From contig NZ_LMMP01000010.1 of the NCBI RefSeq assembly GCF_001422815.1, positions 1-64,000 on the forward strand: 64,000 nucleotides of DNA. The letters run 5' to 3'. Shown here in pieces: positions 1 through 64,000 of this stretch. Under the pieces are notes generated by a model, which worked only from the letters and a program-made list of their open reading frames with translations, searched no databases and had not been told where the DNA came from. The translations under genes and the position numbers were made by a program. The first letter of the stretch is position 1; every line of letters starts with the position of its first letter. The DNA comes from Methylobacterium sp. Leaf91. GTDB lineage: Bacteria; Pseudomonadota; Alphaproteobacteria; Rhizobiales; Beijerinckiaceae.

Positions 1-266
1 AAGGTGAGCCCGCGCGCCGCCATATCGGTGGCCCAGGGTGCGAGCGGCCCGACGCGCACCGGATCGGCGGGTTTCTCCGCCACTTCGCGGGTGGTGCGTG
101 GCTGCGTCTGGACGTTGAACTCGCCCACCGGGGACGCCGTCTGCGCCTCGGCGGAAAGCATGCCCGCCGCGAGGAACGCGCCGCCGAGGAGCACCGGAAG
201 CCCGGGTCGGCGAGCCGGAGGCGCGAAGGGCGCGCGTCCGAGTGTCTCTGTCGCGTCTGTCGGCAT
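1..266 (-). CDS. secreted protein, possible carbohydrate porin (N-terminal part only)
   Basis: The minus strand is open from an ATG at 264-266 to the left edge of the window, giving 88 codons with no stop, so the 3' part is missing. The first 42 or so residues look like a long export signal: an Arg/Pro-rich n-region, a hydrophobic stretch LPVLLGGAFLAAGML and an Ala-rich cleavage region ending SAEAQT. The mature start contains PLAPWATDMAARGLT, which resembles the N-terminus of OprB-type carbohydrate-selective porins, where the barrel begins soon after such a segment. The family call is tentative; the coding call rests on the signal peptide and uninterrupted high-GC codon use. It diverges from the DeoR operon on the right, so it could import that operon's substrate, but this is only inference. 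Confidence 0.55.
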   Translation of the reverse strand, partial: MPTDATETLGRAPFAPPARRPGLPVLLGGAFLAAGMLSAEAQTASPVGEFNVQTQPRTTREVAEKPADPVRVGPLAPWATDMAARGLT

Positions 267-975
267 CGTCGAGCGTCCCCATTCTGCTGTTCCCCGCACC
301 GCTCGATCACGTGCTCGTCGAAGGAGCCCAAGAGCGGGGAATTGTGAGATTGGGAGAGTTCAGCAAGGCCAATGCCACAGCGGAGAGCGAAACCGATAAA
401 AGTTCCATTCCCCGTCCAAATTCTTCGAAATACACCGTGGGATTGAATCAATGCGGTCGAAAGACTGATATTCAACCAGGAGAGGCCATCCTGACAGGCC
501 CTTTAGCGTAAACTCCCAGCATCTCGATGGACGAAGAGGGCACGGGAACGGGCAGTCGTGATCCTGTAGACGGCAAAAGGCAGAAAATTCAGGCAATCCC
601 CCATAAATCCCACAAATCGGTCAGTTTCAGATTGACAGAATCACCATGCCGGGGACTTTTCGCCAACCTCGTTCCAGCACCCGTTTCGCTGAAAGCCACA
701 GCGTCATCCCTCGTCATCCCGGTTCAGGCAGCGTGATCCAGGCGTCATGATCAATCGGACAGGACATGCCGGCATGTGGGATCTGCCCGACCCTGCCTCT
801 CCACGGCTCGCCATTCGAGGCGGTTGTCCAGAGCCGGCATCGATGGCGGCCCTGGCGGGCACGGCCGGTGCGTCTGCAATCTCTGTGGGAAATACCGTGC
901 GGGACACGCGTTTTCCTGCGGCCTCGCCCCATCAAAATCGCTACGCTTCAGCGAAATGGGGAGACGCCGAGGCCG
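267..975. other. 709-base intergenic region between porin-like gene and DeoR operon
   Basis: No convincing gene is visible here. Short open frames exist on both strands but lack recognisable protein features. Base composition is less GC-rich around 340-640, as expected of regulatory DNA between divergent genes. A perfect palindrome at 764-777 is listed separately. Confidence 0.6.
764..777. promoter_or_regulatory. perfect 14-base palindrome, candidate operator
   Basis: The sequence acatgcc is followed directly by its reverse complement ggcatgt. It lies 198 bases upstream of the DeoR regulator start and about 500 bases from the divergent porin-like gene. DeoR repressors usually regulate their own operon, so this is a candidate operator, but nothing else supports it. 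Confidence 0.3.
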
Positions 976-1728
976 ATGCTGACCGACCACCGCTATCAGG
1001 AGATCCTGTCCCGTCTGAACGGAACGGGTCGGGTCGGCGTCTCCGACGTCGCCGCCTATCTCAGGGTTTCCGAGGAGACCATCCGGCGCGACCTGAAGGT
1101 CCTGGAGGAGCGCGGCGTCCTGCGCCGGATCCATGGCGGCGCGGTGCCGCCGCGCCTGGACCAGGACCGGCCTCTGCACGAGCGGGGCAAGACCAACCCG
1201 CGCGAGAAGGCGAAGGTGGCGGCCAATGCCGAGGGGCTGATCCGCGACGGGATGTCGGTCTTCATCGACACGGGCACCACGACGCTCGCTTTCGCCCGCC
1301 GCCTCAGCGGCCGCAACCTCACGGTGACGACGAATTCCATCGACGTGGCGCTCCATCTCGGCAACGGCCCCGCCCGGGTGAACCTGACGCCGGGAATGCT
1401 GCGGGCGCGGGACAACGCCCTCGTGGGCTACGAGACGGTGGCCTACGCGCAGCGGTTCTATTTCGACATCGCCTTCATGGGCATCGCGGCCTGCGACCTC
1501 ACCCATGGCTGGATGGATTACGAGGAGCACGAATCCGCCCTGCGGAAGGTGCTTCGCGGCCAGGCACGCCAGAGCGTGCTTCTCGCCGATTCCCGCAAAT
1601 TCGGCCGTCAGGCGAACCTCTGCACCTTCGGGCTCTCGGAACGGCTCACCCTCGTCACCGACCGGCCGCCGCCGCAGCCGTTCCTGGATCATTTCACCCA
1701 GCATGACATCGATCTCATCAGTTCCTGA
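976..1728 (+). CDS. DeoR/GlpR-family transcriptional regulator
   Basis: A 250-residue protein with the family's standard length and layout. Residues about 8-58 form the winged helix-turn-helix, including VSEETIRRDLKVLEERGVLRRIHGGA, in which the RRDL-LE-G--RRIHGGA pattern is the DeoR signature. The rest is the sugar-phosphate-isomerase-like sensor domain with DTGTTTLAFAR. The ATG at 976 (MLTDHRYQEIL) places the helix-turn-helix at the normal distance from the start; the frame is open further upstream but without family-like sequence. It overlaps the next gene by 26 bases, so the two are co-transcribed. DeoR members usually sense phosphorylated sugars or sugar-like metabolites. That fits an operon containing two kinase-fold enzymes and a phosphatase-fold enzyme. 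Confidence 0.9.
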   Translation: MLTDHRYQEILSRLNGTGRVGVSDVAAYLRVSEETIRRDLKVLEERGVLRRIHGGAVPPRLDQDRPLHERGKTNPREKAKVAANAEGLIRDGMSVFIDTGTTTLAFARRLSGRNLTVTTNSIDVALHLGNGPARVNLTPGMLRARDNALVGYETVAYAQRFYFDIAFMGIAACDLTHGWMDYEEHESALRKVLRGQARQSVLLADSRKFGRQANLCTFGLSERLTLVTDRPPPQPFLDHFTQHDIDLISS

Positions 1729-3025
1729 CGCAGCTGCGGCGGCCAGCGCATTCCACGCGCTCTTCGAAGAGATCTCCGCCTGCGGCGCGACACCCGGCGG
1801 CGGCATCACCCGGCTCTGTGCGTCGGCCGAGGACGGACAGGCCCGTCGCGTTTTCGCCAATTCCGCCCGCGAGGCCGGCGCCGAGATCCTCCTCGACGCG
1901 GTGGGCAACCAATTCGCCGTCTTCCCTCTCACCGACGGTCCCAGTGCCCCGCTGGTGATGATGGGCTCCCATCTCGACAGCCAGCCGAAGGCCGGCCGCT
2001 TCGACGGGACCTACGGCGTGGCAGCGGCCGCCGGCATCGGCGCCGCCCTGATGCGGGCGCGGCGCGCCGGCGAGACCTTCACGGCGGATTTCTGCGCGGT
2101 GAACTGGACCGGCGAGGAGGGCGCGCGCTTCCGTCCGAGCCTCCTCGGCAGCGGCGCCTATGCGGGCGCGCGCCGGATCGAGGAGGCTTTGTCCAGCCGT
2201 GACGATGCCGGGATCACCCTGCGGGAGGCCCTGGGCGGGATCGGGTTCCTCGGCACGGACCGGCCACCGCCGCTCCCGGCCTGCTACCTCGAACTCCACG
2301 TGGAGCAGGGCCTCGTCCTGGAGAACGCGAAGGCGACCATCGGCGTCGTCACCCGCAACTGGGGGGCGGCGAAGATCGACGTGGTCTTCACCGGCGAGCA
2401 GGCCCATACCGGCCCGACCCCGATGCCGCGCCGGCGCGATGCGCTGCTCGCCGCCGCCTATCTGATCGCCGAAGTGAGGGAGATCGCCGAGCGCTGGCCC
2501 GGCCGCTTCCATACCTCGGTGGGACGCATCATGGTGGAGCCGAACTCCCCCAACGTGGTGCCCGCCCGGGTGGAGCTCAGCGTCGAGCTCCGTTCGGCCG
2601 ACGATCGCCTGCTCACCGATGCGACCCTGATGGCGGAGGCGGCGATCACCGAGGCGGCGTGCCGCGCCGGCGTCGTGGCCGCAATTCCCGGCCGGACGCT
2701 GCGGCCGATCCGCAATCTGCCCGAGGCGGTGTGCGATCTCGTCTCCTCCTGCGCCGAGGAGGCGGCCTTGCGGTCGCTGCGCATGGATACGGTGGCCGGC
2801 CACGACGCGATCAGCCTGCTCGGCCAATGCCCGACCGGCATCGTCTTCGTCCCCAGTGTCGACGGCATCGCGCATAACGAGGCCGAACTGTCGCGGCCGG
2901 CCGATCTCGAAGCCGGGCTCGCGGTGGCCTTACGCGCCGCATGGCGCTTGTGCCGTAGCGGCGGATCTCCGGAACGGGCCTTGCTCGTCAAACGGCCGAA
3001 CGAAGCGTTCGGAGCGGAGCGATGA
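1703..3025 (+). CDS. M20-family Zn-dependent amidohydrolase (carbamoylase/allantoate amidohydrolase type)
   Basis: A 440-residue cytoplasmic enzyme of the group that hydrolyses N-carbamoyl amino acids, ureido acids or related amides. Metal-ligand motifs are intact: GSHLDSQPKAGRFDG with His90, Asp92 and Asp101, GEEGARF with Glu138-Glu139, and a late AGHDA motif that supplies a His. Between them lies the dimerisation domain, including AHTGPTPM. The start at 1703 lies inside the 3' end of the DeoR gene; the frame continues upstream only as antisense-like sequence. The stop overlaps the next gene's ATG (ATGA at 3022-3025), which indicates translational coupling. The substrate cannot be read from sequence. 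The kinase-fold neighbours argue against a plain allantoin or hydantoin pathway, whose other genes are absent here. Confidence 0.85.
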   Translation: MTSISSVPDAAAAASAFHALFEEISACGATPGGGITRLCASAEDGQARRVFANSAREAGAEILLDAVGNQFAVFPLTDGPSAPLVMMGSHLDSQPKAGRFDGTYGVAAAAGIGAALMRARRAGETFTADFCAVNWTGEEGARFRPSLLGSGAYAGARRIEEALSSRDDAGITLREALGGIGFLGTDRPPPLPACYLELHVEQGLVLENAKATIGVVTRNWGAAKIDVVFTGEQAHTGPTPMPRRRDALLAAAYLIAEVREIAERWPGRFHTSVGRIMVEPNSPNVVPARVELSVELRSADDRLLTDATLMAEAAITEAACRAGVVAAIPGRTLRPIRNLPEAVCDLVSSCAEEAALRSLRMDTVAGHDAISLLGQCPTGIVFVPSVDGIAHNEAELSRPADLEAGLAVALRAAWRLCRSGGSPERALLVKRPNEAFGAER

Positions 3026-3972
3026 TACAATACGGTGAGGCCGGCACTTCTTTCGACCATCGCGTCGAAGCCATCATCGCCACGCGGCCGGACTGGATCG
3101 CGCGCCAGCCTCGCTATGGGCTGGCCGCAGCACCGGTGGCATCCCCGACCCACCGGGCCGTGGCCTCGGACTGTGTCCAGGTCGCGTTCCGCGAGGGCGA
3201 GCCGGTCTTCCTCAAGCTCCGTCACGCCGATATGGCGGACGATCTGACGCCCGTGGCGGCGCAGGCGGCCCGCAAGGCCGCGCGCCTCGGCATCGCCCCG
3301 GAGGTGGTCCACGAGGCGGACGAGGCGCTCGGCCTCGCCTACCTGCCCGAGCCCTGGCGCTATGGCCGGGTCGGCGACCTCCAGGACAGGACGATCCTGG
3401 CCGAGGTGCTGGATGCCAAGGCGCGGCTCCATGGCGACGGCCTACTCGGCCATCGATTCTGCCCCTTCGCGCGGATCGAACGCCTTGCCGCCGAGGCCCG
3501 TGCCGCCGATGCTCCGCTTCCCGACGGGACCGACCGGCTCGTGGCGGCGATGGCGCTCGTGCGCGAGGCGATCCATGCCTCGGGCATCGACTTCGCCTTC
3601 TGCCACAACGACGGCATCGCCTCGAACGTCATGATCGGGGAGGGCGAGATCCGTCTCGTCGATTTCGACCTGGCCGGCGACAACGACCCCTGGTTCGATC
3701 TCGGCGCCCTCCTCAACGAGACCTGCCTCTTCGAGCCGGAGCGGCGCGAGGCGGTGGAGCATTATGCCGGCCGGTTCGACGAGCGCCTCTACAACCGCTG
3801 CCGCCTCTACGGCGCGGTCGATGACGTGATGGGCGGCCTCTGGGGCGTCACCCGTGCGGTCACCTCGGCGCGGAGCGGGATCGAGTTCTACAAATACGGA
3901 ACCTGGCGGCTCCTGCACGCGCGCACGACCGTCGGCGCGCGTGACTTCGAAAGCTGGCTGCGCCGGCTATGA
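3022..3972 (+). CDS. choline/aminoglycoside-kinase-fold phosphotransferase (first of two)
   Basis: A 316-residue member of the APH/choline-kinase superfamily, which transfers phosphate from ATP to hydroxyl groups of small molecules. The catalytic loop reads CHNDGIASNVMI, with His195, Asn196 and the catalytic base Asp197, followed by the metal-binding LVDFD (Asp214). The C-terminal segment FYKYGTWRLLHAR is shared with the next gene, so the pair are paralogs. The protein starts by ATGA overlap with the amidohydrolase. The classical N-terminal Gly-rich loop is weak. No family comparison was possible, so ethanolamine, choline, an amino alcohol or a sugar all remain possible substrates. Confidence 0.82.
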   Translation: MIQYGEAGTSFDHRVEAIIATRPDWIARQPRYGLAAAPVASPTHRAVASDCVQVAFREGEPVFLKLRHADMADDLTPVAAQAARKAARLGIAPEVVHEADEALGLAYLPEPWRYGRVGDLQDRTILAEVLDAKARLHGDGLLGHRFCPFARIERLAAEARAADAPLPDGTDRLVAAMALVREAIHASGIDFAFCHNDGIASNVMIGEGEIRLVDFDLAGDNDPWFDLGALLNETCLFEPERREAVEHYAGRFDERLYNRCRLYGAVDDVMGGLWGVTRAVTSARSGIEFYKYGTWRLLHARTTVGARDFESWLRRL

Positions 3973-4006
3973 CACGGGCATTCGAAACGGGAGGCAGCGA
4001 ACGGCG

Positions 4007-4945
4007 ATGAGCTGGAAAGGCTTGGGCGACGGCATCAGCGAGGGCGAGCGCGCCCTGGAGGGCGTGCTCGCCGGCATCGCTGCCTGGCGGGGCCGGCCGA
4101 TGCGCTACCGGCCGGTGGCGGGCGGGATCAGCAACACCAACTGGCGCGTCGCCATCGGGGACACGCAGGATTATTTCGTGAAGATGCCCGGCCGTGGCAC
4201 CGAGATGTTCATCACCCGCGACTGCGCCAACGATGCCAGCCGGCGCGCGGAGGCCTGTGGCTACGGCGTCCAGGTCGTCGACTACCTGCCCGATGCCGGC
4301 GTCGAGATCTTCGCCTTCGTCGAGGGTTACCGCGCCTCCTCGAATCTCGACTTCCTGCGCCCCACCGTGCGCCACAACGCCGTGAAGGCGTTGAAGGCCT
4401 TCAACGATTCCGCGCCGCTCGGGCTGACGAAGACGATCTTCGAAATGATCGAGGAGCATGTCGAACAGGTCGCGGAGGTGGGCGGCCGGCTTCCGGCCGA
4501 CCAGGCCTATCTGATGCGCTGCGTGGCCGAGGCGAAGGCCGCGATGACGGCTTCCGGCCTCGATCTCGTGCCATGCATGAACGATACGCTCGCCGGCAAT
4601 TTCATGATCGACGAGGCCGACAATGTCCTGCTGGTCGACTTCGAATACGCCTCCAACAACGAGCGCGCCTACGAGCTCGCCCTCTGGTTCGACGAGATGG
4701 CGTTCCCGGACACGATCGAACGCGAGATGATCGAGGCCTATTTCGGCCGCTGGACCCCCGAGATCCATGCGCGCATCGCGGTCCTGAAGGCGCTCGGCGA
4801 TCTCAAATGGGCGACCTGGGCGATGATCCAGGAGGCCGTCTCGACCCTCGATTTCGACTATTACAAATACGGAACCTGGAAGCACATGCGGGCCCGAACC
4901 CTGTTCCACCATCCCGACTGGCCACTCTGGCTGAGGCGCCTGTGA
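4007..4945 (+). CDS. choline-kinase-fold phosphotransferase (second of two)
   Basis: A 312-residue paralog of the preceding kinase-fold protein. It starts at an ATG preceded by a purine-rich GGGAGG ribosome-binding site at 3990-3995, 34 bases after the previous stop. The N-terminal nucleotide-binding region is better preserved here (PVAGGISNTNWRV). The catalytic loop reads CMNDTLAGNFMI: Asp193 is kept but the His of the usual H-N-D motif is Met191. The metal-binding LLVDFEYA carries Asp211. It shares the C-terminal YYKYGTW block with its partner. Choline and ethanolamine kinases show the same DFEYA element, so an amino-alcohol substrate is a reasonable guess. The two proteins may act on different intermediates or form a heteromer. 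Confidence 0.82.
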   Translation: MSWKGLGDGISEGERALEGVLAGIAAWRGRPMRYRPVAGGISNTNWRVAIGDTQDYFVKMPGRGTEMFITRDCANDASRRAEACGYGVQVVDYLPDAGVEIFAFVEGYRASSNLDFLRPTVRHNAVKALKAFNDSAPLGLTKTIFEMIEEHVEQVAEVGGRLPADQAYLMRCVAEAKAAMTASGLDLVPCMNDTLAGNFMIDEADNVLLVDFEYASNNERAYELALWFDEMAFPDTIEREMIEAYFGRWTPEIHARIAVLKALGDLKWATWAMIQEAVSTLDFDYYKYGTWKHMRARTLFHHPDWPLWLRRL

Positions 4946-5745
4946 TGGGTGTGGGTGCATCGCCGATCCGGTCCGGGGACGAGGCGACGAAGGCTGATTT
5001 CCTCGCCTTCGCCCATCGCCTCGCGGATTTCGCCGCGCCGCTCGCCCGGCACTATTTCCGCACCGAACTACCGGTGGAAGCCAAGGCCGATGCGAGCCCG
5101 GTCACCGCCGCCGACCGCGCCATCGAATCCCTGCTGCGCGCCGAGATCCGCAGCGTCTATCCCGACCACGGCATCCTCGGCGAGGAGGAGGGCGGTGATT
5201 TCGAGCGGCCGCTCACCTGGGTGATCGACCCGATCGACGGCACCAAGAGCTTCATCACCGGCATGCCGCTCTTCGGCACGCTCATCGCCCTGGTCTCCGG
5301 CGGACGGCCGATCGTCGGCGTCATCGACATGCCGGCGCTCGGCGAACGCTGGTGCGGAACCGGCGACGCGGCGTGGTTCGACGGCCGGCCCGCCCGGACG
5401 AGCGGCAGGCACCTTCACGAAGCCCGCCTGTTCGCGACCTCCCCGGACATTTTCGAGGGCACGGATGCGGAGGCCTTCGCACGGCTGAGCGGAGCGGTGG
5501 GCCTGCGCCGCTTCGGCGGCGATTGCTACGCCTACGGCCTCCTCGCCAGCGGTCATTGCGACCTCGTGGTGGAAGCGGGGCTCCAGGTCTACGACGTCAT
5601 GGCCCTCGTGCCGGTGGTGGAGGGGGCGGGCGGGGTGATGACCGATTGGGACGGTCGCCCCCTGACCCCGGCTTTCGACGGACGGGTCGTGGCCGCGGCC
5701 AATGCCGGCCTCCACGCCGAGGCCCTCCGGCACTTGCGAGCCTGA
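4945..5745 (+). CDS. inositol-monophosphatase-family phosphatase (histidinol-phosphatase-like)
   Basis: A 266-residue Mg-dependent phosphatase of the IMPase fold. Ligand motifs are GEEEGGDF, then WVIDPIDGTKSF with Asp95 and Asp98, then the C-terminal metal site VVEAGLQVYDVMALVPVVEGAGG. The sequence resembles the HisN type of histidinol-phosphatase more than SuhB. Its ATG overlaps the preceding stop by one base (TGATG), the tightest coupling in the operon. A phosphatase following two kinase-fold enzymes suggests that a phosphorylated intermediate is made and later dephosphorylated, or that it dephosphorylates a pathway end product. A housekeeping role in histidine synthesis cannot be excluded, but no his genes are nearby. 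Confidence 0.85.
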   Translation: MGVGASPIRSGDEATKADFLAFAHRLADFAAPLARHYFRTELPVEAKADASPVTAADRAIESLLRAEIRSVYPDHGILGEEEGGDFERPLTWVIDPIDGTKSFITGMPLFGTLIALVSGGRPIVGVIDMPALGERWCGTGDAAWFDGRPARTSGRHLHEARLFATSPDIFEGTDAEAFARLSGAVGLRRFGGDCYAYGLLASGHCDLVVEAGLQVYDVMALVPVVEGAGGVMTDWDGRPLTPAFDGRVVAAANAGLHAEALRHLRA

Positions 5746-5775
5746 TCCCCGCTCCTGTCATCCCTCGTTCAAGCT

Positions 5776-5783
5776 GGTATACC
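5776..5783. promoter_or_regulatory. GGTATACC palindrome, candidate GntR-type operator
   Basis: The 8-base palindrome lies 30 bases upstream of the HDAC-like gene. The same 8 bases followed by a GAT element recur at 35891-35898, between mdcA and a GntR gene. MdcY/MatR repressors of malonate operons are known to bind palindromes centred on GTATAC. The site is seen directly; its use is inferred. Confidence 0.4.
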
Positions 5784-5812
5784 CGATGCCAGATTCACGA
5801 GGGGAGATATCG

Positions 5813-6739
5813 ATGACCGTTCTGTTCCATCATGCGGCCGCGTTCGAGCATCGCACGCCGCACGGACATCCCGAGCGGCCGGAGCGCATGAAGGCGGTTC
5901 AGGAGGCCCTCGGGACGGCGGACTTCTCCGGCCTCGACCGTCGCGCACCCGAGGCGGCCGCCCTCGAATCGGTCTTCCTCGCCCATCCCGAGGAATGGGT
6001 CCGCGCCATCCTCCGCTCGGTGCCGAGCGAGGGGCTCGCCCATCTCGATTCCGATACGGTGCTCTCGCCGGGAACGATGGATTGCCTCCTGCGCGGTGTC
6101 GGTGCGGCCGTGCAAGGCGTCGACCTCGTGATGACGGGCACGGCCCGCAACGCCTTCTCGGCCATGCGGCCACCGGGGCATCATGCCGAACGTACCAAGG
6201 CGATGGGCTTCTGCGTCTTCAACAACGCGGCGATCGCCGCCCTTCACGCCCGGAAGGTCCACGGGGCGGAGCGGGTCGCCATCGTCGATTGGGACGTGCA
6301 TCACGGCAACGGCACGCAGGACATCGTCTGGTCCGACCCATCCGTGCTGTTCTGCTCGACCCACCAGATGCCGCTCTATCCCGGCAGCGGAGCGGTGTCC
6401 GAGGAGGGCGAGCACGGCACCATCGTCAACGCGCCGCTCAAGCCCTTCGCCGATGGCGACGCCTTCAAGGAGGCGATGCGAAGCCGCATCCTCACCCGTC
6501 TCGAGGCGTTCAAGCCCGACCTGATCGTCATCTCCGCCGGGTTCGACGCCCATTGGCGCGACCCGCTGGCCAACCTCATGCTGGAGGCCGAGGATTTCGC
6601 CTGGGCGACCAGCCAAGTCATGGAAATCGCCGACCGCACCTGCGACGGCAGGATCGTGTCGCTGCTGGAAGGCGGCTACGACCTGAAGGGCCTCGGTGAC
6701 TCGGTGGCCGCCCACGTATCGGTCCTGATGGGGGCGTGA
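5813..6739 (+). CDS. histone-deacetylase-family amidohydrolase (acetylpolyamine amidohydrolase type)
   Basis: A 308-residue member of the arginase/deacetylase superfamily. Bacterial members remove acetyl or other acyl groups from polyamines, lysines or small amides using one Zn. Active-site motifs are present: RPPGHHAE with the tandem His123-His124, the metal-binding DWDVHHGNGTQ (Asp159, Asp161, His163, His164), and SAGFDAHWRDPL carrying the third metal-ligand Asp. The ATG at 5813 follows a clear GAGGGGAG ribosome-binding site; an upstream extension into the previous gene's 3' end is not needed. It is separated from the kinase/phosphatase operon by 67 bases that contain a GGTATACC palindrome, so it is probably transcribed on its own. 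Confidence 0.9.
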   Translation: MTVLFHHAAAFEHRTPHGHPERPERMKAVQEALGTADFSGLDRRAPEAAALESVFLAHPEEWVRAILRSVPSEGLAHLDSDTVLSPGTMDCLLRGVGAAVQGVDLVMTGTARNAFSAMRPPGHHAERTKAMGFCVFNNAAIAALHARKVHGAERVAIVDWDVHHGNGTQDIVWSDPSVLFCSTHQMPLYPGSGAVSEEGEHGTIVNAPLKPFADGDAFKEAMRSRILTRLEAFKPDLIVISAGFDAHWRDPLANLMLEAEDFAWATSQVMEIADRTCDGRIVSLLEGGYDLKGLGDSVAAHVSVLMGA

Positions 6740-6831
6740 TCGGCATCGGGCAGGGTGGCAGCAAAGACTAGACAAGTCATTCCGGATAGTTGTTCATCCT
6801 CGATCAATGTACCATGCGATAAGACGACCTC

Positions 6832-6853
6832 CTGTGTATGAATACATACACAG
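6832..6853. promoter_or_regulatory. 22-base perfect inverted repeat upstream of bphP
   Basis: Arms ctgtgtatg (6832-6840) and catacacag (6845-6853) flank aata. It lies in A+T-rich DNA 93 bases after the HDAC-like gene and 289 bases before the bphP start. It contains TGT-N12-ACA spacings as used by PpsR/CrtJ light and redox repressors, which often regulate phytochrome loci. Assignment to that regulator is speculative. Confidence 0.4.
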
Positions 6854-7046
6854 TTCATTGAAAAACTATGCCCCGGCCGATATGGCAAAGCCGTCGATAG
6901 TGCCTAAGTAACTCTTCAGCCCGCCTCCTGGGGGGATCGGTTTTTTCCATGCAACCCTCCCGAGGGATTGCGGGTAAGTGCGAGCCGCCTTCTTCTCCCA
7001 TGGACGGGGGAAGTGATTTCTTTCAGGAGGTGCGGGCCGGGTGATG

Positions 7047-7064
7047 CGGAAGGACGTCCTTCCG
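7047..7064. promoter_or_regulatory. 18-base perfect palindrome near the bphP start
   Basis: Two 9-base arms, cggaaggac and gtccttccg, abut without a loop, 77 bases before the chosen bphP ATG and directly before an alternative in-frame ATG at 7067. In RNA it could form a hairpin in the leader; as DNA it could be an operator. Confidence 0.25.
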
Positions 7065-7141
7065 TGATGCCGACCGACTCGCGGGAATCGCCCAGCGGCA
7101 TCGCCGTTGTCGAGTCTCACATCACGTTACCGAATGAACGC

Positions 7142-9340
7142 ATGACGCAACTGAGTGCCACCCGGACGGCCGACCCTGCCCTGGATCCTCGCCAGGATGC
7201 CGACCCCTCGGATCTCGGTCCGGACCTGACCGTCTGCGACCGTGAGCCGATCCATATTCCGGGAGCGATCCAGCCGCACGGCCTCCTGCTGATCGCGAAT
7301 GCGGAAGACCAGAGGGTGGTCGGCGGCGCGGGCGACATCGAAGGAATGCTCGCCGCGGAATGGACCGGGCGGACGTTGTCCGAGCTCCTCGGCGCCTCGC
7401 CGGCCTCCCTGCTGCTCGACGCGCCCCGCGACGAGACCGTCGTGATCGGTCACGTCATGGGGCTCCGCGCGGCAATGGATGCCACCGCGCGCTTTCAGGA
7501 CGGCCAATGGCTGATCCAGCTCGAACCGCAGGCCTCCCTGTGGACCGATGCGGCCAGCCTTCTCGGCTGGCTCGACCGCGCCGGAAGCGCCCTGGAGCGG
7601 GCCACCGACCTCAAGGCCTTGTGCGACCGGGCGGCGACGTCGTTCCGCGAGCTCACCGGTTTCGACCGGGTGATGATCTATCGCTTCCTCGACGACGATG
7701 CCGGCGTCGTCATCGCGGAAAGCCGCGTTCCCGAGCTCGGCAGCTTCCTGCACCACCATTTCCCGGCCTCGGACATCCCGAAACAGGCGCGCGCCCTCTA
7801 CATCCGCAACCGCGTCCGCGTGATCCCGGACGTCACCTATACGCCACAGCCGCTTCGGCCCCGGCACCTGTCGCAGCTCGATCTGAGCGACATCGAACTG
7901 CGCAGCGTCTCGCCGATCCACCTTCAATATCTGCGCAACATGGATGTGGCGGCCTCCGCCTCGATCTCCATCGTCAAGGACGGCATTCTGTGGGGGCTCG
8001 TGGCCTGCCACAACCGTACGCCGCGCACCCTCGCCTTCGGACAGCGCATGGCCTGTCAGGCCCTGGCGGGAAGTCTCGCCCGTCAGGTCAGCTCGCGGGA
8101 GGAAGCCGAGAATTACCGTGAGCGGCTGCGGCTGCGCAGCGCCGAGGACGTGGTCTCAGGAAAGGTTCTGGGCGAAGCCCCCCTCGCCGAAATTCTGATC
8201 GAGACGAGCGAGGAGCTGCGCCGCATGCTCGGCGCCGACGGCTTCGCGCTGCTCCAGGGCAGGGACCTCCACCATACCGGACGCTGCGCCGAGGAAACCG
8301 ACCTGCGCGAGATCGCGGCCTGGGTCCGGACGGTGGGCGGGGTACAGGCGCTTCACACCCACAGCCTCAGCAAGCGCTTCCCCCGCGCCGCCGCCTATCG
8401 TGCGCTGGCGAGCGGGCTCCTCGCCGTCGTCCTGTCGGGGGAGGAGCCGATCATCCTGATGTGGTTCCGGGCCGAGCGGGTCGAACTCGTCAACTGGGCC
8501 GGCAACCCTCACAAGGCCGCCAACGTCGTCGGCGATACCTTGAGCCCCCGCGCCTCCTTCGAAGCCTGGACCGAGGAGGTCCATGGCCATGCCAAACCCT
8601 GGTCGCTCCCCGAGATCGAGGCGGCGCAGCGCATCGTGCGCGAGCTCTACGAGGCTCGTCAGACCCGGCGCATCCGTGAGCTCAACCGCGAGCTCGCCGC
8701 CACGGTGGCGGACAGGGAAAGCCTGCTGGTCCAGAAGGATTACCTGATCAAGGAAGTGAATCACCGCGTCCAGAACAGCCTGCAGCTGGTCTCGGCTTTC
8801 CTCGCCCTGCAGGCGAGGGCGGAAGGCAATGCGGGGCTCAGCGAGGCATTGAGCGAGGCGCAGCGCCGGCTCGCCGCCGTGGCCCTGGTGCACCGACGGC
8901 TCTACAGCGACGACAACGTCGAAATGATCGATCTGGCCCGCTACCTCGACGATCTCGTCTCCGAAATGAAGTCGTCGATGGGCCCTGAATGGGCCGAGCA
9001 GTTCAGCACCGATTTCGCCCCGATCATCATACCCACCGACGCTGCGGTGAATATCGGTCTGATCCTGACCGAGCTCGTCATCAACGCCAACAAATACGCC
9101 TATTCCGGCGCGGTCGGTCCCATCGCCCTCAGCCTCGAACAGCATCGCAACCGCTTCCGCCTGATCGTCGCCGATCAGGGACAGGGCATGTCGGGTACAC
9201 GGAGCGGATTCGGGACGCGGATGCTCAACGCCATGGTCGACCGCCTCGGCGGGACGATCGAGAACACCAACAACCGGCCGGGATTGAGGGTGATCCTGAC
9301 GGCCTCCATCGGTGCGCCCGATCCGGCATCCCTGCCATGA
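7142..9340 (+). CDS. bphP: bacteriophytochrome sensor histidine kinase
   Basis: A 732-residue red/far-red photoreceptor kinase with PAS-GAF-PHY-kinase order. Cys32 in VCDREPIHIPGAIQPHG is the biliverdin-attachment cysteine of bacteriophytochromes. The GAF domain (about 145-320) holds the chromophore motif FPASDIPKQARALY. The PHY domain (about 335-500) keeps the tongue motif SPRASF near residue 468. The kinase is of the HWE/HisKA_2 type, with phospho-acceptor His541 in EVNHRVQNSLQLV, N-box ELVINANKYAYSG and a compact G-box. An in-frame ATG at 7067 would add 25 unconserved residues, so 7142 was preferred; neither has a strong ribosome-binding site. The heme oxygenase that makes biliverdin overlaps its stop. 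No cognate response regulator is adjacent. Confidence 0.92.
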   Translation: MTQLSATRTADPALDPRQDADPSDLGPDLTVCDREPIHIPGAIQPHGLLLIANAEDQRVVGGAGDIEGMLAAEWTGRTLSELLGASPASLLLDAPRDETVVIGHVMGLRAAMDATARFQDGQWLIQLEPQASLWTDAASLLGWLDRAGSALERATDLKALCDRAATSFRELTGFDRVMIYRFLDDDAGVVIAESRVPELGSFLHHHFPASDIPKQARALYIRNRVRVIPDVTYTPQPLRPRHLSQLDLSDIELRSVSPIHLQYLRNMDVAASASISIVKDGILWGLVACHNRTPRTLAFGQRMACQALAGSLARQVSSREEAENYRERLRLRSAEDVVSGKVLGEAPLAEILIETSEELRRMLGADGFALLQGRDLHHTGRCAEETDLREIAAWVRTVGGVQALHTHSLSKRFPRAAAYRALASGLLAVVLSGEEPIILMWFRAERVELVNWAGNPHKAANVVGDTLSPRASFEAWTEEVHGHAKPWSLPEIEAAQRIVRELYEARQTRRIRELNRELAATVADRESLLVQKDYLIKEVNHRVQNSLQLVSAFLALQARAEGNAGLSEALSEAQRRLAAVALVHRRLYSDDNVEMIDLARYLDDLVSEMKSSMGPEWAEQFSTDFAPIIIPTDAAVNIGLILTELVINANKYAYSGAVGPIALSLEQHRNRFRLIVADQGQGMSGTRSGFGTRMLNAMVDRLGGTIENTNNRPGLRVILTASIGAPDPASLP

Positions 9341-9978
9341 CCCGTACTGCGCTCGCGATTGGCGGCCCGGAAGCGCCCCTGGCCGAACGGCTGCGCGAAG
9401 GCACGCAGGATCTGCACGAGGAACTGGAGCGCTGCCTCGATTGGCGCCAGCGGATGGCGACGCGGGACGGATACCTGACCCTGCTCGCCCGCTGGTGGGG
9501 CTTTCATCGTGTGTTCGAGCCCATCGTCGGCCAAGCCTTCGGGCGCGACGTCGCATGGCCGCGCCGCAAACTGCACCTGATCGAGCGGGACCTCGTCCAT
9601 TTCGGCATGAATCGCGACGCCATCGAGGCCTTGCCCCGTTTCACCGTCGGAACGGGTTTCGACGACCGCCCCGCGATCCTCGGCGCCCTCTACGTCACCG
9701 AAGGCTCTACGCTCGGTGGACAGGTCATCGCCCACCACATCCGCCGTAGCCTCGGAGATGCGATCGCCTCGGGCGGCTGCGCTTATTACGAAGGCTACGG
9801 GAAGCGGGACACCGCGGCGATGTGGACCTCGTTCCGGACCTTCCTGGACCGGTCGGGCGAAGAGGGCCGATCCGAGAGCGTCATCGAAGGCGCGCGGTGG
9901 ACCTTCGACGCGCTGCGGCTATGGCTCACCGCCAGCAACCCACCCCGACCCGCTTTGGGCGAAGCCGCCCGGCGCTGA
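9337..9978 (+). CDS. bphO: biliverdin-producing heme oxygenase
   Basis: A 213-residue bacterial heme oxygenase that opens heme to biliverdin, the chromophore of the upstream phytochrome. The proximal heme ligand is the His in TQDLHEELER near the N-terminus. The distal helix is represented by GALYVTEGSTLGGQVIAHH, the conserved Gly-rich segment of the BphO subfamily. Translation starts at ATGA overlapping the bphP stop (9337-9340), so receptor and chromophore enzyme are made together. Length and motifs match BphO rather than HemO/HugZ enzymes used for iron acquisition. No reductase is adjacent, so electrons presumably come from a general ferredoxin system. Confidence 0.9.
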   Translation: MTRTALAIGGPEAPLAERLREGTQDLHEELERCLDWRQRMATRDGYLTLLARWWGFHRVFEPIVGQAFGRDVAWPRRKLHLIERDLVHFGMNRDAIEALPRFTVGTGFDDRPAILGALYVTEGSTLGGQVIAHHIRRSLGDAIASGGCAYYEGYGKRDTAAMWTSFRTFLDRSGEEGRSESVIEGARWTFDALRLWLTASNPPRPALGEAARR

Positions 9979-10012
9979 ATGCCGGGCCGACCTGTCGAAT
10001 CAGCCAACCTGC

Positions 10013-10318
10013 TCAGCCGGCATCGACGGCGCGTCCGCCATAGGTCTCGAAGGAGGTCATCACCTTCTCGGTCAGCCCGTCATCGAGTTCGACGGTGACG
10101 CGGATCGCCCCCTCAAGCGCAGGCTCGCCCTCCGTGCCTTCCTTCAGGCGACCATCCTCGATATCGGCCCGCGCCGCCTCGGTCCCCGCGCTGTTCTCGT
10201 CCCCCGCTGGCGCGATGGTGACGGCGCTCCGGTCGATCCCGTGTTCCTGGACGAGATGCTCGACCGCCGTCTCGGCATCGCGGCGGCTCTTGAACTCGGC
10301 GGACATCGTCTTCGACAT
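10013..10318 (-). CDS. conserved small hypothetical protein
   Basis: A 101-residue acidic protein starting MSKTMSAEFKSRRDAETAVEHLVQEHGID. The N-terminal half resembles the ferredoxin-like fold of small stress proteins that carry a signalling-type 'RDAE-AV--L' helix. The C-terminal half, EGAIRVTVELDDGLTEKVMTSFETYGG, looks like a second strand-helix unit, so the protein may be an internal duplication. I cannot assign a function. The ATG at 10318 was chosen over one at 10363 because conserved-looking sequence begins there. It is convergent with bphO, with 34 bases between them. A weak stress-promoter-like spacing lies upstream but was not accepted. Confidence 0.6.
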   Translation of the reverse strand: MSKTMSAEFKSRRDAETAVEHLVQEHGIDRSAVTIAPAGDENSAGTEAARADIEDGRLKEGTEGEPALEGAIRVTVELDDGLTEKVMTSFETYGGRAVDAG

Positions 10319-10592
10319 GATCACGGTTCCGGGGTTGGTCTTCAGGCTGTGTGAACCCTCCACCGGGGGAAAGGTTCAGCGGCGCCTCGGAGCCGCCGCG
10401 ATTCGCAGCGTCGGGTGCATGCTCGCGTCAGGTACAGGCTCGAATCAGGCAAGTGAAAATACGTAGTCGGCATTTCATCTTCGCCACACTCCCGTACAAT
10501 CGTGTTCCTCGCTGGTGGCTAGGTTCAACACATCGGTGTTTTTACCGGAAACAAATGTTGTCCATTGGGTGAGGCCCGGTTAAGTGCGGCTC

Positions 10593-10772
10593 ATGCCTAA
10601 GCTCGAATCTCTCCTGGACCGTCTCAAAGCCCGCCAGCGCGCCCTCATCATGGAAGCGGCGGAGCACGAAACGATGCCGGCCGACAGCACGTTGCGCCGC
10701 ATCGCGGAGCTGGAAAATGCGATCGCCGCGGTGGAAGCCATCCTCGACGAGACGCGGGCGCTTGCCCGCTAG
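10593..10772 (+). CDS. small coiled-coil hypothetical protein
   Basis: A 59-residue protein starting MPKLESLLDRLKARQRALIMEA. Leu, Ile and Ala recur at heptad-like spacing from residue 4 to the end (LRRIAELENAIAAVEAILDETRAL), so it is probably one helical hairpin or coiled coil. It has no Cys, no signal peptide and no membrane segment. The codon use is typical of the region. I do not recognise a family. The next gene begins 58 bases downstream on the same strand, so the two may be co-transcribed. The start at 10593 is preferred to an upstream GTG at 10584 because of the better helix start. Confidence 0.5.
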   Translation: MPKLESLLDRLKARQRALIMEAAEHETMPADSTLRRIAELENAIAAVEAILDETRALAR

Positions 10773-10830
10773 CCCAGCCGGGCCGACGACGTATCCTCGA
10801 TCAGGACGCCGAACGAGGCCTCATGCCCTG

Positions 10831-11205
10831 ATGACCGCTGCGATCATGGCGGGCATCGCGGCATCGTCGGGTGCCATGGTTCAGGAAGTGACGGCGCAGG
10901 ACGTGCCGACCGCCGGAGCCGATCTCGATCTCCTCGAACGGCGCTGGCACAAATGCGTGCGGCAGGCCTTTTCCGGGCAACCCGCCGGCCTGCCGACCCA
11001 TGCCGCGCAGAAGGCGGCTCTGGCCGAGTGCAAACACCTGGAGAACAGTTACGTCTCGGCGATGCTGGTGGCCCAGGCGACCGAGGCCGAGGCCCGTCGG
11101 CAGGGCAAGCCATCGATCGGCGCGAGGGCGAGGGGCTGGGCCACCTCGCTTCTGTCCTACGTGGTCGAGCCGGTAACCTCCTTGATCGACGCCTGGCGCA
11201 AGTAA
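10831..11205 (+). CDS. hypothetical exported protein
   Basis: A 124-residue protein. The first 25 residues (MTAAIMAGIAASSGAMVQEVTAQD) form a weak Ala-rich signal sequence with a possible cleavage at VTA. The mature part has two Cys (in HKCVRQAF and AECKHLEN) that could form a disulfide in the periplasm, and a C-terminal amphipathic stretch WATSLLSYVVEPVTSLIDAWRK. No catalytic motif is visible and the family is not recognised. A start at 10831 requires no upstream sequence; longer in-frame extensions are Arg/Pro-rich and look non-coding. It is convergent with the ABC transporter ATPase gene, 13 bases apart. Confidence 0.55.
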   Translation: MTAAIMAGIAASSGAMVQEVTAQDVPTAGADLDLLERRWHKCVRQAFSGQPAGLPTHAAQKAALAECKHLENSYVSAMLVAQATEAEARRQGKPSIGARARGWATSLLSYVVEPVTSLIDAWRK

Positions 11206-11218
11206 CCCCTCTCGCGCC

Positions 11219-12829
11219 TCAGGCCCGCTCCATCTGCAATCCCGGCACGGCCGAGAGCAGGTCGCGCGTGTAGGGATGGTCCGGCCGGCGGAACAGGTCG
11301 GCGGTCGGCCGCTGTTCCACGATCTCCCCCCGATGCATCACCGCGATCCGGTCGCAGATCTTGGCCGCGACGCGCAGGTCGTGGGTGATGAACAGCATCG
11401 CGAGGTTCAGGCGCTGCTTCAGATCCTCGAGAAGGTCGAGCACCTGTGCCTGGACCGACACGTCGAGGGCCGAGACGGCCTCGTCGGCGACCAGCACGTC
11501 GGGCTCCATGGCGAGCGCCCGGGCGATGCCGATGCGCTGGCGCTGGCCGCCGGAGAAGGCGTTCGGATAGCGCTCGGCGGCGCTGGGCGACAGGCCGACG
11601 AGATCGAGCAGGTCGCGCGCCCGCGCCCTGGCCTCGCGGGCCGGAACACCATGGGCGATCGGCCCGGCGGTGATGATCTGCTCCACGGTCCGGCGCGGGT
11701 TGAGGGAAGCGAAGGGGTCCTGGAAGATCATCTGGATACGCTTGCGCTCGGCGCGAAGCGCCCGCGGCCCCAAAGCCGTGTAGTCCAGCGCGCCGAGGCG
11801 GACGGTGCCCTGGTCGGGGTCGATGAGTCGGATGGCGAGGCGCGCCGTGGTGGATTTGCCCGAGCCCGATTCACCGACGAGGCCCAGGGTCTCGCCGCGC
11901 CGGACGTCGAATGCCACCTCCTTGACCGCGTGGACGATGCGCGGCGGCCCGAACAGGCCCCGGCGCGAGGTATAGGTTTTCGTCAAGCCGATGGCCGACA
12001 GGGCGATGGGCGCGCCTTCCCGTGATTCGCGCTCCGGCGGCACGATGCTCGGCACCGCCGCCAGCAGCGCCTTCGTGTAGGGATGGTGGGGGTTCCGCAA
12101 AACCTCGTCGGCGGAGCCCGATTCCACCAGCTTGCCGCGCTGGAGCACTGCCACATGGTCGGCGATATCGGCGACGACGCCGAAATCGTGGGTGATGAAC
12201 AGGACGCTCATGCCCCGCCGCCGCTGCAGGTCGCGGACGAGCTTCAGGATCTGCGCCTGGGTGGTGACGTCCAGCGCCGTGGTCGGCTCGTCGGCGACGA
12301 GGATCGAGGGTTCGAGCGCCAGGGCCATGGCGATCATCGCGCGCTGGCGCTGACCGCCCGACAGCTGATGCGGATAGGCGCGCACGATCTGCGCCGGGTC
12401 GGGCAGGCCGACCTCGGTGGCGAGCGCCATGGCCTTGGCCCGCCGCTCGGCCTTGGTGAGAAGGTTGTGCGCCTCGAACATCTCGGCGATCTGGTCGCCG
12501 ATCCGCATGACCGGGTTGAGCGCCGTCATCGGCTCCTGGAACACCATGGCGATGCGGCGCCCGCGCAAAGCACGCCAGTCGCGCTCGCCGAGGGTGAGCA
12601 GGTCCCGCCCCTCGAACACGATGCTGCCGCCAACGGGCGTGAGGGCACGCGGCAGCAGACCGGTGAGCGCATAGGCGCTCATGGATTTTCCCGAGCCCGA
12701 TTCGCCGACGACGCAGAGGATCTTGCCCGGCATCAGATCGAGGGAGAGATCCTCCACCGCATGCGGCCGGTCCGCCCCCTTCGGCAGGGCCAGGGTGAGG
12801 TTGCGAATGCTGACGACAGGCTCGCTCAT
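11219..12829 (-). CDS. fused dual ATP-binding protein of oligopeptide/dipeptide-type ABC importer
   Basis: A 536-residue protein with two complete nucleotide-binding domains, equivalent to DppD and DppF joined. Domain 1 (about 1-270) has Walker A GESGSGKS, signature [12 protein letters not shown] and Walker [13 protein letters not shown]. Domain 2 (about 285-536) has [24 protein letters not shown] and [12 protein letters not shown]. Each ends with the C-terminal extension of oligopeptide transporters, with [14 protein letters not shown] and [14 protein letters not shown]. The gene starts at ATG 12829, two bases after the M20 peptidase stop; the open frame continues upstream only as antisense to that gene. 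It completes the importer formed with the two permeases and the binding protein. Confidence 0.93.
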
Positions 12830-12831
12830 GG

Positions 12832-14253
12832 TCAGGTCTCCCGTTTCGCGGCGCGCTTCGCCCGGATGCCGGGTCCGGTCTCCCCGAGATCCCAGAACAG
12901 GCCCGCCATCAGCATCAGCGCCTCGCGGCTCATCGGCCCGAGCAGGTGCTCGTCCGGACCGTGCTGAAGGCAGGCCGGGTAGGAATGCGGCACCCACAGG
13001 GTCGGCAGGCCGAGGATCTCGGAAAAGGCGTCGTTGGGCAGCGAGCCACCGAGATTGGGCAGCAATGCCGGGCGCTTGCCCGTGCTGGCCTCGATGGAGG
13101 CCAGCGCCCAGCCGACCCAAGGGTCCTCCACGGGAAGGCGGGTGGCGCGGAACACTTCGGAACGGGCCGCCCGCACCTCGACCATGGGGAAACCGTTGGC
13201 GTCGAGATGGGCGCGCACGGCCGGGATCAGGCCCTCCCAGTCGGTGCCGACGACGAAGCGCAGCTGCAGCGTCGCCTTGGCGTGGGGCGGCACCGCATTG
13301 AGCGGGCCGTCGGGGTCGCCGGTCTTGAAGGCGAGCACTTCGAGGGTGTTCCAACCGAAGACGCGCTCGGCCGCATTGAGGCCGGGCTCGCCCCATTCCT
13401 CGTCGATCCTCGGCGCGGTGGGGTCGGTCCCCACCACGATGTCGGCGAGCGCCGCCCGCACGCCCTCGGGGATCGCGGGCGGCCGCAGGGCATCGAGGAG
13501 GATCTTGCCGCGCCCGTCGACCAGGGTCGCGATGGCGTTGGCCAGCACCGTGCCGGGATTGCGGAGCAGGCCGCCCCAATTGCCCGAATGGTGGCTGCCC
13601 TCGCGCAGGTTCACGATGAGTTCGAACGTGTAACCGCCGCGCGAACCGAGGAAGAGGGTGGGGCGCTCCGCGCTCACCCGTGGCCCGTCGGAGGCGATGA
13701 GTACGTCGGCGGCGAGGGCGCGCGCCTCGGTCCGGCACAGGTCGCGCAGGCCCGGCGAGCCGGATTCCTCGCCCATTTCGATGAGGAGCTTGGTGTTGAA
13801 GCCGAGGCGCCCGCCTCTCGCCGCCATCACCGCCTCGAGCGCGCCGAGATTGATGATGTGCTGGCCCTTGTTGTCGGCGGTGCCACGGCCGTACCAGCGG
13901 TCCCCCTCGACGACGATCGCCCACGGGTCGAGGCCGGCGCGCCATTGTTCGGGGTAGCCGCGCACGGTGTCGCCGTGGCCGTAGATCAGCACGGTGGGCA
14001 GGTCGTCGCCCTCGTGGCGCTCGGCGATGAGGAAGGGGCCGTGCTCGCCGTCGGGATTGTCGAGGATGCGGCCGGTGAAGCCCAGCGGCGCGATGGCGGG
14101 CATGAGGAAGTCGGACAGGTAGGCATGGAGCGCCGGCAATTGCCCTGTCGTCTGGCTCTCGGTGGGGCGGGCGACGGCATCCTGCAGGACGGCGCGGAAA
14201 CCGCCTCCGTCGTAGTGGCGCGCGGCATGCGCGATCGCATCGTGTCGGGACAT
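12832..14253 (-). CDS. M20-family metallopeptidase
   Basis: A 473-residue dinuclear Zn aminoacylase/dipeptidase-fold enzyme. Metal-ligand motifs are LIYGHGDTVRG (His and Asp), RGTADNKGQH (bridging Asp), IEMGEESGSPGL (catalytic Glu pair) and a C-terminal HGPDEHLL His. The inserted dimerisation domain lies in the middle. There is no signal peptide, so it acts in the cytoplasm on substrates delivered by the surrounding ABC importer. It sits between the permease and ATPase genes, which argues that the importer carries short peptides or N-acylated amino acids rather than metals. The leader upstream of its ATG contains a 14-base tandem repeat and only a weak ribosome-binding site. Confidence 0.88.
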   Translation of the reverse strand: MSRHDAIAHAARHYDGGGFRAVLQDAVARPTESQTTGQLPALHAYLSDFLMPAIAPLGFTGRILDNPDGEHGPFLIAERHEGDDLPTVLIYGHGDTVRGYPEQWRAGLDPWAIVVEGDRWYGRGTADNKGQHIINLGALEAVMAARGGRLGFNTKLLIEMGEESGSPGLRDLCRTEARALAADVLIASDGPRVSAERPTLFLGSRGGYTFELIVNLREGSHHSGNWGGLLRNPGTVLANAIATLVDGRGKILLDALRPPAIPEGVRAALADIVVGTDPTAPRIDEEWGEPGLNAAERVFGWNTLEVLAFKTGDPDGPLNAVPPHAKATLQLRFVVGTDWEGLIPAVRAHLDANGFPMVEVRAARSEVFRATRLPVEDPWVGWALASIEASTGKRPALLPNLGGSLPNDAFSEILGLPTLWVPHSYPACLQHGPDEHLLGPMSREALMLMAGLFWDLGETGPGIRAKRAAKRET

Positions 14254-14266
14254 GGATCCACTCTGT

Positions 14267-14332
14267 GTCGGGTGGGCGGAGTTGGGTGGGCGGAGTTGGG
14301 TGGGCGGAGTTGGGTGGGCGGAGTTGGGTGGG
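14267..14332. repeat. tandem repeat, 14-base unit, about 4.7 copies
   Basis: The unit gttgggtgggcgga is repeated perfectly at 14281-14294, 14295-14308 and 14309-14322. A copy with one mismatch precedes it (14267-14280) and a 10-base partial copy follows (14323-14332). It fills the space between the permease stop and the M20 peptidase start, so it is transcribed as part of the operon mRNA. Such arrays change copy number by slippage. Confidence 0.95.
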
Positions 14333-14353
14333 AATGCGAGGGGAGGGGAGCGC

Positions 14354-15319
14354 TCAGCGCCGCCCCTCGGGTGCCGTGACGTCGCGCAATCCGTCGCCGA
14401 GGAGGTTGATGGCGAGCACGAGGACGAGGAGGGCGACGCCCGGGATGGTGATGACCCAGGGCTGGAAGAACATGTACGGCTTGCCCTCGGCGATCATCAG
14501 CCCCCAGGAGGGCAAGGGCGGTTGGACGCCGAGGCCGAGGAACGACAGGGCCGCTTCCAGCAGGATCGCGTGCGCCATCTCCAGGGTCGCCACGACGATG
14601 AGCGCGTTGAAGATGTTGGGCAGGATTTCCTGGAACAGGATCCGGGCGTTCGAGAAGCCGGCGGCGCGGGCCGCCGCGACGAAATCCTGGTCGCGGATCT
14701 GGCGGGTGGCGGCACGCGTCACCACGGCGAAGCGGTCCCACAGCAGCAGGCCCAGCACCAAGACCACCACCTTCAGCGAGCCGCCCACCAGGGAGGCCAT
14801 GGCCAAAGCCACCAGCACCACCGGCATGGCGAGGCGCGTGGTGACGATGTAGCTCACCACCGCGTCGACCTTGCCGCCGAAATAGCCGGCGCAGATGCCG
14901 AGCACGGTGCCGATCAGGCCGGAGATGCAGGCCGCCGCGATCCCGATGAGAAGGGAGATCTGGCTGCCGTAGATCAGGCGGCTGAGATAGTCGCGCCCGA
15001 GCTTATCGGTGCCGAGCACATGGTCCCACGTCCCCTTCGCGTTCCAGATCGGCGGAATCAGGCGGCGCGAGACATCCTGGGCATAGGGGTCGTGCGGGGC
15101 GATCAGGGGCGCGGCCAGGGCCGCGAGGACGATCCCGCCGAGGATCACGGCCCCGATCATGAAGCCGCCGTGATGGAGGCCGCGCCGGAGGGCGAGCGCG
15201 GTGGGCGAGCGCGACGCCGGCAGCGGCGCGTTCGCGTCGGGCACAGGACCGGCCTGGACCAGCAGATCGGCCGAGGGAAGGGCAGGAGCCACCGGGGAGG
15301 AAGACGGCTGAAGGGTCAT
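14354..15319 (-). CDS. peptide-type ABC transporter permease (DppC-like)
   Basis: A 321-residue inner-membrane permease. A Pro/Ala-rich N-terminal tail of about 45 residues precedes the first membrane helix (GFMIGAVILGGIVLAALAAPLI). The N-terminal OppC-type segment APHDPYAQD and the LGTDKLGRDYLSRLIYGSQ motif identify the DppC/OppC subfamily. The cytoplasmic EAA-like loop is RAAGFSNARILFQEILPNIFNALIV. The start at 15319 overlaps the stop of the DppB-like gene by four bases. It pairs with that protein to form the translocation pore. Confidence 0.93.
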   Translation of the reverse strand: MTLQPSSSPVAPALPSADLLVQAGPVPDANAPLPASRSPTALALRRGLHHGGFMIGAVILGGIVLAALAAPLIAPHDPYAQDVSRRLIPPIWNAKGTWDHVLGTDKLGRDYLSRLIYGSQISLLIGIAAACISGLIGTVLGICAGYFGGKVDAVVSYIVTTRLAMPVVLVALAMASLVGGSLKVVVLVLGLLLWDRFAVVTRAATRQIRDQDFVAAARAAGFSNARILFQEILPNIFNALIVVATLEMAHAILLEAALSFLGLGVQPPLPSWGLMIAEGKPYMFFQPWVITIPGVALLVLVLAINLLGDGLRDVTAPEGRR

Positions 15320-16230
15320 TGGCGCAGCCGGGGATCGAGGAAAGCGTTGAGCAGGTCGGCGGCCAGCGTCAGGGCGATGTAGATCATCGCCAGGACGAGG
15401 ACGATCGCCTGCACCACGGGGAAGTCGTTACGGGCGATGGATTCCCAGGCGAGCTGCCCAAGCCCCTGGAGCGAGAACACCGCCTCGATGACGATGGAGC
15501 CGCCGAGCATGAAGCCGAACTGCACGGCGGCGAGCGCGATCACCGGGATCACGGCGTTGCGGAGCGCATGCCGGATCAGAATCTTTCGCGGGGGCAGGCC
15601 CTTGGCCCGGGCGGTGCGGACATAGTCCGAGGCCAGCACCTCCAACATGCCGTTGCGGGTGAGGCGCATCACGGCGGGCATGGCGTAGTAGCCGAGCGCG
15701 ATGGCCGGCAACACGAAGTGCTTCCAGGTCGTGTTGCCCGAGACCGGCAGCCAGCGCAGGTTCACCGAGAAGACCATGATCAGCGTCAGGCCGAACCAAA
15801 AGCTCGGCATCGCCTGACCCAGCACCGAGACCGACAAAGCGAGCCGGTCGATCCAAGTGTCGCGCTTCACCGCCGCCAGCACGCCGAGCGGGATCGCCAC
15901 GAACAGGGCGACGGCCAGCGCCACCACGCCGAGGAACAGGGTGATCGGCATGCGGGAGGCGAGGAGGTCGACCACGCTTTCCCGGAAGTAGAAGGAATTG
16001 CCGAAATCGAAATGCAGCGCCTTCCACGCCCAGGCGGTGAATTGTGCCAGCATCGGCTGGTTCAGCCCGTACTGGACGCGGATCGCCTCGACCTGGGCGG
16101 AGGTGGCCTCGGGACCGGCAATGGCGGCGGCGAGGTCGCCGGAGAGGTGCAGCAGCATGAAGCTCGCCACCGACACCGTCACGGCGACCGCGATGGCGAC
16201 GAAAATGCGCTGCAACATGAACCTGAGCAT
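15316..16230 (-). CDS. peptide-type ABC transporter permease (DppB-like)
   Basis: A 304-residue inner-membrane protein with six predicted helices and the DppB/OppB pattern. It starts MLRFMLQRIFVAIAVAVTVS, has the conserved periplasmic loop ending DFGNSFYFRESV, and carries the cytoplasmic EAA loop YVRTARAKGLPPRKILIRHALRNAVIPVI. It is the first permease after the binding-protein gene. Between the two lies a 192-base gap occupied by an inverted-repeat element. The next permease overlaps its 3' end by four bases. Confidence 0.93.
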   Translation of the reverse strand: MLRFMLQRIFVAIAVAVTVSVASFMLLHLSGDLAAAIAGPEATSAQVEAIRVQYGLNQPMLAQFTAWAWKALHFDFGNSFYFRESVVDLLASRMPITLFLGVVALAVALFVAIPLGVLAAVKRDTWIDRLALSVSVLGQAMPSFWFGLTLIMVFSVNLRWLPVSGNTTWKHFVLPAIALGYYAMPAVMRLTRNGMLEVLASDYVRTARAKGLPPRKILIRHALRNAVIPVIALAAVQFGFMLGGSIVIEAVFSLQGLGQLAWESIARNDFPVVQAIVLVLAMIYIALTLAADLLNAFLDPRLRQ

Positions 16231-16270
16231 GGGCCGTCATCCTCGTTCGGTTGGGCCAGTCGCGACGCGG

Positions 16271-16386
16271 TCCTCCTCCCCCTTGTGGGGAGGAGTTGGA
16301 GGTGGGGGTCGCTCCGCCAGCCTCAACTGAGCGAGGGTCGCCCAACCACCCCCACTCCTAACCTCTCCCCACAAGGGGGAGAGGGA
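16271..16386. repeat. palindromic intergenic repeat element
   Basis: Two arms of about 40-45 bases (about 16271-16312 and 16343-16386) are imperfect inverted copies of each other. Each arm contains its own small hairpin, with ccccc-ttgt-gggg in one and cccc-acaa-ggggg in the other. The whole could fold into a long stem or a cruciform. It lies in the operon mRNA between the binding-protein and permease genes, where it may act as a stabilising or processing structure. It looks like a dispersed extragenic repeat; other copies would be outside this window. Confidence 0.8.
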
Positions 16387-16422
16387 CGCGCTCTGCTGAC
16401 AGAGCCGGCGCCTTTGGAACCC

Positions 16423-17949
16423 TTACTTCCAACTCGCCGCGTAGAAGCGCGGCAGCTCGTCGGGCTGCGCCGTGAAGGTGAGGTCCGAGGTGAAGGCGTA
16501 GTTGGTCGAGTAGGAGAACAGCGGCAGGATGTAGGCCTGGGCCGCGATGCGCTTGAGCGCCTCGGCGTATTTCACCTTGCGCGCAGCCGGATCGGTGGCG
16601 CCGTCGCCGGCCTGGAGCGCCGCGATGGTCTCGGGATCCTTGGTCAGGTCCTCGTCGCCGCCCTTGAGGTAGACGCCGGTGAAGGCCGAGACGTCGAGGA
16701 CCGAGAACGAGCCCCAGGTCTGGAAGGCGATGGAGACCTTGCCGCTCCGGATCATGTCGCGCAGCGCCGCGTAGCGCAGGTAATTGAGCCGAGCCGTGAT
16801 GCCGACGGCGCGGAGATACCCGATGACGGCCTCGGCGTAGTCGCGCTCACGATAGGCGCCGAGATCGATCTCGAACCCGTCGGGATAGCCGGCCTCCTTC
16901 AGGAGCGCCTTGGCCTTGGCCGGATCGTAGGCGTAGCGCGGCACGCCCTCGTCGGTACAGCCGAACTGGTCGATGAAACAGGCCGCGTTCATGACACGGC
17001 TGCCGCCGCGGACGAGGTTGTCGACCATCGCCTTGCGGTCGATGGCGTAGGAGATCGCCTGGCGGACGCGGGGATCCTTCAGCGGCGAGTTTTCCTTCGC
17101 GCGGCCGAGCGTGTCGAATTGCAGGAAGCCGACCCGCATGGTCTCGGCGCTGAGGACCGTGACGTTGGGCGCGGCCTTGAGCTGGTCCGCCTGGTCGCTC
17201 GGCACGCGCCAGATCCAGTCGATGCCGCCGGTGACGAGTTCGGCCATGCGGCTGTCGGCATCGGGAATGACTCGGAATTCGAGCTTGCCGATCTTTGGCG
17301 TGCCGATCGGGCTGCCGGGCCAATATTTGTCGTTCCGCTCCATCTTCACCCCGCGCCCGTTCTCGACGCTGGTGATGCGATAGGGGCCGGTGCCGATGGG
17401 GGCCTTGGCGAAACCGTCGAGGCCGACCTTTTTGAAGTAAGCGGCCGGGAAGATCGGGGTCGGTCCGGCGAGGTATTCGAGAGCGGCCGGGAAGGCGGTC
17501 TTGAGGTGGATGCGGACGGTCTTGGCGTCCACCACCTCCGTCGACTTCATCCAGTCCACATTCTGCTTCGTCACCGTGCGCGCCTCGGGCGTCAGCACGT
17601 AGTTGAAGGTGAAGGCCACGTCCTCGGGGCCGAAGACATCGCCGTTATGGAAGGTCACGCCCTCGCGCAGGGTCAGTTCGAGGGTCGTCGGGTCGACCCA
17701 TTTCCAGGCGGTGGCCAGCATCGGCTGATACGCGCCGGTCTTCGGATCGCGGTAGAGCAGGGTGTCCCAGACGTTGCGGGCGAGCACGACGCCCTCGCGG
17801 GCGCTGTTGTGATACGGGCTCACGTTTTCCGGCTCGGTATCCGAGGCATAGACCAGGGTATCGTTGGCCTTGCCGGCCAGCGCCGGAACGCTGAACGTCC
17901 CCAGCAGGAGAGCGAGCGCGGCGCCTGCCGCGGGAACATGTCTGGCCAT
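16423..17949 (-). CDS. periplasmic substrate-binding protein of peptide-type ABC importer
   Basis: A 508-residue SBP_bac_5 family protein. Residues 1-25 form a signal peptide (MARHVPAAGAALALLLGTFSVPALA). The mature protein shows family hallmarks: TLREGVTFHNGDVFGPEDVAFTFNY, then ALEYLAGPTPIFPAAYFKK, then IGTGPYRI. The ATG at 17949 is preferred because an AAAGGA ribosome-binding site lies about 9 bases upstream; the ATG at 17958 would be too close to it. As the first gene of the minus-strand operon it is made in excess of the pore. The ligand is probably a peptide or similar amide. Confidence 0.92.
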   Translation of the reverse strand: MARHVPAAGAALALLLGTFSVPALAGKANDTLVYASDTEPENVSPYHNSAREGVVLARNVWDTLLYRDPKTGAYQPMLATAWKWVDPTTLELTLREGVTFHNGDVFGPEDVAFTFNYVLTPEARTVTKQNVDWMKSTEVVDAKTVRIHLKTAFPAALEYLAGPTPIFPAAYFKKVGLDGFAKAPIGTGPYRITSVENGRGVKMERNDKYWPGSPIGTPKIGKLEFRVIPDADSRMAELVTGGIDWIWRVPSDQADQLKAAPNVTVLSAETMRVGFLQFDTLGRAKENSPLKDPRVRQAISYAIDRKAMVDNLVRGGSRVMNAACFIDQFGCTDEGVPRYAYDPAKAKALLKEAGYPDGFEIDLGAYRERDYAEAVIGYLRAVGITARLNYLRYAALRDMIRSGKVSIAFQTWGSFSVLDVSAFTGVYLKGGDEDLTKDPETIAALQAGDGATDPAARKVKYAEALKRIAAQAYILPLFSYSTNYAFTSDLTFTAQPDELPRFYAASWK

Positions 17950-18065
17950 GATCCGCATTCCTTTCGCTACCGGCTGCTCGGCGGCCCGTGGCCGATCTGC
18001 ACTGCCGCTTTTTTCCTCGTGCCATGGTGTTGTGCATTCCACATCGCAGCAAGTAGAATTTATCG

Positions 18066-19010
18066 ATGGTTGCCGTGCCGTTTCGGCAATGGAACACGCC
18101 TATGCAGATGTCGGGCCTGCGCTACTTCCTCGCCGTCGCCAGGACCGGGTCCATCGCGGCGGCGTCGGCGCAACTCAACGTCGCCGCCTCCGCGATCAGC
18201 CGCCAGATCGCCAATCTCGAAGCGGAACTCGATTGCGTTCTGTTCGAGCGCCGGCCGCGCGGCATGGTCCTGAGCCCGTCCGGCGAGTTGCTGGCCCAGC
18301 ATGCGCGGCAGACCCTGGCGCGGGCCGAGCAGGTCGCCGCCGAGATCCAGGAACTGCGCGGGCTGGCGCGGGGCTTCATCCGCGTCGCCACCGCAGAGGG
18401 ATTCGCCCTCGACCTGCTGCCGAACGCCATCGCCGAGTTCCATGCGCGCTATCCCGGCATCCGCTTCGAAATCCAGGTTCTCCCCCCGGCACAGGTCACG
18501 CAGGTCGTGGCGGCGGGCGACGCCGATATCGGCATCACCTTCGCACTGGCGCCGACGAACCTCGTCACGGTGTTCTACGAGGCCGTGGTGGAGATGGTCG
18601 CGCTGGCCGCCCCCGATCATCCGCTCGCCGGCCGGGCGTCGATCCGGATCGGCGAACTCCAGGCCTATCCGATCGCGATGCCGCCCCTCGACACCACGGC
18701 GCGCCTCGTCTTCGACGCGGCCTGCCGGGCGGAAGGCATCGTCATCGAGCCGACGCTGACCTCCAATATCCTCACGGCGCTGCTTCCCTTCGTCCGAAGG
18801 ACGAGGGGGATCGCGCTGATGTCGCCGCTTTCGGTGCAGACGCCGGTGCGGCTCGGGGAGCTGGTCTGCATCCCGATCCAGTCGCAGGCGAGCCTGCGGC
18901 GCGGCATTCAGGTCCAGCTGATGCGGGACCGCAAGCTGCCGCATGCGGCGCAGGCGTTCCTGCGCCAGCTCGTGGCCGCCCTGCCGCCGGCGGAGGCCGG
19001 CGGAGCATGA
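18066..19010 (+). CDS. LysR-family transcriptional regulator
   Basis: A 314-residue regulator. The N-terminal helix-turn-helix covers about residues 15-75, with SGLRYFLAVARTGSIAAASAQLNVAASAISRQ split around the typical 'A-S-A-ISRQI--LE--L---LFER' pattern. The remaining two-lobed domain (about 100-305) binds the co-inducer. Translation may start at 18066 or at the in-frame ATGs at 18102 and 18108, which would place the helix-turn-helix at the usual position. It diverges from the ABC binding-protein gene with a 116-base gap, the standard arrangement for a LysR protein that controls the neighbouring operon. Confidence 0.9.
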   Translation: MVAVPFRQWNTPMQMSGLRYFLAVARTGSIAAASAQLNVAASAISRQIANLEAELDCVLFERRPRGMVLSPSGELLAQHARQTLARAEQVAAEIQELRGLARGFIRVATAEGFALDLLPNAIAEFHARYPGIRFEIQVLPPAQVTQVVAAGDADIGITFALAPTNLVTVFYEAVVEMVALAAPDHPLAGRASIRIGELQAYPIAMPPLDTTARLVFDAACRAEGIVIEPTLTSNILTALLPFVRRTRGIALMSPLSVQTPVRLGELVCIPIQSQASLRRGIQVQLMRDRKLPHAAQAFLRQLVAALPPAEAGGA

Positions 19011-19020
19011 ACCGTCCCGA

Positions 19021-20031
19021 TCAGCCGTTCCGGAACGTGTAGCTGTAGCCGTTCAGGGCCGGCGCGCCGCCGAGATGGGCGTAGAGCACCTTCGAGCCCT
19101 TGGGGAAGAACCCCTTCCGGGTCAGATCGATCATCCCCTGCATCGACTTCCCCTCGTAGACCGGGTCGGTGATCATGGCTTCGAGCCGCGCCGAGAGGCG
19201 GATCGCCTCCACCGTCTCCTTCGAGGGCACGCCGTAGACCGGGTAGGCGTAATCCTCGTTGAGGACCACGTCGTCCTCGGTGATGTCGGGGGCGCCGATC
19301 AGCGCAGCGGTATTCTTTGCGATCTCGAGCACCTGCGCCTTGGTCTGGGCCGGGGTGCAGGAGGCGTCGATGCCGATGACGTTGCGGGCACGTCCATCGG
19401 CGGCGAAGCCCACCACCATGCCGGCATGGGTCGAGCCGGTGACGGTGCAGACGACGATGTAGTCGAAGCGCAGGCCCATCTCGGCCTCCTGGGCGCGCAC
19501 CTCCTCGGCGAAGCCGACATAGCCGAGGCCGCCGAACTTGTGCACGGAGGCGCCGGCGGGGATGGCGTAGGGCTTGCCGCCCTTGGCCTTCACATCCTCC
19601 AGGGCCGCCTTCCAGCTCTCGCGGATGCCGATGTCGAACCCGTCATCCACGAGTTGCGTCTCCGCGCCCATGATGCGCGAGAGCAGGATGTTGCCGACCC
19701 GGTCATAGACCGCATCCTCGTGCGGCACCCAGGCTTCCTGGATCAGCCGACACTTCATCCCGATCTTGGCGGCCACCGCCGCCACCATGCGGGTGTGGTT
19801 GGATTGCACGCCGCCGATGGAGACCAGCGTATCGGCTCCGCTCGCGATGGCATCGGGCACGATGTATTCGAGCTTGCGCAGCTTGTTGCCGCCGTAAGCC
19901 AGGCCGGAATTGCAATCCTCGCGCTTGGCGTAAATCTCGACATCGCCGCCGAGATGGTCGGTGAGGCGCGACAGCTTCTCAATCGGGCTCGGGCCGAAGG
20001 TGAGGGGATAGCGCTCGAATTTCGACAGCAT
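19021..20031 (-). CDS. acdS: 1-aminocyclopropane-1-carboxylate deaminase
   Basis: A 336-residue PLP enzyme that cleaves the plant ethylene precursor ACC to 2-oxobutyrate and ammonia. The PLP lysine is Lys50 in [13 protein letters not shown], preceded by the family block [22 protein letters not shown] supplies the phosphate-site Ser. Tyr292-Glu293 ([10 protein letters not shown]) and Leu320 ([11 protein letters not shown]) match the residues that separate true ACC deaminases from D-cysteine desulfhydrases. Length equals characterised AcdS. It diverges from an Lrp-family gene, the normal acdR-acdS arrangement. This trait points to a plant-associated lifestyle, since ACC removal lowers host ethylene. 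Confidence 0.95.
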
Positions 20032-20191
20032 GGCTTGGCAACGTCCTCGCTTCAGTGAGACCCGAACGCTAGCAAAACTCCCGTGAAAGGTGCTCTCGAA
20101 TGACGATGAGATGTGGCACGAAATTCCAGGTTTTTCCCGGTCAAGCTTAGTACGAACCATCGTTCCTGCTGGAAATACGGAAGGTTCTTCC

Positions 20192-20656
20192 ATGTCGCCA
20201 TCGCTCGATCGGATCGATCTCAAGATCCTGCGCCTGCTCCAGGCCGATGGGCGCATGAACAATGCCGAGATCGCCAAGCGGGTGAATACCAGCGCCGCCA
20301 CCTGTCACCGCCGCACGCAGCGCCTGTTCGACGAGGGCTACATCCGCGGCGTCCATGCGCGGATCGCGCCGGAGAAGGTCGGGCGGGGGTCCCTCGTCAT
20401 CGTCGGCGTCGTGCTCGACCGCTCGACGCCGGAGAGCTTCGCCGCGTTCGAGGCAGCCGCCCAGGCGATGCCAACCATGCTCGATTGCCATCTGGTGGCC
20501 GGGGATTTCGACTATTTCCTCAAGATCCGCGTCTCCGACATGGCGGATTTCAACCGCCTGCACAGCGAGACCCTGATCGCGCTGCCGGGGGTGCGGCAGA
20601 CGCGGACCTTCTTCGTCATGAAGGAGGTGGTGGACAATGCGCCGATGGATCTCTGA
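20192..20656 (+). CDS. acdR: Lrp/AsnC-family regulator of acdS
   Basis: A 154-residue feast/famine regulator. The helix-turn-helix is at about 5-60 ([20 protein letters not shown]... followed by [20 protein letters not shown]). The C-terminal RAM ligand-binding/oligomerisation domain includes [16 protein letters not shown] and [16 protein letters not shown]. The ATG at 20192 was chosen because the family fold starts there; 34 extra in-frame codons upstream are not family-like. It is transcribed away from acdS across a 160-base shared promoter region. Known AcdR proteins activate acdS in response to ACC. It overlaps nothing, but dsdA begins 58 bases downstream and may be co-transcribed. Confidence 0.9.
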
Positions 20657-20714
20657 CGACGAGGCTTGCGCGAAGACCTCTCGCCGCCATCGCGATCACA
20701 GCAGAGTGGAATGC

Positions 20715-21995
20715 ATGAGCATGAATGCCGACACGTCGCCCGCCCGGGCGCTCGATACCATCCCGACGAGCGTGCGGGAGGCGCGGCCCACCACCTGGCT
20801 CAATCCCCATCTCCGGCCGGCCGCCGAATTCCTGCCGAGCCTAGCTTTCTCCCTGGCCGATGTGGAGGCGGCGGAGGCACGCTGGCGCCGCTTCGATCCG
20901 CTCCTGCGCCATCTCTTCGAGGATCTCGACACCGGGCGCATCGATTCGCCCCTGTTGCCCCTCTCCGACCCTGTGGCGCAGGCCATCACGGGTCCGACGG
21001 GCGGCGCGGTCTGGGTGAAGGCCGACCATGATTTGCCGGTCACCGGCTGCATCAAGGCGCGGGGCGGAGTCTACGAGGTCCTGGTCTATGCCGAGCGGCT
21101 CGGGCTCGAGAAGGGCCTGCTGCGGCCGGGCGATTCCTATGCCCGGCTGGCGGATCCGCAAGCCTGCGACGCGTTTGGCGCGCATACGGTCGCGGTCGGT
21201 AGCACCGGCAATCTCGGCTTCAGCGTCGGCGTCATGGCGCGGGCGCTGGGCTTCGCGGTCGAGGTCCACATGTCCCACGATGCCAAGGCGTGGAAGAAGC
21301 AGCGCCTGCGGGATATCGGCGCCCAGGTGGTCGAGCATCGGGGCGATTACGGCAGCGCGGTCGCGGCGGCACGCTCGGCCTTCGAGGGGCGGGCCGACGC
21401 CCATTTCGTCGATGACGAGAGCTCCGTCGACCTGTTCCTCGGCTATGCGGCAGCGGCCTTCGACCTGCGACGCCAGCTGGACGAGGCCGGGATAAGGGTC
21501 GATGCGGCCCACCCGCTCTGCGTCTATCTCCCCTGCGGCGTCGGCGGCGCGCCCGGCGGCGTCACGCTCGGCCTGAAGCTGCTGTTCGGCGACGCCATCC
21601 GCTGCATCTTCGTGGAACCGGTGGCCTCGCCCTGCATGCTAGTGCAACTCGCCGCCGGCCTGTCGCGCCCAGTGAGCGTCTACGAGATCGGCCTCGACAA
21701 TCGCACCGCCGCCGATGGGCTGGCGGTAGCCGGCGCCTCGATGCTGGTGGCCGGCACGGTCGGTCCGCTCATCGAGGCGGTGGTCACGGTCGCCGATGCC
21801 GAGTTGTTCGCCTGGGTGAAACGCCTCTGGTCCGATCCGGGCCTGCGGCTCGAACCCTCGGCGGCGGCTGGGTTCGCCGCAATCCGGCCCTATCTCGATG
21901 CCGCCGCACCTGCGCAGGCGACGCATGTGGTCTGGACCACGGGCGGGGCGCTTCTGCCGGAGGCGGAGTTTCAGGACGCCCTGGCACGGGGATAG
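20715..21995 (+). CDS. dsdA: D-serine ammonia-lyase (D-serine dehydratase)
   Basis: A 426-residue fold-type II PLP enzyme that converts D-serine to pyruvate and ammonia. The PLP lysine lies in TGCIKARGGVYEVL, the signature of DsdA. The Gly-rich phosphate loop is GSTGNLGFSVG. Other DsdA-like blocks are HMSHDAKAWKKQRLRDIGAQVVEH, FVDDESSVDLFLGYA, and PCGVGGAPGGVT. It starts at 20715 (MSMNADTS) or 20721, downstream of acdR on the same strand. The substrate family fits the neighbourhood: acdS and dsdA both deaminate small amino acids by PLP-dependent elimination. A DsdC-type activator is missing, so acdR might serve both. Confidence 0.9.
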   Translation: MSMNADTSPARALDTIPTSVREARPTTWLNPHLRPAAEFLPSLAFSLADVEAAEARWRRFDPLLRHLFEDLDTGRIDSPLLPLSDPVAQAITGPTGGAVWVKADHDLPVTGCIKARGGVYEVLVYAERLGLEKGLLRPGDSYARLADPQACDAFGAHTVAVGSTGNLGFSVGVMARALGFAVEVHMSHDAKAWKKQRLRDIGAQVVEHRGDYGSAVAAARSAFEGRADAHFVDDESSVDLFLGYAAAAFDLRRQLDEAGIRVDAAHPLCVYLPCGVGGAPGGVTLGLKLLFGDAIRCIFVEPVASPCMLVQLAAGLSRPVSVYEIGLDNRTAADGLAVAGASMLVAGTVGPLIEAVVTVADAELFAWVKRLWSDPGLRLEPSAAAGFAAIRPYLDAAAPAQATHVVWTTGGALLPEAEFQDALARG

Positions 21996-22018
21996 CGATG
22001 CAGGCCGAGGCCTATGAC

Positions 22019-22048
22019 GGGATATGGCCTCGTTCCGGGCCATATCCC
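22019..22048. terminator. perfect hairpin between convergent genes, probable bidirectional terminator
   Basis: Arms gggatatggcc (22019-22029) and ggccatatccc (22038-22048) are perfect 11-base inverted repeats with an 8-base loop. The hairpin lies between the convergent dsdA and alcohol dehydrogenase stops. Neither strand has a T-run after the stem, so termination may be inefficient or the stem may protect 3' ends. Confidence 0.6.
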
Positions 22049-22059
22049 TGCCAATGCCG

Positions 22060-23232
22060 TCAGTTCGGGTGGAAGACCACCTTCACGCACCCGTCCTTCT
22101 TGTCCCGGAACGTCTTGTAGAGGTCGGGGCCGTCCGAGAGATTGGTGGAGCGGTGGGTGATCATCGAGGTCATATCGATCTTGCCCTCCTGGATCAGCTT
22201 CGTCAGCGTCTCCAGGTAGCGTTTCACATGGGTCTGGCCGCTCTTCAGGGTCAGCCCCTTCTGCACGATCGAGCCCATATTGATGGGAAGCGGCCCACCA
22301 TAGACACCGGGGATCGAGACGATCCCGCAGGGGCGCACGGCCTTGATCGCCTCCATGAGGACGTAGGGGCGCTCGGTCGAGGTCAGTTTCTCCTGCAGGG
22401 TGCTGATGATCCCCGCGACGCCGTGGCCGGCGGTGGCTTCCATGCCGACGCAATCGATCACGCCGTCGGCGCCCTCACCCTTGCTGATCTCCTTGATCCG
22501 CTCGAACACATCCTCTTTCATGAAATCGATGATGTCGGTGGCACCGTACTTCCGGGCGAGTTCGATCCGCTCCGGCACCGTCTCGATGGCGATGATGCGC
22601 TCGGCACCCATGATCTTGGCGGATTGGATCGCGAACAACCCCACCGGGCCGGCACCCCAGATCGCGATGATCTCGCCGCCCTTGATCTCGCAATGCTCGG
22701 CACCCTGCCATCCGGTGGGCAGGATATCGGTGAGGAACAGCAGCGACTCGTCGTCGACGCCTTCCGGCGCCAGCATCGGCCCCACATCGGCCATGGGCAC
22801 GCGCACATATTCCGCCTGGCCGCCGGCATAGCCTCCGGTGAGATGCGAATAGCCGAACAGGCCGGCGGTGGTGTAGCCGAACTGCGCGGCCGCCATCTCG
22901 GCGTTGCGGTTCGAGCGCTGACAGACCGACCAGTTGCCGAGCTTGCACTGGCGGCACTCGCCGCAATTGATGTTGAAGGGCACGACGATGCGGTCGCCCT
23001 TCTTGAACTTGGTGAAGCCCTGGCCGACCTCGACCACCTCGCCCATGAATTCATGGCCGAGGACGTCGCCGCTCTCCATGGTCGGCATCTGGCCGTCCAT
23101 CAGGTGGAGGTCCGAGCCGCAGATGGCGCAGGACGTCACCTTGATGATGACGTCGCGCGAATCCTCGATCCGGGGATCGGGCACCGTATCGCAGCGGATG
23201 TCACCCTTGCCGTGCCAACACAGTGCTTTCAT
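22060..23232 (-). CDS. zinc-dependent alcohol dehydrogenase (formaldehyde-dehydrogenase-like)
   Basis: A 390-residue medium-chain dehydrogenase. Catalytic Zn ligands are in CAICGSDLHLMDG (Cys) and GHEFMGEV (His-Glu). The structural Zn site is CGECRQCKLGNWSVC, with four Cys. NAD binding is by the Rossmann motif GAGPVGLFAI. The long insert TTAGLFGYSHLTGGYAGGQAEY after the structural site is typical of the subgroup near glutathione-independent formaldehyde dehydrogenases. The ATG at 23232 (MKALCWHGKGD) is the usual family start. It stands alone, convergent with dsdA. In a probable methylotroph, aldehyde handling is plausible, but the physiological substrate is not determined. Confidence 0.9.
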   Translation of the reverse strand: MKALCWHGKGDIRCDTVPDPRIEDSRDVIIKVTSCAICGSDLHLMDGQMPTMESGDVLGHEFMGEVVEVGQGFTKFKKGDRIVVPFNINCGECRQCKLGNWSVCQRSNRNAEMAAAQFGYTTAGLFGYSHLTGGYAGGQAEYVRVPMADVGPMLAPEGVDDESLLFLTDILPTGWQGAEHCEIKGGEIIAIWGAGPVGLFAIQSAKIMGAERIIAIETVPERIELARKYGATDIIDFMKEDVFERIKEISKGEGADGVIDCVGMEATAGHGVAGIISTLQEKLTSTERPYVLMEAIKAVRPCGIVSIPGVYGGPLPINMGSIVQKGLTLKSGQTHVKRYLETLTKLIQEGKIDMTSMITHRSTNLSDGPDLYKTFRDKKDGCVKVVFHPN

Positions 23233-23671
23233 TGCGCTCTTTCGAAACCGGAATGTCAGGACGAGCCCCGGACGCGCGTGGCGCAGCAGGGCAGCGGGGT
23301 CGAACCCCGAAGCGAGGGCTCCGATCGGAAACACCCCCCGAGTCCATGAGTTCCAGAGTTCCGAGCGCGTCATCTCAAGCACAATCAAGCTTGAGCTTAC
23401 ACTTCAGCGAACGCCGCCGATTAAATCAGGCTATTAACATCGGATAACGCGAGCGACGAACATAAGTTATCTCTAAATCCGGCCTCCAAAGCCAGAACCC
23501 ATGCGCCAGAAAATGCGTTGTCGTCGCTGATGTCCAGGCCGCGCCGGATCGACAACATCGGATCGGCATTCCGATCATCCGGGTTGGGCCACGAGCAGCG
23601 GCGGCACGATCGCCCGACGGTACCTCGGCCGGATGCACTGTCTTGCATGACCTCAACGGAGGAAGCTCTCG
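23233..23671. other. 439-base intergenic region between alcohol dehydrogenase and Cys-rich gene
   Basis: The region holds the divergent promoters of the two flanking genes. A ggggtcgaacccc inverted repeat near 23294-23306 is visible but there is no tRNA structure around it. Short open frames lack protein features. DNA around 23380-23520 is less GC-rich. Confidence 0.5.
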
Positions 23672-23998
23672 ATGACGTCCCACGACATGAAGGCCTGTAT
23701 CGACGAATGCCTGACCTGCTACCGGACTTGCCTCGGCATGGTGTCGGAGCATTGCCTTCCGGCCGGCGGCAAGCATGTCGAGCCGGAGCATGTCCGCCTT
23801 ATGCTGGCCTGCGCGGAACTATGCCGGACGTCCGCGCACATGATGCTCCTCGGGGACGCCGAGCACCGTCAGACGTGTCGGGCCTGCGCCGAGATCTGCG
23901 AGGCCTGCGCGGCGAGTTGCGAGGCGGTCGGCGACATGGACACCTGTGTCGCCGGATGCCGCCGCTGCGCCGAGTCCTGCCGGGCGATGGCGGCCTGA
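23672..23998 (+). CDS. four-helix-bundle copper-storage protein (Csp3-like, DUF326)
   Basis: A 108-residue protein with 16 Cys, arranged as Cys-x(2-3)-Cys pairs along helices (CIDECLTCYRTC near the start, CRACAEICEACAASC in the middle, CVAGCRRCAESC at the end). This pattern defines the Csp family, which packs many Cu(I) ions inside a four-helix bundle. There is no Tat or Sec signal, so it is the cytosolic Csp3 type rather than exported Csp1. The ATG at 23672 follows a strong GGAGGAAG ribosome-binding site. Csp proteins are typical of methane oxidisers and other copper users. Its role here is probably copper buffering or detoxification. Confidence 0.88.
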   Translation: MTSHDMKACIDECLTCYRTCLGMVSEHCLPAGGKHVEPEHVRLMLACAELCRTSAHMMLLGDAEHRQTCRACAEICEACAASCEAVGDMDTCVAGCRRCAESCRAMAA

Positions 23999-24015
23999 CC
24001 GGAGCCGCGAAAGCT

Positions 24016-25104
24016 TCAGCGGCCGAACAACTTCGCCGTGAGCGAGGCCGGTGCATCGCCCTTATAGCCGGCCACCACCACGAGGCGGCGGATGTCGCCC
24101 CGGAGATAGGCCTGCAGGAAGCGGTTGTAATCCTTGAACACCACGCAGCCATTGGACGCGCCGCTCGGTCCGAGCATGTAGGTATGGGCGAGGATGCCGT
24201 CGCGGCCGTGGATGGCGGCGCTGCCGCCCACGGGGTTGAGGCGGATGGCGCGCACTCCGTGGAACAGGGCCTCGCGCTCGGTCAGATCGTAGGTGCCGGG
24301 CGGCGTCGCCCCACGCATGCGGACATGGACGAGACGCGGGTTGTCCATGTGCTGGCCGAGGCCGGAATGGGCTTCCAGCTGCTCCCCGCTCGGCAGGGTC
24401 ACCGTGCTGGTGCTGATGTCGTAGATCGCGGTCCCGCCGCCCGCCGTCGCGGGCACGCGATCCAGGGCCCGGCGCTGGCTCAGATCGATGGCGCCCGTAT
24501 CGGCGGAGGCATAGGCGAGGGCGGGAGCGGGGCTGCGCTCGGGATCACGCCGGCCGAACACCGTCTCGAAGAACGACCGCTCGGCTTCCACATCCTGCCG
24601 GGCCGCGACGACACTCCGCGAGGACGGACGGCGCGTGGCGAGGCGCGGCTCGCGGGAAAGGGGCTTCAGGTCGATGGGGCGCGGAACCGGCGCGGGCATC
24701 GGCTGGACGAGGCGAGCGGTCTGCTGGAGCGGCCGTGCCGCTGGGACCGGCGCCACGGAGGCAAGCGCGATCCCGGGTGCGATCTCGACGGGGGAGGCCT
24801 TCGGCGTCTCGAACCCGCCCACCTGCATCGGCTCCGAGGCGCGCCAGTCCGGCGTCCGGACACCCAGGGCGGGGGAGGGGTCGAGCATCCACGCGAAGCT
24901 GCGGGCGACAGCGGCGGGCTGTACCTCGGGGACAATCTGGCGGCTCGCGAGCGGTGCCGTCGCAGCGGGAACAGGCGCGTCCAACCCGGTCAGCCGGGGA
25001 AACGTCGCGACGAACAGCGCGACGACGGCCGTCTTCAAAAGGACACGGCTGCGCGGCCGGGAACGGCGGGGACGGCGGCGATAGGTGGACGCGTCGTCGA
25101 TCAT
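24016..25104 (-). CDS. DUF2778 protein with L,D-transpeptidase-like domain
   Basis: A 362-residue membrane-anchored protein. A basic N-terminus precedes one membrane helix (VLLKTAVVALFVATFPRL, about 22-39). A long Pro/Ala-rich low-complexity linker of about 180 residues follows. The C-terminal domain (about 240-362) matches DUF2778: SGLGQHMDNPRLVHVRMRGATPPGTY is its start, and AAIHGRDGILAH plus GPSGASNGCVVFKDYN provide the His and Cys expected of a YkuD-like cysteine active site. Related proteins act on peptidoglycan peptides, including Tlde1 effectors, but the linker and anchor here fit a periplasmic housekeeping enzyme better. It starts at ATG 25104; an upstream in-frame start at 25140 is less likely. 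Confidence 0.8.
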   Translation of the reverse strand: MIDDASTYRRRPRRSRPRSRVLLKTAVVALFVATFPRLTGLDAPVPAATAPLASRQIVPEVQPAAVARSFAWMLDPSPALGVRTPDWRASEPMQVGGFETPKASPVEIAPGIALASVAPVPAARPLQQTARLVQPMPAPVPRPIDLKPLSREPRLATRRPSSRSVVAARQDVEAERSFFETVFGRRDPERSPAPALAYASADTGAIDLSQRRALDRVPATAGGGTAIYDISTSTVTLPSGEQLEAHSGLGQHMDNPRLVHVRMRGATPPGTYDLTEREALFHGVRAIRLNPVGGSAAIHGRDGILAHTYMLGPSGASNGCVVFKDYNRFLQAYLRGDIRRLVVVAGYKGDAPASLTAKLFGR

Positions 25105-25429
25105 GCGGGCTGTACTCGGATACGCGTACCCTGCCCGCACGCCCCTCGAAGGACCTCACCAAGCTCATGCAAGAGCTCCGCAAAGGTCACGTCGACCGGC
25201 CATGTCGTTTTAGGGAACCATCAACCTCGATGCCTCCCATTCAGCGCGAAGTTGGTTAATCACCGATAAATCGCGCGCATATTTTTTGAAGGGATGTACT
25301 GGCTGCCCGGGTCATTCCCGGTCACCCCACATGAGATCGCCCCGCCTGCCTTTCGGCGGACGGGGCGACTTCCACTGATCAGACTATCCACTTCCGGAGG
25401 CCCACGCCTCGAAACCTTACCCCCGGGCT
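25105..25429. other. 325-base intergenic region with a hairpin
   Basis: No gene was recognised. A stem with perfect outer arms tcgccccg (25337-25344) and cggggcga (25361-25368) lies about 60 bases downstream of the small secreted-protein gene on the minus strand. It may be that gene's terminator, though no T-run follows. Confidence 0.4.
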
Positions 25430-25729
25430 TTACTTGCCGCTGGGAGCGGCTCCGCTGCCGGTGGCGGCGTTACCGCCATTCGAGCCGGCCGGCGCGCCCG
25501 GCGTCGCATTGGAGGGCACGTCGCGCGTCATGCCGGGTGCGGCAGTGGAACCGGTGGTGCTGGCGCCACCACCCATGCGCTCCATGCCCTTCTCGCTGTT
25601 GCTCTTCACGCTGCCGGGGTTGTTCATATTGCCCTCGGCGCTGGCGCCACCAGCAGCAGTCTGGGCGAAGGCTGCGCCGCTCAGAGAAACAGCAAGGGCG
25701 GCCGCGACTGCGAATGTCTTGATCTGCAT
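25430..25729 (-). CDS. small secreted Gly/Ala/Ser-rich protein
   Basis: A 99-residue protein with a clear signal peptide (MQIKTFAVAAALAVSLSGAAFAQ). The mature part is low-complexity, rich in Gly, Ser, Asn and Thr, with no Cys and no enzyme motif. It resembles the intrinsically disordered secreted proteins common in Methylobacterium; function unknown. The ATG at 25729 is supported by a GAGGAAA ribosome-binding site 5-6 bases upstream. A stress-type promoter candidate (TGAAC-N16-CGTT) lies just upstream on the same strand. Confidence 0.7.
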   Translation of the reverse strand: MQIKTFAVAAALAVSLSGAAFAQTAAGGASAEGNMNNPGSVKSNSEKGMERMGGGASTTGSTAAPGMTRDVPSNATPGAPAGSNGGNAATGSGAAPSGK

Positions 25730-25765
25730 AGTATATTTCCTCATGTCGTCCGGACTTGGCTCAAC

Positions 25766-25790
25766 AACGTCCCACGCCAAGCATGGTTCA
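25766..25790 (-). promoter_or_regulatory. EcfG-like promoter candidate
   Basis: On the minus strand the sequence reads TGAAC, 16 bases, CGTT. The alphaproteobacterial general-stress consensus is GGAAC-N16/17-CGTT, so there is one mismatch in the -35 element. It lies 37 bases upstream of the small secreted-protein start, a suitable distance. Confidence 0.4.
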
Positions 25791-25988
25791 CAAAATAATC
25801 ATTCGCCGTTGATCGAGGATAAATACAAGATTCCCGCGAGCCGAGAGCCACGGCTCAGCTTGTACGTGCGATCGCTCGTCTTTGTCCGATGGTCCTTGCG
25901 CCATCCAAACCATTACGGCTTGGCCATGCCCCGCGGCGAGGGGACTTCGCTCTCGACAGGTGACGGAGAGCTGGCTTAAGGCCACGCC

Positions 25989-26978
25989 ATGCCGATCCTT
26001 CGCCTCGACGCCGCCCATCGCCTCGCCACGGACACCCTGGTCCGCTGCGGGACCGCGCTCATCCAGGCGGAGAGCGTCGCCAGGGCCCTGGTGGGCGCGG
26101 AGGCCGACGGGCTGAAGACCCACGGTCTCATGCGGCTCCTCGCCTATGGCGAACAGGTGCGGGCGGGCAAAGTCGTCGGCGATGCCGTCGTCACCACCGC
26201 GCGGCCGAAGCCGGGACTGCTCGCCATCGATGCGGCCCACGGCTTCGCCTATCCGGCCCTCGACACGGCCATCGCCCTCCTGCCCGAGATCGCCCGCGAA
26301 CAGGGGATCGCCGCCGCCGCCATCCGCCGTTCGCATCATTGCGGGGCCGCGGGCCGGCCGGTGGAAGCCTTGGCCGAGCAGGGCCTCGTCGCCATCCTGT
26401 TCGCCAACGCCCCCGCCTCCATGGCGCCCTGGGGCGGAACCCGGCCGGTCTTCGGCACCAACCCGATCGCCTTCGCCTGCCCGTTGCCGGGGGCGGAGCC
26501 GATCATCGTCGATCTCTCCCTGTCGAAGGTGGCGCGGGGCAACATCATCACCGCCAAGCAGCGCGGCGAGACGATCCCCGAGGGCTGGGCCCTCGATGCC
26601 GAGGGCAACCCGACCACGGACCCCGTCGCGGCGCTCGCCGGCACCATGGTGCCGTTGGGCGACGCCAAGGGCACGGCCCTCGCCCTGATGGTGGAGCTTC
26701 TCGCAGCCGGCCTCACCGGAGCGCGGTTCGCCAGCGAAGCCACGTCCTTCCTCGATGCCGAGGGCGAGCCTCCCGCCACCGGCCAGCTCATCCTCGCCAT
26801 CGATGCCACGGCCTTTGCCGGCAACGCGCTGGAACGCTTCCCCGTGATGGCCCGCTCGGTGGCGGAACAGGACGGCGCGCGGCTGCCCGGAACCCGCCGC
26901 TTCGCCGCCCGCGCCCGCGCCGCCGAGGAGGGGATCACCCTCTCCGACACGTTGCTGGCGGAGATCGAGCGGCTGTGA
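25989..26978 (+). CDS. malate/L-lactate dehydrogenase family (Ldh2/MdhII) oxidoreductase
   Basis: A 329-residue NAD(P)-dependent dehydrogenase of the Ldh2 fold, which is unrelated to classical lactate dehydrogenase. Family motifs are DGLKTHGLMRL near residue 40, RRSHHCGAAGRPVEAL with the catalytic His, and the nucleotide-binding region GGTRPVFGTNPIAFACPLPG. SKVARGNI and LGDAKGTALALMVELLAAGLTGA follow as in sulfolactate and ureidoglycolate dehydrogenases. Members reduce or oxidise 2-hydroxy acids such as malate, sulfolactate, ureidoglycolate or proline-derived imines; the substrate is not readable. It stands alone on the plus strand with a weak ribosome-binding site. Confidence 0.87.
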   Translation: MPILRLDAAHRLATDTLVRCGTALIQAESVARALVGAEADGLKTHGLMRLLAYGEQVRAGKVVGDAVVTTARPKPGLLAIDAAHGFAYPALDTAIALLPEIAREQGIAAAAIRRSHHCGAAGRPVEALAEQGLVAILFANAPASMAPWGGTRPVFGTNPIAFACPLPGAEPIIVDLSLSKVARGNIITAKQRGETIPEGWALDAEGNPTTDPVAALAGTMVPLGDAKGTALALMVELLAAGLTGARFASEATSFLDAEGEPPATGQLILAIDATAFAGNALERFPVMARSVAEQDGARLPGTRRFAARARAAEEGITLSDTLLAEIERL

Positions 26979-27065
26979 CGCCCCTCGATCCGGCCCGTCC
27001 CGCGCAACCTTCGGCCCTGACGACGGCTTGACCGCGAACACGATCGTATCGCGTCAGGCCGACTC

Positions 27066-28262
27066 ATGACCTCACCCCCTCCGACCCCCGAACGGGCGAC
27101 GCCGCGCTGGCGCAAGGCGGGCGGGCGCCTGCTGGCCCTCGTCGCCCGCCCGGTACGCCGGGCGCAGGGAACGGGTGGAACGGTAATCGAGGCCTATCGG
27201 GGCTACGGCTCGAGCAAGGAAATCTTTCTGATCGGCCGGGTCTTCCGGCAGGCGCGCCGCGACCCGGACCTCAAGGTCGACGACATCGCAGCCGACCTGC
27301 GTGACATCGCCCGGCGCATCCGCAGGCGCAAGGTCGCCGATGCGTCCGTCGTCGCGCGTTTCGGCGGAGCCGAGACGACCGCCGTGACCGACCGCGACGG
27401 CTATTTCCGGGTGAGCCTCAAACCCCCGAACGTGCCCACCGGCGAGGGCCATTGGCATATCGTGGATCTCGAACTCGCGGCCGATCCGCCGGTGCGGGCG
27501 CAGGGGCGGGTGTTCATTCCACCGGAGAAGTGCCGCTTCGTCGTCATCAGCGATATCGACGACACGATCATGCATACGGGCGTGGCCAACAAGCTGAAGA
27601 TGCTGTGGCGGCTGTTCGTGGCCGATGCGGAAGACCGCGTCGCCTTCCCGGGAGCGGCGTCCCTGAGCCGGGCGCTGCATGCGGGCGCCACCGGCGACCA
27701 GTCGAACCCGATGCTCTACGTCTCTCGCGCCCCCTGGGGCATCTACGACATGCTGAGCGAGTTCTTCCGCCAACACGGGATTCCGGCGGGGCCGGTGCTG
27801 TTCCTGCGGGAATGGGGCCTGTCCTGGCGCCATCCGCTGCCGCGCCGCGCCGAGGACCACAAGCGCGACCTGATCCGCCACATGCTGGCGCTCTACGGCG
27901 ACCTGCCCTTCGTCCTCATCGGCGATAGTGGCCAGCACGACCCGGAAGTCTATGCCAAGATCGTCTCGGAGAATCCCGGTCGCGTGCTCGCCGTCTACAT
28001 CCGCAACGTCTCGCGCGATCCGTCCCGGGCCGAGCAGATCGAGCGCCTGTCACAGGCGATCCTCGAGGCCGGCAGCAGCCTGGTGCTGGCTGGGGACACC
28101 ACCATCATGGCCGAGCATGCCCTCTCGCTCGGCCTGATCGGCAAGGAGGGAGCGGATGCGATCCTGGCGGAATGCCGGTCACAGGTCATGCCGGAGACGG
28201 TGGAGCCGATCGTCATCGAGCCGGGCGACGACGCCGCCGCCGCCCGTAAGGCTCCGGCCTGA
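27066..28262 (+). CDS. App1-family (DUF2183) phosphatidate phosphatase-like protein
   Basis: A 398-residue protein. The N-terminal half (about 1-155) is a beta-rich domain of unknown role. The C-terminal App1 domain is HAD-like: the nucleophile motif is SDIDDTIMHTGVANK, the second motif LYVSRAPWGIYD, the Lys in HKRDLI, and the acidic motif GDSGQHDPEVY. Yeast App1 is a phosphatidate phosphatase; bacterial homologs are widespread and mostly uncharacterised. No signal peptide is seen, so it is probably cytoplasmic or membrane-peripheral. It is unlinked to lipid genes here. Confidence 0.85.
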   Translation: MTSPPPTPERATPRWRKAGGRLLALVARPVRRAQGTGGTVIEAYRGYGSSKEIFLIGRVFRQARRDPDLKVDDIAADLRDIARRIRRRKVADASVVARFGGAETTAVTDRDGYFRVSLKPPNVPTGEGHWHIVDLELAADPPVRAQGRVFIPPEKCRFVVISDIDDTIMHTGVANKLKMLWRLFVADAEDRVAFPGAASLSRALHAGATGDQSNPMLYVSRAPWGIYDMLSEFFRQHGIPAGPVLFLREWGLSWRHPLPRRAEDHKRDLIRHMLALYGDLPFVLIGDSGQHDPEVYAKIVSENPGRVLAVYIRNVSRDPSRAEQIERLSQAILEAGSSLVLAGDTTIMAEHALSLGLIGKEGADAILAECRSQVMPETVEPIVIEPGDDAAAARKAPA

Positions 28263-28280
28263 GAGCGGGGTCGCGCCCCG

Positions 28281-28574
28281 TCAGTACCCGTATCCGTCAT
28301 AGCCCCGGCGCGACGGGCGATAGCCGTATTCGCCCGCGCCGCCATAGGGGCGGGGGGCGACGTAGCGCCGGCCATAGGTCTGCAGATAGGGATCGAGCCG
28401 GGGATCGCGGTAATTGCCGTTGTTCACGCCGGCCGAGCGGTCGTTGCCGCTCAATGCCGAATAAGGCGAGAGCCCATCGCCACCACCGCCGGTGCCGCCG
28501 CGCGCCAGGGCGGCATCGGTGAGGCCGAGGATCAATGCCGAGGCGAGCGCCGCGCGAATGAGAGTCCGAGTCAT
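28281..28574 (-). CDS. small secreted Gly/Tyr-rich protein
   Basis: A 97-residue protein. A signal peptide (MTRTLIRAALASALILGLTDAALA) is followed by a Gly-rich segment RGGTGGGGDGLSPYSALSGN and a Tyr/Arg/Pro-rich tail ending YGYRPSRRGYDGYGY. No Cys or catalytic motif is present. The ATG at 28574 follows AAGGAG with good spacing. Upstream is the best stress-sigma promoter match in the window, so the protein is probably made in stress or stationary phase and works in the periplasm or outside the cell. Function unknown. Confidence 0.72.
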   Translation of the reverse strand: MTRTLIRAALASALILGLTDAALARGGTGGGGDGLSPYSALSGNDRSAGVNNGNYRDPRLDPYLQTYGRRYVAPRPYGGAGEYGYRPSRRGYDGYGY

Positions 28575-28613
28575 GCCGGTCTCCTTGATCGGGTCAAAGT
28601 GATCACTGGAAGC

Positions 28614-28639
28614 AACGACGCGGTGAATCCCACGGTTCC
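28614..28639 (-). promoter_or_regulatory. EcfG (general stress response) promoter
   Basis: On the minus strand GGAAC (28639-28635) is followed by exactly 17 bases and CGTT (28617-28614). This matches the full alphaproteobacterial EcfG/PhyR-regulon consensus. It is 40 bases upstream of the small secreted-protein start, leaving room for a short leader with its AAGGAG site. Confidence 0.75.
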
Positions 28640-28653
28640 CGGAGCAACCGGCA

Positions 28654-29103
28654 TCAGCCCTTCTTGCGCAGCGGCCGGGTGAAGAGCGATCCGGCCGGCT
28701 CGAACCCCGTCCTGGCGCAGAATGCCCGCAGGCTTTCCTCATCGGCCGAGGCGGCGAGTTCCAGGGTCGCGCATCCCGCCATCCGGGCGGCCTGCGACGC
28801 GGCCTTCAGCAGCAGGCGGCCGATCCCGCGCCGGCGCTCGTCCGGTCCGACCAGGAGGCCAGTGATCTGGGCGACGGGCTGAGCCGCCGTCAGCGAGCGA
28901 TACCAGTGCAGGACGACGAGACCGCTCGGCGGCCCCCATTCGACGGCGATCAGGGCCGTTCCGCTCCCGAGGCGCAGGGAATCCAGCCGCTCGGCCAGAT
29001 CGCTTGCGGCAATGGACTGTCCCGATGCCTGGAACAGAGCAGCAAGGCCAGCCGCGTCGGCAGCGGTTGCAGCCCGGATCTCGAGCCCATAGCGGCTAGC
29101 CAA
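28654..29103 (-). CDS. GNAT-family N-acetyltransferase
   Basis: A 149-residue acetyltransferase. The acetyl-CoA pyrophosphate loop is LLVGPDERRRGIGRLLLKAA (the R/Q-x-x-G-x-G/A motif A), with strands before it in GLVVLHWYR and VAQITGLLV. Motif B is ATLELAASADEESLRAFCARTGFE. The substrate is unknown. The frame starts with TTG at 29103; this is supported by GGAG six bases upstream and no in-frame ATG near the domain start. It is read in the same direction as the small secreted protein downstream, but an EcfG promoter lies between their reading frames, so they are probably separate units. Confidence 0.82.
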   Translation of the reverse strand: MASRYGLEIRAATAADAAGLAALFQASGQSIAASDLAERLDSLRLGSGTALIAVEWGPPSGLVVLHWYRSLTAAQPVAQITGLLVGPDERRRGIGRLLLKAASQAARMAGCATLELAASADEESLRAFCARTGFEPAGSLFTRPLRKKG

Positions 29104-29339
29104 ACGCGTCTCCGGTGGATGTCACTCGGACATCCATAGACCACCGGCGGAAAACTCGGGACATCCCGTCTCGTCGCGCGACCCGTCCGCGCGGTCATGA
29201 CGACGGACGGAGCGGCGCACCATCGGCGCACCGCTCCATCCATCCGCCACGCCTCGCTTGGGGGCAGTCGGAGCGCAGCAGATCCGTTTCGCGCCGCTCT
29301 GTTTCTGGATGATGTCCGGCCCTTGCCTGCCCCGCCGAT

Positions 29340-29591
29340 TCAGCGGTCGCAGCCGATGCAGATGTCGCGGACCACACGGTTGCGCATCGGGCCGGTCCTC
29401 TGGTTCGGAAGCTCGCCGCTGAAAGCATGGAGCTGTGGTCGCGCAGGAGGCTCGGGATGTCGGACGGGCTCACTCGGGCTGGCGTTCGGCGGCGGCGCGG
29501 GCGGTGTGAGTGCCATGTTCTGAGCGGCACAGGGGCCCGCCGATGCGAGCGCGGCCCCCAGGATACCGGCTCCGTAGATCCATCTCGACAT
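29340..29591 (-). CDS. small secreted Pro-rich protein with C-terminal CxxC
   Basis: An 83-residue protein. The signal peptide MSRWIYGAGILGAALASAGPCAAQ is followed by a Pro-rich stretch (LTPPAPPPNASPSEPVRHPEPPARP). It ends in RDICIGCDR, placing a Cys-x2-Cys pair at the very C-terminus, which suggests metal binding or a redox role. The ATG at 29591 follows GGGGAGG with suitable spacing. A TGAAC-N17-CGTT promoter candidate precedes it. I recognise no family. Confidence 0.62.
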   Translation of the reverse strand: MSRWIYGAGILGAALASAGPCAAQNMALTPPAPPPNASPSEPVRHPEPPARPQLHAFSGELPNQRTGPMRNRVVRDICIGCDR

Positions 29592-29615
29592 GGCCAAGCC
29601 TCCCCGACCACCGTC

Positions 29616-29641
29616 AACGCAGCGGCGGGCCCTGAGGTTCA
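29616..29641 (-). promoter_or_regulatory. EcfG-like promoter candidate
   Basis: The minus strand reads TGAAC, 17 bases, CGTT, one mismatch from the stress consensus. It lies 25 bases upstream of the small Pro-rich secreted-protein gene, so the transcript leader would be short. This is the third small secreted-protein gene in 4 kb with such a site. Confidence 0.35.
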
Positions 29642-29682
29642 TACGGATGATGGCGCAACGATGCGAAAAAGAGCCGGGCGGG

Positions 29683-30624
29683 TCAGCCCGCGCCTTCTTG
29701 CGCCGCGAGCCAGTCCGTGAGCCCGGACAGGGAGCGGAAATCGGCGACGGCATGGACGGCCGCGTCCGGCATGGCGTCCCGCGCCATGGTCGCCAGGGCA
29801 TGGCCGGGGCCGAGCTCGAGGACGGCCCGCGCCCCGGCCTCGCGGATGCCGTCGAGACAGGCCGCCCAGTCGATGGTCCGCGAGATCGCAGAAGCGAGCT
29901 TGTCGAGGCCCTTGGCGGCGTCGAAGACCGGGGCACCGTCGAGACCGCTGAGGAGGCGAAGCGACGGGCCGAGACGAGACGGCGGCAGCATCTCGGCCCG
30001 CGCCAGCTCCGCGCGAAACCGCGCGCTGGCCGCCGCCAGGAGCGGCGTGTGCGAGGGTGTATGGACCGGCAGAACCACCGCCCGCGCCGCCCCCGAGGCG
30101 AGAGCCCGAGCACAGAGCGATTCGAGATCGGCCACCGCCCCGCCGGCGACGACGCTGTCGGCGGCGTTGAGGATGGCGAGATGGCAGCTATGCTCCTCGA
30201 CCAGGGCGGTGACCCGCGCGCGCGACAGTCCGCGAAGGCCCGCGAGCCCATAGCCCGGCCCGCTGGCCTCATCCATCGCCTCGGCGCGCGCGGCGGCCAG
30301 ATGCAGGATCGAAGCGGGGGAGAACCGCCCCGCGCAGCCCCAGGCAGCGAGATCGCCGATGCTGTAGCCGGCGAGGACCACACGACCGGGATACCTCTCC
30401 CGTAGGACGCTCCAGGCGGCGAGGGCGGCGACGCAGCACAGGATCTGACCGGTGCGGTTACCGTGCAGGGCCGGGCCGCCCGTCCGGGCGAGGTCGCGCG
30501 GGTCGGCGCCGAGGAGGGGCGTCGCTGCCGCGAAGATGTCCTGAGCGGCGGGATGATCGGCCACGAGATCGAACATGGCGGGATTCTGCCCGCCCTGGCC
30601 CGAGAGCAGGACCGCGAGACTCAT
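29683..30624 (-). CDS. mdcH: malonate decarboxylase malonyl-CoA/ACP transacylase subunit
   Basis: A 313-residue FabD-fold malonyltransferase. The active-site Ser is in the motif GYSIGDLAAWG, the His is in VLPVHTPSHTPLL, and LLSGQGGQNPAMF marks the N-terminus. MdcH loads malonyl onto the phosphoribosyl-dephospho-CoA group of MdcC, priming the decarboxylase. It is the last gene of the mdc operon and starts with ATGA overlap with mdcB. FabD in fatty-acid synthesis is similar, but the operon context decides the assignment. Confidence 0.92.
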   Translation of the reverse strand: MSLAVLLSGQGGQNPAMFDLVADHPAAQDIFAAATPLLGADPRDLARTGGPALHGNRTGQILCCVAALAAWSVLRERYPGRVVLAGYSIGDLAAWGCAGRFSPASILHLAAARAEAMDEASGPGYGLAGLRGLSRARVTALVEEHSCHLAILNAADSVVAGGAVADLESLCARALASGAARAVVLPVHTPSHTPLLAAASARFRAELARAEMLPPSRLGPSLRLLSGLDGAPVFDAAKGLDKLASAISRTIDWAACLDGIREAGARAVLELGPGHALATMARDAMPDAAVHAVADFRSLSGLTDWLAAQEGAG

Positions 30625-31484
30625 GCCGCCTCCAGTCCATCGACGAACAGGGTCATGGCGAGGAGGTCGGCGCTGCCGCCGGGGCTTAGGTTTCGGGCGA
30701 CGAAGGCCCGGTGGACGGCCTCCGCTTGTGCCCGCCAATCGTCCCGCGCGACGCCTCCCCCGGCGAGGAAGGCGCTGGCCGAGGCGCGAGCGAAGGCATA
30801 GCCCACCTCGCCGCCGCGATGGAGCAGGTTGGTATCCTCGAGATGGGCGATCAGGGCGAAGCAGGTCTCGACGCGAGCCGCCTCCTCATCGCCGAGGCGG
30901 AGATGCCGCGCCCGGCGCAGGGCGGGCAGCCCAATGGCGTAGAGGGTCGGAAATCCGGCCGCAGCTTCGCCGGGCGCGCCGCCGATTCCGTAGCGCCGCC
31001 GCGCCGCCGCTCCCGGCGCATGGAGTAGGACGGGTCCGGCCAGGATCGCGTCGCCGTAGCGCTCGCTCACGTGGCGCCCGAGCGCTCCCGGCGGCAAGCG
31101 GCAGGCCGTGTGGGCGAGGGCGCCCGCGGCAGCGGTAAGCAGGCCGAGGCCGAAGATGGCGCCACGATGGGTATTCACCCCGCCCGTCGCCTCCCGCATG
31201 GCGGTTTCGGCCTCGATGCCGATCCGGCGCAGGGTGGGCATGCCGGCCCCTACGGCTCCGGCATCCGCCAACTCGGCGAAGTAGGGCAGGAGGGCCGTGG
31301 CACTGGCGCGAAAGGTGCCGGCATCCATGTCGGCATGGCTGCCGCGATCCATATGGCTGACGAGGCCGGGCTTCGGATAGGTCTCGACTTCGAGGCGCAG
31401 GGACTCGACCGCGCGTTCCGCGATGTCGCCGGGGCTGAGCGGAATCCGGGCGTCCCTGACCGGAGAGCGGGCGCGGGCGATCAT
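30621..31484 (-). CDS. mdcB: triphosphoribosyl-dephospho-CoA synthase
   Basis: A 287-residue CitG/MdcB family enzyme. It makes 2'-(5''-triphosphoribosyl)-3'-dephospho-CoA from ATP and dephospho-CoA, the precursor of the MdcC prosthetic group. Family blocks are EVETYPKPGLVSHMDRGSHADMD, GVNTHRGAIFGLGLLTAAAG, HLEDTNLLHRGG and LSPGGSADLLAMTLFVDGLE. It overlaps mdcG by four bases and mdcH by four. The start at 31484 (MIARARSPV) gives the expected length. Confidence 0.93.
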   Translation of the reverse strand: MIARARSPVRDARIPLSPGDIAERAVESLRLEVETYPKPGLVSHMDRGSHADMDAGTFRASATALLPYFAELADAGAVGAGMPTLRRIGIEAETAMREATGGVNTHRGAIFGLGLLTAAAGALAHTACRLPPGALGRHVSERYGDAILAGPVLLHAPGAAARRRYGIGGAPGEAAAGFPTLYAIGLPALRRARHLRLGDEEAARVETCFALIAHLEDTNLLHRGGEVGYAFARASASAFLAGGGVARDDWRAQAEAVHRAFVARNLSPGGSADLLAMTLFVDGLEAA

Positions 31485-32152
31485 GACGCCGCCTCCCGGA
31501 GGAACGACGCGGCGGGGCGCAGGGCCAGGCTTTCCCGCCCCTTGCACAGGACGGTTCCGCCGATGGGAGCATCGAGCAGTTCGCGCCAGTTGATGCCGGC
31601 CCGGTCGGGCAGGACGATCTCGCCGTCGAGGCGCATCGGCGCGGCCGCCTCGATCCGTGCGAGGCCCTGCAGAAAGCGAGGATCGACCCGGCCAGAGACC
31701 GGCCAGAGTAGGTCGAGATCGGAGCCCGGCCCGAGATAGGGAAGACCGGTCAGCACCTGCCACGACAGGCTTCCGAACACGGTCGGCACGAGGCCGTATC
31801 TACGGGCGAGGTTGGCCAGATCGTCGATGACTGATCTCCAGGCCGGCGGTGCGGTCTCGCGCGCCCGATCCAGGGTGACCGGTGCAAGCCGGCTCGCGGC
31901 GGCAATCGGCAAGGCGAGGCCGATCCGGCGCTTGCCGGCGGAAGGCGGCAGCGGCAGGCCGGCGGGGATGTGATCCGCAGGCTCGCCGGGATCGCGGCGG
32001 CGGGTGATGACCGGCCAGCCGCGACGGGCCCATTCGGCGAGATGGGGAACGCCGTCGAGATCCCCGCGCCCGGCGAGGAGGCGAGCCCAGGATTCCGGGT
32101 CGACGCGCAGGAGGTCGTGGCGGGCCAGACCCGACGCCTCGTCCTCAGTCAC
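31481..32152 (-). CDS. mdcG: malonate decarboxylase holo-ACP synthase (phosphoribosyl-dephospho-CoA transferase)
   Basis: A 223-residue nucleotidyltransferase-like enzyme that attaches the phosphoribosyl-dephospho-CoA group to Ser28 of MdcC. The catalytic acidic motif is GPGSDLDLLWP, preceded by VFGSLSWQVLTGLPYL. It begins with GTG at 32152 inside the mdcE stop (GTGACTGA, 8-base overlap). This start gives VTEDEASGLARHDLLRVDP, a normal MdcG N-terminus; upstream in-frame sequence is antisense-like to mdcE. Compact coupling keeps its level low, as expected for a modifying enzyme. Confidence 0.9.
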   Translation of the reverse strand: MTEDEASGLARHDLLRVDPESWARLLAGRGDLDGVPHLAEWARRGWPVITRRRDPGEPADHIPAGLPLPPSAGKRRIGLALPIAAASRLAPVTLDRARETAPPAWRSVIDDLANLARRYGLVPTVFGSLSWQVLTGLPYLGPGSDLDLLWPVSGRVDPRFLQGLARIEAAAPMRLDGEIVLPDRAGINWRELLDAPIGGTVLCKGRESLALRPAASFLREAAS

Positions 32153-32876
32153 GGGGGGCCGCGTCGCCCGTCGCCGCCCGCACCACCCGCCCGGCGATGT
32201 CGCGGGCCATGAGCCGCCCGCCGCGCACCGCGCCGAGGGCGTCGCGGCCATCCGTTGTGGAACTCCCGGCGATGAGGGATTCGATCTGGGGACCGAGCGG
32301 TGCCGTGGGGTCGAGCACGGCATGGACCGCCCCCGCCTTCACCATGTTGTCGAGGCCGGGCGCGAAGACGGAGGTGGATGTCGCCATCTCTTCCAGCCGG
32401 TCGAGAGGAAGCTTCGTGACGCGGGCCACCGAGGCCAGATCCATCACGCTCGGATGGGCGCCGGGCAGGGCGGCGAGCACCCGTGTCGCCAGGGCGGTGG
32501 CGATGAAGGCCCCGGCCGCCGTGTGCCCATAGACGAGGCCGATGGTGGGGTGGCCGCGGGCATCGGCGAGGAGCAGCGCCTTCGCCAGATGGGCGAGATA
32601 TTCGTTGAGGCCGAGCAGCTCGTCGCGCCGGCTCATGCGCTGGCTGTCGGAATCCACGGCCACGAGGATCGGCGTCTCGCCGCCCCGGCGCACCACGTCG
32701 AGGACGCGCCCGGCGAGGATGCAGGCACCCTCGATCCCGAGCGGGGTGTTGCCGTCGATCCCGACGACCGCGAGACGACCTGCCCCGAAAGGCCCGTCGC
32801 CGCCGATGAGGCCGTCCACGACCTCGACACCATGCCCCTCGGGAAACAGCGAGGCCAGGATTTCAGCGAGCGTCAT
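32145..32876 (-). CDS. mdcE: malonate decarboxylase gamma subunit
   Basis: A 243-residue carboxyltransferase-like subunit. With MdcD it decarboxylates malonyl-S-MdcC to acetyl-S-MdcC. Crotonase-fold features include GNTPLGIEGACILAGRVLDVV, LVAVDSDSQRMSRRDELLGLNEYLAHLAKAL and GLVYGHTAAGAFIATALATRV. It overlaps mdcD by 14 bases and mdcG by 8. Length and motifs match MdcE of characterised soluble, biotin-independent complexes. Confidence 0.94.
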   Translation of the reverse strand: MTLAEILASLFPEGHGVEVVDGLIGGDGPFGAGRLAVVGIDGNTPLGIEGACILAGRVLDVVRRGGETPILVAVDSDSQRMSRRDELLGLNEYLAHLAKALLLADARGHPTIGLVYGHTAAGAFIATALATRVLAALPGAHPSVMDLASVARVTKLPLDRLEEMATSTSVFAPGLDNMVKAGAVHAVLDPTAPLGPQIESLIAGSSTTDGRDALGAVRGGRLMARDIAGRVVRAATGDAAPRD

Positions 32877-33795
32877 GGGGCGCCTCCGGCAGGCGGGCGA
32901 GAAGGGCGTCGAACCGGTCCGTGTCCAAGCCCGGCACGGCGGCCGGATCGTTCACCCCGAGGCGGCCCCAGATCTCGGTGGCGTCCCGCGCATCGCCGAA
33001 CCGGTCGAGGCGGGCTTCGAGGCGAGCCTGTTCGGCCTCCAGGGTGGCGAGATCGAAGGCCGGCGCCTTGCCGATCTGTTCGCGGGCCACATCGCGAAAC
33101 GCTCGGATCGTATCGTCCGCGAAAGCGTCCGCTCCGCCGATGAGGCGGCGGTGCTTTCCGCCCATGGTACGCCAGACCAGCGCCCGGTCGCGGGAATCGA
33201 ACTCCTCGGCTCCCCTGTTGGTCTCGATCACCTCCGGGCCGGAGACGCTGATGCGCCCGCCCTCCGAGACCACGAGGCGCGAGCAGGTGCCGGCGATGAG
33301 GCCGCCGCCGCCGTAGCAGCCGGCGCGCCCGCCGATCAGCCCGATCACTGGCACGCCGGCCCGGCGCAGATCGGCGATGGCGCGCATGATCTCGGCGATG
33401 GCGGTCTCGCCGGCATTGGCCTCCTGCAGCCGGACGCCGCCGGTATCGAACAGGATCAACACCGCCGCCGGCTTCACCTGGAGGGCCGCCCGCAGCAGGC
33501 CGACGAGCTTCGCGCCATGGATCTCGCCGAAGGCCCCGCCCATGAACCGGCCCTCCTGCGCGGCCAGGAGGACGAGCGAACCGTCGAACCTCCCGCGTCC
33601 CACCACGATGCCGTCGTCGAAGGCGCGCGGCAGGTCGAAGGCGGGCAGGTGCGGGCTCATCACCCGCTGTTCGGGGCCGAGGAATTCCTCGAACGTGCCG
33701 GGATCGACGAGGGCGTCGAGGCGGGCGCGGGCGCTGGCCTCGTACCAGCTCTGGTCGAGGGGATCGGCGGAGAGGGAGACGGGGCTCATCGCCAT
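32863..33795 (-). CDS. mdcD: malonate decarboxylase beta subunit
   Basis: A 310-residue carboxyltransferase-fold subunit. Motifs include SWYEASARARLDALVDPGTF at the N-terminus, GAFGEIHGAKLVGLL, LFDTGGVRLQEANAGE and GRAGCYGGGGLIAGTCS, which forms the oxyanion region. It combines with MdcE for decarboxylation. The start ATG overlaps the mdcC stop by one base (TGATG). A second ATG two codons in could also be used. Confidence 0.94.
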   Translation of the reverse strand: MAMSPVSLSADPLDQSWYEASARARLDALVDPGTFEEFLGPEQRVMSPHLPAFDLPRAFDDGIVVGRGRFDGSLVLLAAQEGRFMGGAFGEIHGAKLVGLLRAALQVKPAAVLILFDTGGVRLQEANAGETAIAEIMRAIADLRRAGVPVIGLIGGRAGCYGGGGLIAGTCSRLVVSEGGRISVSGPEVIETNRGAEEFDSRDRALVWRTMGGKHRRLIGGADAFADDTIRAFRDVAREQIGKAPAFDLATLEAEQARLEARLDRFGDARDATEIWGRLGVNDPAAVPGLDTDRFDALLARLPEAPHDAR

Positions 33796-34106
33796 CACAC
33801 GGCCTCCATCAGCCGGGCGCCCTGGAGCAAGCGCAGGGTCACGGTGTCGGGCCGTGCCCCGCCATCGTTGATGGTGATGCGCAGGCCGCCGGGCTGTCGG
33901 CGCGCCACGAAATCGGAGACCACCGCCTCCCAGACCGGTCCGTAGCCGTTGATCGCGGTATCGATCTCGACGGTGCATTCGTCGGGCGCGAGACTGCGCT
34001 CCATCAGCACTTCGAGGTTGCCCGAGGCGACCACGCCGGTGATCGCCTGGGCCTTGGTGCCGGGCAGGGGCTTTGCCGTCCGATGCCGGAAGGTCAGCTT
34101 TTCCAT
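33795..34106 (-). CDS. mdcC: malonate decarboxylase acyl-carrier protein
   Basis: A 103-residue carrier subunit. Ser28 in VVASGNLEVLMER is the site of the phosphoribosyl-dephospho-CoA prosthetic group. The rest (CTVEIDTAINGYGPVWEAVVSDFV) is the usual MdcC core. It does not resemble fatty-acid ACP. It lies 12 bases after mdcA and overlaps mdcD. The alpha subunit swaps acetyl for malonyl on this protein during turnover. Confidence 0.94.
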   Translation of the reverse strand: MEKLTFRHRTAKPLPGTKAQAITGVVASGNLEVLMERSLAPDECTVEIDTAINGYGPVWEAVVSDFVARRQPGGLRITINDGGARPDTVTLRLLQGARLMEAV

Positions 34107-34118
34107 GGGGGCGCTCCC

Positions 34119-35765
34119 TCACCAGTTCCGGAACTTGGCCGGCGGCTCGTAGAGGCCGCCCGACCAGTGCACGAGGTCCTTGATCGACCGCGCCGCCAGG
34201 AGCGAGCGGTCGGCGTCCAGGGGATCGATGCCGAGATCCTCCGGCCGGCGGATGATTTTTCGCGCCCGCAGGGACTCGACCGTGGCGTTGTCGCGGCCGC
34301 GCCCGACATCGGTGTAGCCGGCGACCCCGCGGATCGCCTGCTCGCGCTCGTCGAGCGTCCGGCACAGGAGCAGGTTGGCGATACCCTCTTCCGTGACGAT
34401 GTGGGTCACGTCGTCGGCGTAGACCATGACGGGAGCGAGTTCGAGATCGAGCTTGCGCGCCAATTCGAGGGCGTCGAGCCGCTCCACGAAGGCCGGGACC
34501 AGCTTGTCGCCAAAGGTCTCGACCAGCTGCACCACGAGCTTGCGGCCCCGGCGTAGCGCCGGATCGCCGGTGCCGCCGGCCTCCTCGCCCGCCTTCATCC
34601 AGGGGTCCGAGGGGTGCCGCCTGCCATGGGGATCGGAACCCATGTTCGGCGCGCCGCCGAACCCCGCCACCCGGTTGGTGGTGACGGTGGAGGAATTGCC
34701 CTGGAGGTCGATCTGCAGGGTCGAGCCGATGAAAAGATCGCAGGCATAGAGCCCCGCCGTCTGGCAGAAGGCGCGGTTGGAGCGCAGGCTTCCGTCCGAG
34801 CCGGTGAAGAACACGTCCGGCCGCTCGCGGATGTAGCGGTCCATCCCGACTTCCGAGCCGAAACAGTGGATCTGCTCGACCCAGCCCGATTCGATCGCCG
34901 GGATCAGGCTCGGATGCGGGTTGAGTGCCCAGTGGGTGGCGATCTTGCCCTTGAGACCGAGCCGCTCGGCGAAGGTCGGCAGCAGCAATTCGATGGCGGC
35001 GGTGCCGAAGCCGATGCCGTGGTTGAGGCGGCGGATGCCGTATTCGGCGTAGATCCCCTTGATCGCCATCATGGCCATCAGGATCTGCGTTTCGGTGACC
35101 GCCGCCGGATCGCGGGTGAAGAGCGGCTCCACGTAGAACGGCCTGTCGGCCTCGACCACGAAATCCACCCGGTCGCCGGGGATGTCGACACGGGGCACCC
35201 GGTCGACGATCGCGTTCACCTGCGCGATCACGACGCCGTTCTTGAAGGCGGTGGCCTCCACCACCGTCGGCGTGTCCTCGGTGTTGGGGCCGGTATAGAG
35301 GTTGCCGTCACGATCCGCCGAGACGCCCGCGATGAGGGCGACGTTGGGTGTGAGATCGATGAAGTAGCGTGCGAAAAGCTCGAGATAGGTGTGCACCGCG
35401 CCGAGCGCGATCTGCCCGCCATAGAGCATCCGGGCGATGCGCGCGCCCTGCGGCCCGGAATAGGAATAGTCCAGGCGCCGGGCGATGCCCTGCTCGAAAA
35501 TGTCGAGATGCTCGGGCAGCACGATGCCGGACTGGACCATGTGCAGGTCGTGGACCCGCGCCGGGTCGCAGGCGCTCAAGCCCCTTGCGAGACAATCCGC
35601 CTGTTTCTGGTTGTCGCCTTCGAGGCAGACCCGGTCGCCGGGCAGCAGCACCGCCTCCAGCAGGTCGACCACCGCCGAAGCGGACACGACCTTGCCCTCG
35701 GCATGGGCGCGGCCGCGCTCGATCCGCGCGTCCCTCGCCTTCCGCTGCACCCGCCAATCGGCCAT
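34119..35765 (-). CDS. mdcA: malonate decarboxylase alpha subunit (acetyl-S-ACP:malonate ACP transferase)
   Basis: A 548-residue CoA-transferase-like subunit. It exchanges acetyl for malonate on MdcC. Motifs include LLPGDRVCLEGDNQKQADCLA, VALIAGVSADRDGNLYTGPNTEDTP, HWALNPHPSLIPAIESGWVEQIHCFGSE and FGGAPNMGSDPHGRRHPS. It is the first gene of the operon and its promoter must lie in the 299-base gap shared with the GntR gene. No malonate transporter follows the operon, unlike many mdc loci. Confidence 0.95.
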   Translation of the reverse strand: MADWRVQRKARDARIERGRAHAEGKVVSASAVVDLLEAVLLPGDRVCLEGDNQKQADCLARGLSACDPARVHDLHMVQSGIVLPEHLDIFEQGIARRLDYSYSGPQGARIARMLYGGQIALGAVHTYLELFARYFIDLTPNVALIAGVSADRDGNLYTGPNTEDTPTVVEATAFKNGVVIAQVNAIVDRVPRVDIPGDRVDFVVEADRPFYVEPLFTRDPAAVTETQILMAMMAIKGIYAEYGIRRLNHGIGFGTAAIELLLPTFAERLGLKGKIATHWALNPHPSLIPAIESGWVEQIHCFGSEVGMDRYIRERPDVFFTGSDGSLRSNRAFCQTAGLYACDLFIGSTLQIDLQGNSSTVTTNRVAGFGGAPNMGSDPHGRRHPSDPWMKAGEEAGGTGDPALRRGRKLVVQLVETFGDKLVPAFVERLDALELARKLDLELAPVMVYADDVTHIVTEEGIANLLLCRTLDEREQAIRGVAGYTDVGRGRDNATVESLRARKIIRRPEDLGIDPLDADRSLLAARSIKDLVHWSGGLYEPPAKFRNW

Positions 35766-35890
35766 CCGATCCGCCTCTCGTCATCCGGCCCCGCATCGGC
35801 GGAGACCGTGGGAACGCGCGGCCAGCGACAGGTCGCGGACCGTCCCGTATCGCGCCATGCGTACCCCGTCTGGCGACCAAGTCAATTCTG

Positions 35891-35898
35891 GGTATACC
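35891..35898. promoter_or_regulatory. GGTATACC palindrome, candidate operator of the mdc/GntR region
   Basis: The palindrome is 126 bases upstream of mdcA and 167 bases upstream of the GntR gene. It is followed by a second inverted repeat, ccgata and tatcgg, around 35896-35912. The core GTATAC is the centre of known MdcY and MatR operators. The match is in the sequence; binding by the adjacent GntR is inferred. Confidence 0.55.
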
Positions 35899-36064
35899 GA
35901 TATGGGTTATCGGCGAGGTAAAGAATACGAGATGGCGATAAGACGAGGCCTCGGCATTCCGGGCGTGCTAGGATCCTCCCTCTCCCGCTTGACGATCCGC
36001 CCCATCTGGGATGAGGGACATCGTAAGGCGGTCCGGCAACGCAAGCGGGGAGGGGACGACGATC

Positions 36065-36733
36065 ATGGACGGCATCGCCGAGGAGCGGGGGCTTCTCTCC
36101 GACCTGATCCGCAACGCCCTGACCGACGAGATCGCCGCCGGCACCCTGAGCGCGGGCACGGCCCTCGACGAACAGGACCTCGCCGACCGCTTCGGCGCCT
36201 CCCGGACGCCGGTGCGGGAGGCGTTGCGCCAGCTCGCCTTCAACGGGCTCGTGGAGTTGCGCCCGCGCCGGGGCGTCGTCGTCACCCGGATGACGCCGGA
36301 GCGAATCATGGACATGTTCGAGGCCACCGCCGAGTTCGAGGCGATGTGCGTGCGTCTCGCCACCTACCGGATGACACCGCTCGAGCGCAGCCACCTCATG
36401 GACCTGCATGCCCAGTCGGAGGCGATGGTGGAGGTGGGCGATGTGGACGCCTACGACACGCTGAACCGCGGCTTCCACGAGGCCCTCTACGGCGCCACCC
36501 ATAACGGCTTCCTGCTGGAACAGGCGCTCGCCTTGCGCACCCGCCTATCGGGGTTTCGCCGCACGCAGCTGCGCCATGGCGAGCGGATCAGGACCTCCCG
36601 CGCCGAGCACGGCGAGATCCTGGCCGCCATCGCCGAGGGCGACGGCGACGCCGCCGCGAGGCGGATGCGCGCCCACATGCTCAACGCCGCCAGCGCCATC
36701 GGCCATTACATCGCCGAACATGCCGGCGCGTGA
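36065..36733 (+). CDS. GntR-family (FadR/FCD subfamily) regulator, MdcY/MatR-like
   Basis: A 222-residue regulator. The winged helix-turn-helix (about 10-75) contains LDEQDLADRFGASRTPVREALRQLAFNGLVEL and RPRRGVVVTRM. The FCD ligand-binding domain follows, with FEATAEFEAMCVRLA, metal-site His in FHEALYGATHN, and SRAEHGEILAAIAEGDGDAAARRMRAHM. It diverges from mdcA, as mdcY does in other bacteria, and probably represses the operon until malonate or malonyl-CoA is present. The ATG at 36065 has a GGGGAGGGG ribosome-binding site. Confidence 0.9.
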   Translation: MDGIAEERGLLSDLIRNALTDEIAAGTLSAGTALDEQDLADRFGASRTPVREALRQLAFNGLVELRPRRGVVVTRMTPERIMDMFEATAEFEAMCVRLATYRMTPLERSHLMDLHAQSEAMVEVGDVDAYDTLNRGFHEALYGATHNGFLLEQALALRTRLSGFRRTQLRHGERIRTSRAEHGEILAAIAEGDGDAAARRMRAHMLNAASAIGHYIAEHAGA

Positions 36734-36901
36734 GGCGATCAATCGCGACGGCGGACGGGATAGGTTCCGCCGGTCGTGCTTTGGTTTGGAATTTGCTCCG
36801 GGCCAGCGGCGGCCTTCGACCCTTACGAGAAGTCGGGCGACCTCGCTGGCCATTGTCCAAGGCGGACAATATGGTTGCCGGGAGTAGTTGGAGGTTTAGC
36901 C

Positions 36902-37891
36902 ATGCGCCGTCGTCGATCCGTTGTCGCAGCAGTATTTTGCACAACTGTACTGGCGAACATGGCGGCACCCTCCATTTCCAAAGCCGATATCTCAACGGAA
37001 AGCTTGAAGCGTGCGCCCCTCGCCCAGGACACGGTCAGGAAAGTCGTGAACGGCATCGCCGCCGAGCTGAGAGAAGGATACGTATTCCCCGATCTGGGAA
37101 AGCAGGCCGCGGATGCAATCCAACGTGATCTGGATGCCCATGCCTATGCGAAGGCGAGCGATCCCGGCGAGTTCGCCACGCAACTCACCGAACGCCTGCG
37201 GTCGCTTACCAGCGACAACCACGTGAGGGTGATCCATGGCGATCCCTTCGCGAACCGGCCCAAGCCTTTGGACATGCGAGGGACCGGCTTTCAGGTGAAG
37301 CGGTTGGCTGGCAATGTCGGATACATCCACCTCGCCAGCTTCATTCCGCCCGGGGATTTCAAGCCGGCCGCCGACAAGGCGATGCAGGACCTATCGGACA
37401 CCGCTGCGCTCATCGTCGACATGCGCGACAATGGCGGCGGCCATCCGGCTTCCGTCGCCTACCTCGTCAGCTTCTTTCTCGATCCAAGCCAGCGCGTTCA
37501 CATCAATGATCTGATCTGGCGCAATCGCGGGACGACGAGTTTCCGAACGGAGTCGTTCTGGAGTTCGCCCACCCGCGTGAGCTACCTCGGCAAGCCGGTC
37601 TACGTGTTGGTCGGTCCCAAGACATATTCGGCAGGCGAGGAGTTCGCTTACGATCTACAGGCCCTGAAGCGCGCGACCATCGTCGGTGAGAAAACGCGCG
37701 GGGGCGCCAATCCGGGTGGCCTCAACGAGCTCGGCTCGGATTTCTTCGTCGTCGTGCCGACCGGCAGGGCAGCGAATCCGATAACGGGCGGCAACTGGGG
37801 CGGTGTCGGCGTGAGCCCGAATGTGGCGGCCACCTCCGAGGTCACGCAAGAAGCGGCGCTGGCTTTGGCGACGCGCGACAGCAAGTTGTAG
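36902..37891 (+). CDS. S41-family peptidase (IRBP-like), exported
   Basis: A 329-residue protein. The N-terminus MRRRRSVVAAVFCTTVLANMAAPSISKA is a signal peptide with an Arg-rich start. The helical N-domain (about 35-120, VRKVVNGIAAELREGYVFPDLGKQ) is the RBP3-type extension. The protease core holds LIVDMRDNGGGHPASV and the catalytic Ser motif TYSAGEEFAYDL, with the partner Lys in VGEKTRGGANPGG. No PDZ domain is seen, as in the IRBP-like subgroup. The ATG at 36902 follows GGAGG. Base composition is somewhat lower in GC than the mdc genes. Its target is unknown. Confidence 0.85.
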   Translation: MRRRRSVVAAVFCTTVLANMAAPSISKADISTESLKRAPLAQDTVRKVVNGIAAELREGYVFPDLGKQAADAIQRDLDAHAYAKASDPGEFATQLTERLRSLTSDNHVRVIHGDPFANRPKPLDMRGTGFQVKRLAGNVGYIHLASFIPPGDFKPAADKAMQDLSDTAALIVDMRDNGGGHPASVAYLVSFFLDPSQRVHINDLIWRNRGTTSFRTESFWSSPTRVSYLGKPVYVLVGPKTYSAGEEFAYDLQALKRATIVGEKTRGGANPGGLNELGSDFFVVVPTGRAANPITGGNWGGVGVSPNVAATSEVTQEAALALATRDSKL

Positions 37892-38043
37892 GGCCGGCAC
37901 GTGCACTTTCAGCTCGTCCTTTCGGGAAAGCAGAAAGGAAAGACATCACCCGCTCCGTCGCCCACAGCCATACCGCACACCGAGACACCACCGATCCGCG
38001 CGCCACGTTGACGGCGCGCGAACCCGTGCCGTAAGGCCTCATC

Positions 38044-38406
38044 ATGCGGAAGCTCTCGCCAGGGACGGTCGACCTGCGCGCGATCATCGCCATGATCGCG
38101 CTCTACGGCCTGTGCCTCCAGGCCTTCCTCGGCACGATGACGCCACCGGCCCCGGCGGGATGGGGAAGCGCCCTCTGCGGGCATGACGCGCCGGGCGATC
38201 CCGCCGATGCGAGCCCGGCCTGCGCGCATGCGTGCTGCACGGCGGCCCATGCGGGACCGCAGGCGCCGGGACCGGACACGGCCTTCGCGACGGTGGTCTG
38301 GCAGGCTCGCCCCACCCCGCTTCCGCCACGTCCGGATGTGGTGGTCCCCGCCGCGCGGGCACCGCCCGACCAATCCATCGGATCGCGAGGTCCGCCTTCC
38401 GCCTGA
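38044..38406 (+). CDS. small Cys/His-rich exported or membrane protein (DUF2946-like)
   Basis: A 120-residue protein. The N-terminal hydrophobic helix (DLRAIIAMIALYGLCLQAFLG, about 10-31) is followed by a Cys/His cluster, ALCGHDAPGDPADASPACAHACCTAAHAG, with five Cys and three His within about 30 residues. The tail is Pro-rich. This layout matches DUF2946 proteins, which lie next to TonB receptors and PepSY proteins and are thought to handle copper or another metal. It begins the plus-strand group 38044-42657. Function is inferred from context only. Confidence 0.65.
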   Translation: MRKLSPGTVDLRAIIAMIALYGLCLQAFLGTMTPPAPAGWGSALCGHDAPGDPADASPACAHACCTAAHAGPQAPGPDTAFATVVWQARPTPLPPRPDVVVPAARAPPDQSIGSRGPPSA

Positions 38407-38448
38407 GAGATCAGACCGTTTCGATCGCTCAGACCCGGATTGTTCCCG

Positions 38449-39837
38449 ATGACCCCATCGTCCCAGGGCGGCACCCACGCATTTCGCGGGGCCGACGCCA
38501 TGCGCGTATCCCGCGACGGCATCTATCGCGCCGTCTGGCGCTGGCACTTTTACGCCGGCCTGCTGTGCCTGCCCTTCCTCGTCCTGCTCTCGACGACCGG
38601 CGCGATCTACCTGTTCAAGGACGAGATCAACGCCACGCTCTTCGCCCACCGGACCGAGGTGGCGGCGCAGAACCGGGCGCCCGTGAGCGCGAGCCGCCTC
38701 GTCTACACCGCCTCCGAAGCGGTTCCGGGCGGTGTGCCGGTCTCCTTCACCGGCCCGGCCTCCGCGACCGCCTCCACCCTCGTGACCATGAGGGAGGGCG
38801 GCAGCCGGATTCAGGTCTACCTCAACCCCTACAACGCCGATGTCCTCGACGTCGTGAACACCGAGAACGACCCGATGATGGTGGTGAGGCGCCTGCACAG
38901 CCTCAGCTATTTCGGCACGGTCGCCAACGGGATCGTGGAGGTGGTGGCAGGCTTCGCGATCATCCTCGTCGTCACCGGCACCTATCTGTGGTGGCCGCGC
39001 GGGCAGGGGGGTGGTGTCGTGACAGTCCGGGCGAGGCCGTCCAAGCGCGTCTGGTGGCGGGACCTCCACGCGGTGACCGGGCTCGTGGCCGGCGCCGGCC
39101 TGTTCTTCCTCGCGATCACCGGCCTGCCCTGGTCGGTCTGGTGGGGCCAACAGGTCCGCGCCCTGTCGAACGAGGCGGGGCTCGGCCAGCCGCGCGCCCT
39201 GTGGGCGGGGAAGGCGGTGTCCGCCGTGCCGATGAAGGACCGGCTGACCCAGGCGGGCTGGACCATGGAGGACGCGCCGATGCCGGTCTCGCAACCGGCG
39301 GACGCGCCCGCCATCGGCCTCGACCGGGCCCTGGCCATCCTCGACGGCCTCGGCATGCCACGCGGCTACGAGGTCGCGCTGCCCGAGGGACCCACCGGCA
39401 TCTATGCCGCCGCGATCTACCCGCGCGACGTCGACCGCCAGCGGCTGATCTCCCTCGACCAATATACCGGCGCCCCTCTGGTGGACGTGGCCTTCGCCGA
39501 TCTCGGCAGCGTCGGGCAGGCGATCCAGTACGGAATCGGCCTGCACAAGGGCGAGTATTGGGGCCGCCTGAACCAGTTGGCGATGCTCGCCTTCTGCCTC
39601 GCCACGATGCTGCTCAGCGTCACAGCCGGAACCATGTGGTGGAAGCGGCGGCCGGCGGGCGGTCTCGGCGTCCCGCCCTGGCCGCGCGACCGCCGGATCG
39701 CCGCCACGGTCACCGCCCTGGTCCTCGGGCTGGGCGCGCTGTTTCCACTGACCGGCCTCGCCATCCTCGCCATGATCGGGCTCGACTTCGGCATCCAGGC
39801 CCTCCGGCGCCAAGCGCGGCGACCGGCGGCGGCCTGA
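38449..39837 (+). CDS. PepSY-domain membrane protein (PiuB/iron-uptake reductase type)
   Basis: A 462-residue inner-membrane protein. Four to five membrane segments are visible: FYAGLLCLPFLVLLSTTGAIYLF near the start, FGTVANGIVEVVAGFAIILVVTGTYLWW, VTGLVAGAGLFFLAITGLPWSVWWG, LAMLAFCLATMLLSVTAG, and a C-terminal hydrophobic stretch. Paired His in the helices (WRWHFYAG, RRLHSLSYFG, DLHAVTGL, LHKGEYWG) could bind heme, as expected for a membrane reductase. Periplasmic PepSY-like regions lie between them. The start is uncertain between 38449 and 38500; neither has a good ribosome-binding site. It likely reduces a metal or metal-chelate brought in by the TonB receptor. Confidence 0.85.
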   Translation: MTPSSQGGTHAFRGADAMRVSRDGIYRAVWRWHFYAGLLCLPFLVLLSTTGAIYLFKDEINATLFAHRTEVAAQNRAPVSASRLVYTASEAVPGGVPVSFTGPASATASTLVTMREGGSRIQVYLNPYNADVLDVVNTENDPMMVVRRLHSLSYFGTVANGIVEVVAGFAIILVVTGTYLWWPRGQGGGVVTVRARPSKRVWWRDLHAVTGLVAGAGLFFLAITGLPWSVWWGQQVRALSNEAGLGQPRALWAGKAVSAVPMKDRLTQAGWTMEDAPMPVSQPADAPAIGLDRALAILDGLGMPRGYEVALPEGPTGIYAAAIYPRDVDRQRLISLDQYTGAPLVDVAFADLGSVGQAIQYGIGLHKGEYWGRLNQLAMLAFCLATMLLSVTAGTMWWKRRPAGGLGVPPWPRDRRIAATVTALVLGLGALFPLTGLAILAMIGLDFGIQALRRQARRPAAA

Positions 39838-39862
39838 TCCGAGCGACGCGGGGACCGCGCCC

Positions 39863-40273
39863 GTGACCGACCTCATCCGCCAATTTCGCGCCCTGCGCGC
39901 CATGCGCCTCTGCCTCGGCAGCGGGTTGATCCTGCTCGCCCTGTGGGGACAGGCGATCGCACCGCTGGCCGGCTTGCGGATGATGGCGGACCACGCCGTA
40001 GCGGGAACCTCGGTCGACCCGCTCGTGCTCTCGGCGATCTGCGGTCATGCGGAGGGCTCCCCCGCCATCGGGGATCAGGCTCCCGCCGCGCCGGCCTGCA
40101 AGGCCTGCCCGCTCTGCGCGGTCGGGCTGTCGAGCCCACTCGTTCCCCAAGCGCCATCGGTGGCGCGGCGCCAGGGATGGCACGCGCTGGCCTGGCCGAT
40201 CCCGCCGCCATCCGAGCCGGCCCGTCCGCATCGCCCGGCCGGCCAGCCGCGCGCACCGCCGACCGCGTCCTGA
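39863..40273 (+). CDS. small Cys-rich membrane protein (DUF2946-like, second copy)
   Basis: A 136-residue protein. It has one hydrophobic helix (LCLGSGLILLALWGQAIAPLAGL), then ICGHAEGSPAIGD and a CKACPLCAVGLSSP cluster, followed by a Pro-rich basic tail. The CGH and C-x2-C-x2-C elements resemble the first DUF2946-like protein 1.5 kb upstream, so this may be a duplicated accessory subunit. The frame starts with GTG at 39863; an in-frame ATG at 39902 is possible. It ends 50 bases before the TonB receptor start. Confidence 0.62.
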   Translation: MTDLIRQFRALRAMRLCLGSGLILLALWGQAIAPLAGLRMMADHAVAGTSVDPLVLSAICGHAEGSPAIGDQAPAAPACKACPLCAVGLSSPLVPQAPSVARRQGWHALAWPIPPPSEPARPHRPAGQPRAPPTAS

Positions 40274-40323
40274 TCCAGCGCGCGCCGTCTCCCCACGGCG
40301 CATCCCCTCTGCCGCGATCCGGA

Positions 40324-42657
40324 ATGCTCCCCTCGATGTCATCCTCCCGTTTTCCTCATGCCGCCCGCCGCATCGGCGCCCGGCATGCCCTCCTCGCCCT
40401 CGCCGCCCTGCCGCTCGCGAATGCCGACGCCCTGGCGCAAGCCGCCGAGGACGGCGTCACGCTGCCGGAACTCTCCGTCGTCGGAGAGCCAGGCCGGAGC
40501 GGCTTCGGCGTCGCCTCGCCCCAGGGCTCGGCCCCCAGCGTCATCGAACAGCCCGTGGGGCAGGTGGTGACGCAGGTCGGGCGCAGCGGGACGATCGACA
40601 ATCGCCCCGCCACCGATATCGGCTCGGTCCTCGTCAACAGCCCGGGCGTCACCGTGCGCCAGGGCAACGGCGCGCGCGACGTCGTCATCTCGATCCGGGG
40701 CAACAACGCCCGCTCCACCGGCGTCACCAAGAACATGGTGGTCCTGGAGGACGGGTTCATCCTGACGCAGCCGGACGGGGCCTCCCGCTTCGATCTCGTC
40801 GATCCGCGCGCCTATTCCCGCATCGACGTGTTCCGCGGTCCGCAATCGGCCCTGTTCGGCAATTACGCCACCGGCGGCGCGCTGGCCTTCCGGACGCGCA
40901 CCGGCCGCGAGATCAACGGCTACGAGATCGGCACCGAGGCGGGCAGCTTCGGCTATCTGAGCAATTACTTCACCGTTGGCGGCGCCAGTGGTCCGGTGGA
41001 GATCAGCCTGTTCGCCAGCGACGCGCGCGGCAATGGCTACCAGGGCCATTCCTCCTACGACACCCAGACCATCAACCTGCTGGCGAGCTACACGCCCACC
41101 CCGGACAACCGCTTCACCCTGAAGGTGATCAACAACCAGGTGAACGCGGATCTGCCCGCCCGCTCCTCCCTCGACCAGTTCGGCATCAACCCCTACCAGC
41201 GCGGCTGCGCGGTGGCGGCCACCGCGGCCCCGGGCTGCACGCTCACGAACCTGCGCATCAACGGGGCCTTCGGCGCCACCGTGCCGGTGACGGCGGACGA
41301 GGGCGCCTTCGGGCGCAAGGACCGCCGCACCATCGTGGCGGCGCGCTGGGAACACGATATCGACGCGCAGACCACGTGGCGCACACAGCTCGGCTTCGAC
41401 GAGCGCAACTTCAACCAGCCCTTCTACACGACCTCGTCGCGGGGCTCCTATCCGTCCTGGAACTTCCTCACCGACCTGACCCGGCGCGGCGACCTCTTCG
41501 GCCTGCCGGCGGTGGGCTACGTGGCGCTCGCCTACAACACCATCGACAACCACATTACGACCTTTAACCGCGCCCCCTATGGCGGACCGACGCTCGGCGC
41601 GCTGATCGGCGACCAGGAGGCGGTGCAATCGAATCTCGGTGGCCGTGCAAGGACGGAGGTCGCGCTCTCGGATCAGTGGACGGGTGTCCTCGGCATCGCG
41701 GCGGAGAACACCACCATCACCGGGCGCAACCTCGCCTACGGCTATTCGGCGGCGGGACGGACGACGACGGTGGCCACGACCGACCGCAGCTTCCTCAACG
41801 TCGCGCCCGAACTCGCCCTGGTCTACCGGCCGAACGCCGCCTGGGCGTTCCGGGGGCGGGCCGCCACGGGATACACCACGCCGGCGGCGAGCAACCTGTT
41901 CATCACCCCCGCCGGCCTTCCGGGCAGCAACACCCAGCTCCAGACCCAGGAGAATCTCGGCTTCGATCTCGGCGCCGACTGGACTCCGACGGAGAATCTG
42001 CGCCTCAGCCTGACCGGTTTCTACGAGTTGTTCCGCAACGAGCTCGTCTCGCAATCCCCCGGCGCCGGGCTCCTGAGCTACACGTTCAACGCCCCGGCCT
42101 CGGAGCATCGCGGCATCGAGTTCGCGGCCGACTGGGCCTTCTCACCCGGATGGCGCGCGGTCGCCGCCTACACGTTCGACGACCAGATCTATACGACATA
42201 CACCGAGCAACTCAGCGCCGGAGCCTTCACCGAAAGGTTCGACCGCGCCGGCAACGCCATCCCGGGCGTGCCCGCCCACCAGCTCCTCGCCCGTATCGGC
42301 TACGACCAGCCGACAGGGCCGCTCGCCGGCCTCGGTGCCTATGTGGAAGCGGTGGTCCAGGACGGCTTCTTCCTCGACAACGCCAACCAGTTGAAGGCGC
42401 CGGGCTACACCCTCGTCAACGCCAACGTGCATTACGCGGCCGATCTCACCGGCGGATACGCCAAGCGCATCAGCCTCTATGCGGAAGTCCGCAACGTCTT
42501 CGACGAGACCTACGTCTCCTCGGCCCAGAACCTCGCGAACTCCCTCAGCGCCACGAGCGGCCTGCAGAACGGTGCGGGCGTGCTCGCCGCCACCACGGGC
42601 TCGGTCTTCGCCGGGGCGCCGCGCAACGTGGTCGCCGGGATGAGGCTGTCCTTCTGA
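40324..42657 (+). CDS. TonB-dependent outer-membrane receptor
   Basis: A 777-residue receptor. A signal peptide (ending ADALAQA) is followed by the TonB-box-like LPELSVVGE. The plug domain (about 60-185) includes GTIDNRPATDIGSVLVNSPGVTV, DVVISIRGNN and YSRIDVFRGPQSALFGN. The rest is a 22-strand barrel with many aromatic-bordered strands; it ends GMRLSF with the C-terminal Phe needed for outer-membrane insertion. It ends the group with the PepSY protein and two Cys-rich proteins, so the ligand is probably a metal chelate (iron or copper). Start may be 40324 or 40336. Confidence 0.9.
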   Translation: MLPSMSSSRFPHAARRIGARHALLALAALPLANADALAQAAEDGVTLPELSVVGEPGRSGFGVASPQGSAPSVIEQPVGQVVTQVGRSGTIDNRPATDIGSVLVNSPGVTVRQGNGARDVVISIRGNNARSTGVTKNMVVLEDGFILTQPDGASRFDLVDPRAYSRIDVFRGPQSALFGNYATGGALAFRTRTGREINGYEIGTEAGSFGYLSNYFTVGGASGPVEISLFASDARGNGYQGHSSYDTQTINLLASYTPTPDNRFTLKVINNQVNADLPARSSLDQFGINPYQRGCAVAATAAPGCTLTNLRINGAFGATVPVTADEGAFGRKDRRTIVAARWEHDIDAQTTWRTQLGFDERNFNQPFYTTSSRGSYPSWNFLTDLTRRGDLFGLPAVGYVALAYNTIDNHITTFNRAPYGGPTLGALIGDQEAVQSNLGGRARTEVALSDQWTGVLGIAAENTTITGRNLAYGYSAAGRTTTVATTDRSFLNVAPELALVYRPNAAWAFRGRAATGYTTPAASNLFITPAGLPGSNTQLQTQENLGFDLGADWTPTENLRLSLTGFYELFRNELVSQSPGAGLLSYTFNAPASEHRGIEFAADWAFSPGWRAVAAYTFDDQIYTTYTEQLSAGAFTERFDRAGNAIPGVPAHQLLARIGYDQPTGPLAGLGAYVEAVVQDGFFLDNANQLKAPGYTLVNANVHYAADLTGGYAKRISLYAEVRNVFDETYVSSAQNLANSLSATSGLQNGAGVLAATTGSVFAGAPRNVVAGMRLSF

Positions 42658-42664
42658 AAACGCC

Positions 42665-42693
42665 GACGGGCCGGATAGGGCATCCGGCCCGTC
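42665..42693. terminator. perfect hairpin shared by two convergent TonB receptor genes
   Basis: Arms gacgggccggat (42665-42676) and atccggcccgtc (42682-42693) pair perfectly over 12 bases around a 5-base loop. It lies 8 bases after one receptor stop and 44 bases from the other, so it can serve both transcripts. T-runs are short on both sides. Confidence 0.75.
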
Positions 42694-42736
42694 ATTGTCA
42701 GGACGATCGCGGGGTCAGCGCCTCAGCGGACCCTTG

Positions 42737-44953
42737 TCACCACGTCACGCGCGCCGTCACCAGGGCCTGGAACGGCTCGCCCACCGCCACCAGCAGGTTG
42801 CTGGCCGCCGATGACGTATAATAGGTCTCGTCGAACAGGTTCTTGAGGTTGAGCTGGATCGTTGTCGCCCGACCGTTCACCGCCGTGCGATAGGCGAGGA
42901 AGGCATCGCATTTGAGGTAGTGGGGCATGGTGAAGGTGTTGGCGGCATCGCCCGGCCGCTCGCCGATATAGCGGGTACCGAAGCCGGCCTCGAGGAAACC
43001 GGGGCCGAGGCGCATGGAGCCGAGCTCGCCCTCCCGCGTCACCGCGCCGAACTGGTGGGTGAGGAAGGCGGAGGCCGTCACGCGCGGCGTGTTCTGAAGC
43101 TCCTTGCCCGCGAGGATGGGATCCTCGGTCACGAGGGCCTGGGTGAAGCCGTAGCTGCCGATCACCGCCCAATCGGGCAGGATCTGACCTGCGAAGTCGA
43201 GTTCGAACCCGCGCGAACGGGCCTTACCGGCGGTGGTGGCGAGCCGTGCCCCGTCCACCACCTGGGTGACCAGCACATTGGCCTTCTCGACGTCGAACAT
43301 GGCTCCCGTCACGGTGAGGCCGGGGCCGAGATCCGCCTTCACACCGACCTCGTAGGCCTCGCCTTCCTCGGGGGCGAGGGAGCCGTTGGTCTCCAGATCC
43401 GTGACGTTGGGTCGGAACGAGCGGCTGAAGCTGCCATAGAGCGAGAGATCGGGCGTCAGCTTGTAGACGATCCCGGCACGCGGGACCGGCTGCACGCCGT
43501 TGATGTCGGTGGTGACCACGGACGGTCGTCCGGCATAGGCGAGCTGATCGTAGATCTGCGCGCTGATTCCGGCCACCAGGATGAGCTGGTCGGTGAGGTG
43601 GAACGAGTCCTGGAGATAGAGGCTGGTGTTGTTGAGCCGGTCGCGGACGTCACTCCCCGTGAGCGAAACCTGGCTCGACGGGCCGAGGCGATCATAGATC
43701 GGGTCGAAGACGTTGAAGCCGCCCTGGTTCGCTCCGCGAATGGTAGTCTTGCGGAAGTAATCCACCCGCTCGTACATCGCGCCGGCCAGGATGTCGTGCC
43801 GCAGGCCGAACGTGTCGACGCGTCCGGTCAGGTCGAGGCGGGCCACATGCGCGTTGAAGTCGCCGCCCTGGGTCGAGTCGGCCCTTCGGGTCAGCATGCC
43901 CCTCTCGGCATTGTACGAGACCGCGCGGACCTGATTGTCGTCGTAGCCGAGATGGCTGAAGCTATAGCCGAAATGCAGCCGCCAATCGTCGTTGAAGCGA
44001 TGCTCGATGTCGAGGCTGGCGAGATGGCTCGTGGCGTCGACGCTGCTGAAGCGTTCGTCGAAGCGGCGGTCGCGCGGGACCTTCAGGGGACGGCCGGTGC
44101 GCGGATCGAAGATGGTGCCGCGGTCGAATGGAATATTATAATGCGAGAACTCGTAGGCCACCGTCACCTTGGTGTCGTCGCCCTTCCAGGTGAGTGATGG
44201 TGCCACGACCTGTCGTTCGATCGCTCCGAAATTGCGCCAGTATTGATAATCCTGGAAATCGCCGACCACCCGATAGGCCAGGTTGGTGCCTTCGATCGGC
44301 CCGGTCACGTCGGCCTGGACGAGACCGCCGCCGAAGCTCGTCCCGGTGATGCCGAGGGCGCCGTGCGGGGTGAATTCGGGACGCTTCGAGACGAGGTTGA
44401 TGAGACCTCCGGGCTCCGAGATGCCGTAAAGCAGGGAGGCGGGCCCTTTCAGCACCTCCACCTGCTCGATGGCGTAATTGAAGTTCTGCTGCAGGACCGT
44501 ACGGCGGCCATCCCGCAGGATCGAGCTGTCCCGCGTGGTCCCGAATCCGCGCCGGATCACGCCTTCCTGCGTGCCCCCGAGGCTGTTGGCCTGGGCGGTG
44601 CCGCTGACATTCCGCAGGGCCTCGTCGAGGGAGAGGACGGCCTGGTCGCGCAGGACCGTGGCGGGCACCACGGCGATGTTGGCGGGCGTGTCGAGGAGCG
44701 AGGTGTCCGACCCGGCCCCGAAACTGGTGCGCCGGGGCTGATACCCGATGGTCCTCCGGCCATCGCCGTCGACGGTGATCTGATCGAGGGACACGGCCAT
44801 CGGGGACGCGGCCTGCACCACGGGGCCGTTCTGGGCCCAGGCCGTGTCCGCGAGGACGAGGGCGGCTCCGCCCGCCAGCAACCACTGCAAGCGGTTGGCG
44901 GCTCGGCGGTCGAGCCCCACCGCGTTTGTCAGGCATCCTGTTTGGTCTTGCAT
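42737..44953 (-). CDS. TonB-dependent siderophore receptor
   Basis: A 738-residue FhuA/FpvA-type receptor. The signal sequence ends ADTAWAQ. The plug begins SLDQITVDGDGRR and contains NIAVVPATVLRDQAVLSLDEALRNVSGTAQ, VIRRGFGTTRDSSILRDG and QVEVLKGPASLLYGISEPGGLINLVSKRP, the strongest siderophore-receptor signature. The barrel ends ALVTARVTW with a C-terminal aromatic. The ATG at 44953 has a GGAG site; an in-frame ATG at 45010 lies in A+T-rich DNA. It is convergent with the other receptor. No Fur or Irr box could be confirmed. Confidence 0.92.
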   Translation of the reverse strand: MQDQTGCLTNAVGLDRRAANRLQWLLAGGAALVLADTAWAQNGPVVQAASPMAVSLDQITVDGDGRRTIGYQPRRTSFGAGSDTSLLDTPANIAVVPATVLRDQAVLSLDEALRNVSGTAQANSLGGTQEGVIRRGFGTTRDSSILRDGRRTVLQQNFNYAIEQVEVLKGPASLLYGISEPGGLINLVSKRPEFTPHGALGITGTSFGGGLVQADVTGPIEGTNLAYRVVGDFQDYQYWRNFGAIERQVVAPSLTWKGDDTKVTVAYEFSHYNIPFDRGTIFDPRTGRPLKVPRDRRFDERFSSVDATSHLASLDIEHRFNDDWRLHFGYSFSHLGYDDNQVRAVSYNAERGMLTRRADSTQGGDFNAHVARLDLTGRVDTFGLRHDILAGAMYERVDYFRKTTIRGANQGGFNVFDPIYDRLGPSSQVSLTGSDVRDRLNNTSLYLQDSFHLTDQLILVAGISAQIYDQLAYAGRPSVVTTDINGVQPVPRAGIVYKLTPDLSLYGSFSRSFRPNVTDLETNGSLAPEEGEAYEVGVKADLGPGLTVTGAMFDVEKANVLVTQVVDGARLATTAGKARSRGFELDFAGQILPDWAVIGSYGFTQALVTEDPILAGKELQNTPRVTASAFLTHQFGAVTREGELGSMRLGPGFLEAGFGTRYIGERPGDAANTFTMPHYLKCDAFLAYRTAVNGRATTIQLNLKNLFDETYYTSSAASNLLVAVGEPFQALVTARVTW

Positions 44954-45428
44954 TGTCGGCTCCGGAAACACTCCGGTATCACAAGTATTACTAATGATAT
45001 ATTCTGACAATATCCAGTAGAAACATTGTAATTCTTCTAATTATGCAATTTATTGATGAATCAATAGGTGATATTTTTCATAGTAACCGATATTTCATGC
45101 GTCAGTAAATTTCCACTGCTTTGCCTTGCATGCATAATAGCCTGCTTATCGACGGCGCAAGGCGATATGCGTCCGATCGCATCCCCCTCGGAGGCGAGCG
45201 GAATCGAGCGCATCGCGGAGTCGGCGGATTGTGCAACGCTGCCGGATCGAGCTCAGGCAGGGCACTCGCGGACGGTCAGGGTGGTAACCGTAAGATCACA
45301 TCTTGTCGGGAACTGGGACCGGGCGCCCCGACACCTCAGCAAGGTTGTAGCCTTCCCATGCGGAACGGCTTAGGGCGATCGGCAAAGCTGGCGGTCTCCT
45401 GAGAGCTGCCGCGACGAAGGAGTTTCGG
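44954..45428. other. 475-base intergenic region with A+T-rich promoter DNA
   Basis: The first 170 bases are strikingly A+T-rich and form the probable promoter of the siderophore receptor. A palindrome occurs at 45051-45066. The rest (about 45180-45428) is GC-rich and leads into the transglycosylase gene, with hairpin-forming stretches. A small open frame at 45068-45373 was not accepted as a gene. Confidence 0.55.
45051..45066. promoter_or_regulatory. 16-base inverted repeat upstream of siderophore receptor
   Basis: Arms tattgat (45051-45057) and atcaata (45060-45066) flank ga. It lies 98 bases upstream of the receptor ATG in A+T-rich DNA, a plausible operator for an iron-responsive repressor. 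It does not match the TGA-N9-TCA RirA motif. Confidence 0.35.
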
Positions 45429-46226
45429 ATGACCAGACGCGGCTACAAGGGAGCCATCATCGCCGCCGGCCTCGGTGCCCTGGCCTGCATGGCCGGCACG
45501 GCGCAGGCGGCCCAATGCGGCAACACGGCCAGCGGTTTCGAGGCGTGGAAGACCCAGTTCGCGCAGGAAGCGAAGGGACGCGCCAGCGCCGCGAGCCTCG
45601 CCGCCCTGATGGAGACCTCCTATTCCGGCGCCACCATTTCTGCCGACCGGGGCCAGAAGAGCTTCCGCCTGACCCTCGACCAGTTCCTGGCCAAGCGCGG
45701 CGGCCCCACCATCGTCGCGCGCGGCCGCAAGCTGAAACAGACCAACGCGGCGTTGTTCGCCTCGATCGAGCAGCGCTACGGCGTGCCGGCCGGCCCGCTC
45801 CTGGCGATCTGGGGCATGGAGACGGGCTTCGGCGCCGTTCGCGGCAATATCAATACGCTCTCCGCCGTGGCGACCCTCGCCTACGATTGCCGCCGTTCGG
45901 ACTTCTTTACCGACCAGCTCTACGCGGCCCTCACCCTCGTCGATCGTGGCATCCTCAACGCCTCGACCCGTGGCGCCGCCCATGGCGAGGTCGGTCACAC
46001 CCAGTTCCTGCCCAAGAACGTGCTGACCTACAGCACCGGCGGAAGCCTCGACAGCGCCCCCAACGCGCTCAACGCCACCGCGAACTTCCTCAAGGGCCAC
46101 GGCTGGAGGGCCGGAGCCGGTTACCAGCCGGGCGAGCCGAACTTCGCGGCCATCCAGGGATGGAACGCCGCCACCGTCTACCAGAAGGCGATTGCCCAGC
46201 TCGGACGCCAGATCGACGGCGAGTGA
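45429..46226 (+). CDS. lytic murein transglycosylase, MltB (SLT_2) family
   Basis: A 265-residue exported enzyme that cleaves peptidoglycan glycan strands to give anhydromuropeptides. The signal peptide ends GTAQAA at about residue 28. The catalytic Glu131 is in IWGMETGFGAVRGN, a near-exact MltB motif. GEVGHTQFLPKNVL and the C-terminal ANFLKGHGWRAGAGYQPGEPN are other family blocks. It is shorter than MltB proteins with peptidoglycan-binding repeats. The ATG has a GAAGGAG site. It is followed by a factor-independent terminator. Confidence 0.92.
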   Translation: MTRRGYKGAIIAAGLGALACMAGTAQAAQCGNTASGFEAWKTQFAQEAKGRASAASLAALMETSYSGATISADRGQKSFRLTLDQFLAKRGGPTIVARGRKLKQTNAALFASIEQRYGVPAGPLLAIWGMETGFGAVRGNINTLSAVATLAYDCRRSDFFTDQLYAALTLVDRGILNASTRGAAHGEVGHTQFLPKNVLTYSTGGSLDSAPNALNATANFLKGHGWRAGAGYQPGEPNFAAIQGWNAATVYQKAIAQLGRQIDGE

Positions 46227-46234
46227 CGGAAATT

Positions 46235-46258
46235 CGGGGCCCTGCGGGGCCCCGTTTT
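46235..46258 (+). terminator. factor-independent terminator after the lytic transglycosylase gene
   Basis: Arms cggggcc (46235-46241) and ggccccg (46248-46254) form a GC-rich stem with a 6-base loop, followed by TTTT. It begins 9 bases after the stop codon. Confidence 0.88.
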
Positions 46259-46380
46259 CGTTCGGTCCAGCCGCTCGTATCGGGGACACGCGCGGCGCCG
46301 CTTCCCTAAGCCCACCTTGACTTGGCCCGTGCCCGGTCGATCTTCCGGCTTCGACGATGGCGTCGCAGCAGGAAAACTCC

Positions 46381-46842
46381 ATGGCCGGGATCGTTCTCGC
46401 GGGATTGATCGGGATGGTGGCGGGTCTGCGGACCTTGACCGCGCCGGCGGCCGTCGCCTGGGCGGCGCATCTCGGCTGGATCTCCCTCGACGGGAACTGG
46501 CTCGCCTTTCTCGGCTACCGCTCGACGGCCGTCATCCTCACCCTTCTCGCGCTCGCCGAGTTCGTCACGGACACGCTTCCCGCCACGCCGAGCCGCACCG
46601 TGCCCGTGCAGTTCGCCGCGCGGATCGCGAGCGGCGCCCTTTGCGGCGGTGCGATCGGGACGGGTCTCGGACAGCCCGTCGCCGGAGCCCTGGCGGGCGC
46701 GGCGGGCGCCGTCATCGGAACACTGGTCGGCTCCCGGGCGAGGGCGTGGATGGCCGCCTCCTTCGGTTCGGACCGGCCGGCCGCCTTCATCGAGGATGCC
46801 GTCGCCGTCATCGCCGCGATCCTCGTCACGAGCGCAATTTAG
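46381..46842 (+). CDS. DUF4126 family membrane protein
   Basis: A 153-residue protein with four or five hydrophobic segments, starting MAGIVLAGLIGMVAGLRTLTAPAAVAWAAHLGW. The GMVAGLRT-TAPA motif and LALAEFVTDTLPATPSRTVP are the DUF4126 signature. Gly/Ala-rich helices (GALCGGAIGTGLGQPVAGALAGAAGAVIGTLVG) suggest a tightly packed small transporter or scaffold. Function unknown. The ATG at 46381 follows AGGAAAA; an earlier in-frame ATG at 46357 is weaker. Confidence 0.78.
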   Translation: MAGIVLAGLIGMVAGLRTLTAPAAVAWAAHLGWISLDGNWLAFLGYRSTAVILTLLALAEFVTDTLPATPSRTVPVQFAARIASGALCGGAIGTGLGQPVAGALAGAAGAVIGTLVGSRARAWMAASFGSDRPAAFIEDAVAVIAAILVTSAI

Positions 46843-47261
46843 CACCGCGTCCGGGCTTCGCCTCCCGGCCCCGCCGACGGATTCGATCTCTTCCCGCCTT
46901 GCCGCTTCGTATCTCGTCCGTGACGGACGATAGAATTGTCGGCATCGAGGACCGGAAGCGCGATTGGTGCGTTGCAGTTCATCGTCACGCCTGACACCAG
47001 GACGCTCCGCCGTGGGGAGCGACCATCCGGGGCCGGGCGAGGAGAGGGCGATGGCCTTTGCACCCCTCCGCCGCACGGCCGGACATATCCGGCTCCAGCC
47101 GGCGGCGAAGGGGGCAGGGACGTCGTGGCCGGGCCGGCAGGCACGGAGACCGATGTCTTCAACACGAGTGGTCGTGCGAGAGGGATCCAGGCCTCCCGAA
47201 CGAACGATCACGCAAGCGCAGGCCCGAAGAGTCGGGTCGAGATGATGCCGGAGTTCCGTTG
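46843..47261. other. 419-base intergenic region
   Basis: No gene accepted. A small perfect hairpin, tcgtccg (46914-46920) and cggacga (46924-46930), lies 72 bases after the DUF4126 stop. A plus-strand open frame from 46936 to 47262 is rich in Gly, Arg and Pro and looks non-coding. The promoter of the response-regulator gene should be here. Confidence 0.5.
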
Positions 47262-47642
47262 ATGGCCAAGATCCTGCTGGTGGAAGATCATGAAGAGATC
47301 TGGGACTTCCTGTCCCGCCGTCTCAAGCGACGTGGCTACGACGTCATCCTGGCCCATGACGGCGAGGCCGGCGTGCAGCAGGCCCGCGCCGGACGGCCGG
47401 ACGTGATCCTTCTCGATATGAACCTGCCCATCCTCGACGGCTGGTCGGCGGCCCGCGCCCTGAAATCCAGCGGCGACACCCGGGACATCCCGATCATCGC
47501 GCTCACCGCCCACGCCATGCTGGGCGACCGAGACAAGGCGATCCAGGCCGGCTGCGACGATTACCATCCCAAGCCCATCGACTTCTCCAAGCTCCTCACC
47601 CAGATCGGCGCGGCTTTGGGCGGCACGGAAACGCCGGCCTGA
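47262..47642 (+). CDS. single-domain response regulator (CheY-like)
   Basis: A 126-residue receiver domain without an output domain. Phospho-acceptor Asp52 is in VILLDMNLPILDGW; the acidic pair is in LLVEDHEEI, the Thr switch in IIALTAHAM and the Lys in DDYHPKPID. It resembles DivK-like or hybrid-kinase-associated receivers. It is followed on the same strand by an exporter-like protein, a pentapeptide protein and a hybrid kinase, any of which could be linked to it. The ATG is at 47262; the upstream frame is not family-like. Confidence 0.9.
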   Translation: MAKILLVEDHEEIWDFLSRRLKRRGYDVILAHDGEAGVQQARAGRPDVILLDMNLPILDGWSAARALKSSGDTRDIPIIALTAHAMLGDRDKAIQAGCDDYHPKPIDFSKLLTQIGAALGGTETPA

Positions 47643-47726
47643 CCGACGGTACGATCCAGGACTTCGCGCGTCCCGTCGGGACGGGGCTTCCACTGACACG
47701 CGTCGAGACGAGAAGACCCATCCTCC

Positions 47727-49637
47727 ATGAGTGACGATCCCATCACCGCGCGCCTGATGCGGCAGGCGATGCCGGTGTTCACGATCCTGGCCTCGTGCCT
47801 GCTGGTCGTCACCATCGCGTCGATGCTGTATTTCGGCCGCGACATCATCGTACCCGTGGTCCTGGCGATCCTCCTCAGCTTCGTCCTGGTGCCCGCCGTG
47901 CGCGTGCTGAGGCGGGCGATGGTGCCGCGCGCCGCGGCGGCGCCCCTCGTGGTGGTGGCGGCTTTCGCGGCGATCATCGGGGTCGGGCTGCTCATCACCA
48001 CCGAGGCGGGCCAGCTCGCCTCCGACCTGCCGCGCTACCAGATCACCATCCGCGAGAAGATCGCCTCGGTGAAGGAGGCGACCTCGGGCAGCGGAACCCT
48101 GTCTCGCATCGTCGACATGGTGCAGGACCTCGGCGAGGAACTGCAGCCCGCGGCCCCGAAGGACGAAGACCTTCCGGGCCGATCGGGCAGCCGCGCCAAC
48201 CCGCTCCACGTGGTGGTCGCGACCCCGCAGGCCGCCCTCGCCACGACGCTCGGCGCCTTCGTCGGGCCCATCCTGCACCCCCTCGCCACAGCAGGCCTGA
48301 TCCTCCTTTTCACGATCTTCATCCTGCTGCAGCGGGAAGACCTGCGGAACCGCGCCATCCGGCTCGCCGGCTCGGGCGACCTGCGCCGCACCACGGCGGC
48401 CATCGACGACGCCACCAGCCGGCTGAGCCGGTTCTTCCTGGCGCAGCTCGCCCTCAACATCGCCTTCGGCGCGGTCATCGGCACCGGCCTCTGGTTCATC
48501 GGGGTGCCGAGTCCGATCCTGTTCGGCGTGCTGGCGGCGATCCTGCGCTTCGTGCCCTATATCGGTGGCGCCATCAGCGCCCTGCTGCCCCTGATCCTGG
48601 CGGCGGCGGTGGATCCCGGCTGGTCGATGGTCATCGCCACGGCGCTCCTGTTCCTCATCGTCGAGCCCATCGCCGGCCATGTGGTCGAACCGCTGCTCTA
48701 CGGCCATTCCACCGGCCTCTCGCCGCTGGCGGTCATCCTGGCGGCCACGGTGTGGACCTTCCTTTGGGGACCGATCGGCCTCGTCCTCGCGACGCCGATT
48801 ACGGTCTGTCTCGTCGTCCTCGGCCGCCACGTGGACCGGCTCTGGTTCCTCGACGTCATCCTCGGCGACCAGCCCGCTTTGGCGCCGCCCGAAATCTTCT
48901 ACCAGCGCATGCTCGCCGGAGACCCGGCCGAGGCGATCGAGCAGGGCCGGCAGGTGCTGAAGGCGCGGGCGCTGGTAACCTATTACGACGAGGTCGTGCT
49001 GGCGGGCCTTCGCCTCGCGCAGGACGACCTCGCCCGCGGGGCCCTCGACCGGTCGCGCCAGAGCGAGGTCGGCGCGGCGATCCGCACCGTGGTCGACCGG
49101 CTCAAGCTCGCGCCGATCAAGCGGTCGGGCTCCGCCGCGAATGCCGAAGCGGCGGCGGCCATCGCCGCCGCCGGACCGGATCGCAGCAGCGCCGGCATCG
49201 TCCTGGCGCGGGACGATCTCGCTGCGAACTGGCGCGGCACCACCCCGATCCTCTGCGTCTCGAGCCGCGGTCCCTTCGACGAGGCGGCGACCCTGATGCT
49301 GAGCCAGATCCTCGGCCGCCATGGTCTGGCCGCCCAGATGACCTCGCTGGCCGACCTGCGCGCCGACAAGCGGCCGGAGCGCACCGACGAGATTGCGATG
49401 ATCTGCTTCTCCTATCTCGAACCGGTCAGCCTCTCGCAGATCCGCCTCACCGTCCGCCAGGCCCGCAAGGAGCTTCCCGGTGTGAAGGTGCTCGTCGGGT
49501 TCTGGCGCGAGCGCGATCCCTCGACCCTCGACCGCCTTCGCCGGACCACCTCCGCCGACGTGCTGGTGACCTCCCTCAACGATGCCCTCGACGCGGCCCT
49601 GCGCTATGCCGCGCCGGAGCGGGCGGGACGCGGCTGA
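47727..49637 (+). CDS. AI-2E family transporter (PerM-like) with long C-terminal domain
   Basis: A 636-residue membrane protein. The first 390 residues hold the AI-2E/PerM pattern of about eight helices, with IIVPVVLAILLSFVLVP at the start and GVPSPILFGVLAAILRFVPYIGG, PIAGHVVEPLLYGHSTGLSPLAVILAATVWTFLWGPIGLVLATP at the end. A soluble C-terminal part of about 230 residues follows, with no motif I recognise. Such extended versions are common in Alphaproteobacteria. Family members export signals or ions; the substrate is unknown. Confidence 0.85.
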   Translation: MSDDPITARLMRQAMPVFTILASCLLVVTIASMLYFGRDIIVPVVLAILLSFVLVPAVRVLRRAMVPRAAAAPLVVVAAFAAIIGVGLLITTEAGQLASDLPRYQITIREKIASVKEATSGSGTLSRIVDMVQDLGEELQPAAPKDEDLPGRSGSRANPLHVVVATPQAALATTLGAFVGPILHPLATAGLILLFTIFILLQREDLRNRAIRLAGSGDLRRTTAAIDDATSRLSRFFLAQLALNIAFGAVIGTGLWFIGVPSPILFGVLAAILRFVPYIGGAISALLPLILAAAVDPGWSMVIATALLFLIVEPIAGHVVEPLLYGHSTGLSPLAVILAATVWTFLWGPIGLVLATPITVCLVVLGRHVDRLWFLDVILGDQPALAPPEIFYQRMLAGDPAEAIEQGRQVLKARALVTYYDEVVLAGLRLAQDDLARGALDRSRQSEVGAAIRTVVDRLKLAPIKRSGSAANAEAAAAIAAAGPDRSSAGIVLARDDLAANWRGTTPILCVSSRGPFDEAATLMLSQILGRHGLAAQMTSLADLRADKRPERTDEIAMICFSYLEPVSLSQIRLTVRQARKELPGVKVLVGFWRERDPSTLDRLRRTTSADVLVTSLNDALDAALRYAAPERAGRG

Positions 49638-49641
49638 GGCC

Positions 49642-51030
49642 ATGACCGCTCGCGACCCCGCCCAATCTCATGCCGCCACCGATGGGCTTCTGGCCGGTAT
49701 CACGGAGGCGGATGGGTGTCCTTTCCGCGCGGATGAGGACCGGCTCGCCTTGTCCGGCCTCCGGGCCGGGCGCGAGGATCTGCTGGCGCGCATCCCGACC
49801 GGCGAAGCGGCTCCCCCATGGTGGGACGGCAGGCATCGCGGCCTCGGCCTGTCCCGCGCGCATCTCGACGGAGCCGATCTCGTCGAGGCCGACCTGTCCG
49901 GCGCCAACCTGTCCGGCGCCTCCCTCGTCGGGGCACTGGCGCGCTCGGCCCGGTTCGAGGGCGCCATCTTGGAGGAAGCGAATTTCAGCGAGGCCGATTG
50001 CAGCGGCGCGGATTTCACCGGCATCGTCGGCGGCGAAGCGCATTTCTCCGACGCCATGCTGGAGGACGCCAACTTCACGGGCGCGACGATGCGCTTCGCC
50101 CGGATGCAGCGTGCTCTGCTGGACGGCGCGACCTTCGCCCGCGCCGACCTCTGGGGAGCCGACTTCACCGGAGCGGATGCCGATTACAGCCGGTTCGATG
50201 GCGGCCGCCTCGATGAGGCGAACCTCTCCGACATGAACCTGACCTTCGCCAATTTCGACGGGGCGAGCCTCAAGAAGGCGCGTCTCACCGGCTCGCGCCT
50301 GCGCGGCGCAAGCCTCGCCGGCGTCGCCCTCGACGGGGCCGACCTGTCGGGGGCCGATCTGTCCGACACCAACCTCGTGCGCCTCAACTTGATGTCGTGC
50401 CGTCTGCGCCATGCGCGGTTCTCGGGTGCGCTCCTTACCGGTGTCCGCTTTCGGGTGGATCAGCTCGGCGGCGCGGTCGGTGAGGAGATCGCGGGCGAAT
50501 ACGAGGCCGCGCAAGCGAGCTATCTCGCCATCGAGCACAACATGAAGAGCATCGGCAGCCATGACGAGGCGAGCTGGGCCTACAAGCGCGGCCGGCGCAT
50601 GGGCCGGCTCCATGCCGGTGCCGAGGCGCGGGCGGCCTGGGCCCGACGGACCCGGGCGCCCCAAACCTGGAAGCCCGTCCTGCAATCGGGCTATCGCTGG
50701 GTCGCCGACCGGTTCGTGGAATGGCTCTGTGATTACGGGGAGAGCCTCTCGCGCATCGCCCGTGCCTTCGTGATCCTGATCTTCGTCTTCGGCGCCCTGT
50801 TCGGCATCGCCGGCGGGCTGATCCCCGAGGGCGGCAGCGGGGCCGCCACCTACAATCCCCTCGACCTCCTCAGCTACAGCGCCCTCAACATGATGACGGC
50901 GAACCCTCCCGAGATCGGCGTCAAGCCGGTCGGGAGGTTCACCAACCTCCTCGTCGGGATCGAAGGCGCCGCCGGGATCATCCTGATGGGCCTGTTCGGC
51001 TTCGTGCTGGGCAACCGGCTGCGACGATAG
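49642..51030 (+). CDS. pentapeptide-repeat protein fused to a two-helix channel-like domain
   Basis: A 462-residue protein. Residues about 75-275 are A(D/N)LSGA-type pentapeptide repeats forming a right-handed quadrilateral helix. A linker (about 275-365) contains Arg-rich RRTRAPQTW. The C-terminus has two membrane segments ([19 protein letters not shown] and [22 protein letters not shown]) with a re-entrant-like stretch, [16 protein letters not shown], between them. This matches bacterial pentapeptide/ion-channel fusions, but a clear TVGYG filter is lacking. It starts 4 bases after the exporter stop, so the two are co-transcribed. Confidence 0.82.
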
Positions 51031-51098
51031 GCATTCGCCGGACGCGCCGTCCCCCGCACACCACCGATCCGTCATCGACATCACCGCGAGCCGCCCCG

Positions 51099-54077
51099 AT
51101 GAGCACCCCGACCTCCTCCCGTCGCCTCTGGCGCTGGCGCAGCCCCAAGACGGTTCCCACCGCCCTGAAGGGGATCCCCGGCTCACCCGTCGCCTTCGCC
51201 CTGTTCGCGGTCGCCCTCATCGCGGGCCTCGCCAACTACGTGTTCGCCGAGCGCAGCCGAACGGAGGCCACCCGCCAGCACGACATCATCACGCTGAACG
51301 AGCGCCTGCTCTCGACCATGAAGGACCTCGAGACGGGCATGCGCGGCTACACCCTGACGGGGCTGCCGAACTACCTCACGCCCTACAAACGGGCGCTCGA
51401 CACCCTCGACGGACAGATCGGCGAGCTCGACCGGCTGGAATCGGAATCCGCCGACCCCGGAACCGCCCGGCGCCAGGAATTGCGGACCCTCATCACGGGT
51501 GAACGGGATTTCGCCCGCCGGGTGGTGGAAGCGCGGGATGCCAGCGGCTTCGAAGCGGCCGTGACCCTCGTCCGGACCGGGGAGGGCAAGCGCATGATGG
51601 ACGGCATCCGCGAAGCCACCCGGGTCGGCCAGGACCATGCCCGCGACAGCCTCGCCCGCTCCGAGACGACGGAATTCTGGCGCGGGCTGATCCTGTCCCT
51701 CGTCTGCGCGGCCTCGGCCCTGGCTGCGATGGCGCTCCTCGGCCGCATCGCCCTGCTGCGCCGCCGTGACAGCCAGCGCATGACGGCTTTGCTCGACGGA
51801 GTTCTGGCCAACGCCCCCGTGGGCCTCGGCTTCCTCGACCACACCCTGTCGATCCGCCACATGAACCGCGCTTTGGAAACGATGAACGCGCGCGGATTCC
51901 AGGCGTCCCTCGGCGGCCCGATCTGGGCCGCCCTCCCGGAACTCGAAGACTTGCTCCGTCCGAAATTCGAGGCGGCGCGCGACAACGGCCTGATCACGCC
52001 CGATATCGACGTCGCGGTGCCGACCCCGAGTGCGCCGGGCGGCGTCCGCCATCTCCAGATCAGCGTCTATCCGCTGCCGGGCGCGGCGGGCCTCTCCGAC
52101 GGGACGGTGGACGGCGTCGGTTTCGTCGTCACCGACGAGACCCTGCGCAAGCTCACGGAGGAGCGCACGCGCCAGAGCGAGCAGCGCTTCCGCTCTCTCA
52201 CCGAGGCTACCTCTTCCATCGTCTGGGCGACTCCGCCGGATGGCGGCTTCACGGTCGCGCCGTCCGAATGGACCCGCTTCACCGGCCAGACGCCAAAGGA
52301 GGCCGCCGGCCACGGCTTCCTCGCGGCAATCCACCCCGATGACCGCGAGAAGACGCAGCTCGCCTGGGATCATGCGGTCACCCACGTCACCCTCTACGAG
52401 ATCGAGCACCGCCTGCGCCGCCATGACGGCGTGTGGCGCTACATGGCCGTGCGCGGCGTCCCCATCCTCGACGAGGCGGGGACGGTCCGCGAATGGGTCG
52501 GCGCCCATACTGACATCACTGCGCGCAAGGAGGCCGAGCAGGCGCTGGAAGCCGCCAAGGAAGCGGCGGAAGAAGCCAACCGCGCGAAAAGCCAGTTCCT
52601 GGCCAATATGAGCCACGAACTGCGCACGCCGCTCTCGGCGGTGATCGGCTATTCCGAGATGCTGCAGGAGGAGATGGAGGATCTCGGCCAGGAGAGCCTG
52701 CTCGCAGACATGCGCAAGATCGAGTCGAATGCCCGTCATCTCCTCGGCCTGATCAACGACGTCCTCGACCTCTCGAAGATCGAAGCCGAGCGGATGGAGA
52801 TCTATGCCGAAGCCTTTCCCGTGGGCGAGATGGTGCGGGAAGTGGCCTCCACCGTGGACGCCCTCGTGGCCAAGAAGGGCAATACCCTCGTCCTCGATCT
52901 CGCGGACGATCTCGGCATCGCCCATACCGACCAGACCAAGCTGCGCCAGTGCTTGATCAACCTTCTCAGCAACGCGGCGAAATTCACCGAGAACGGGCAG
53001 ATCACCCTCTCGGCCGTGCAGGAAGGCATCGCCGGGTCCACCTCACTGGTCTTCCGTGTGACGGATACCGGCATCGGCATGAGCCCGGAGCAGCAAGCCA
53101 AGCTGTTCGAGCGCTTCACCCAGGCGGATGCCTCGACGACGCGCCGCTTCGGCGGGACAGGCCTCGGCCTTGCCATCACGCGGGCCTTCGCCACCATGCT
53201 CGGCGGACAGATCGACGTGGCGAGCCGGGAAGGGGAGGGAACCACCTTCACCATCCGGATCCCCGCACAATACCGGGAGACCGCCACCGAGACTCGGGAA
53301 GAGGCCCCCGACGGTTCCCCGGCGCAGCCGGCAGCCACGCCGAAGACTGGCGACCGGGTCCTGATCATCGACGACGACCCCGCCACGCGGGACCTGCTCA
53401 CCCGCTTCCTCGAGAAGGAGGGCTTCCGGGTCGCGAGCGCGGCCGACGGCCGCGAGGGGCTGGAGCTGGCGCGCAGCCTGCGGCCCCGCGTGATCCTCCT
53501 CGACGTAACCATGCCGCGCATGGACGGCTGGTCGGTGCTGCGGGCCCTGCGCGCCGACCCCGATCTCGGGGCGACGCCGGTGATCATGGTGACGGTTCTC
53601 GACGAACAGAGCCTCGCCTTTTCCCTCGGCGCCACTGACTACCTGCACAAGCCCATCGAATGGGGGCACCTGAAGGAGGCGATGGAGCGTTTCAAGGCAG
53701 GGGCATCCGATGGGCCTGTGCTCGTCGTCGACGACGATGCAGACGTGCGCGAGCGGATGACCGCGATGCTCACCCGCGAGGGCTGGCGCGTGGCCTCGGC
53801 CGAGCATGGCCGGGCCGGGCTGGAAGCGGTGGCCGTGAAGAAACCCTGCCTGATCCTTCTCGACCTGATGATGCCGGAGATGGACGGGTTCGGCTTCCTG
53901 CGCGCGCTGCGGGCGAAACCGGAATGGCGCGACATCCCCGTCGTGGTGCTGACCGCCAAGGACGTCACCGCCGACGACCGCCGGCGTCTCGCCGGCCAGG
54001 CCGACCGAGTGCTGCAGAAGGGCCAGCTCAGCCTGTCCGACCTCTCCGACGCCCTGCGATCCCTCGTGGCCTCATAA
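51099..54077 (+). CDS. hybrid sensor histidine kinase with CHASE3, PAS and two receiver domains
   Basis: A 992-residue inner-membrane kinase. TM1 (about 29-50), a periplasmic CHASE3 domain (about 50-190, with [19 protein letters not shown]) and TM2 (about 197-218) lead to two PAS domains (about 230-350 and 355-485). HisKA has His506 in [17 protein letters not shown]. The ATPase domain has [11 protein letters not shown] and [19 protein letters not shown]. Receiver 1 has Asp802 and receiver 2 Asp922. It has no His-phosphotransfer domain, so another protein must relay phosphate, possibly the nearby single-domain regulator. Confidence 0.93.
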
Positions 54078-54216
54078 AAAGGGTGGAGCTCAACTCCGAC
54101 GCCGCGGCCGGCCTCGGCGTCGGCTCTGAAGCAGCGGGCGACGCCTCGATCCGCGGGCAGAGGTCCCCGTCGAACATCGGCGGTCATCCTCAGGCGGGGA
54201 GACGGTTCGCGTCGGT

Positions 54217-54549
54217 TCAGATCGACTCGTAGGCGAAGAGGAGCGTGATCGTGGACAGGCCGATGAGGCCGATGACGAAGCAGATATCGGCGATCCGCTC
54301 CAACCGGAGAGCGAAGGGACGGCCATCGTCGAGGCGCATCGAGAGATACGAAGCCGCCGCACTGGCGAGAAACAGGATCGCCGTCAGCGAAACGGCCTCG
54401 TCCACATGGCTCGGGCCGATCCGGGCCTCGGCGATCTTCACCAATCCCACCAGCGTCGTGCAGACCCCGATCATCGTTCCCGCAGCGGGCAGGATGTGCC
54501 GAGAGAGGGCGCGGGTGCCGTACCCGCCCTTCGGGCTTCGTCCGTTCAT
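54217..54549 (-). CDS. small membrane protein with three to four helices
   Basis: A 110-residue protein. Segments ILPAAGTMIGVCTTLVGLVKI, AVSLTAILFLASAAASYLSM and IADICFVIGLIGLSTITLLFAYESI are hydrophobic and probably membrane-spanning. The RLDDGRPFALRLERIAD link between helices is charged. No catalytic motif is seen and I do not recognise the family. It starts at ATG 54549; an upstream extension from 54645 is Arg-rich and less likely. It is convergent with the hybrid kinase gene. Confidence 0.6.
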   Translation of the reverse strand: MNGRSPKGGYGTRALSRHILPAAGTMIGVCTTLVGLVKIAEARIGPSHVDEAVSLTAILFLASAAASYLSMRLDDGRPFALRLERIADICFVIGLIGLSTITLLFAYESI

Positions 54550-54666
54550 GCGGAACTCCGGCGCTTGGAGGGTCGAGACCGCACGATCGCTGTCCCGTCG
54601 AGACCTGGGCACGACGACAGCGAAACGGGAAGGCCGGCCGGACATTTCCGGCCGGACGGCGAGCGG

Positions 54667-54864
54667 TCAGGTCGGGTTCTGCGGATCGATGGTTCCCGCT
54701 TCGGTCTCGGTTTCGCCGCCGGGGGCTTCGTCGAAGGCCTGCATCCAAGCTGCGTGATCGTCGCTTCCCTCGGAATAGGGGCAGCTTTCGCGTGTCCTGC
54801 CGTAGAGGCGGGCGTTCCGCCCCTTGATGAAAGGGCTGTCGCTTGCGGTGGCACCGTCGCTCAT
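54667..54864 (-). CDS. ribosome-modulation-factor-like small protein
   Basis: A 65-residue protein. GRNARLYGRTRESCPYSEGSDDHAAWMQAFDEA aligns with the RMF pattern G--A---GR----CPY------W--G--EA. Gammaproteobacterial RMF dimerises ribosomes in stationary phase; related small Rhizobiales proteins carry the same Cys-Pro-Tyr core with an acidic tail (GGETETEAG). The function in this lineage is not established. It reads toward the membrane-protein gene, from ATG 54864. An intrinsic-terminator-like hairpin lies upstream in the same orientation. Confidence 0.7.
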   Translation of the reverse strand: MSDGATASDSPFIKGRNARLYGRTRESCPYSEGSDDHAAWMQAFDEAPGGETETEAGTIDPQNPT

Positions 54865-54948
54865 GGTTCGTGTCCCATCCCGGATGTTGCTGGAACCAGG
54901 GAAACGCGGCAGCGGCGGTGAGGATCGATTGCGCCGTCACCCTGCGAC

Positions 54949-54980
54949 GAAAAACCCGCCGCGGCGTGAGCCGGGCGGGT
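54949..54980 (-). terminator. minus-strand intrinsic terminator with no obvious upstream gene
   Basis: Read on the minus strand, ACCCGCCCGG pairs with CCGCGGCGGGT (one bulge) and is followed by TTTTT. It is a good factor-independent terminator pointing toward the Rmf-like gene, whose start lies 85 bases further on. No minus-strand gene ends nearby, so it may end a small RNA or act as an attenuator. Confidence 0.65.
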
Positions 54981-55137
54981 GAAGGGAGAGTCTCTTAGCT
55001 GAACCATAACGGGCTCGCTCGCGGCAGGTTCCGTCATTCGCCCGGACGAACCGTTTCCCGCGACGCGACGTCCGCAGCTTGCGCGGCGCTCACCGGAATG
55101 GCAGTCCCGCCTCTACGTACCGCAACGGGAAGCCACC

Positions 55138-56094
55138 TTGTCCGCGCAAACGCAGACGATAGCCGGGATCGTCATCTATCATCCCGACCAGGCGAACCTT
55201 CTCCGTCTCGTCGGCGTGCTCGCGCCCGACGTTCGGGAAATCGTGATCTATGCGAATTCCGCATTCTCCCAGCAGGACGAGGAAACCCTCCGCGCGGCGG
55301 CACACGGGACGGATCTGTCGGTGATGCGCCCCGGCAGCAATCTCGGCCTCGGTGTCGCGTATAACGTACTCCTCGACCACGCCACCAAGCGAGGCGCACC
55401 CTTCCTCCTGCTTCTCGATCAGGACAGCCTGCCACCGCCAGGTGCGATCCCACGGCTTGCCGCACTGCACGCACGGCTGGCGACGGCCGGAAAAAAGCCC
55501 GCCATCGTCGGGCCTCGCCCGACGGATTGGAGCGGCAAGCCGTTGCGATCCCCGCCCGAACAGGAGGGCGGCAGAGACGAGACGAAGGCGACCCGTGTCC
55601 AATTCGTGATTTCGTCAGGTTCCCTCGTGAATTGCGAGGTGGCGCGGGCCGTCGGTTCGTTCCGAGCGGATTTCTTCATCGATGCCATCGATGTGGAATG
55701 GTGCATGCGGGCTAACCACCGCGGCTACTCCATTTGGATCGCGGACGATGTTCCGATGGCCCACGAACTCGGCCGCGGACGAATTCGGCTCCCTTTCGGT
55801 CTCACGCCGACGGACCAGCCGCCGCGACGGCTCTACACCTTCCTGCGCAACCAACTGGCCATGCTGCGCATGAGCCACGTCCCTCCCGCCCACAAGGCCA
55901 GGACGCTGCTGCTCCTACCCCTGCGCATCGTGGTGTATCTCGGGCGAAACCGCTTCTCCAGCGAGGTTCGGACAGCTCTCTGGCGCGGCCTGATCGACGG
56001 TGCCTGTGCCAAACTCGGGCCGCCGGAGGCCGCGCTCGCGAGGTCGGCACTTCGGCAGGACAACAGCGCGAAGGCTTTCAAACGGCTCGAATAA
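55138..56094 (+). CDS. family 2 glycosyltransferase (rhamnosyltransferase-like)
   Basis: A 318-residue GT-A fold enzyme. The acceptor and donor motifs include TIAGIVIYHPDQANLLRLV, NLGLGVAYN and LLLDQDSLPP, the DXD-like site. FFIDAIDVEWCMRANHRGY is typical of the WbbL/RfbN rhamnosyltransferase group. The start appears to be TTG at 55138, with a GGGAAG site just before it; no in-frame ATG matches the fold start. It is the first gene of the polysaccharide locus and is divergent from the Rmf-like gene. Confidence 0.85.
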   Translation: MSAQTQTIAGIVIYHPDQANLLRLVGVLAPDVREIVIYANSAFSQQDEETLRAAAHGTDLSVMRPGSNLGLGVAYNVLLDHATKRGAPFLLLLDQDSLPPPGAIPRLAALHARLATAGKKPAIVGPRPTDWSGKPLRSPPEQEGGRDETKATRVQFVISSGSLVNCEVARAVGSFRADFFIDAIDVEWCMRANHRGYSIWIADDVPMAHELGRGRIRLPFGLTPTDQPPRRLYTFLRNQLAMLRMSHVPPAHKARTLLLLPLRIVVYLGRNRFSSEVRTALWRGLIDGACAKLGPPEAALARSALRQDNSAKAFKRLE

Positions 56095-56187
56095 GGCCTC
56101 CGGGCCGCCATGACGACGGGCGTTTCGCCACCGCATGTCCGGCTGTGTCCAGCGCCGGAAGCATCGGACCGTACTCCGGCCGCTGCA

Positions 56188-57069
56188 TCATTTCAGAATT
56201 CGCCCGTCGAGACCACGAACGCTGAAGCCATCGGCCCAGGCGGAGATGGTGAAGCACCGCTCGATTGCATGGTGGAGGGTTGCGTCGAGTTGGCGTTCCT
56301 CCGGCTCGAAATCCTCGGGGCGCAGCTGGAGATGCCGCAGCCGCGCGAGTGCCGCCGGCCGAAACCAGAACATGGACCCTTCAAAGAATCCCAGACGGAC
56401 GGCATCGTCAGGCATGCCCATCCGCCGCACAATGGCCCTGACACGCGCCTCGTTGGCCATCCAATAGGATGGCGCTGCCCGGTAGCTGGCCTTCCAGCCG
56501 ATGAGACCGGTATCGGGCTTTTCGAACGCAGCCAGCAGCCGAAGAGTCGCATTGCGACCGCCCGCAAGCATGGTGAAGAGAAGCTTGCGTCGAATCTCGC
56601 CGTCGAGCAGATGCGGGCTGCGTTTGGTGTGCAGCTTCAGGACCGCGTCGTAAGAGTCGAACGTCCCTGCGTTGAGCAATGTAATGAAAGGGGCGATGTC
56701 ACGACCCCGATTCTCGCACGGGTGCAGGATCGCCCCGAGAATGCCCCGCAGCAGATGCCGAGCCTGCTCGATCCTTTCGCTCGGAACCGTAAGGTGAAGC
56801 GGAGCCCCATCGGGCAGCGTCGCCCAGCAGGCCAGGATCTCGGGCAAGAGATCGAGGTAGTACACGTGCGCGACGACGGCCGTCCGAACGTCGGGATGAT
56901 GCGCGGGCATGCCGAACCGCGCCACCGCCTGCTGCAGGCGCTGACCAGCCGGCGATACGAAGGCAGCGCCAAGCGTCAGCGCTGCGATCTTCTGGTAGAC
57001 GTGGCGACGGTAAGCGCGGGAACGCAATCCGAGACGGCCGATGGCCATCAGGCGTGCTGACATGACCAT
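56188..57069 (-). CDS. rhamnan-synthesis F (RgpF) family protein
   Basis: A 293-residue protein of the RgpF/DUF754 group, found in rhamnose-polysaccharide loci. Diagnostic segments are VAHVYYLDLLPEILACWATLP, VPSERIEQARHLL and HPCENRGRDIAPFITLLN, followed by YDAVLKLHTKRSPH. The C-terminal GFFEGSMFWFRPAALARLRHLQL is also typical. RgpF proteins are thought to be glycosyltransferases acting on the polymer. It is convergent with the GT2 gene and lies just to the left of the A+T-rich block. It may start at 57069 or 57063. Confidence 0.85.
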   Translation of the reverse strand: MVMSARLMAIGRLGLRSRAYRRHVYQKIAALTLGAAFVSPAGQRLQQAVARFGMPAHHPDVRTAVVAHVYYLDLLPEILACWATLPDGAPLHLTVPSERIEQARHLLRGILGAILHPCENRGRDIAPFITLLNAGTFDSYDAVLKLHTKRSPHLLDGEIRRKLLFTMLAGGRNATLRLLAAFEKPDTGLIGWKASYRAAPSYWMANEARVRAIVRRMGMPDDAVRLGFFEGSMFWFRPAALARLRHLQLRPEDFEPEERQLDATLHHAIERCFTISAWADGFSVRGLDGRILK

Positions 57070-57341
57070 CTGCTGAACCTTGCAAAGCGGGACGCTGGAT
57101 CACCAAACATGGTCCATATGCTTTCTCATGCCAGGGACGAGACGGCTTCGGCGACGGAGTCCATACATGGCAATCTCGATCGCGACGTGACCTTCGGAAC
57201 CATCGATGGCAATCGCTTGGCCCTCTCATTACCGGCGCGTCGCTGCCTGATCCACAACGTGGACATGGCATCTTATCCGATCCGGGACGAAGCATTGCGA
57301 AGACGGCGGATCAGACCGATCCGCTCGGAATCGTGCCCAGA
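57070..57341. other. intergenic gap at the left edge of the A+T-richer block
   Basis: This 272-base gap separates the RgpF-like gene from the fusion enzyme, both on the minus strand. No gene, terminator or repeat was recognised. The base composition shifts near here. Confidence 0.4.
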
Positions 57342-59786
57342 TCAAAAATGAGGGGTAATTGAGGCTACTCTTTCCACTGCTCCCGCCTCAACATGCATGT
57401 CCAAGGATCTCATCAGCGTGATGAAGCGCTTTCCGACGCTTTCAAAAGAATAGCGGCTTCGCATCACCACTTTGCCTTCCTCGGAAAGGCGCGACCATAA
57501 AAGGGGATCTTCGTGTAGGCGGATAATCGCCCCTGCGATTTCATCCACGTCTCGTCCGACCAAAATACTGCGATCTTCGACCAACCCCATACCTTCCGAT
57601 GCGATCGGGGTTGCGACGCACGGAAGGCCCGCAGCCAAGCTCATCGCCACCTTACCCTTGATGCCGGCCCCAAAGCGGAGCGGAGCGACCGTCAATCGCG
57701 CGTGCGAGAGGATCGGTTCCAGTTCCTGCACGAAGCCCCGCACGAAAATCCCGGAATCGGGATCGGCAAGCTGCCGAACCTCGTGAGTTGCGTTACTGCC
57801 GACAATATCTAGTCTCGCATGGGGCAGGGCACGACGAACCTTCGGCCAGATATCCGTCGTCAGCCAAATAGCTCCGTCAATGTTTGGAGTATGCAGAAAG
57901 CCCCCCACGAAAAGAACGCCAGATCGCTCCGAGAAATCCGGGCAATCAGATGTAATATTACGAGCAAAAGGAATAATGTGAATTGTAGCTTCTGGCACCA
58001 AGCCTGCCAGCATACGCCCCTCTTCTTCGCTCAAAACGATCGTAGCGTCGGCTTCCGACATGCAGCGCAGCTCCGAAACACGACGTTGCGCAGCAGCTCG
58101 GGCCTTTTCTTGACATCCTTCTAGGGCCGCTTCCCGCTCCTCGCGAAGGAAATGCAGATCCACCGTGTTAAAAACGATGCGTACATTGGGCGCGCAACGT
58201 CTCACATGGGCAAGCAGGCGCTCCGCAACATGGATCCGGTTCAAAATGAAGAGATCGAACTCGCCTGCACGCTCTTGCAATACTTGCTCGGGAGACGAGT
58301 CGGTTGGAACCGCAACGTAATCGACATTGCTGTTTTGCATAGCGTCGAGATACAATGGATCGCCGACACGCGCTATGATCGACATGAATGAGACATCGTA
58401 TCCGATCGCCTGAAACATTTTCAGTTGATGCCACAGATCGAGCGAACCGGAATCCTGGTCCGGCGTGGGAACAGTCCAGTCGATGAAAAGAATGCGCGGC
58501 ACGCGATTCTGCCGAACCTTAGCTACTTGCCTGGAGGGCGGCACGACTAACATGTGGACGCGACGTCTCGCATTGGCGGTAAGACGACCGATATGGCGGA
58601 CGGGTGCAGACAGCCGCCATGATGTCGATGTCAAAACCTCTCCGATATGACGCTTCTGCTCGGCTACGATAGCGTAGGTCTGGTCCATTTCGCGGCGCAG
58701 ATCGGCGATCTGGGTTGTCGTCTCGTCCGCCTGCTCGCGTAACCGACCGATCTCCGCATCCTTGGCTTCTCTCGCGCTTTCCAGATGCTGGATCCGCACA
58801 TCGCCCCGTGTGTTTCGGTCCTGAAGCCGCTCGACCTCCGTCCGCATGACATCGACCTCTGCGGTCCGTTCCGAGACCACGTCTTCGAGATGCTGGATCA
58901 CTATCTGAGCTGCGGCAACCTCGCCTTGAAGCCGCGTGATCTCGATATCCCTGATACCAACTTCTCGAGCCAGTGCGACGGCGTGAGTCTGATGGCCTTG
59001 CTGCTCGCCAACCCAGGCCATGTCATTCAGCGCGCTAGTGAAAAGCTGCGGCAGAGGCCCATCGGATGCCACGGCGATGAGATAATGCGCGCGCGGAGCG
59101 CCCAGTGTGCGGCGGTAGGCTTGCCCGTCGACGGATGAATGCAACTCGAGGTCGGCAGGTGCGCCGCCGTCAAGGCCAATGAAGGAGCCCGCGATGGAAT
59201 CCTGCTCCAATATCGCGACGTTTTTAAAATGACCTCGAATTAGAGCGTCGAATTGCGGTCGAGTGAGTTCCTTTAGATGAAACTCATTCTCGTGCCCGTC
59301 TTCCAAAGTGTAGACATCTTTGTCGGGCGAAGAGATAATCAACAACCCGCCCGCTCGTAGCGCATTCTTCACACCAATCATAAACGCTTGGTGCTCGACG
59401 AGATGCTCGATCGTTTCAAAGCTGACAACAACGTCGAAAGATTCGCGGTCCTGTATGTTCGCTGCATCCCCTTTCCGAAACGATAAATTGTCTTTCACGT
59501 AGTTTCGTCGTGCGAAGTCGACCGTCGCCTCGTCCAAGTCGACACCGATGACGCTTCGCGCGACCGTGCTTAGCAGCGCAGAGCCGTAACCCTCGCCACA
59601 AGCGACGTCGAGAATATCAAGACCGAGGCAAAAGCGCGTAGCGAACAAATAGCGATGATGGTGCTGATGCCGAATCGGTCCGGATATGCTTGACGTGTAA
59701 CGCTCTCCATTGAAATCGAGCTGCTCCTCCGGTCGCGGAAACTCGAGATCGTCGGCTTGCGGCGAACATGAATTGGTAATGATCAT
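57342..59786 (-). CDS. methyltransferase-coiled-coil-glycosyltransferase fusion protein
   Basis: An 814-residue multidomain enzyme. Residues about 40-215 are a class I SAM methyltransferase, with motif I ILDVACGEGYGSALLS and VVSFETIEHL. Residues about 285-390 are heptad-rich coiled coil (LQGEVAAAQIVIQHLEDVVSE, EIGRLREQADETTTQIADL). Residues about 430-800 are a GT-B glycosyltransferase with a donor-site region GIKGKVAMSLAAGLPCVATPIASEGM. The ATG at 59786 is 5 bases after the upstream gene's stop. It probably modifies and lengthens, or caps, a surface glycan; Wbd-type proteins use coiled coils as length rulers. Confidence 0.85.
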   Translation of the reverse strand: MIITNSCSPQADDLEFPRPEEQLDFNGERYTSSISGPIRHQHHHRYLFATRFCLGLDILDVACGEGYGSALLSTVARSVIGVDLDEATVDFARRNYVKDNLSFRKGDAANIQDRESFDVVVSFETIEHLVEHQAFMIGVKNALRAGGLLIISSPDKDVYTLEDGHENEFHLKELTRPQFDALIRGHFKNVAILEQDSIAGSFIGLDGGAPADLELHSSVDGQAYRRTLGAPRAHYLIAVASDGPLPQLFTSALNDMAWVGEQQGHQTHAVALAREVGIRDIEITRLQGEVAAAQIVIQHLEDVVSERTAEVDVMRTEVERLQDRNTRGDVRIQHLESAREAKDAEIGRLREQADETTTQIADLRREMDQTYAIVAEQKRHIGEVLTSTSWRLSAPVRHIGRLTANARRRVHMLVVPPSRQVAKVRQNRVPRILFIDWTVPTPDQDSGSLDLWHQLKMFQAIGYDVSFMSIIARVGDPLYLDAMQNSNVDYVAVPTDSSPEQVLQERAGEFDLFILNRIHVAERLLAHVRRCAPNVRIVFNTVDLHFLREEREAALEGCQEKARAAAQRRVSELRCMSEADATIVLSEEEGRMLAGLVPEATIHIIPFARNITSDCPDFSERSGVLFVGGFLHTPNIDGAIWLTTDIWPKVRRALPHARLDIVGSNATHEVRQLADPDSGIFVRGFVQELEPILSHARLTVAPLRFGAGIKGKVAMSLAAGLPCVATPIASEGMGLVEDRSILVGRDVDEIAGAIIRLHEDPLLWSRLSEEGKVVMRSRYSFESVGKRFITLMRSLDMHVEAGAVERVASITPHF

Positions 59787-59791
59787 GCCGG

Positions 59792-60709
59792 TTATCTCAG
59801 GTGGCCAAGTAGGGTCTGTCGGAGCGTCCCCCGTAGAACGATGTCGTAGAATACGGCGGCGGAAGGAGCGCTGCCGCGAAGTGCCTGCAAAAGGCAAATT
59901 AGGTTGCTCATGCCCTTGCTTTCGAGCGCAGCGATGAAGGCACTGACGCCGTCTACTAAATCTCCGCCAATCAGACGGTTGCCGCCTTCATGCAAGGCGT
60001 TCGCCCAGACGGCAGCAATCTCTAAGCGAATATTGTCCAGGTCTTCGGCGATCGTGTTCCGCGGATGCACACGATACTGAATATGCTTAAAACCGCGGTC
60101 AACGGCAACGCGCCCCCGGGTGAAGGCTGTCATCAGGAAGTCCAGATCGTGGCAATAGCGAAGGTCGCGGAAGGATCCTGCCCGGCGCCAGAATGATTTT
60201 GCGATCACCATATTGGACGTTGTCGCCACCCAGTTCTCGTGGAGAAGCGACAATTGTGGCAATGCATGGGCATCCCGGGCGGCAAGTGCGCGTCTCATCC
60301 AATCCGCGGCAACTCCGTGATCTTGGACTCGGTTCTTCTCATCGATGATGTCCGCCTCTCCCACGATCACATCGAGAGTAGGATCCTGTATCATCAAAGC
60401 TCGACAGCGGGCCAACTTGGCGGGATTGAAGACATCGTCTGAGTTCAATACGGCAATATAATCGCAACTTGCGATGTCAAACAGCTTATTAATCGTAGCA
60501 TGCGCACCTATATTCGCTTGCGCAATCGCTCGCCCGCGTGGGAAGTTCCGCATTGCCTTTCGAGCAACCTCAAGCCCCCCATCTGATGAACCGTCATCGA
60601 GAAGAATGACCTCATCGGCAGGCGATGTCTGTCGTGCTACACTGTCCAGTGCCGTCTCGATATATTTCTCGTGATTATACAGCGGTATGATGACAGAAAT
60701 TCGAGCCAT
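59792..60709 (-). CDS. family 2 glycosyltransferase
   Basis: A 305-residue GT-A enzyme. SVIIPLYNHEKYIETALDSVARQTSPADEVILLDDGSSDG is the standard N-terminal half-domain, given here in overlapping pieces SVIIPLYNHEKYIETALDS and EVILLDDGSSDG. YIAVLNSDDVFNPAKLARC holds the DXD-like motif. The acceptor region includes FRDLRYCHDLDFLMTAF. It starts with one-base overlap (TAATG) with the preceding fusion gene and ends 5 bases before the next, so all three are co-translated. Sugar specificity is not readable. Confidence 0.9.
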   Translation of the reverse strand: MARISVIIPLYNHEKYIETALDSVARQTSPADEVILLDDGSSDGGLEVARKAMRNFPRGRAIAQANIGAHATINKLFDIASCDYIAVLNSDDVFNPAKLARCRALMIQDPTLDVIVGEADIIDEKNRVQDHGVAADWMRRALAARDAHALPQLSLLHENWVATTSNMVIAKSFWRRAGSFRDLRYCHDLDFLMTAFTRGRVAVDRGFKHIQYRVHPRNTIAEDLDNIRLEIAAVWANALHEGGNRLIGGDLVDGVSAFIAALESKGMSNLICLLQALRGSAPSAAVFYDIVLRGTLRQTLLGHLR

Positions 60710-62511
60710 TATTGAATATCCGTATCAAACAGAGGAAAGTATTGCGTCTTGTAACGCAGATCGCGAGTGCGCTCCTTAATCCGCCGGGCAGGATTTCCTC
60801 CGACGATCGTGTAGGGAGCGACGTCCCGCGTCACGACCGCGCCAGCAGCGACGACTGCTCCCTCTCCAATAGTGACACCTGGCAAGATCGTCGCTCGGGC
60901 ACCGATCCAGACATGATCTTCAATGGTCACCGCCCCCTCGACGCAGACGAAGTCCGGGTTCTGAGGGTCATGCGTCAGGGTTTGAATCAGCGTATAATGC
61001 GATACATTTACATTGTTGCCAATCTTCAACGTAACGCGACCGTCGAGATAGCAGAACCGGTTGATGACGGTGTTCGAACCGATTTGGATCTTGTAGCCGG
61101 TGACGAAACAGCCCGAGCAGATCGTCGACGCCGTCCCCATTCGGACGTGACAGAAGCGCCTCAGAAAAGCATGCCTAATCCTGTAGGGCATCCAGTTCAT
61201 AAACAAATGGTTTGCCAGCCAAAAGGATAAGGCTGGCTTGTAGCGATAGCGGGCGTCGCGGTAAATCCGGCGCAGCTTACGGTCGATACGCAGAGCTATG
61301 GACGATTTCCGCGTCACGAGTTTCGGCATTTCCGGGGGCGGAGCCGGAGCCGCCGCAACCACCTCGTCCATGATGGACTGATAGCGCGCGAGCACAGTGT
61401 CAAATCCATGCCTCTGGTGCAGCTTTGCGCGACCCCGCAAGCCAGCCATGCTCCACTGCTCGCGGTTGGCTGCAAAATCGAGCATGGCCTGCGCCAAAGG
61501 CTCAGCGAGACGATAGCTTTGTGGAGTGTAGGCGAGCCGGTCGAGCTCGGCGGATTCGAGCTTTAGGAAGTCGGGATATTCGGTCGGTAGAAGAATACCG
61601 GTGTCGTTGCGCTCTATTACCTCGCCGGCGCCACCAGTGTCGGTCAGAATCATCGGCTTTGCGTAATGCATCGCCTCGTTCATCGCGATGCTCCAGCCTT
61701 CGATGAAAGACGGAAGGAGAAAGGCATCGCTTATTCCCATCGGGTCTGCAATGTCCTCGAAGTACCCGGGCATCAAGATGTGTTTGTCGAGTCCCTCGCT
61801 CGCAAGGTAGCCCTTCAGCGCCTCCACATGTGGCGCGAAGATCTCGTTGCCTACGCACAACACTCGGATGTCACGACGCGTAGCAAGAACGCGCTTCATC
61901 GCGGCAGCGATCAGATAGTGACCCTTGTGCAGGTTGTAGGAGGCAGGATTCAGAAAGACGTAGTCGTCCTTTCCGATCCCGAGCGAGGACCGGTCTAGTT
62001 TACTCGCCCGGTCGAGGGGATAGCGGGCGAAGTCGAGACCGTTGGGCACCACGACCACTTTCTCAGGTGCCGCCCCGAGCTTGGCCTGGGCGTATTCTGC
62101 GGCTTTCGGGGATACCGCAATGTATTTCGATACATAGCGGTCCCCTGCGCGGAACGCTGCACATGCGGAATCTGGCAGAAATATATAGACGTTATGGATA
62201 AAGCAGACGATAGGCACGCCGCAAGCGGCAAGATATGGATACCCAACGTCGGAGAAATGCGCTTGCGCAATTGACGGCTTAAACTCGTCGATCAGGGCTG
62301 GATATGCCTCATTCACCCGATCCACGGGCAGTTGGCGAACCGTGACGCCTGCAGCCTGTGCCTCGCGGGCGATGCTCCCCAAGGGACCAGTGGTCACGAC
62401 CATGAGTTCGTTTCCATCGACTCTGCGGAGGCCGAGCGCGATGTCCAGAACAACTTTCTGAAGGCCACCTTTGTCGAAGGAGGGTACTTCCAGCAGAATT
62501 CGAGCCGTCAT
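60709..62511 (-). CDS. glycosyltransferase-hexapeptide acetyltransferase fusion protein
   Basis: A 600-residue two-domain enzyme. The N-terminal GT-B domain (about 1-380) has GGLQKVVLDIALGLRR, KVVVVPNGLDFARYPL, NPASYNLHKGHYLI and FIEGWSIAMNEAMHYAKPMILTDTGG, as in GT4 enzymes. The C-terminal part (about 430-590) is a left-handed beta-helix O-acetyltransferase with IEDHVWIGARATILPGVTIG, EGAVVAAGAVVTRDV and GGNPARRIKER. The protein could add a sugar and acetylate it. The ATG at 62511 (MTARILLEVPS) starts the GT fold; an in-frame start at 62556 is less likely. Confidence 0.88.
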   Translation of the reverse strand: MTARILLEVPSFDKGGLQKVVLDIALGLRRVDGNELMVVTTGPLGSIAREAQAAGVTVRQLPVDRVNEAYPALIDEFKPSIAQAHFSDVGYPYLAACGVPIVCFIHNVYIFLPDSACAAFRAGDRYVSKYIAVSPKAAEYAQAKLGAAPEKVVVVPNGLDFARYPLDRASKLDRSSLGIGKDDYVFLNPASYNLHKGHYLIAAAMKRVLATRRDIRVLCVGNEIFAPHVEALKGYLASEGLDKHILMPGYFEDIADPMGISDAFLLPSFIEGWSIAMNEAMHYAKPMILTDTGGAGEVIERNDTGILLPTEYPDFLKLESAELDRLAYTPQSYRLAEPLAQAMLDFAANREQWSMAGLRGRAKLHQRHGFDTVLARYQSIMDEVVAAAPAPPPEMPKLVTRKSSIALRIDRKLRRIYRDARYRYKPALSFWLANHLFMNWMPYRIRHAFLRRFCHVRMGTASTICSGCFVTGYKIQIGSNTVINRFCYLDGRVTLKIGNNVNVSHYTLIQTLTHDPQNPDFVCVEGAVTIEDHVWIGARATILPGVTIGEGAVVAAGAVVTRDVAPYTIVGGNPARRIKERTRDLRYKTQYFPLFDTDIQ

Positions 62512-62649
62512 TTTCGGGAGGTACCTTTGGGGACTTCGCCCTTTTTCTCTAAGCAATCAATTAAGTTGCACAAGCGGTTGCCTTGGAGATTCCAGCTGAA
62601 GTTGAAATCATCCACACAGCAGGAACGCTTCTGACAGAGCATGGGTCGC

Positions 62650-63405
62650 TCAGCCGGCCCCGTCCGCCGCATACGCCGCCAACACCTCGTCCGGCGCGCC
62701 TTCCATCATCAGCGTGCCGCCCTTCATCCAGAGCGTGCGGTTGCAGAAGCGCTTGATCGAGGCGTTGTCGTGGGAGGCGAGGAACATGATGCTGGCCTTC
62801 TGGATCATGCCGTGGAGCCGCTTCTCGGCGCGTTCCGCGAAAGCGGCGTCGCCGACGCCGATCACTTCGTCGAGGATCAGGATGTCGGGATGAACCGCCG
62901 TGCTGACCGCGAAGGCGAGCCGCAGCATCATGCCGCTGGAATAGGTACGGATCGGAAGGGACAGGAACTCGCCGAGTTGGCTGAACTCTTCCACGTCGGG
63001 CACAATCGCCTGCGCCTGCTTGTGGTTGAGCCCCAGCATGATGCTACGCATCTCGATATTATCGTAGCCTGAGGCATCCGTATCCATGCCCATGGACAGA
63101 TCGATCAGGGACGAGATGCGCCCCTCGATGGTGGCGGTCCCCGAGGTCGGCGGATAGACCCGGCTGAGCACCCGCAGGAGCGTCGTCTTGCCGGCGCCGT
63201 TGCCGCCGACGAGACCGATCCGGTCGCCATCGCGCGCTTCGAAGCTGACCGCGTTCAGCGCCTTCACCACCTGGACGCTGCTGTCGCGGTCGTTCTGCAG
63301 TCCTCCGCCGACAGTGCGACGCAGAATCTCGCTCTTCAGGGCACGGCCGCGCGAATTGTAGACGGCGAGCTCGACGCTCGCCTTGTCGAGGACGATATGA
63401 GCCAT
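62650..63405 (-). CDS. ABC-2 polysaccharide exporter ATP-binding protein (Wzt-like)
   Basis: A 251-residue ATPase. Walker A is GGNGAGKTTLLR, the signature is TYSSGMMLRLAFAVST, and Walker B is ILILDEVIGVGDAAF, the last being diagnostic of Wzt/KpsT/TagH exporters. There is no C-terminal carbohydrate-binding domain, unlike O9a-type Wzt. It is 7 bases downstream of the permease stop. Together they move a completed lipid-linked glycan across the inner membrane. GC content is high again here. Confidence 0.93.
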   Translation of the reverse strand: MAHIVLDKASVELAVYNSRGRALKSEILRRTVGGGLQNDRDSSVQVVKALNAVSFEARDGDRIGLVGGNGAGKTTLLRVLSRVYPPTSGTATIEGRISSLIDLSMGMDTDASGYDNIEMRSIMLGLNHKQAQAIVPDVEEFSQLGEFLSLPIRTYSSGMMLRLAFAVSTAVHPDILILDEVIGVGDAAFAERAEKRLHGMIQKASIMFLASHDNASIKRFCNRTLWMKGGTLMMEGAPDEVLAAYAADGAG

Positions 63406-63412
63406 CCTGCCC

Positions 63413-64000
63413 TCAGAGCCAGTACACGACGCGGTGCGAATATTTGCCCGAGAATGCCAGGGCGATCAGCCAGCCAATGACCAGCAGGCCGAGCAGGATG
63501 AGGTAGGACGTTGCACTCGGCAGATGGCCCAGCAGAGGCTCGCGCATCACGTCCAGCATGCTGGCAAAGGGGTTCAAAATGAGCACGGGATGGTCGACCC
63601 GCAATTGAGAAGGCTTGAACACGACCGGCGAGACGAAGAACGCGACTTGTACGACGCTCGCGACGATCTGCGGAATGTCGCGGAACCGCGCCGACAGGAT
63701 GGCCAGGAGGTAGCCAATCCAGGCCAGGTTGGCGAGCACGAGCAGCAGGCCGGGAACGAACAGCAGGATGTGCCAGTCGATCACCGTGCCGGTGACGAGG
63801 AACAGGACCGGCAAAATGATCAGGTTATGGGCGAAGATGAAGAGGTTCCGGGCCATCGTCCGCAACAGGTAGGTGAACCGCGGCAGCGCGACCTGCCGGA
63901 TGATGCTGTCGTTATCGGTAAAGCTCGAGCAGCTTTCGTTGATGGTCTGCGACATCAACCCCCAGAGCACGAGGCCTGTGCCGAGATGGGGCAGGTAATC
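63413..64000 (-). CDS. ABC-2 polysaccharide exporter permease (Wzm-like), partial
   Basis: The C-terminal 195 codons of an ABC-2 permease; the frame remains open to the right edge, so the N-terminal part is outside. The visible start DYLPHLGTGLVLWGLMSQTIN matches the Wzm/KpsM pattern LP-L--GL-LW---S--I. Four hydrophobic helices follow (NLIILPVLFLVTG, WHILLFVPGLLLVLANLAWIGYLLAIL, IVASVVQVAFFVSPVVF, YLILLGLLVIGWLIALAFSG). It pairs with the Wzt-like ATPase. Confidence 0.9.
   Translation of the reverse strand, partial: DYLPHLGTGLVLWGLMSQTINESCSSFTDNDSIIRQVALPRFTYLLRTMARNLFIFAHNLIILPVLFLVTGTVIDWHILLFVPGLLLVLANLAWIGYLLAILSARFRDIPQIVASVVQVAFFVSPVVFKPSQLRVDHPVLILNPFASMLDVMREPLLGHLPSATSYLILLGLLVIGWLIALAFSGKYSHRVVYWL

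Follow-up and report, generated by a model that had tools for sequence, protein, structure and literature searches.

A conserved amidohydrolase, kinase and phosphatase operon in Methylobacterium, tentatively linked to the breakdown of an ethanolamine-containing amide

Ethanolamine catabolism by EutBC begins with free ethanolamine. This compound is the predicted product of the gene module described here, which would act upstream, on an amide; EutB abuts the module in five loci. Genes of the kinds used in the gamma-glutamylethanolamide route (GlnA4; PMC6529630, PMC10132767) adjoin the module at one locus and partly at a second, whereas kinase, M20 hydrolase and phosphatase are absent from that route as set out in the accessible portions of these papers. 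A homologue of the ethanolamine-phosphate phospho-lyase that is paired with ethanolamine kinase in a third system (5g4i, 6tor) adjoins the module in two families, but it is missing from most module loci, and the module has two amidases in addition. At the enzyme level, the module amidohydrolase shares fold family, metal ligands and H/N/R residues with the carbamoylase/allantoate amidohydrolase family (M20, TIGR01879), but belongs to a clade of its own that is tied to the kinases. The phosphatase is of the same family as HisN, the IMPase-type histidinol-phosphatase, but is a second, module-linked copy. Both kinases are distantly similar to GntI, a kinase of guanitoxin biosynthesis.

The DNA analysed (the window) is a stretch of 64 000 nucleotides from Methylobacterium sp. 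Leaf91 (contig NZ_LMMP01000010.1, positions 1 to 64 000). Five tightly packed open reading frames, all on the + strand, occupy positions 976 to 5745. The first (976..1728) encodes a DeoR/GlpR-type regulator that passes the cut-offs of HTH_DeoR (PF08220, 60.7 vs 21 bits) and DeoRC (PF00455, 134.4 vs 31.8 bits). It is overlapped by 26 bases by the gene of an M20 hydantoinase/carbamoylase-type amidohydrolase (1703..3025, with an ATG start at 1703; TIGR01879, 283 bits, cut-off 204), the predicted cutter of a phosphorylated amide. Kinase A (3022..3972; PF01636, 46 bits) overlaps the latter by 4 bases and is separated by 34 bases from kinase B (4007..4945); both are of the APH/choline-kinase family. 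A HisN/IMPase-type phosphatase (Inositol_P; 4945..5745) overlaps kinase B by 1 base. The gene identities and the operon proposed in an earlier sequence-only reading were borne out. That reading knew of no named pathway for the set, and full-text literature searches likewise found no paper on the five genes or naming the system. A search for Rfam matches within the window found none.

Conservation was analysed in loci located by kinase B alone. The best 80 of 167 confirmed loci were retained, which biases the set towards close relatives; it spans 30 genera, six of them unclassified bins, and includes near-duplicates (e.g. L082 and L083). Among these best 80, kinase A lies immediately 5′ of kinase B in all 80, the amidohydrolase immediately 5′ of kinase A in 78, and a DeoR gene within 6 kb in 70. 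The genes proposed to co-occur were therefore found linked, not scattered, in relatives, and an identical order in 30 genera takes the arrangement beyond chance. The gene set is genuine, widespread across bacteria and without a name. Gene neighbours were counted in a 132-locus set from tblastn and gene calls; this set takes in 11 loci of a sister system (L164, L185–L194) and some regions twice (e.g. L169 = L070, L171 = L055, L172 = L120), so that shares of 132 are rough. Carriers of the module include Methylobacterium, rhizobia, Ri and other plasmids, Pseudomonas (including P. syringae-group strains), Pantoea and Arthrobacter.

The five genes delimited by the sequence-only reading hold, but it overlooked an importer, a second amidase and a second copy of the module. 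Relatives encode an ABC importer and an amidase-signature (AS) amidase 5′ of DeoR. In the genome under study, an amide-type ABC importer and an AS amidase are found at the edge of contig C5, the neighbour of the contig that carries the window. Positions 976 to 5745 are too narrow for the full locus, to which these genes also belong. A dipeptide-type importer at 11.2–18.0 kb of the window was rejected as the module importer: it comes with a separate M20 gene, and an importer of the amide type lies upstream on C5 together with the AS amidase. Solved relatives of the binding protein are generic. The same genome carries DeoR, M20, kinase A and kinase B once more on contig C51, next to an ABC importer of the dipeptide type.

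The M20 protein scores 477.9 bits against a subfamily model named allantoate amidohydrolase (cut-off 424), which would fit an operon scavenging nitrogen from ureides or amides, with the kinases and phosphatase acting on an unrelated side product and the ethanolamine genes described below present by chance. Dimethylformamidase-like genes (L065, L070, L114, L178), urease (L161) and allophanate hydrolase (L046) among the neighbours also point that way. Against this, the protein falls far below the AllC equivalog model TIGR03176 (185.2 vs 597.75 bits), and the best 80 of 167 loci show M20, kinase A and kinase B as an inseparable trio. We regard nitrogen scavenging as very unlikely. Module M20 proteins form a separate clade with invariant W220, K224 and R334, which are points of difference from hydantoinase/carbamoylase-type M20 enzymes, a group acting on N-carbamoyl or N-acyl amino acids. 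K224 and R334 occur in 98/98 module proteins; in comparison proteins from outside the module, R is found at 224 in 3/20 and K at 334 in 7/20. The window protein keeps the metal ligands of the family plus H235, N284 and R297, which we take to be the anion-binding residues of the family. K224 and R334 are basic residues additional to these, with a putative position in the pocket.

Kinases A and B, recognized as paralogues in the sequence-only reading, are 28% identical. In alignments of eight homologues for each, K65, H195, D197, N202 and D214 of kinase A and K59, D193, N198 and D211 of kinase B are invariant (8/8), and kinase B, the better conserved of the two, is 53–56% identical to other module copies. 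Catalytic residues are thus intact in both, and the idea of a dead kinase paralogue was rejected. Against the Choline_kinase model (PF01633, cut-off 29) kinase B scores 69.5 bits and kinase A 36.4. Enzymes of resistance and of natural-product pathways are found among the APH-fold kinases, and both module kinases show a weak likeness to GntI (NF041256, 67.4 and 98.2 bits, far under the cut-off of 357). A function in natural-product biosynthesis or self-resistance, instead of catabolism, could be read from this; the module is surrounded by importers, hydrolases and catabolic ethanolamine genes, and we consider such a function highly improbable.

The window phosphatase narrowly passes the HisN model (TIGR02067, 277.6 bits, cut-off 275.15), and several module phosphatases reach 302–311 bits, near the housekeeping copies. 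That it is the genome's own HisN is opposed by a higher-scoring copy on contig C50 (311 bits) and by the phosphatase tree, in which it groups with five other module copies (support 98) and the housekeeping label was assigned by the analysts to the best-scoring copy outside the module. It was therefore taken as a paralogue, not the clear housekeeping orthologue that would have spoken against a distinct pathway. According to the tree, HisN-type phosphatases entered the module at least two separate times. Since the phosphatase exceeds the HisN cut-off, a different amino-alcohol phosphate is possible: the substrate could be an amide of 2-aminopropanol, a histidinol-like compound or a hydroxylated guanidino compound, handled by the same phosphorylation logic. 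EutBC takes 2-aminopropanol too, and the GntI likeness of both kinases is in keeping with such a substrate. We find it quite unlikely, as neighbour genes of three unrelated kinds indicate ethanolamine or its phosphate. The HAD phosphatase in Pseudomonas clusters was considered as proof of a histidinol-phosphate-like substrate; the argument is weakened because these genomes hold a further paralogue with a similar score.

The first kind of neighbour, EutB of ethanolamine ammonia-lyase, is present at 7/132 loci. It is the next gene or genes 3′ on the same strand at L115, L160, L162, L170 and L198, and is upstream and divergent at L044 and L045. The second is a cassette of the gamma-glutamylethanolamide type; glutamine-synthetase-like genes are present at 3/132. 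On an Arthrobacter plasmid (L163), short-chain dehydrogenase, aldehyde dehydrogenase, gamma-glutamyl hydrolase and glutamine-synthetase-like genes stand by the module, the kinds listed for the Streptomyces coelicolor ethanolamine cluster in the accessible part of its description (PMC6529630); L256 has a partial set of this type. The third is the phospho-lyase homologue, which adjoins the module at L179, L180 and L251–L254, and adjoins DeoR in 5/5 genomes of one genus and at L180. The ordinary type III glutamine synthetase at L054 (690 bits) and a class III enzyme at L123 (<150 bits as a phospho-lyase) were left uncounted. Only a minority of other genomes supply these pointers, and most loci are without an ethanolamine gene: flanks of up to 10 kb in the best 80 of 167 loci contain EutB in one and phospho-lyase in one, and the window contains neither EutBC nor glutamylation genes. 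In the genome under study EutB is far from the module, and its presence is uninformative within the genus, all 37/37 genomes of which carry it whether the module is present or absent. The adjacency of three unrelated kinds of ethanolamine or phosphoethanolamine genes in different lineages suggests ethanolamine as the amino alcohol.

The phospho-lyase neighbours, and the resemblance of the kinases to choline/ethanolamine kinases, would also suit a reverse order, in which the AS amidase and M20 first free ethanolamine and ordinary ethanolamine kinases then make phosphoethanolamine for the phospho-lyase or for lipid. This order would create a futile cycle where kinases, phosphatase and EutBC share an operon (L115, L160, L170, L198; at L162 the IMPase gene is upstream), and the invariant basic residues acquired by the M20 clade also speak against it. 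It is considered unlikely.

Our preferred reading, held tentatively and judged about evenly balanced between right and wrong, is an operon for the catabolism of a small amide that contains ethanolamine, of the N-acyl- or N-carbamoyl-ethanolamine type, which would be phosphorylated, cut to phosphoethanolamine and dephosphorylated. From the observed gene content, linkage, motifs, M20 clade, HisN recruitment and, in some lineages, ethanolamine linkage, we infer the substrate, the step order, the role of each kinase and the DeoR effector as follows. The compound would be taken up by the ABC importer, and the AS amidase would trim it or cleave one amide. A choline-kinase-like enzyme would place a phosphate on the hydroxyl; each of the two kinases may act on one of two related substrates, or they may act on intermediates that follow one another. 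The phosphate would be an anion of the sort bound by carbamoylase-type M20 enzymes, and M20 would release phosphoethanolamine from the phosphorylated amide. The HisN-type phosphatase would then yield free ethanolamine for ethanolamine ammonia-lyase or gamma-glutamylation; in some lineages phosphoethanolamine may pass straight to the phospho-lyase. DeoR would repress until a phosphorylated intermediate arises. This sequence of phosphorylation, hydrolysis and dephosphorylation was already suggested by the sequence-only reading, which is partly supported overall; here it gains indirect support from the repeated HisN-type recruitment and the three kinds of neighbour genes. If this is right, ethanolamine catabolism has a further, upstream branch, and proteins that carry the annotations allantoate amidohydrolase, choline kinase and histidinol-phosphatase acquire a function. 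Copies of HisN in the module should then not be taken for histidine genes, and plant-associated bacteria would be expected to use a nutrient that is open to direct search.

More doubtful, though possible, is a general ‘phosphate handle’, in which phosphorylation of amino-alcohol amides would let an enzyme line for N-carbamoyl amino acids grip phosphate in place of carboxylate. M20 would be specialized on phosphorylated amides, and the sister cluster would use the same device for N-demethylation. If true, an unrecognized ethanolamine amide would be frequent enough in soil and around plants for its use to justify carrying the module on Ri and other plasmids. The sister cluster comprises a betaine-type importer, two kinases and dimethylglycine-dehydrogenase-like oxidases, with HisN present once.

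A histone-deacetylase-family gene (5813..6739, + strand; PF00850, 300 bits) begins 67 bases 3′ of the phosphatase gene. In the 132 loci, such a gene adjoins the module in the window, L050–L053 and L197; the sole further match, at L101, is weak and distant from the module. It is probably outside the module core, because it is a module neighbour in close relatives of the window only.

The five-gene operon claimed in the sequence-only reading was found as described, with five open reading frames overlapping or a few bases apart, and the claimed families were borne out by profile searches. The genes encode a DeoR regulator (976-1728), an M20 amidohydrolase of the hydantoinase/carbamoylase type (1703-3025; TIGR01879, 283 bits, cut-off 204), two APH/choline-kinase proteins, kinase A (3022-3972) and kinase B (4007-4945), and an inositol-phosphatase-family phosphatase (4945-5745). 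A histone-deacetylase-family gene (5813-6739) lies directly 3' of the operon, in close relatives only. The two kinases are 28% identical, and the residues taken as catalytic are kept in 8/8 aligned homologues of kinase A and likewise of kinase B. The nearest solved structures to both were 3dxq (choline/ethanolamine kinase family protein) and 4r77 (choline kinase); in profile searches both scored far under the cut-offs of the GntI, ThiK and homoserine-kinase models. The M20 protein reached 185 of the 598 bits required by the AllC equivalog; with a subfamily model that bears the name allantoate amidohydrolase it scored 477.9 bits, above the cut-off of 424.

Conserved co-occurrence, the check suggested with the operon claim, was found for a module of the two kinases, the M20 gene and, mostly, DeoR. 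Genome contigs were scanned with kinase B alone and the best 80 of 167 confirmed loci (L-numbers), spanning 30 genera of which six are unclassified bins, were compared. Among these best 80, kinase A was immediately 5' of kinase B in 80/80, the M20 gene immediately 5' of kinase A in 78/80 and DeoR at most 6 kb away in 70/80. The M20 exceptions were L097, where none was found, and L091, where an M20 gene is present but adjoins a kinase A whose match falls into two pieces. Of the same 80 loci, 63 have an amidase-signature (AS) amidase at any position on the same strand, 26 have a HisN-type phosphatase immediately downstream and 8 have a HAD phosphatase. As to transport, 31 carry a sodium:solute symporter gene and 25 one for a dipeptide-type binding protein. 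The distribution was patchy: kinase B-like matches at E <= 1e-40, some distant, were found in 39/297 genomes of the order, and matches at E <= 1e-60 in 3/385 genomes drawn from the class and 6/398 drawn from the phylum, own genus included in both.

Importers were of three mutually replacing types: dipeptide-type ABC, sodium:solute symporter with a small partner, and amide/branched-chain-type ABC. The last, with the AS amidase, stands upstream of DeoR in several Methylobacterium loci (L054, L057, L062 and others). The window's own nearest named loci point to Methylobacterium as its genus. Base 1 of the window is a contig edge, and the counterpart of that amidase in the window's genome (96% identical) is on contig C5 (195757-197304), 2.6 kb from its end (199871; L289). 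The two contigs very probably adjoin, since the C5 end and the window contig start map to adjacent positions in three relatives, with an overlap of about 75 bases. A second DeoR-M20-kinase A-kinase B set was found on contig C51 (65.8-69.8 kb; L005:5800-9754). It adjoins a dipeptide-type ABC importer and no phosphatase directly follows; kinase B is 55% and M20 43% identical to the window copies. The window too has a dipeptide-type ABC importer, which comes with an M20 peptidase-family gene of its own (11219-17958, minus strand); a LysR regulator gene (18102-19010) is divergent from it.

Clues to the substrate came from neighbouring genes. The ethanolamine ammonia-lyase gene EutB was found in 7/132 loci and EutC in 6/132 (L045 is cut there), in a rough sample with 11 sister-system loci and some regions fetched twice; about 0.5 loci with EutB would be expected by chance, as roughly estimated from one EutB per 5 Mb genome and 20 kb per locus. 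EutB was directly downstream of the module, on the same strand, in L115 (Neorhizobium), L160 (pAt15955), L162 (Paracoccus yeei), L170 and L198; the L198 copy is the sole EutB of its genome, which belongs to the window's genus. On pAoF64/95 (L044) and pRi1724 (L045), eutB and an N-formylglutamate-amidohydrolase-family gene are divergent from the operon's amidase.

On an Arthrobacter plasmid (L163), the regulator gene is GntR in place of DeoR, the module part comprises kinases, IMPase, AS amidase, symporter and M20, and the neighbours are genes for a short-chain dehydrogenase, an aldehyde dehydrogenase, a gamma-glutamyl hydrolase and a glutamine-synthetase-like (GS-like) protein. The S. coelicolor ethanolamine cluster is described in PMC6529630 as comprising a short-chain dehydrogenase, an aldehyde dehydrogenase, glnA4 and a glutamine amidotransferase, and a formylglutamate-amidohydrolase-family enzyme is proposed there for the last step. 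The Arthrobacter GS-like enzyme would correspond to GlnA4; none of the curated models names it so. L256 carries a gene for a GS-like protein together with two dehydrogenase genes named by eye, one for an aldehyde dehydrogenase and one for an alcohol dehydrogenase of the iron type; all are on the strand opposite to kinase B, roughly 4-8 kb downstream. The Phaeobacter ethanolamine route is outlined in PMC10132767 as a gamma-glutamylase plus two dehydrogenases.

A class III PLP enzyme adjoins DeoR in 5/5 genomes of one genus (L179, L251-L254), in whose examined stretches no HisN-type gene was found. The best solved relatives of the L179 enzyme were the bacterial phospholyase 5g4i (379 bits) and the human ethanolamine-phosphate phospho-lyase 6tor (338 bits); the next family scored 190 bits. 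A class III PLP enzyme was also found in L180, where genes for a GS-like protein and an iron-type alcohol dehydrogenase accompany it, and 8-9 kb away in L127. EutBC, glutamylation and phospho-lyase gene kinds share one metabolite pair, ethanolamine and its phosphate. In the best-80 set, EutB and phospho-lyase were each found in 1 locus only; the ethanolamine reading therefore rests on a minority of loci.

In a quick tree of 55 rows (35 of 98 module M20 proteins and 20 non-module ones of related genomes), the module proteins were one side of a fully supported branch. Carbamoylase-type M20 enzymes grip a carboxylate via conserved His/Asn/Arg residues. H235 is kept in 97/98 module proteins, and N284 and R297 in 98/98, as are H90, D101, E138, E139, H199 and H391. 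Position 220 is W in 98/98 module proteins vs Q (16), L (3) or V (1) in the 20 others; position 224 is K in 98/98 vs W (16), R (3) or T (1); position 334 is R in 98/98 vs K (7), A (4), F (3), T (2), S (2), N (1) or E (1). Judged from the alignment, the two invariant positive charges K224 and R334 would suit a phosphate. For this reason, and because kinases, phosphatase and EutBC coexist in single operons, phosphorylation would precede amide hydrolysis. Kinases acting on free ethanolamine would create a futile cycle, since phosphatase and EutBC share the operon with them.

The window phosphatase passed the HisN model narrowly (277.6 bits, cut-off 275.15), and a higher-scoring HisN of the same genome is on contig C50 (311 bits). 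In a quick 42-row tree with many open forks and two very long branches, the window phosphatase and five other module copies were one group (support 98), and the module phosphatases from Ri-type loci and from Shinella, Rhizobium and Mesorhizobium nested with rhizobial housekeeping HisN. The module label required three changes on this tree, of which strongly supported branches force two or more. In Stutzerimonas and Halopseudomonas, the module's phosphatase is of the full HisN type (302-308 bits). In some Pseudomonas clusters its place is taken by a HAD-IB phosphatase (243.7 bits against a histidinol-phosphatase model, cut-off 280), which is treated simply as a phosphatase because another paralogue in the same genomes scores about equally high.

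A dimethylformamidase-like gene stands beside the module in L065, L070 (PF20254), L114 and L178, three of which have an amide-type ABC importer. On a Paracoccus plasmid (L161) the module has annotated urease genes for neighbours, and in L046 an allophanate hydrolase gene. These neighbours hint at a formyl, carbamoyl or urea-like acyl group; they may be mere nitrogen-scavenging genes nearby. Methylopila and Methylorubrum loci (L055, L056, L065) likewise have, next to the module, genes that cluster with the L161 ureC. No description of the gene set was found in full-text searches that covered few subscription journals. We take the module to be a new, upstream form of ethanolamine catabolism, acting on a putative substrate.

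In sister clusters (L164:271-10825, L185, L187-L194), a more distant kinase of the family is accompanied by a second kinase, a DeoR regulator gene, a permease, the betaine-type binding protein OpuAC and one or two dimethylglycine-dehydrogenase-like oxidases (domains DAO, FAO_M, GCV_T and GCV_T_C in L164); L189 also has a HisN-type phosphatase. This system looks like the same phosphate handle for N-methylated amino alcohols. Elsewhere in the window, a phytochrome-type histidine kinase gene is followed by a heme-oxygenase-family gene (7142-9978), the usual bacteriophytochrome pair, and a putative malonate decarboxylase operon, its ORFs judged by eye, lies at 29.6-35.8 kb on the minus strand.
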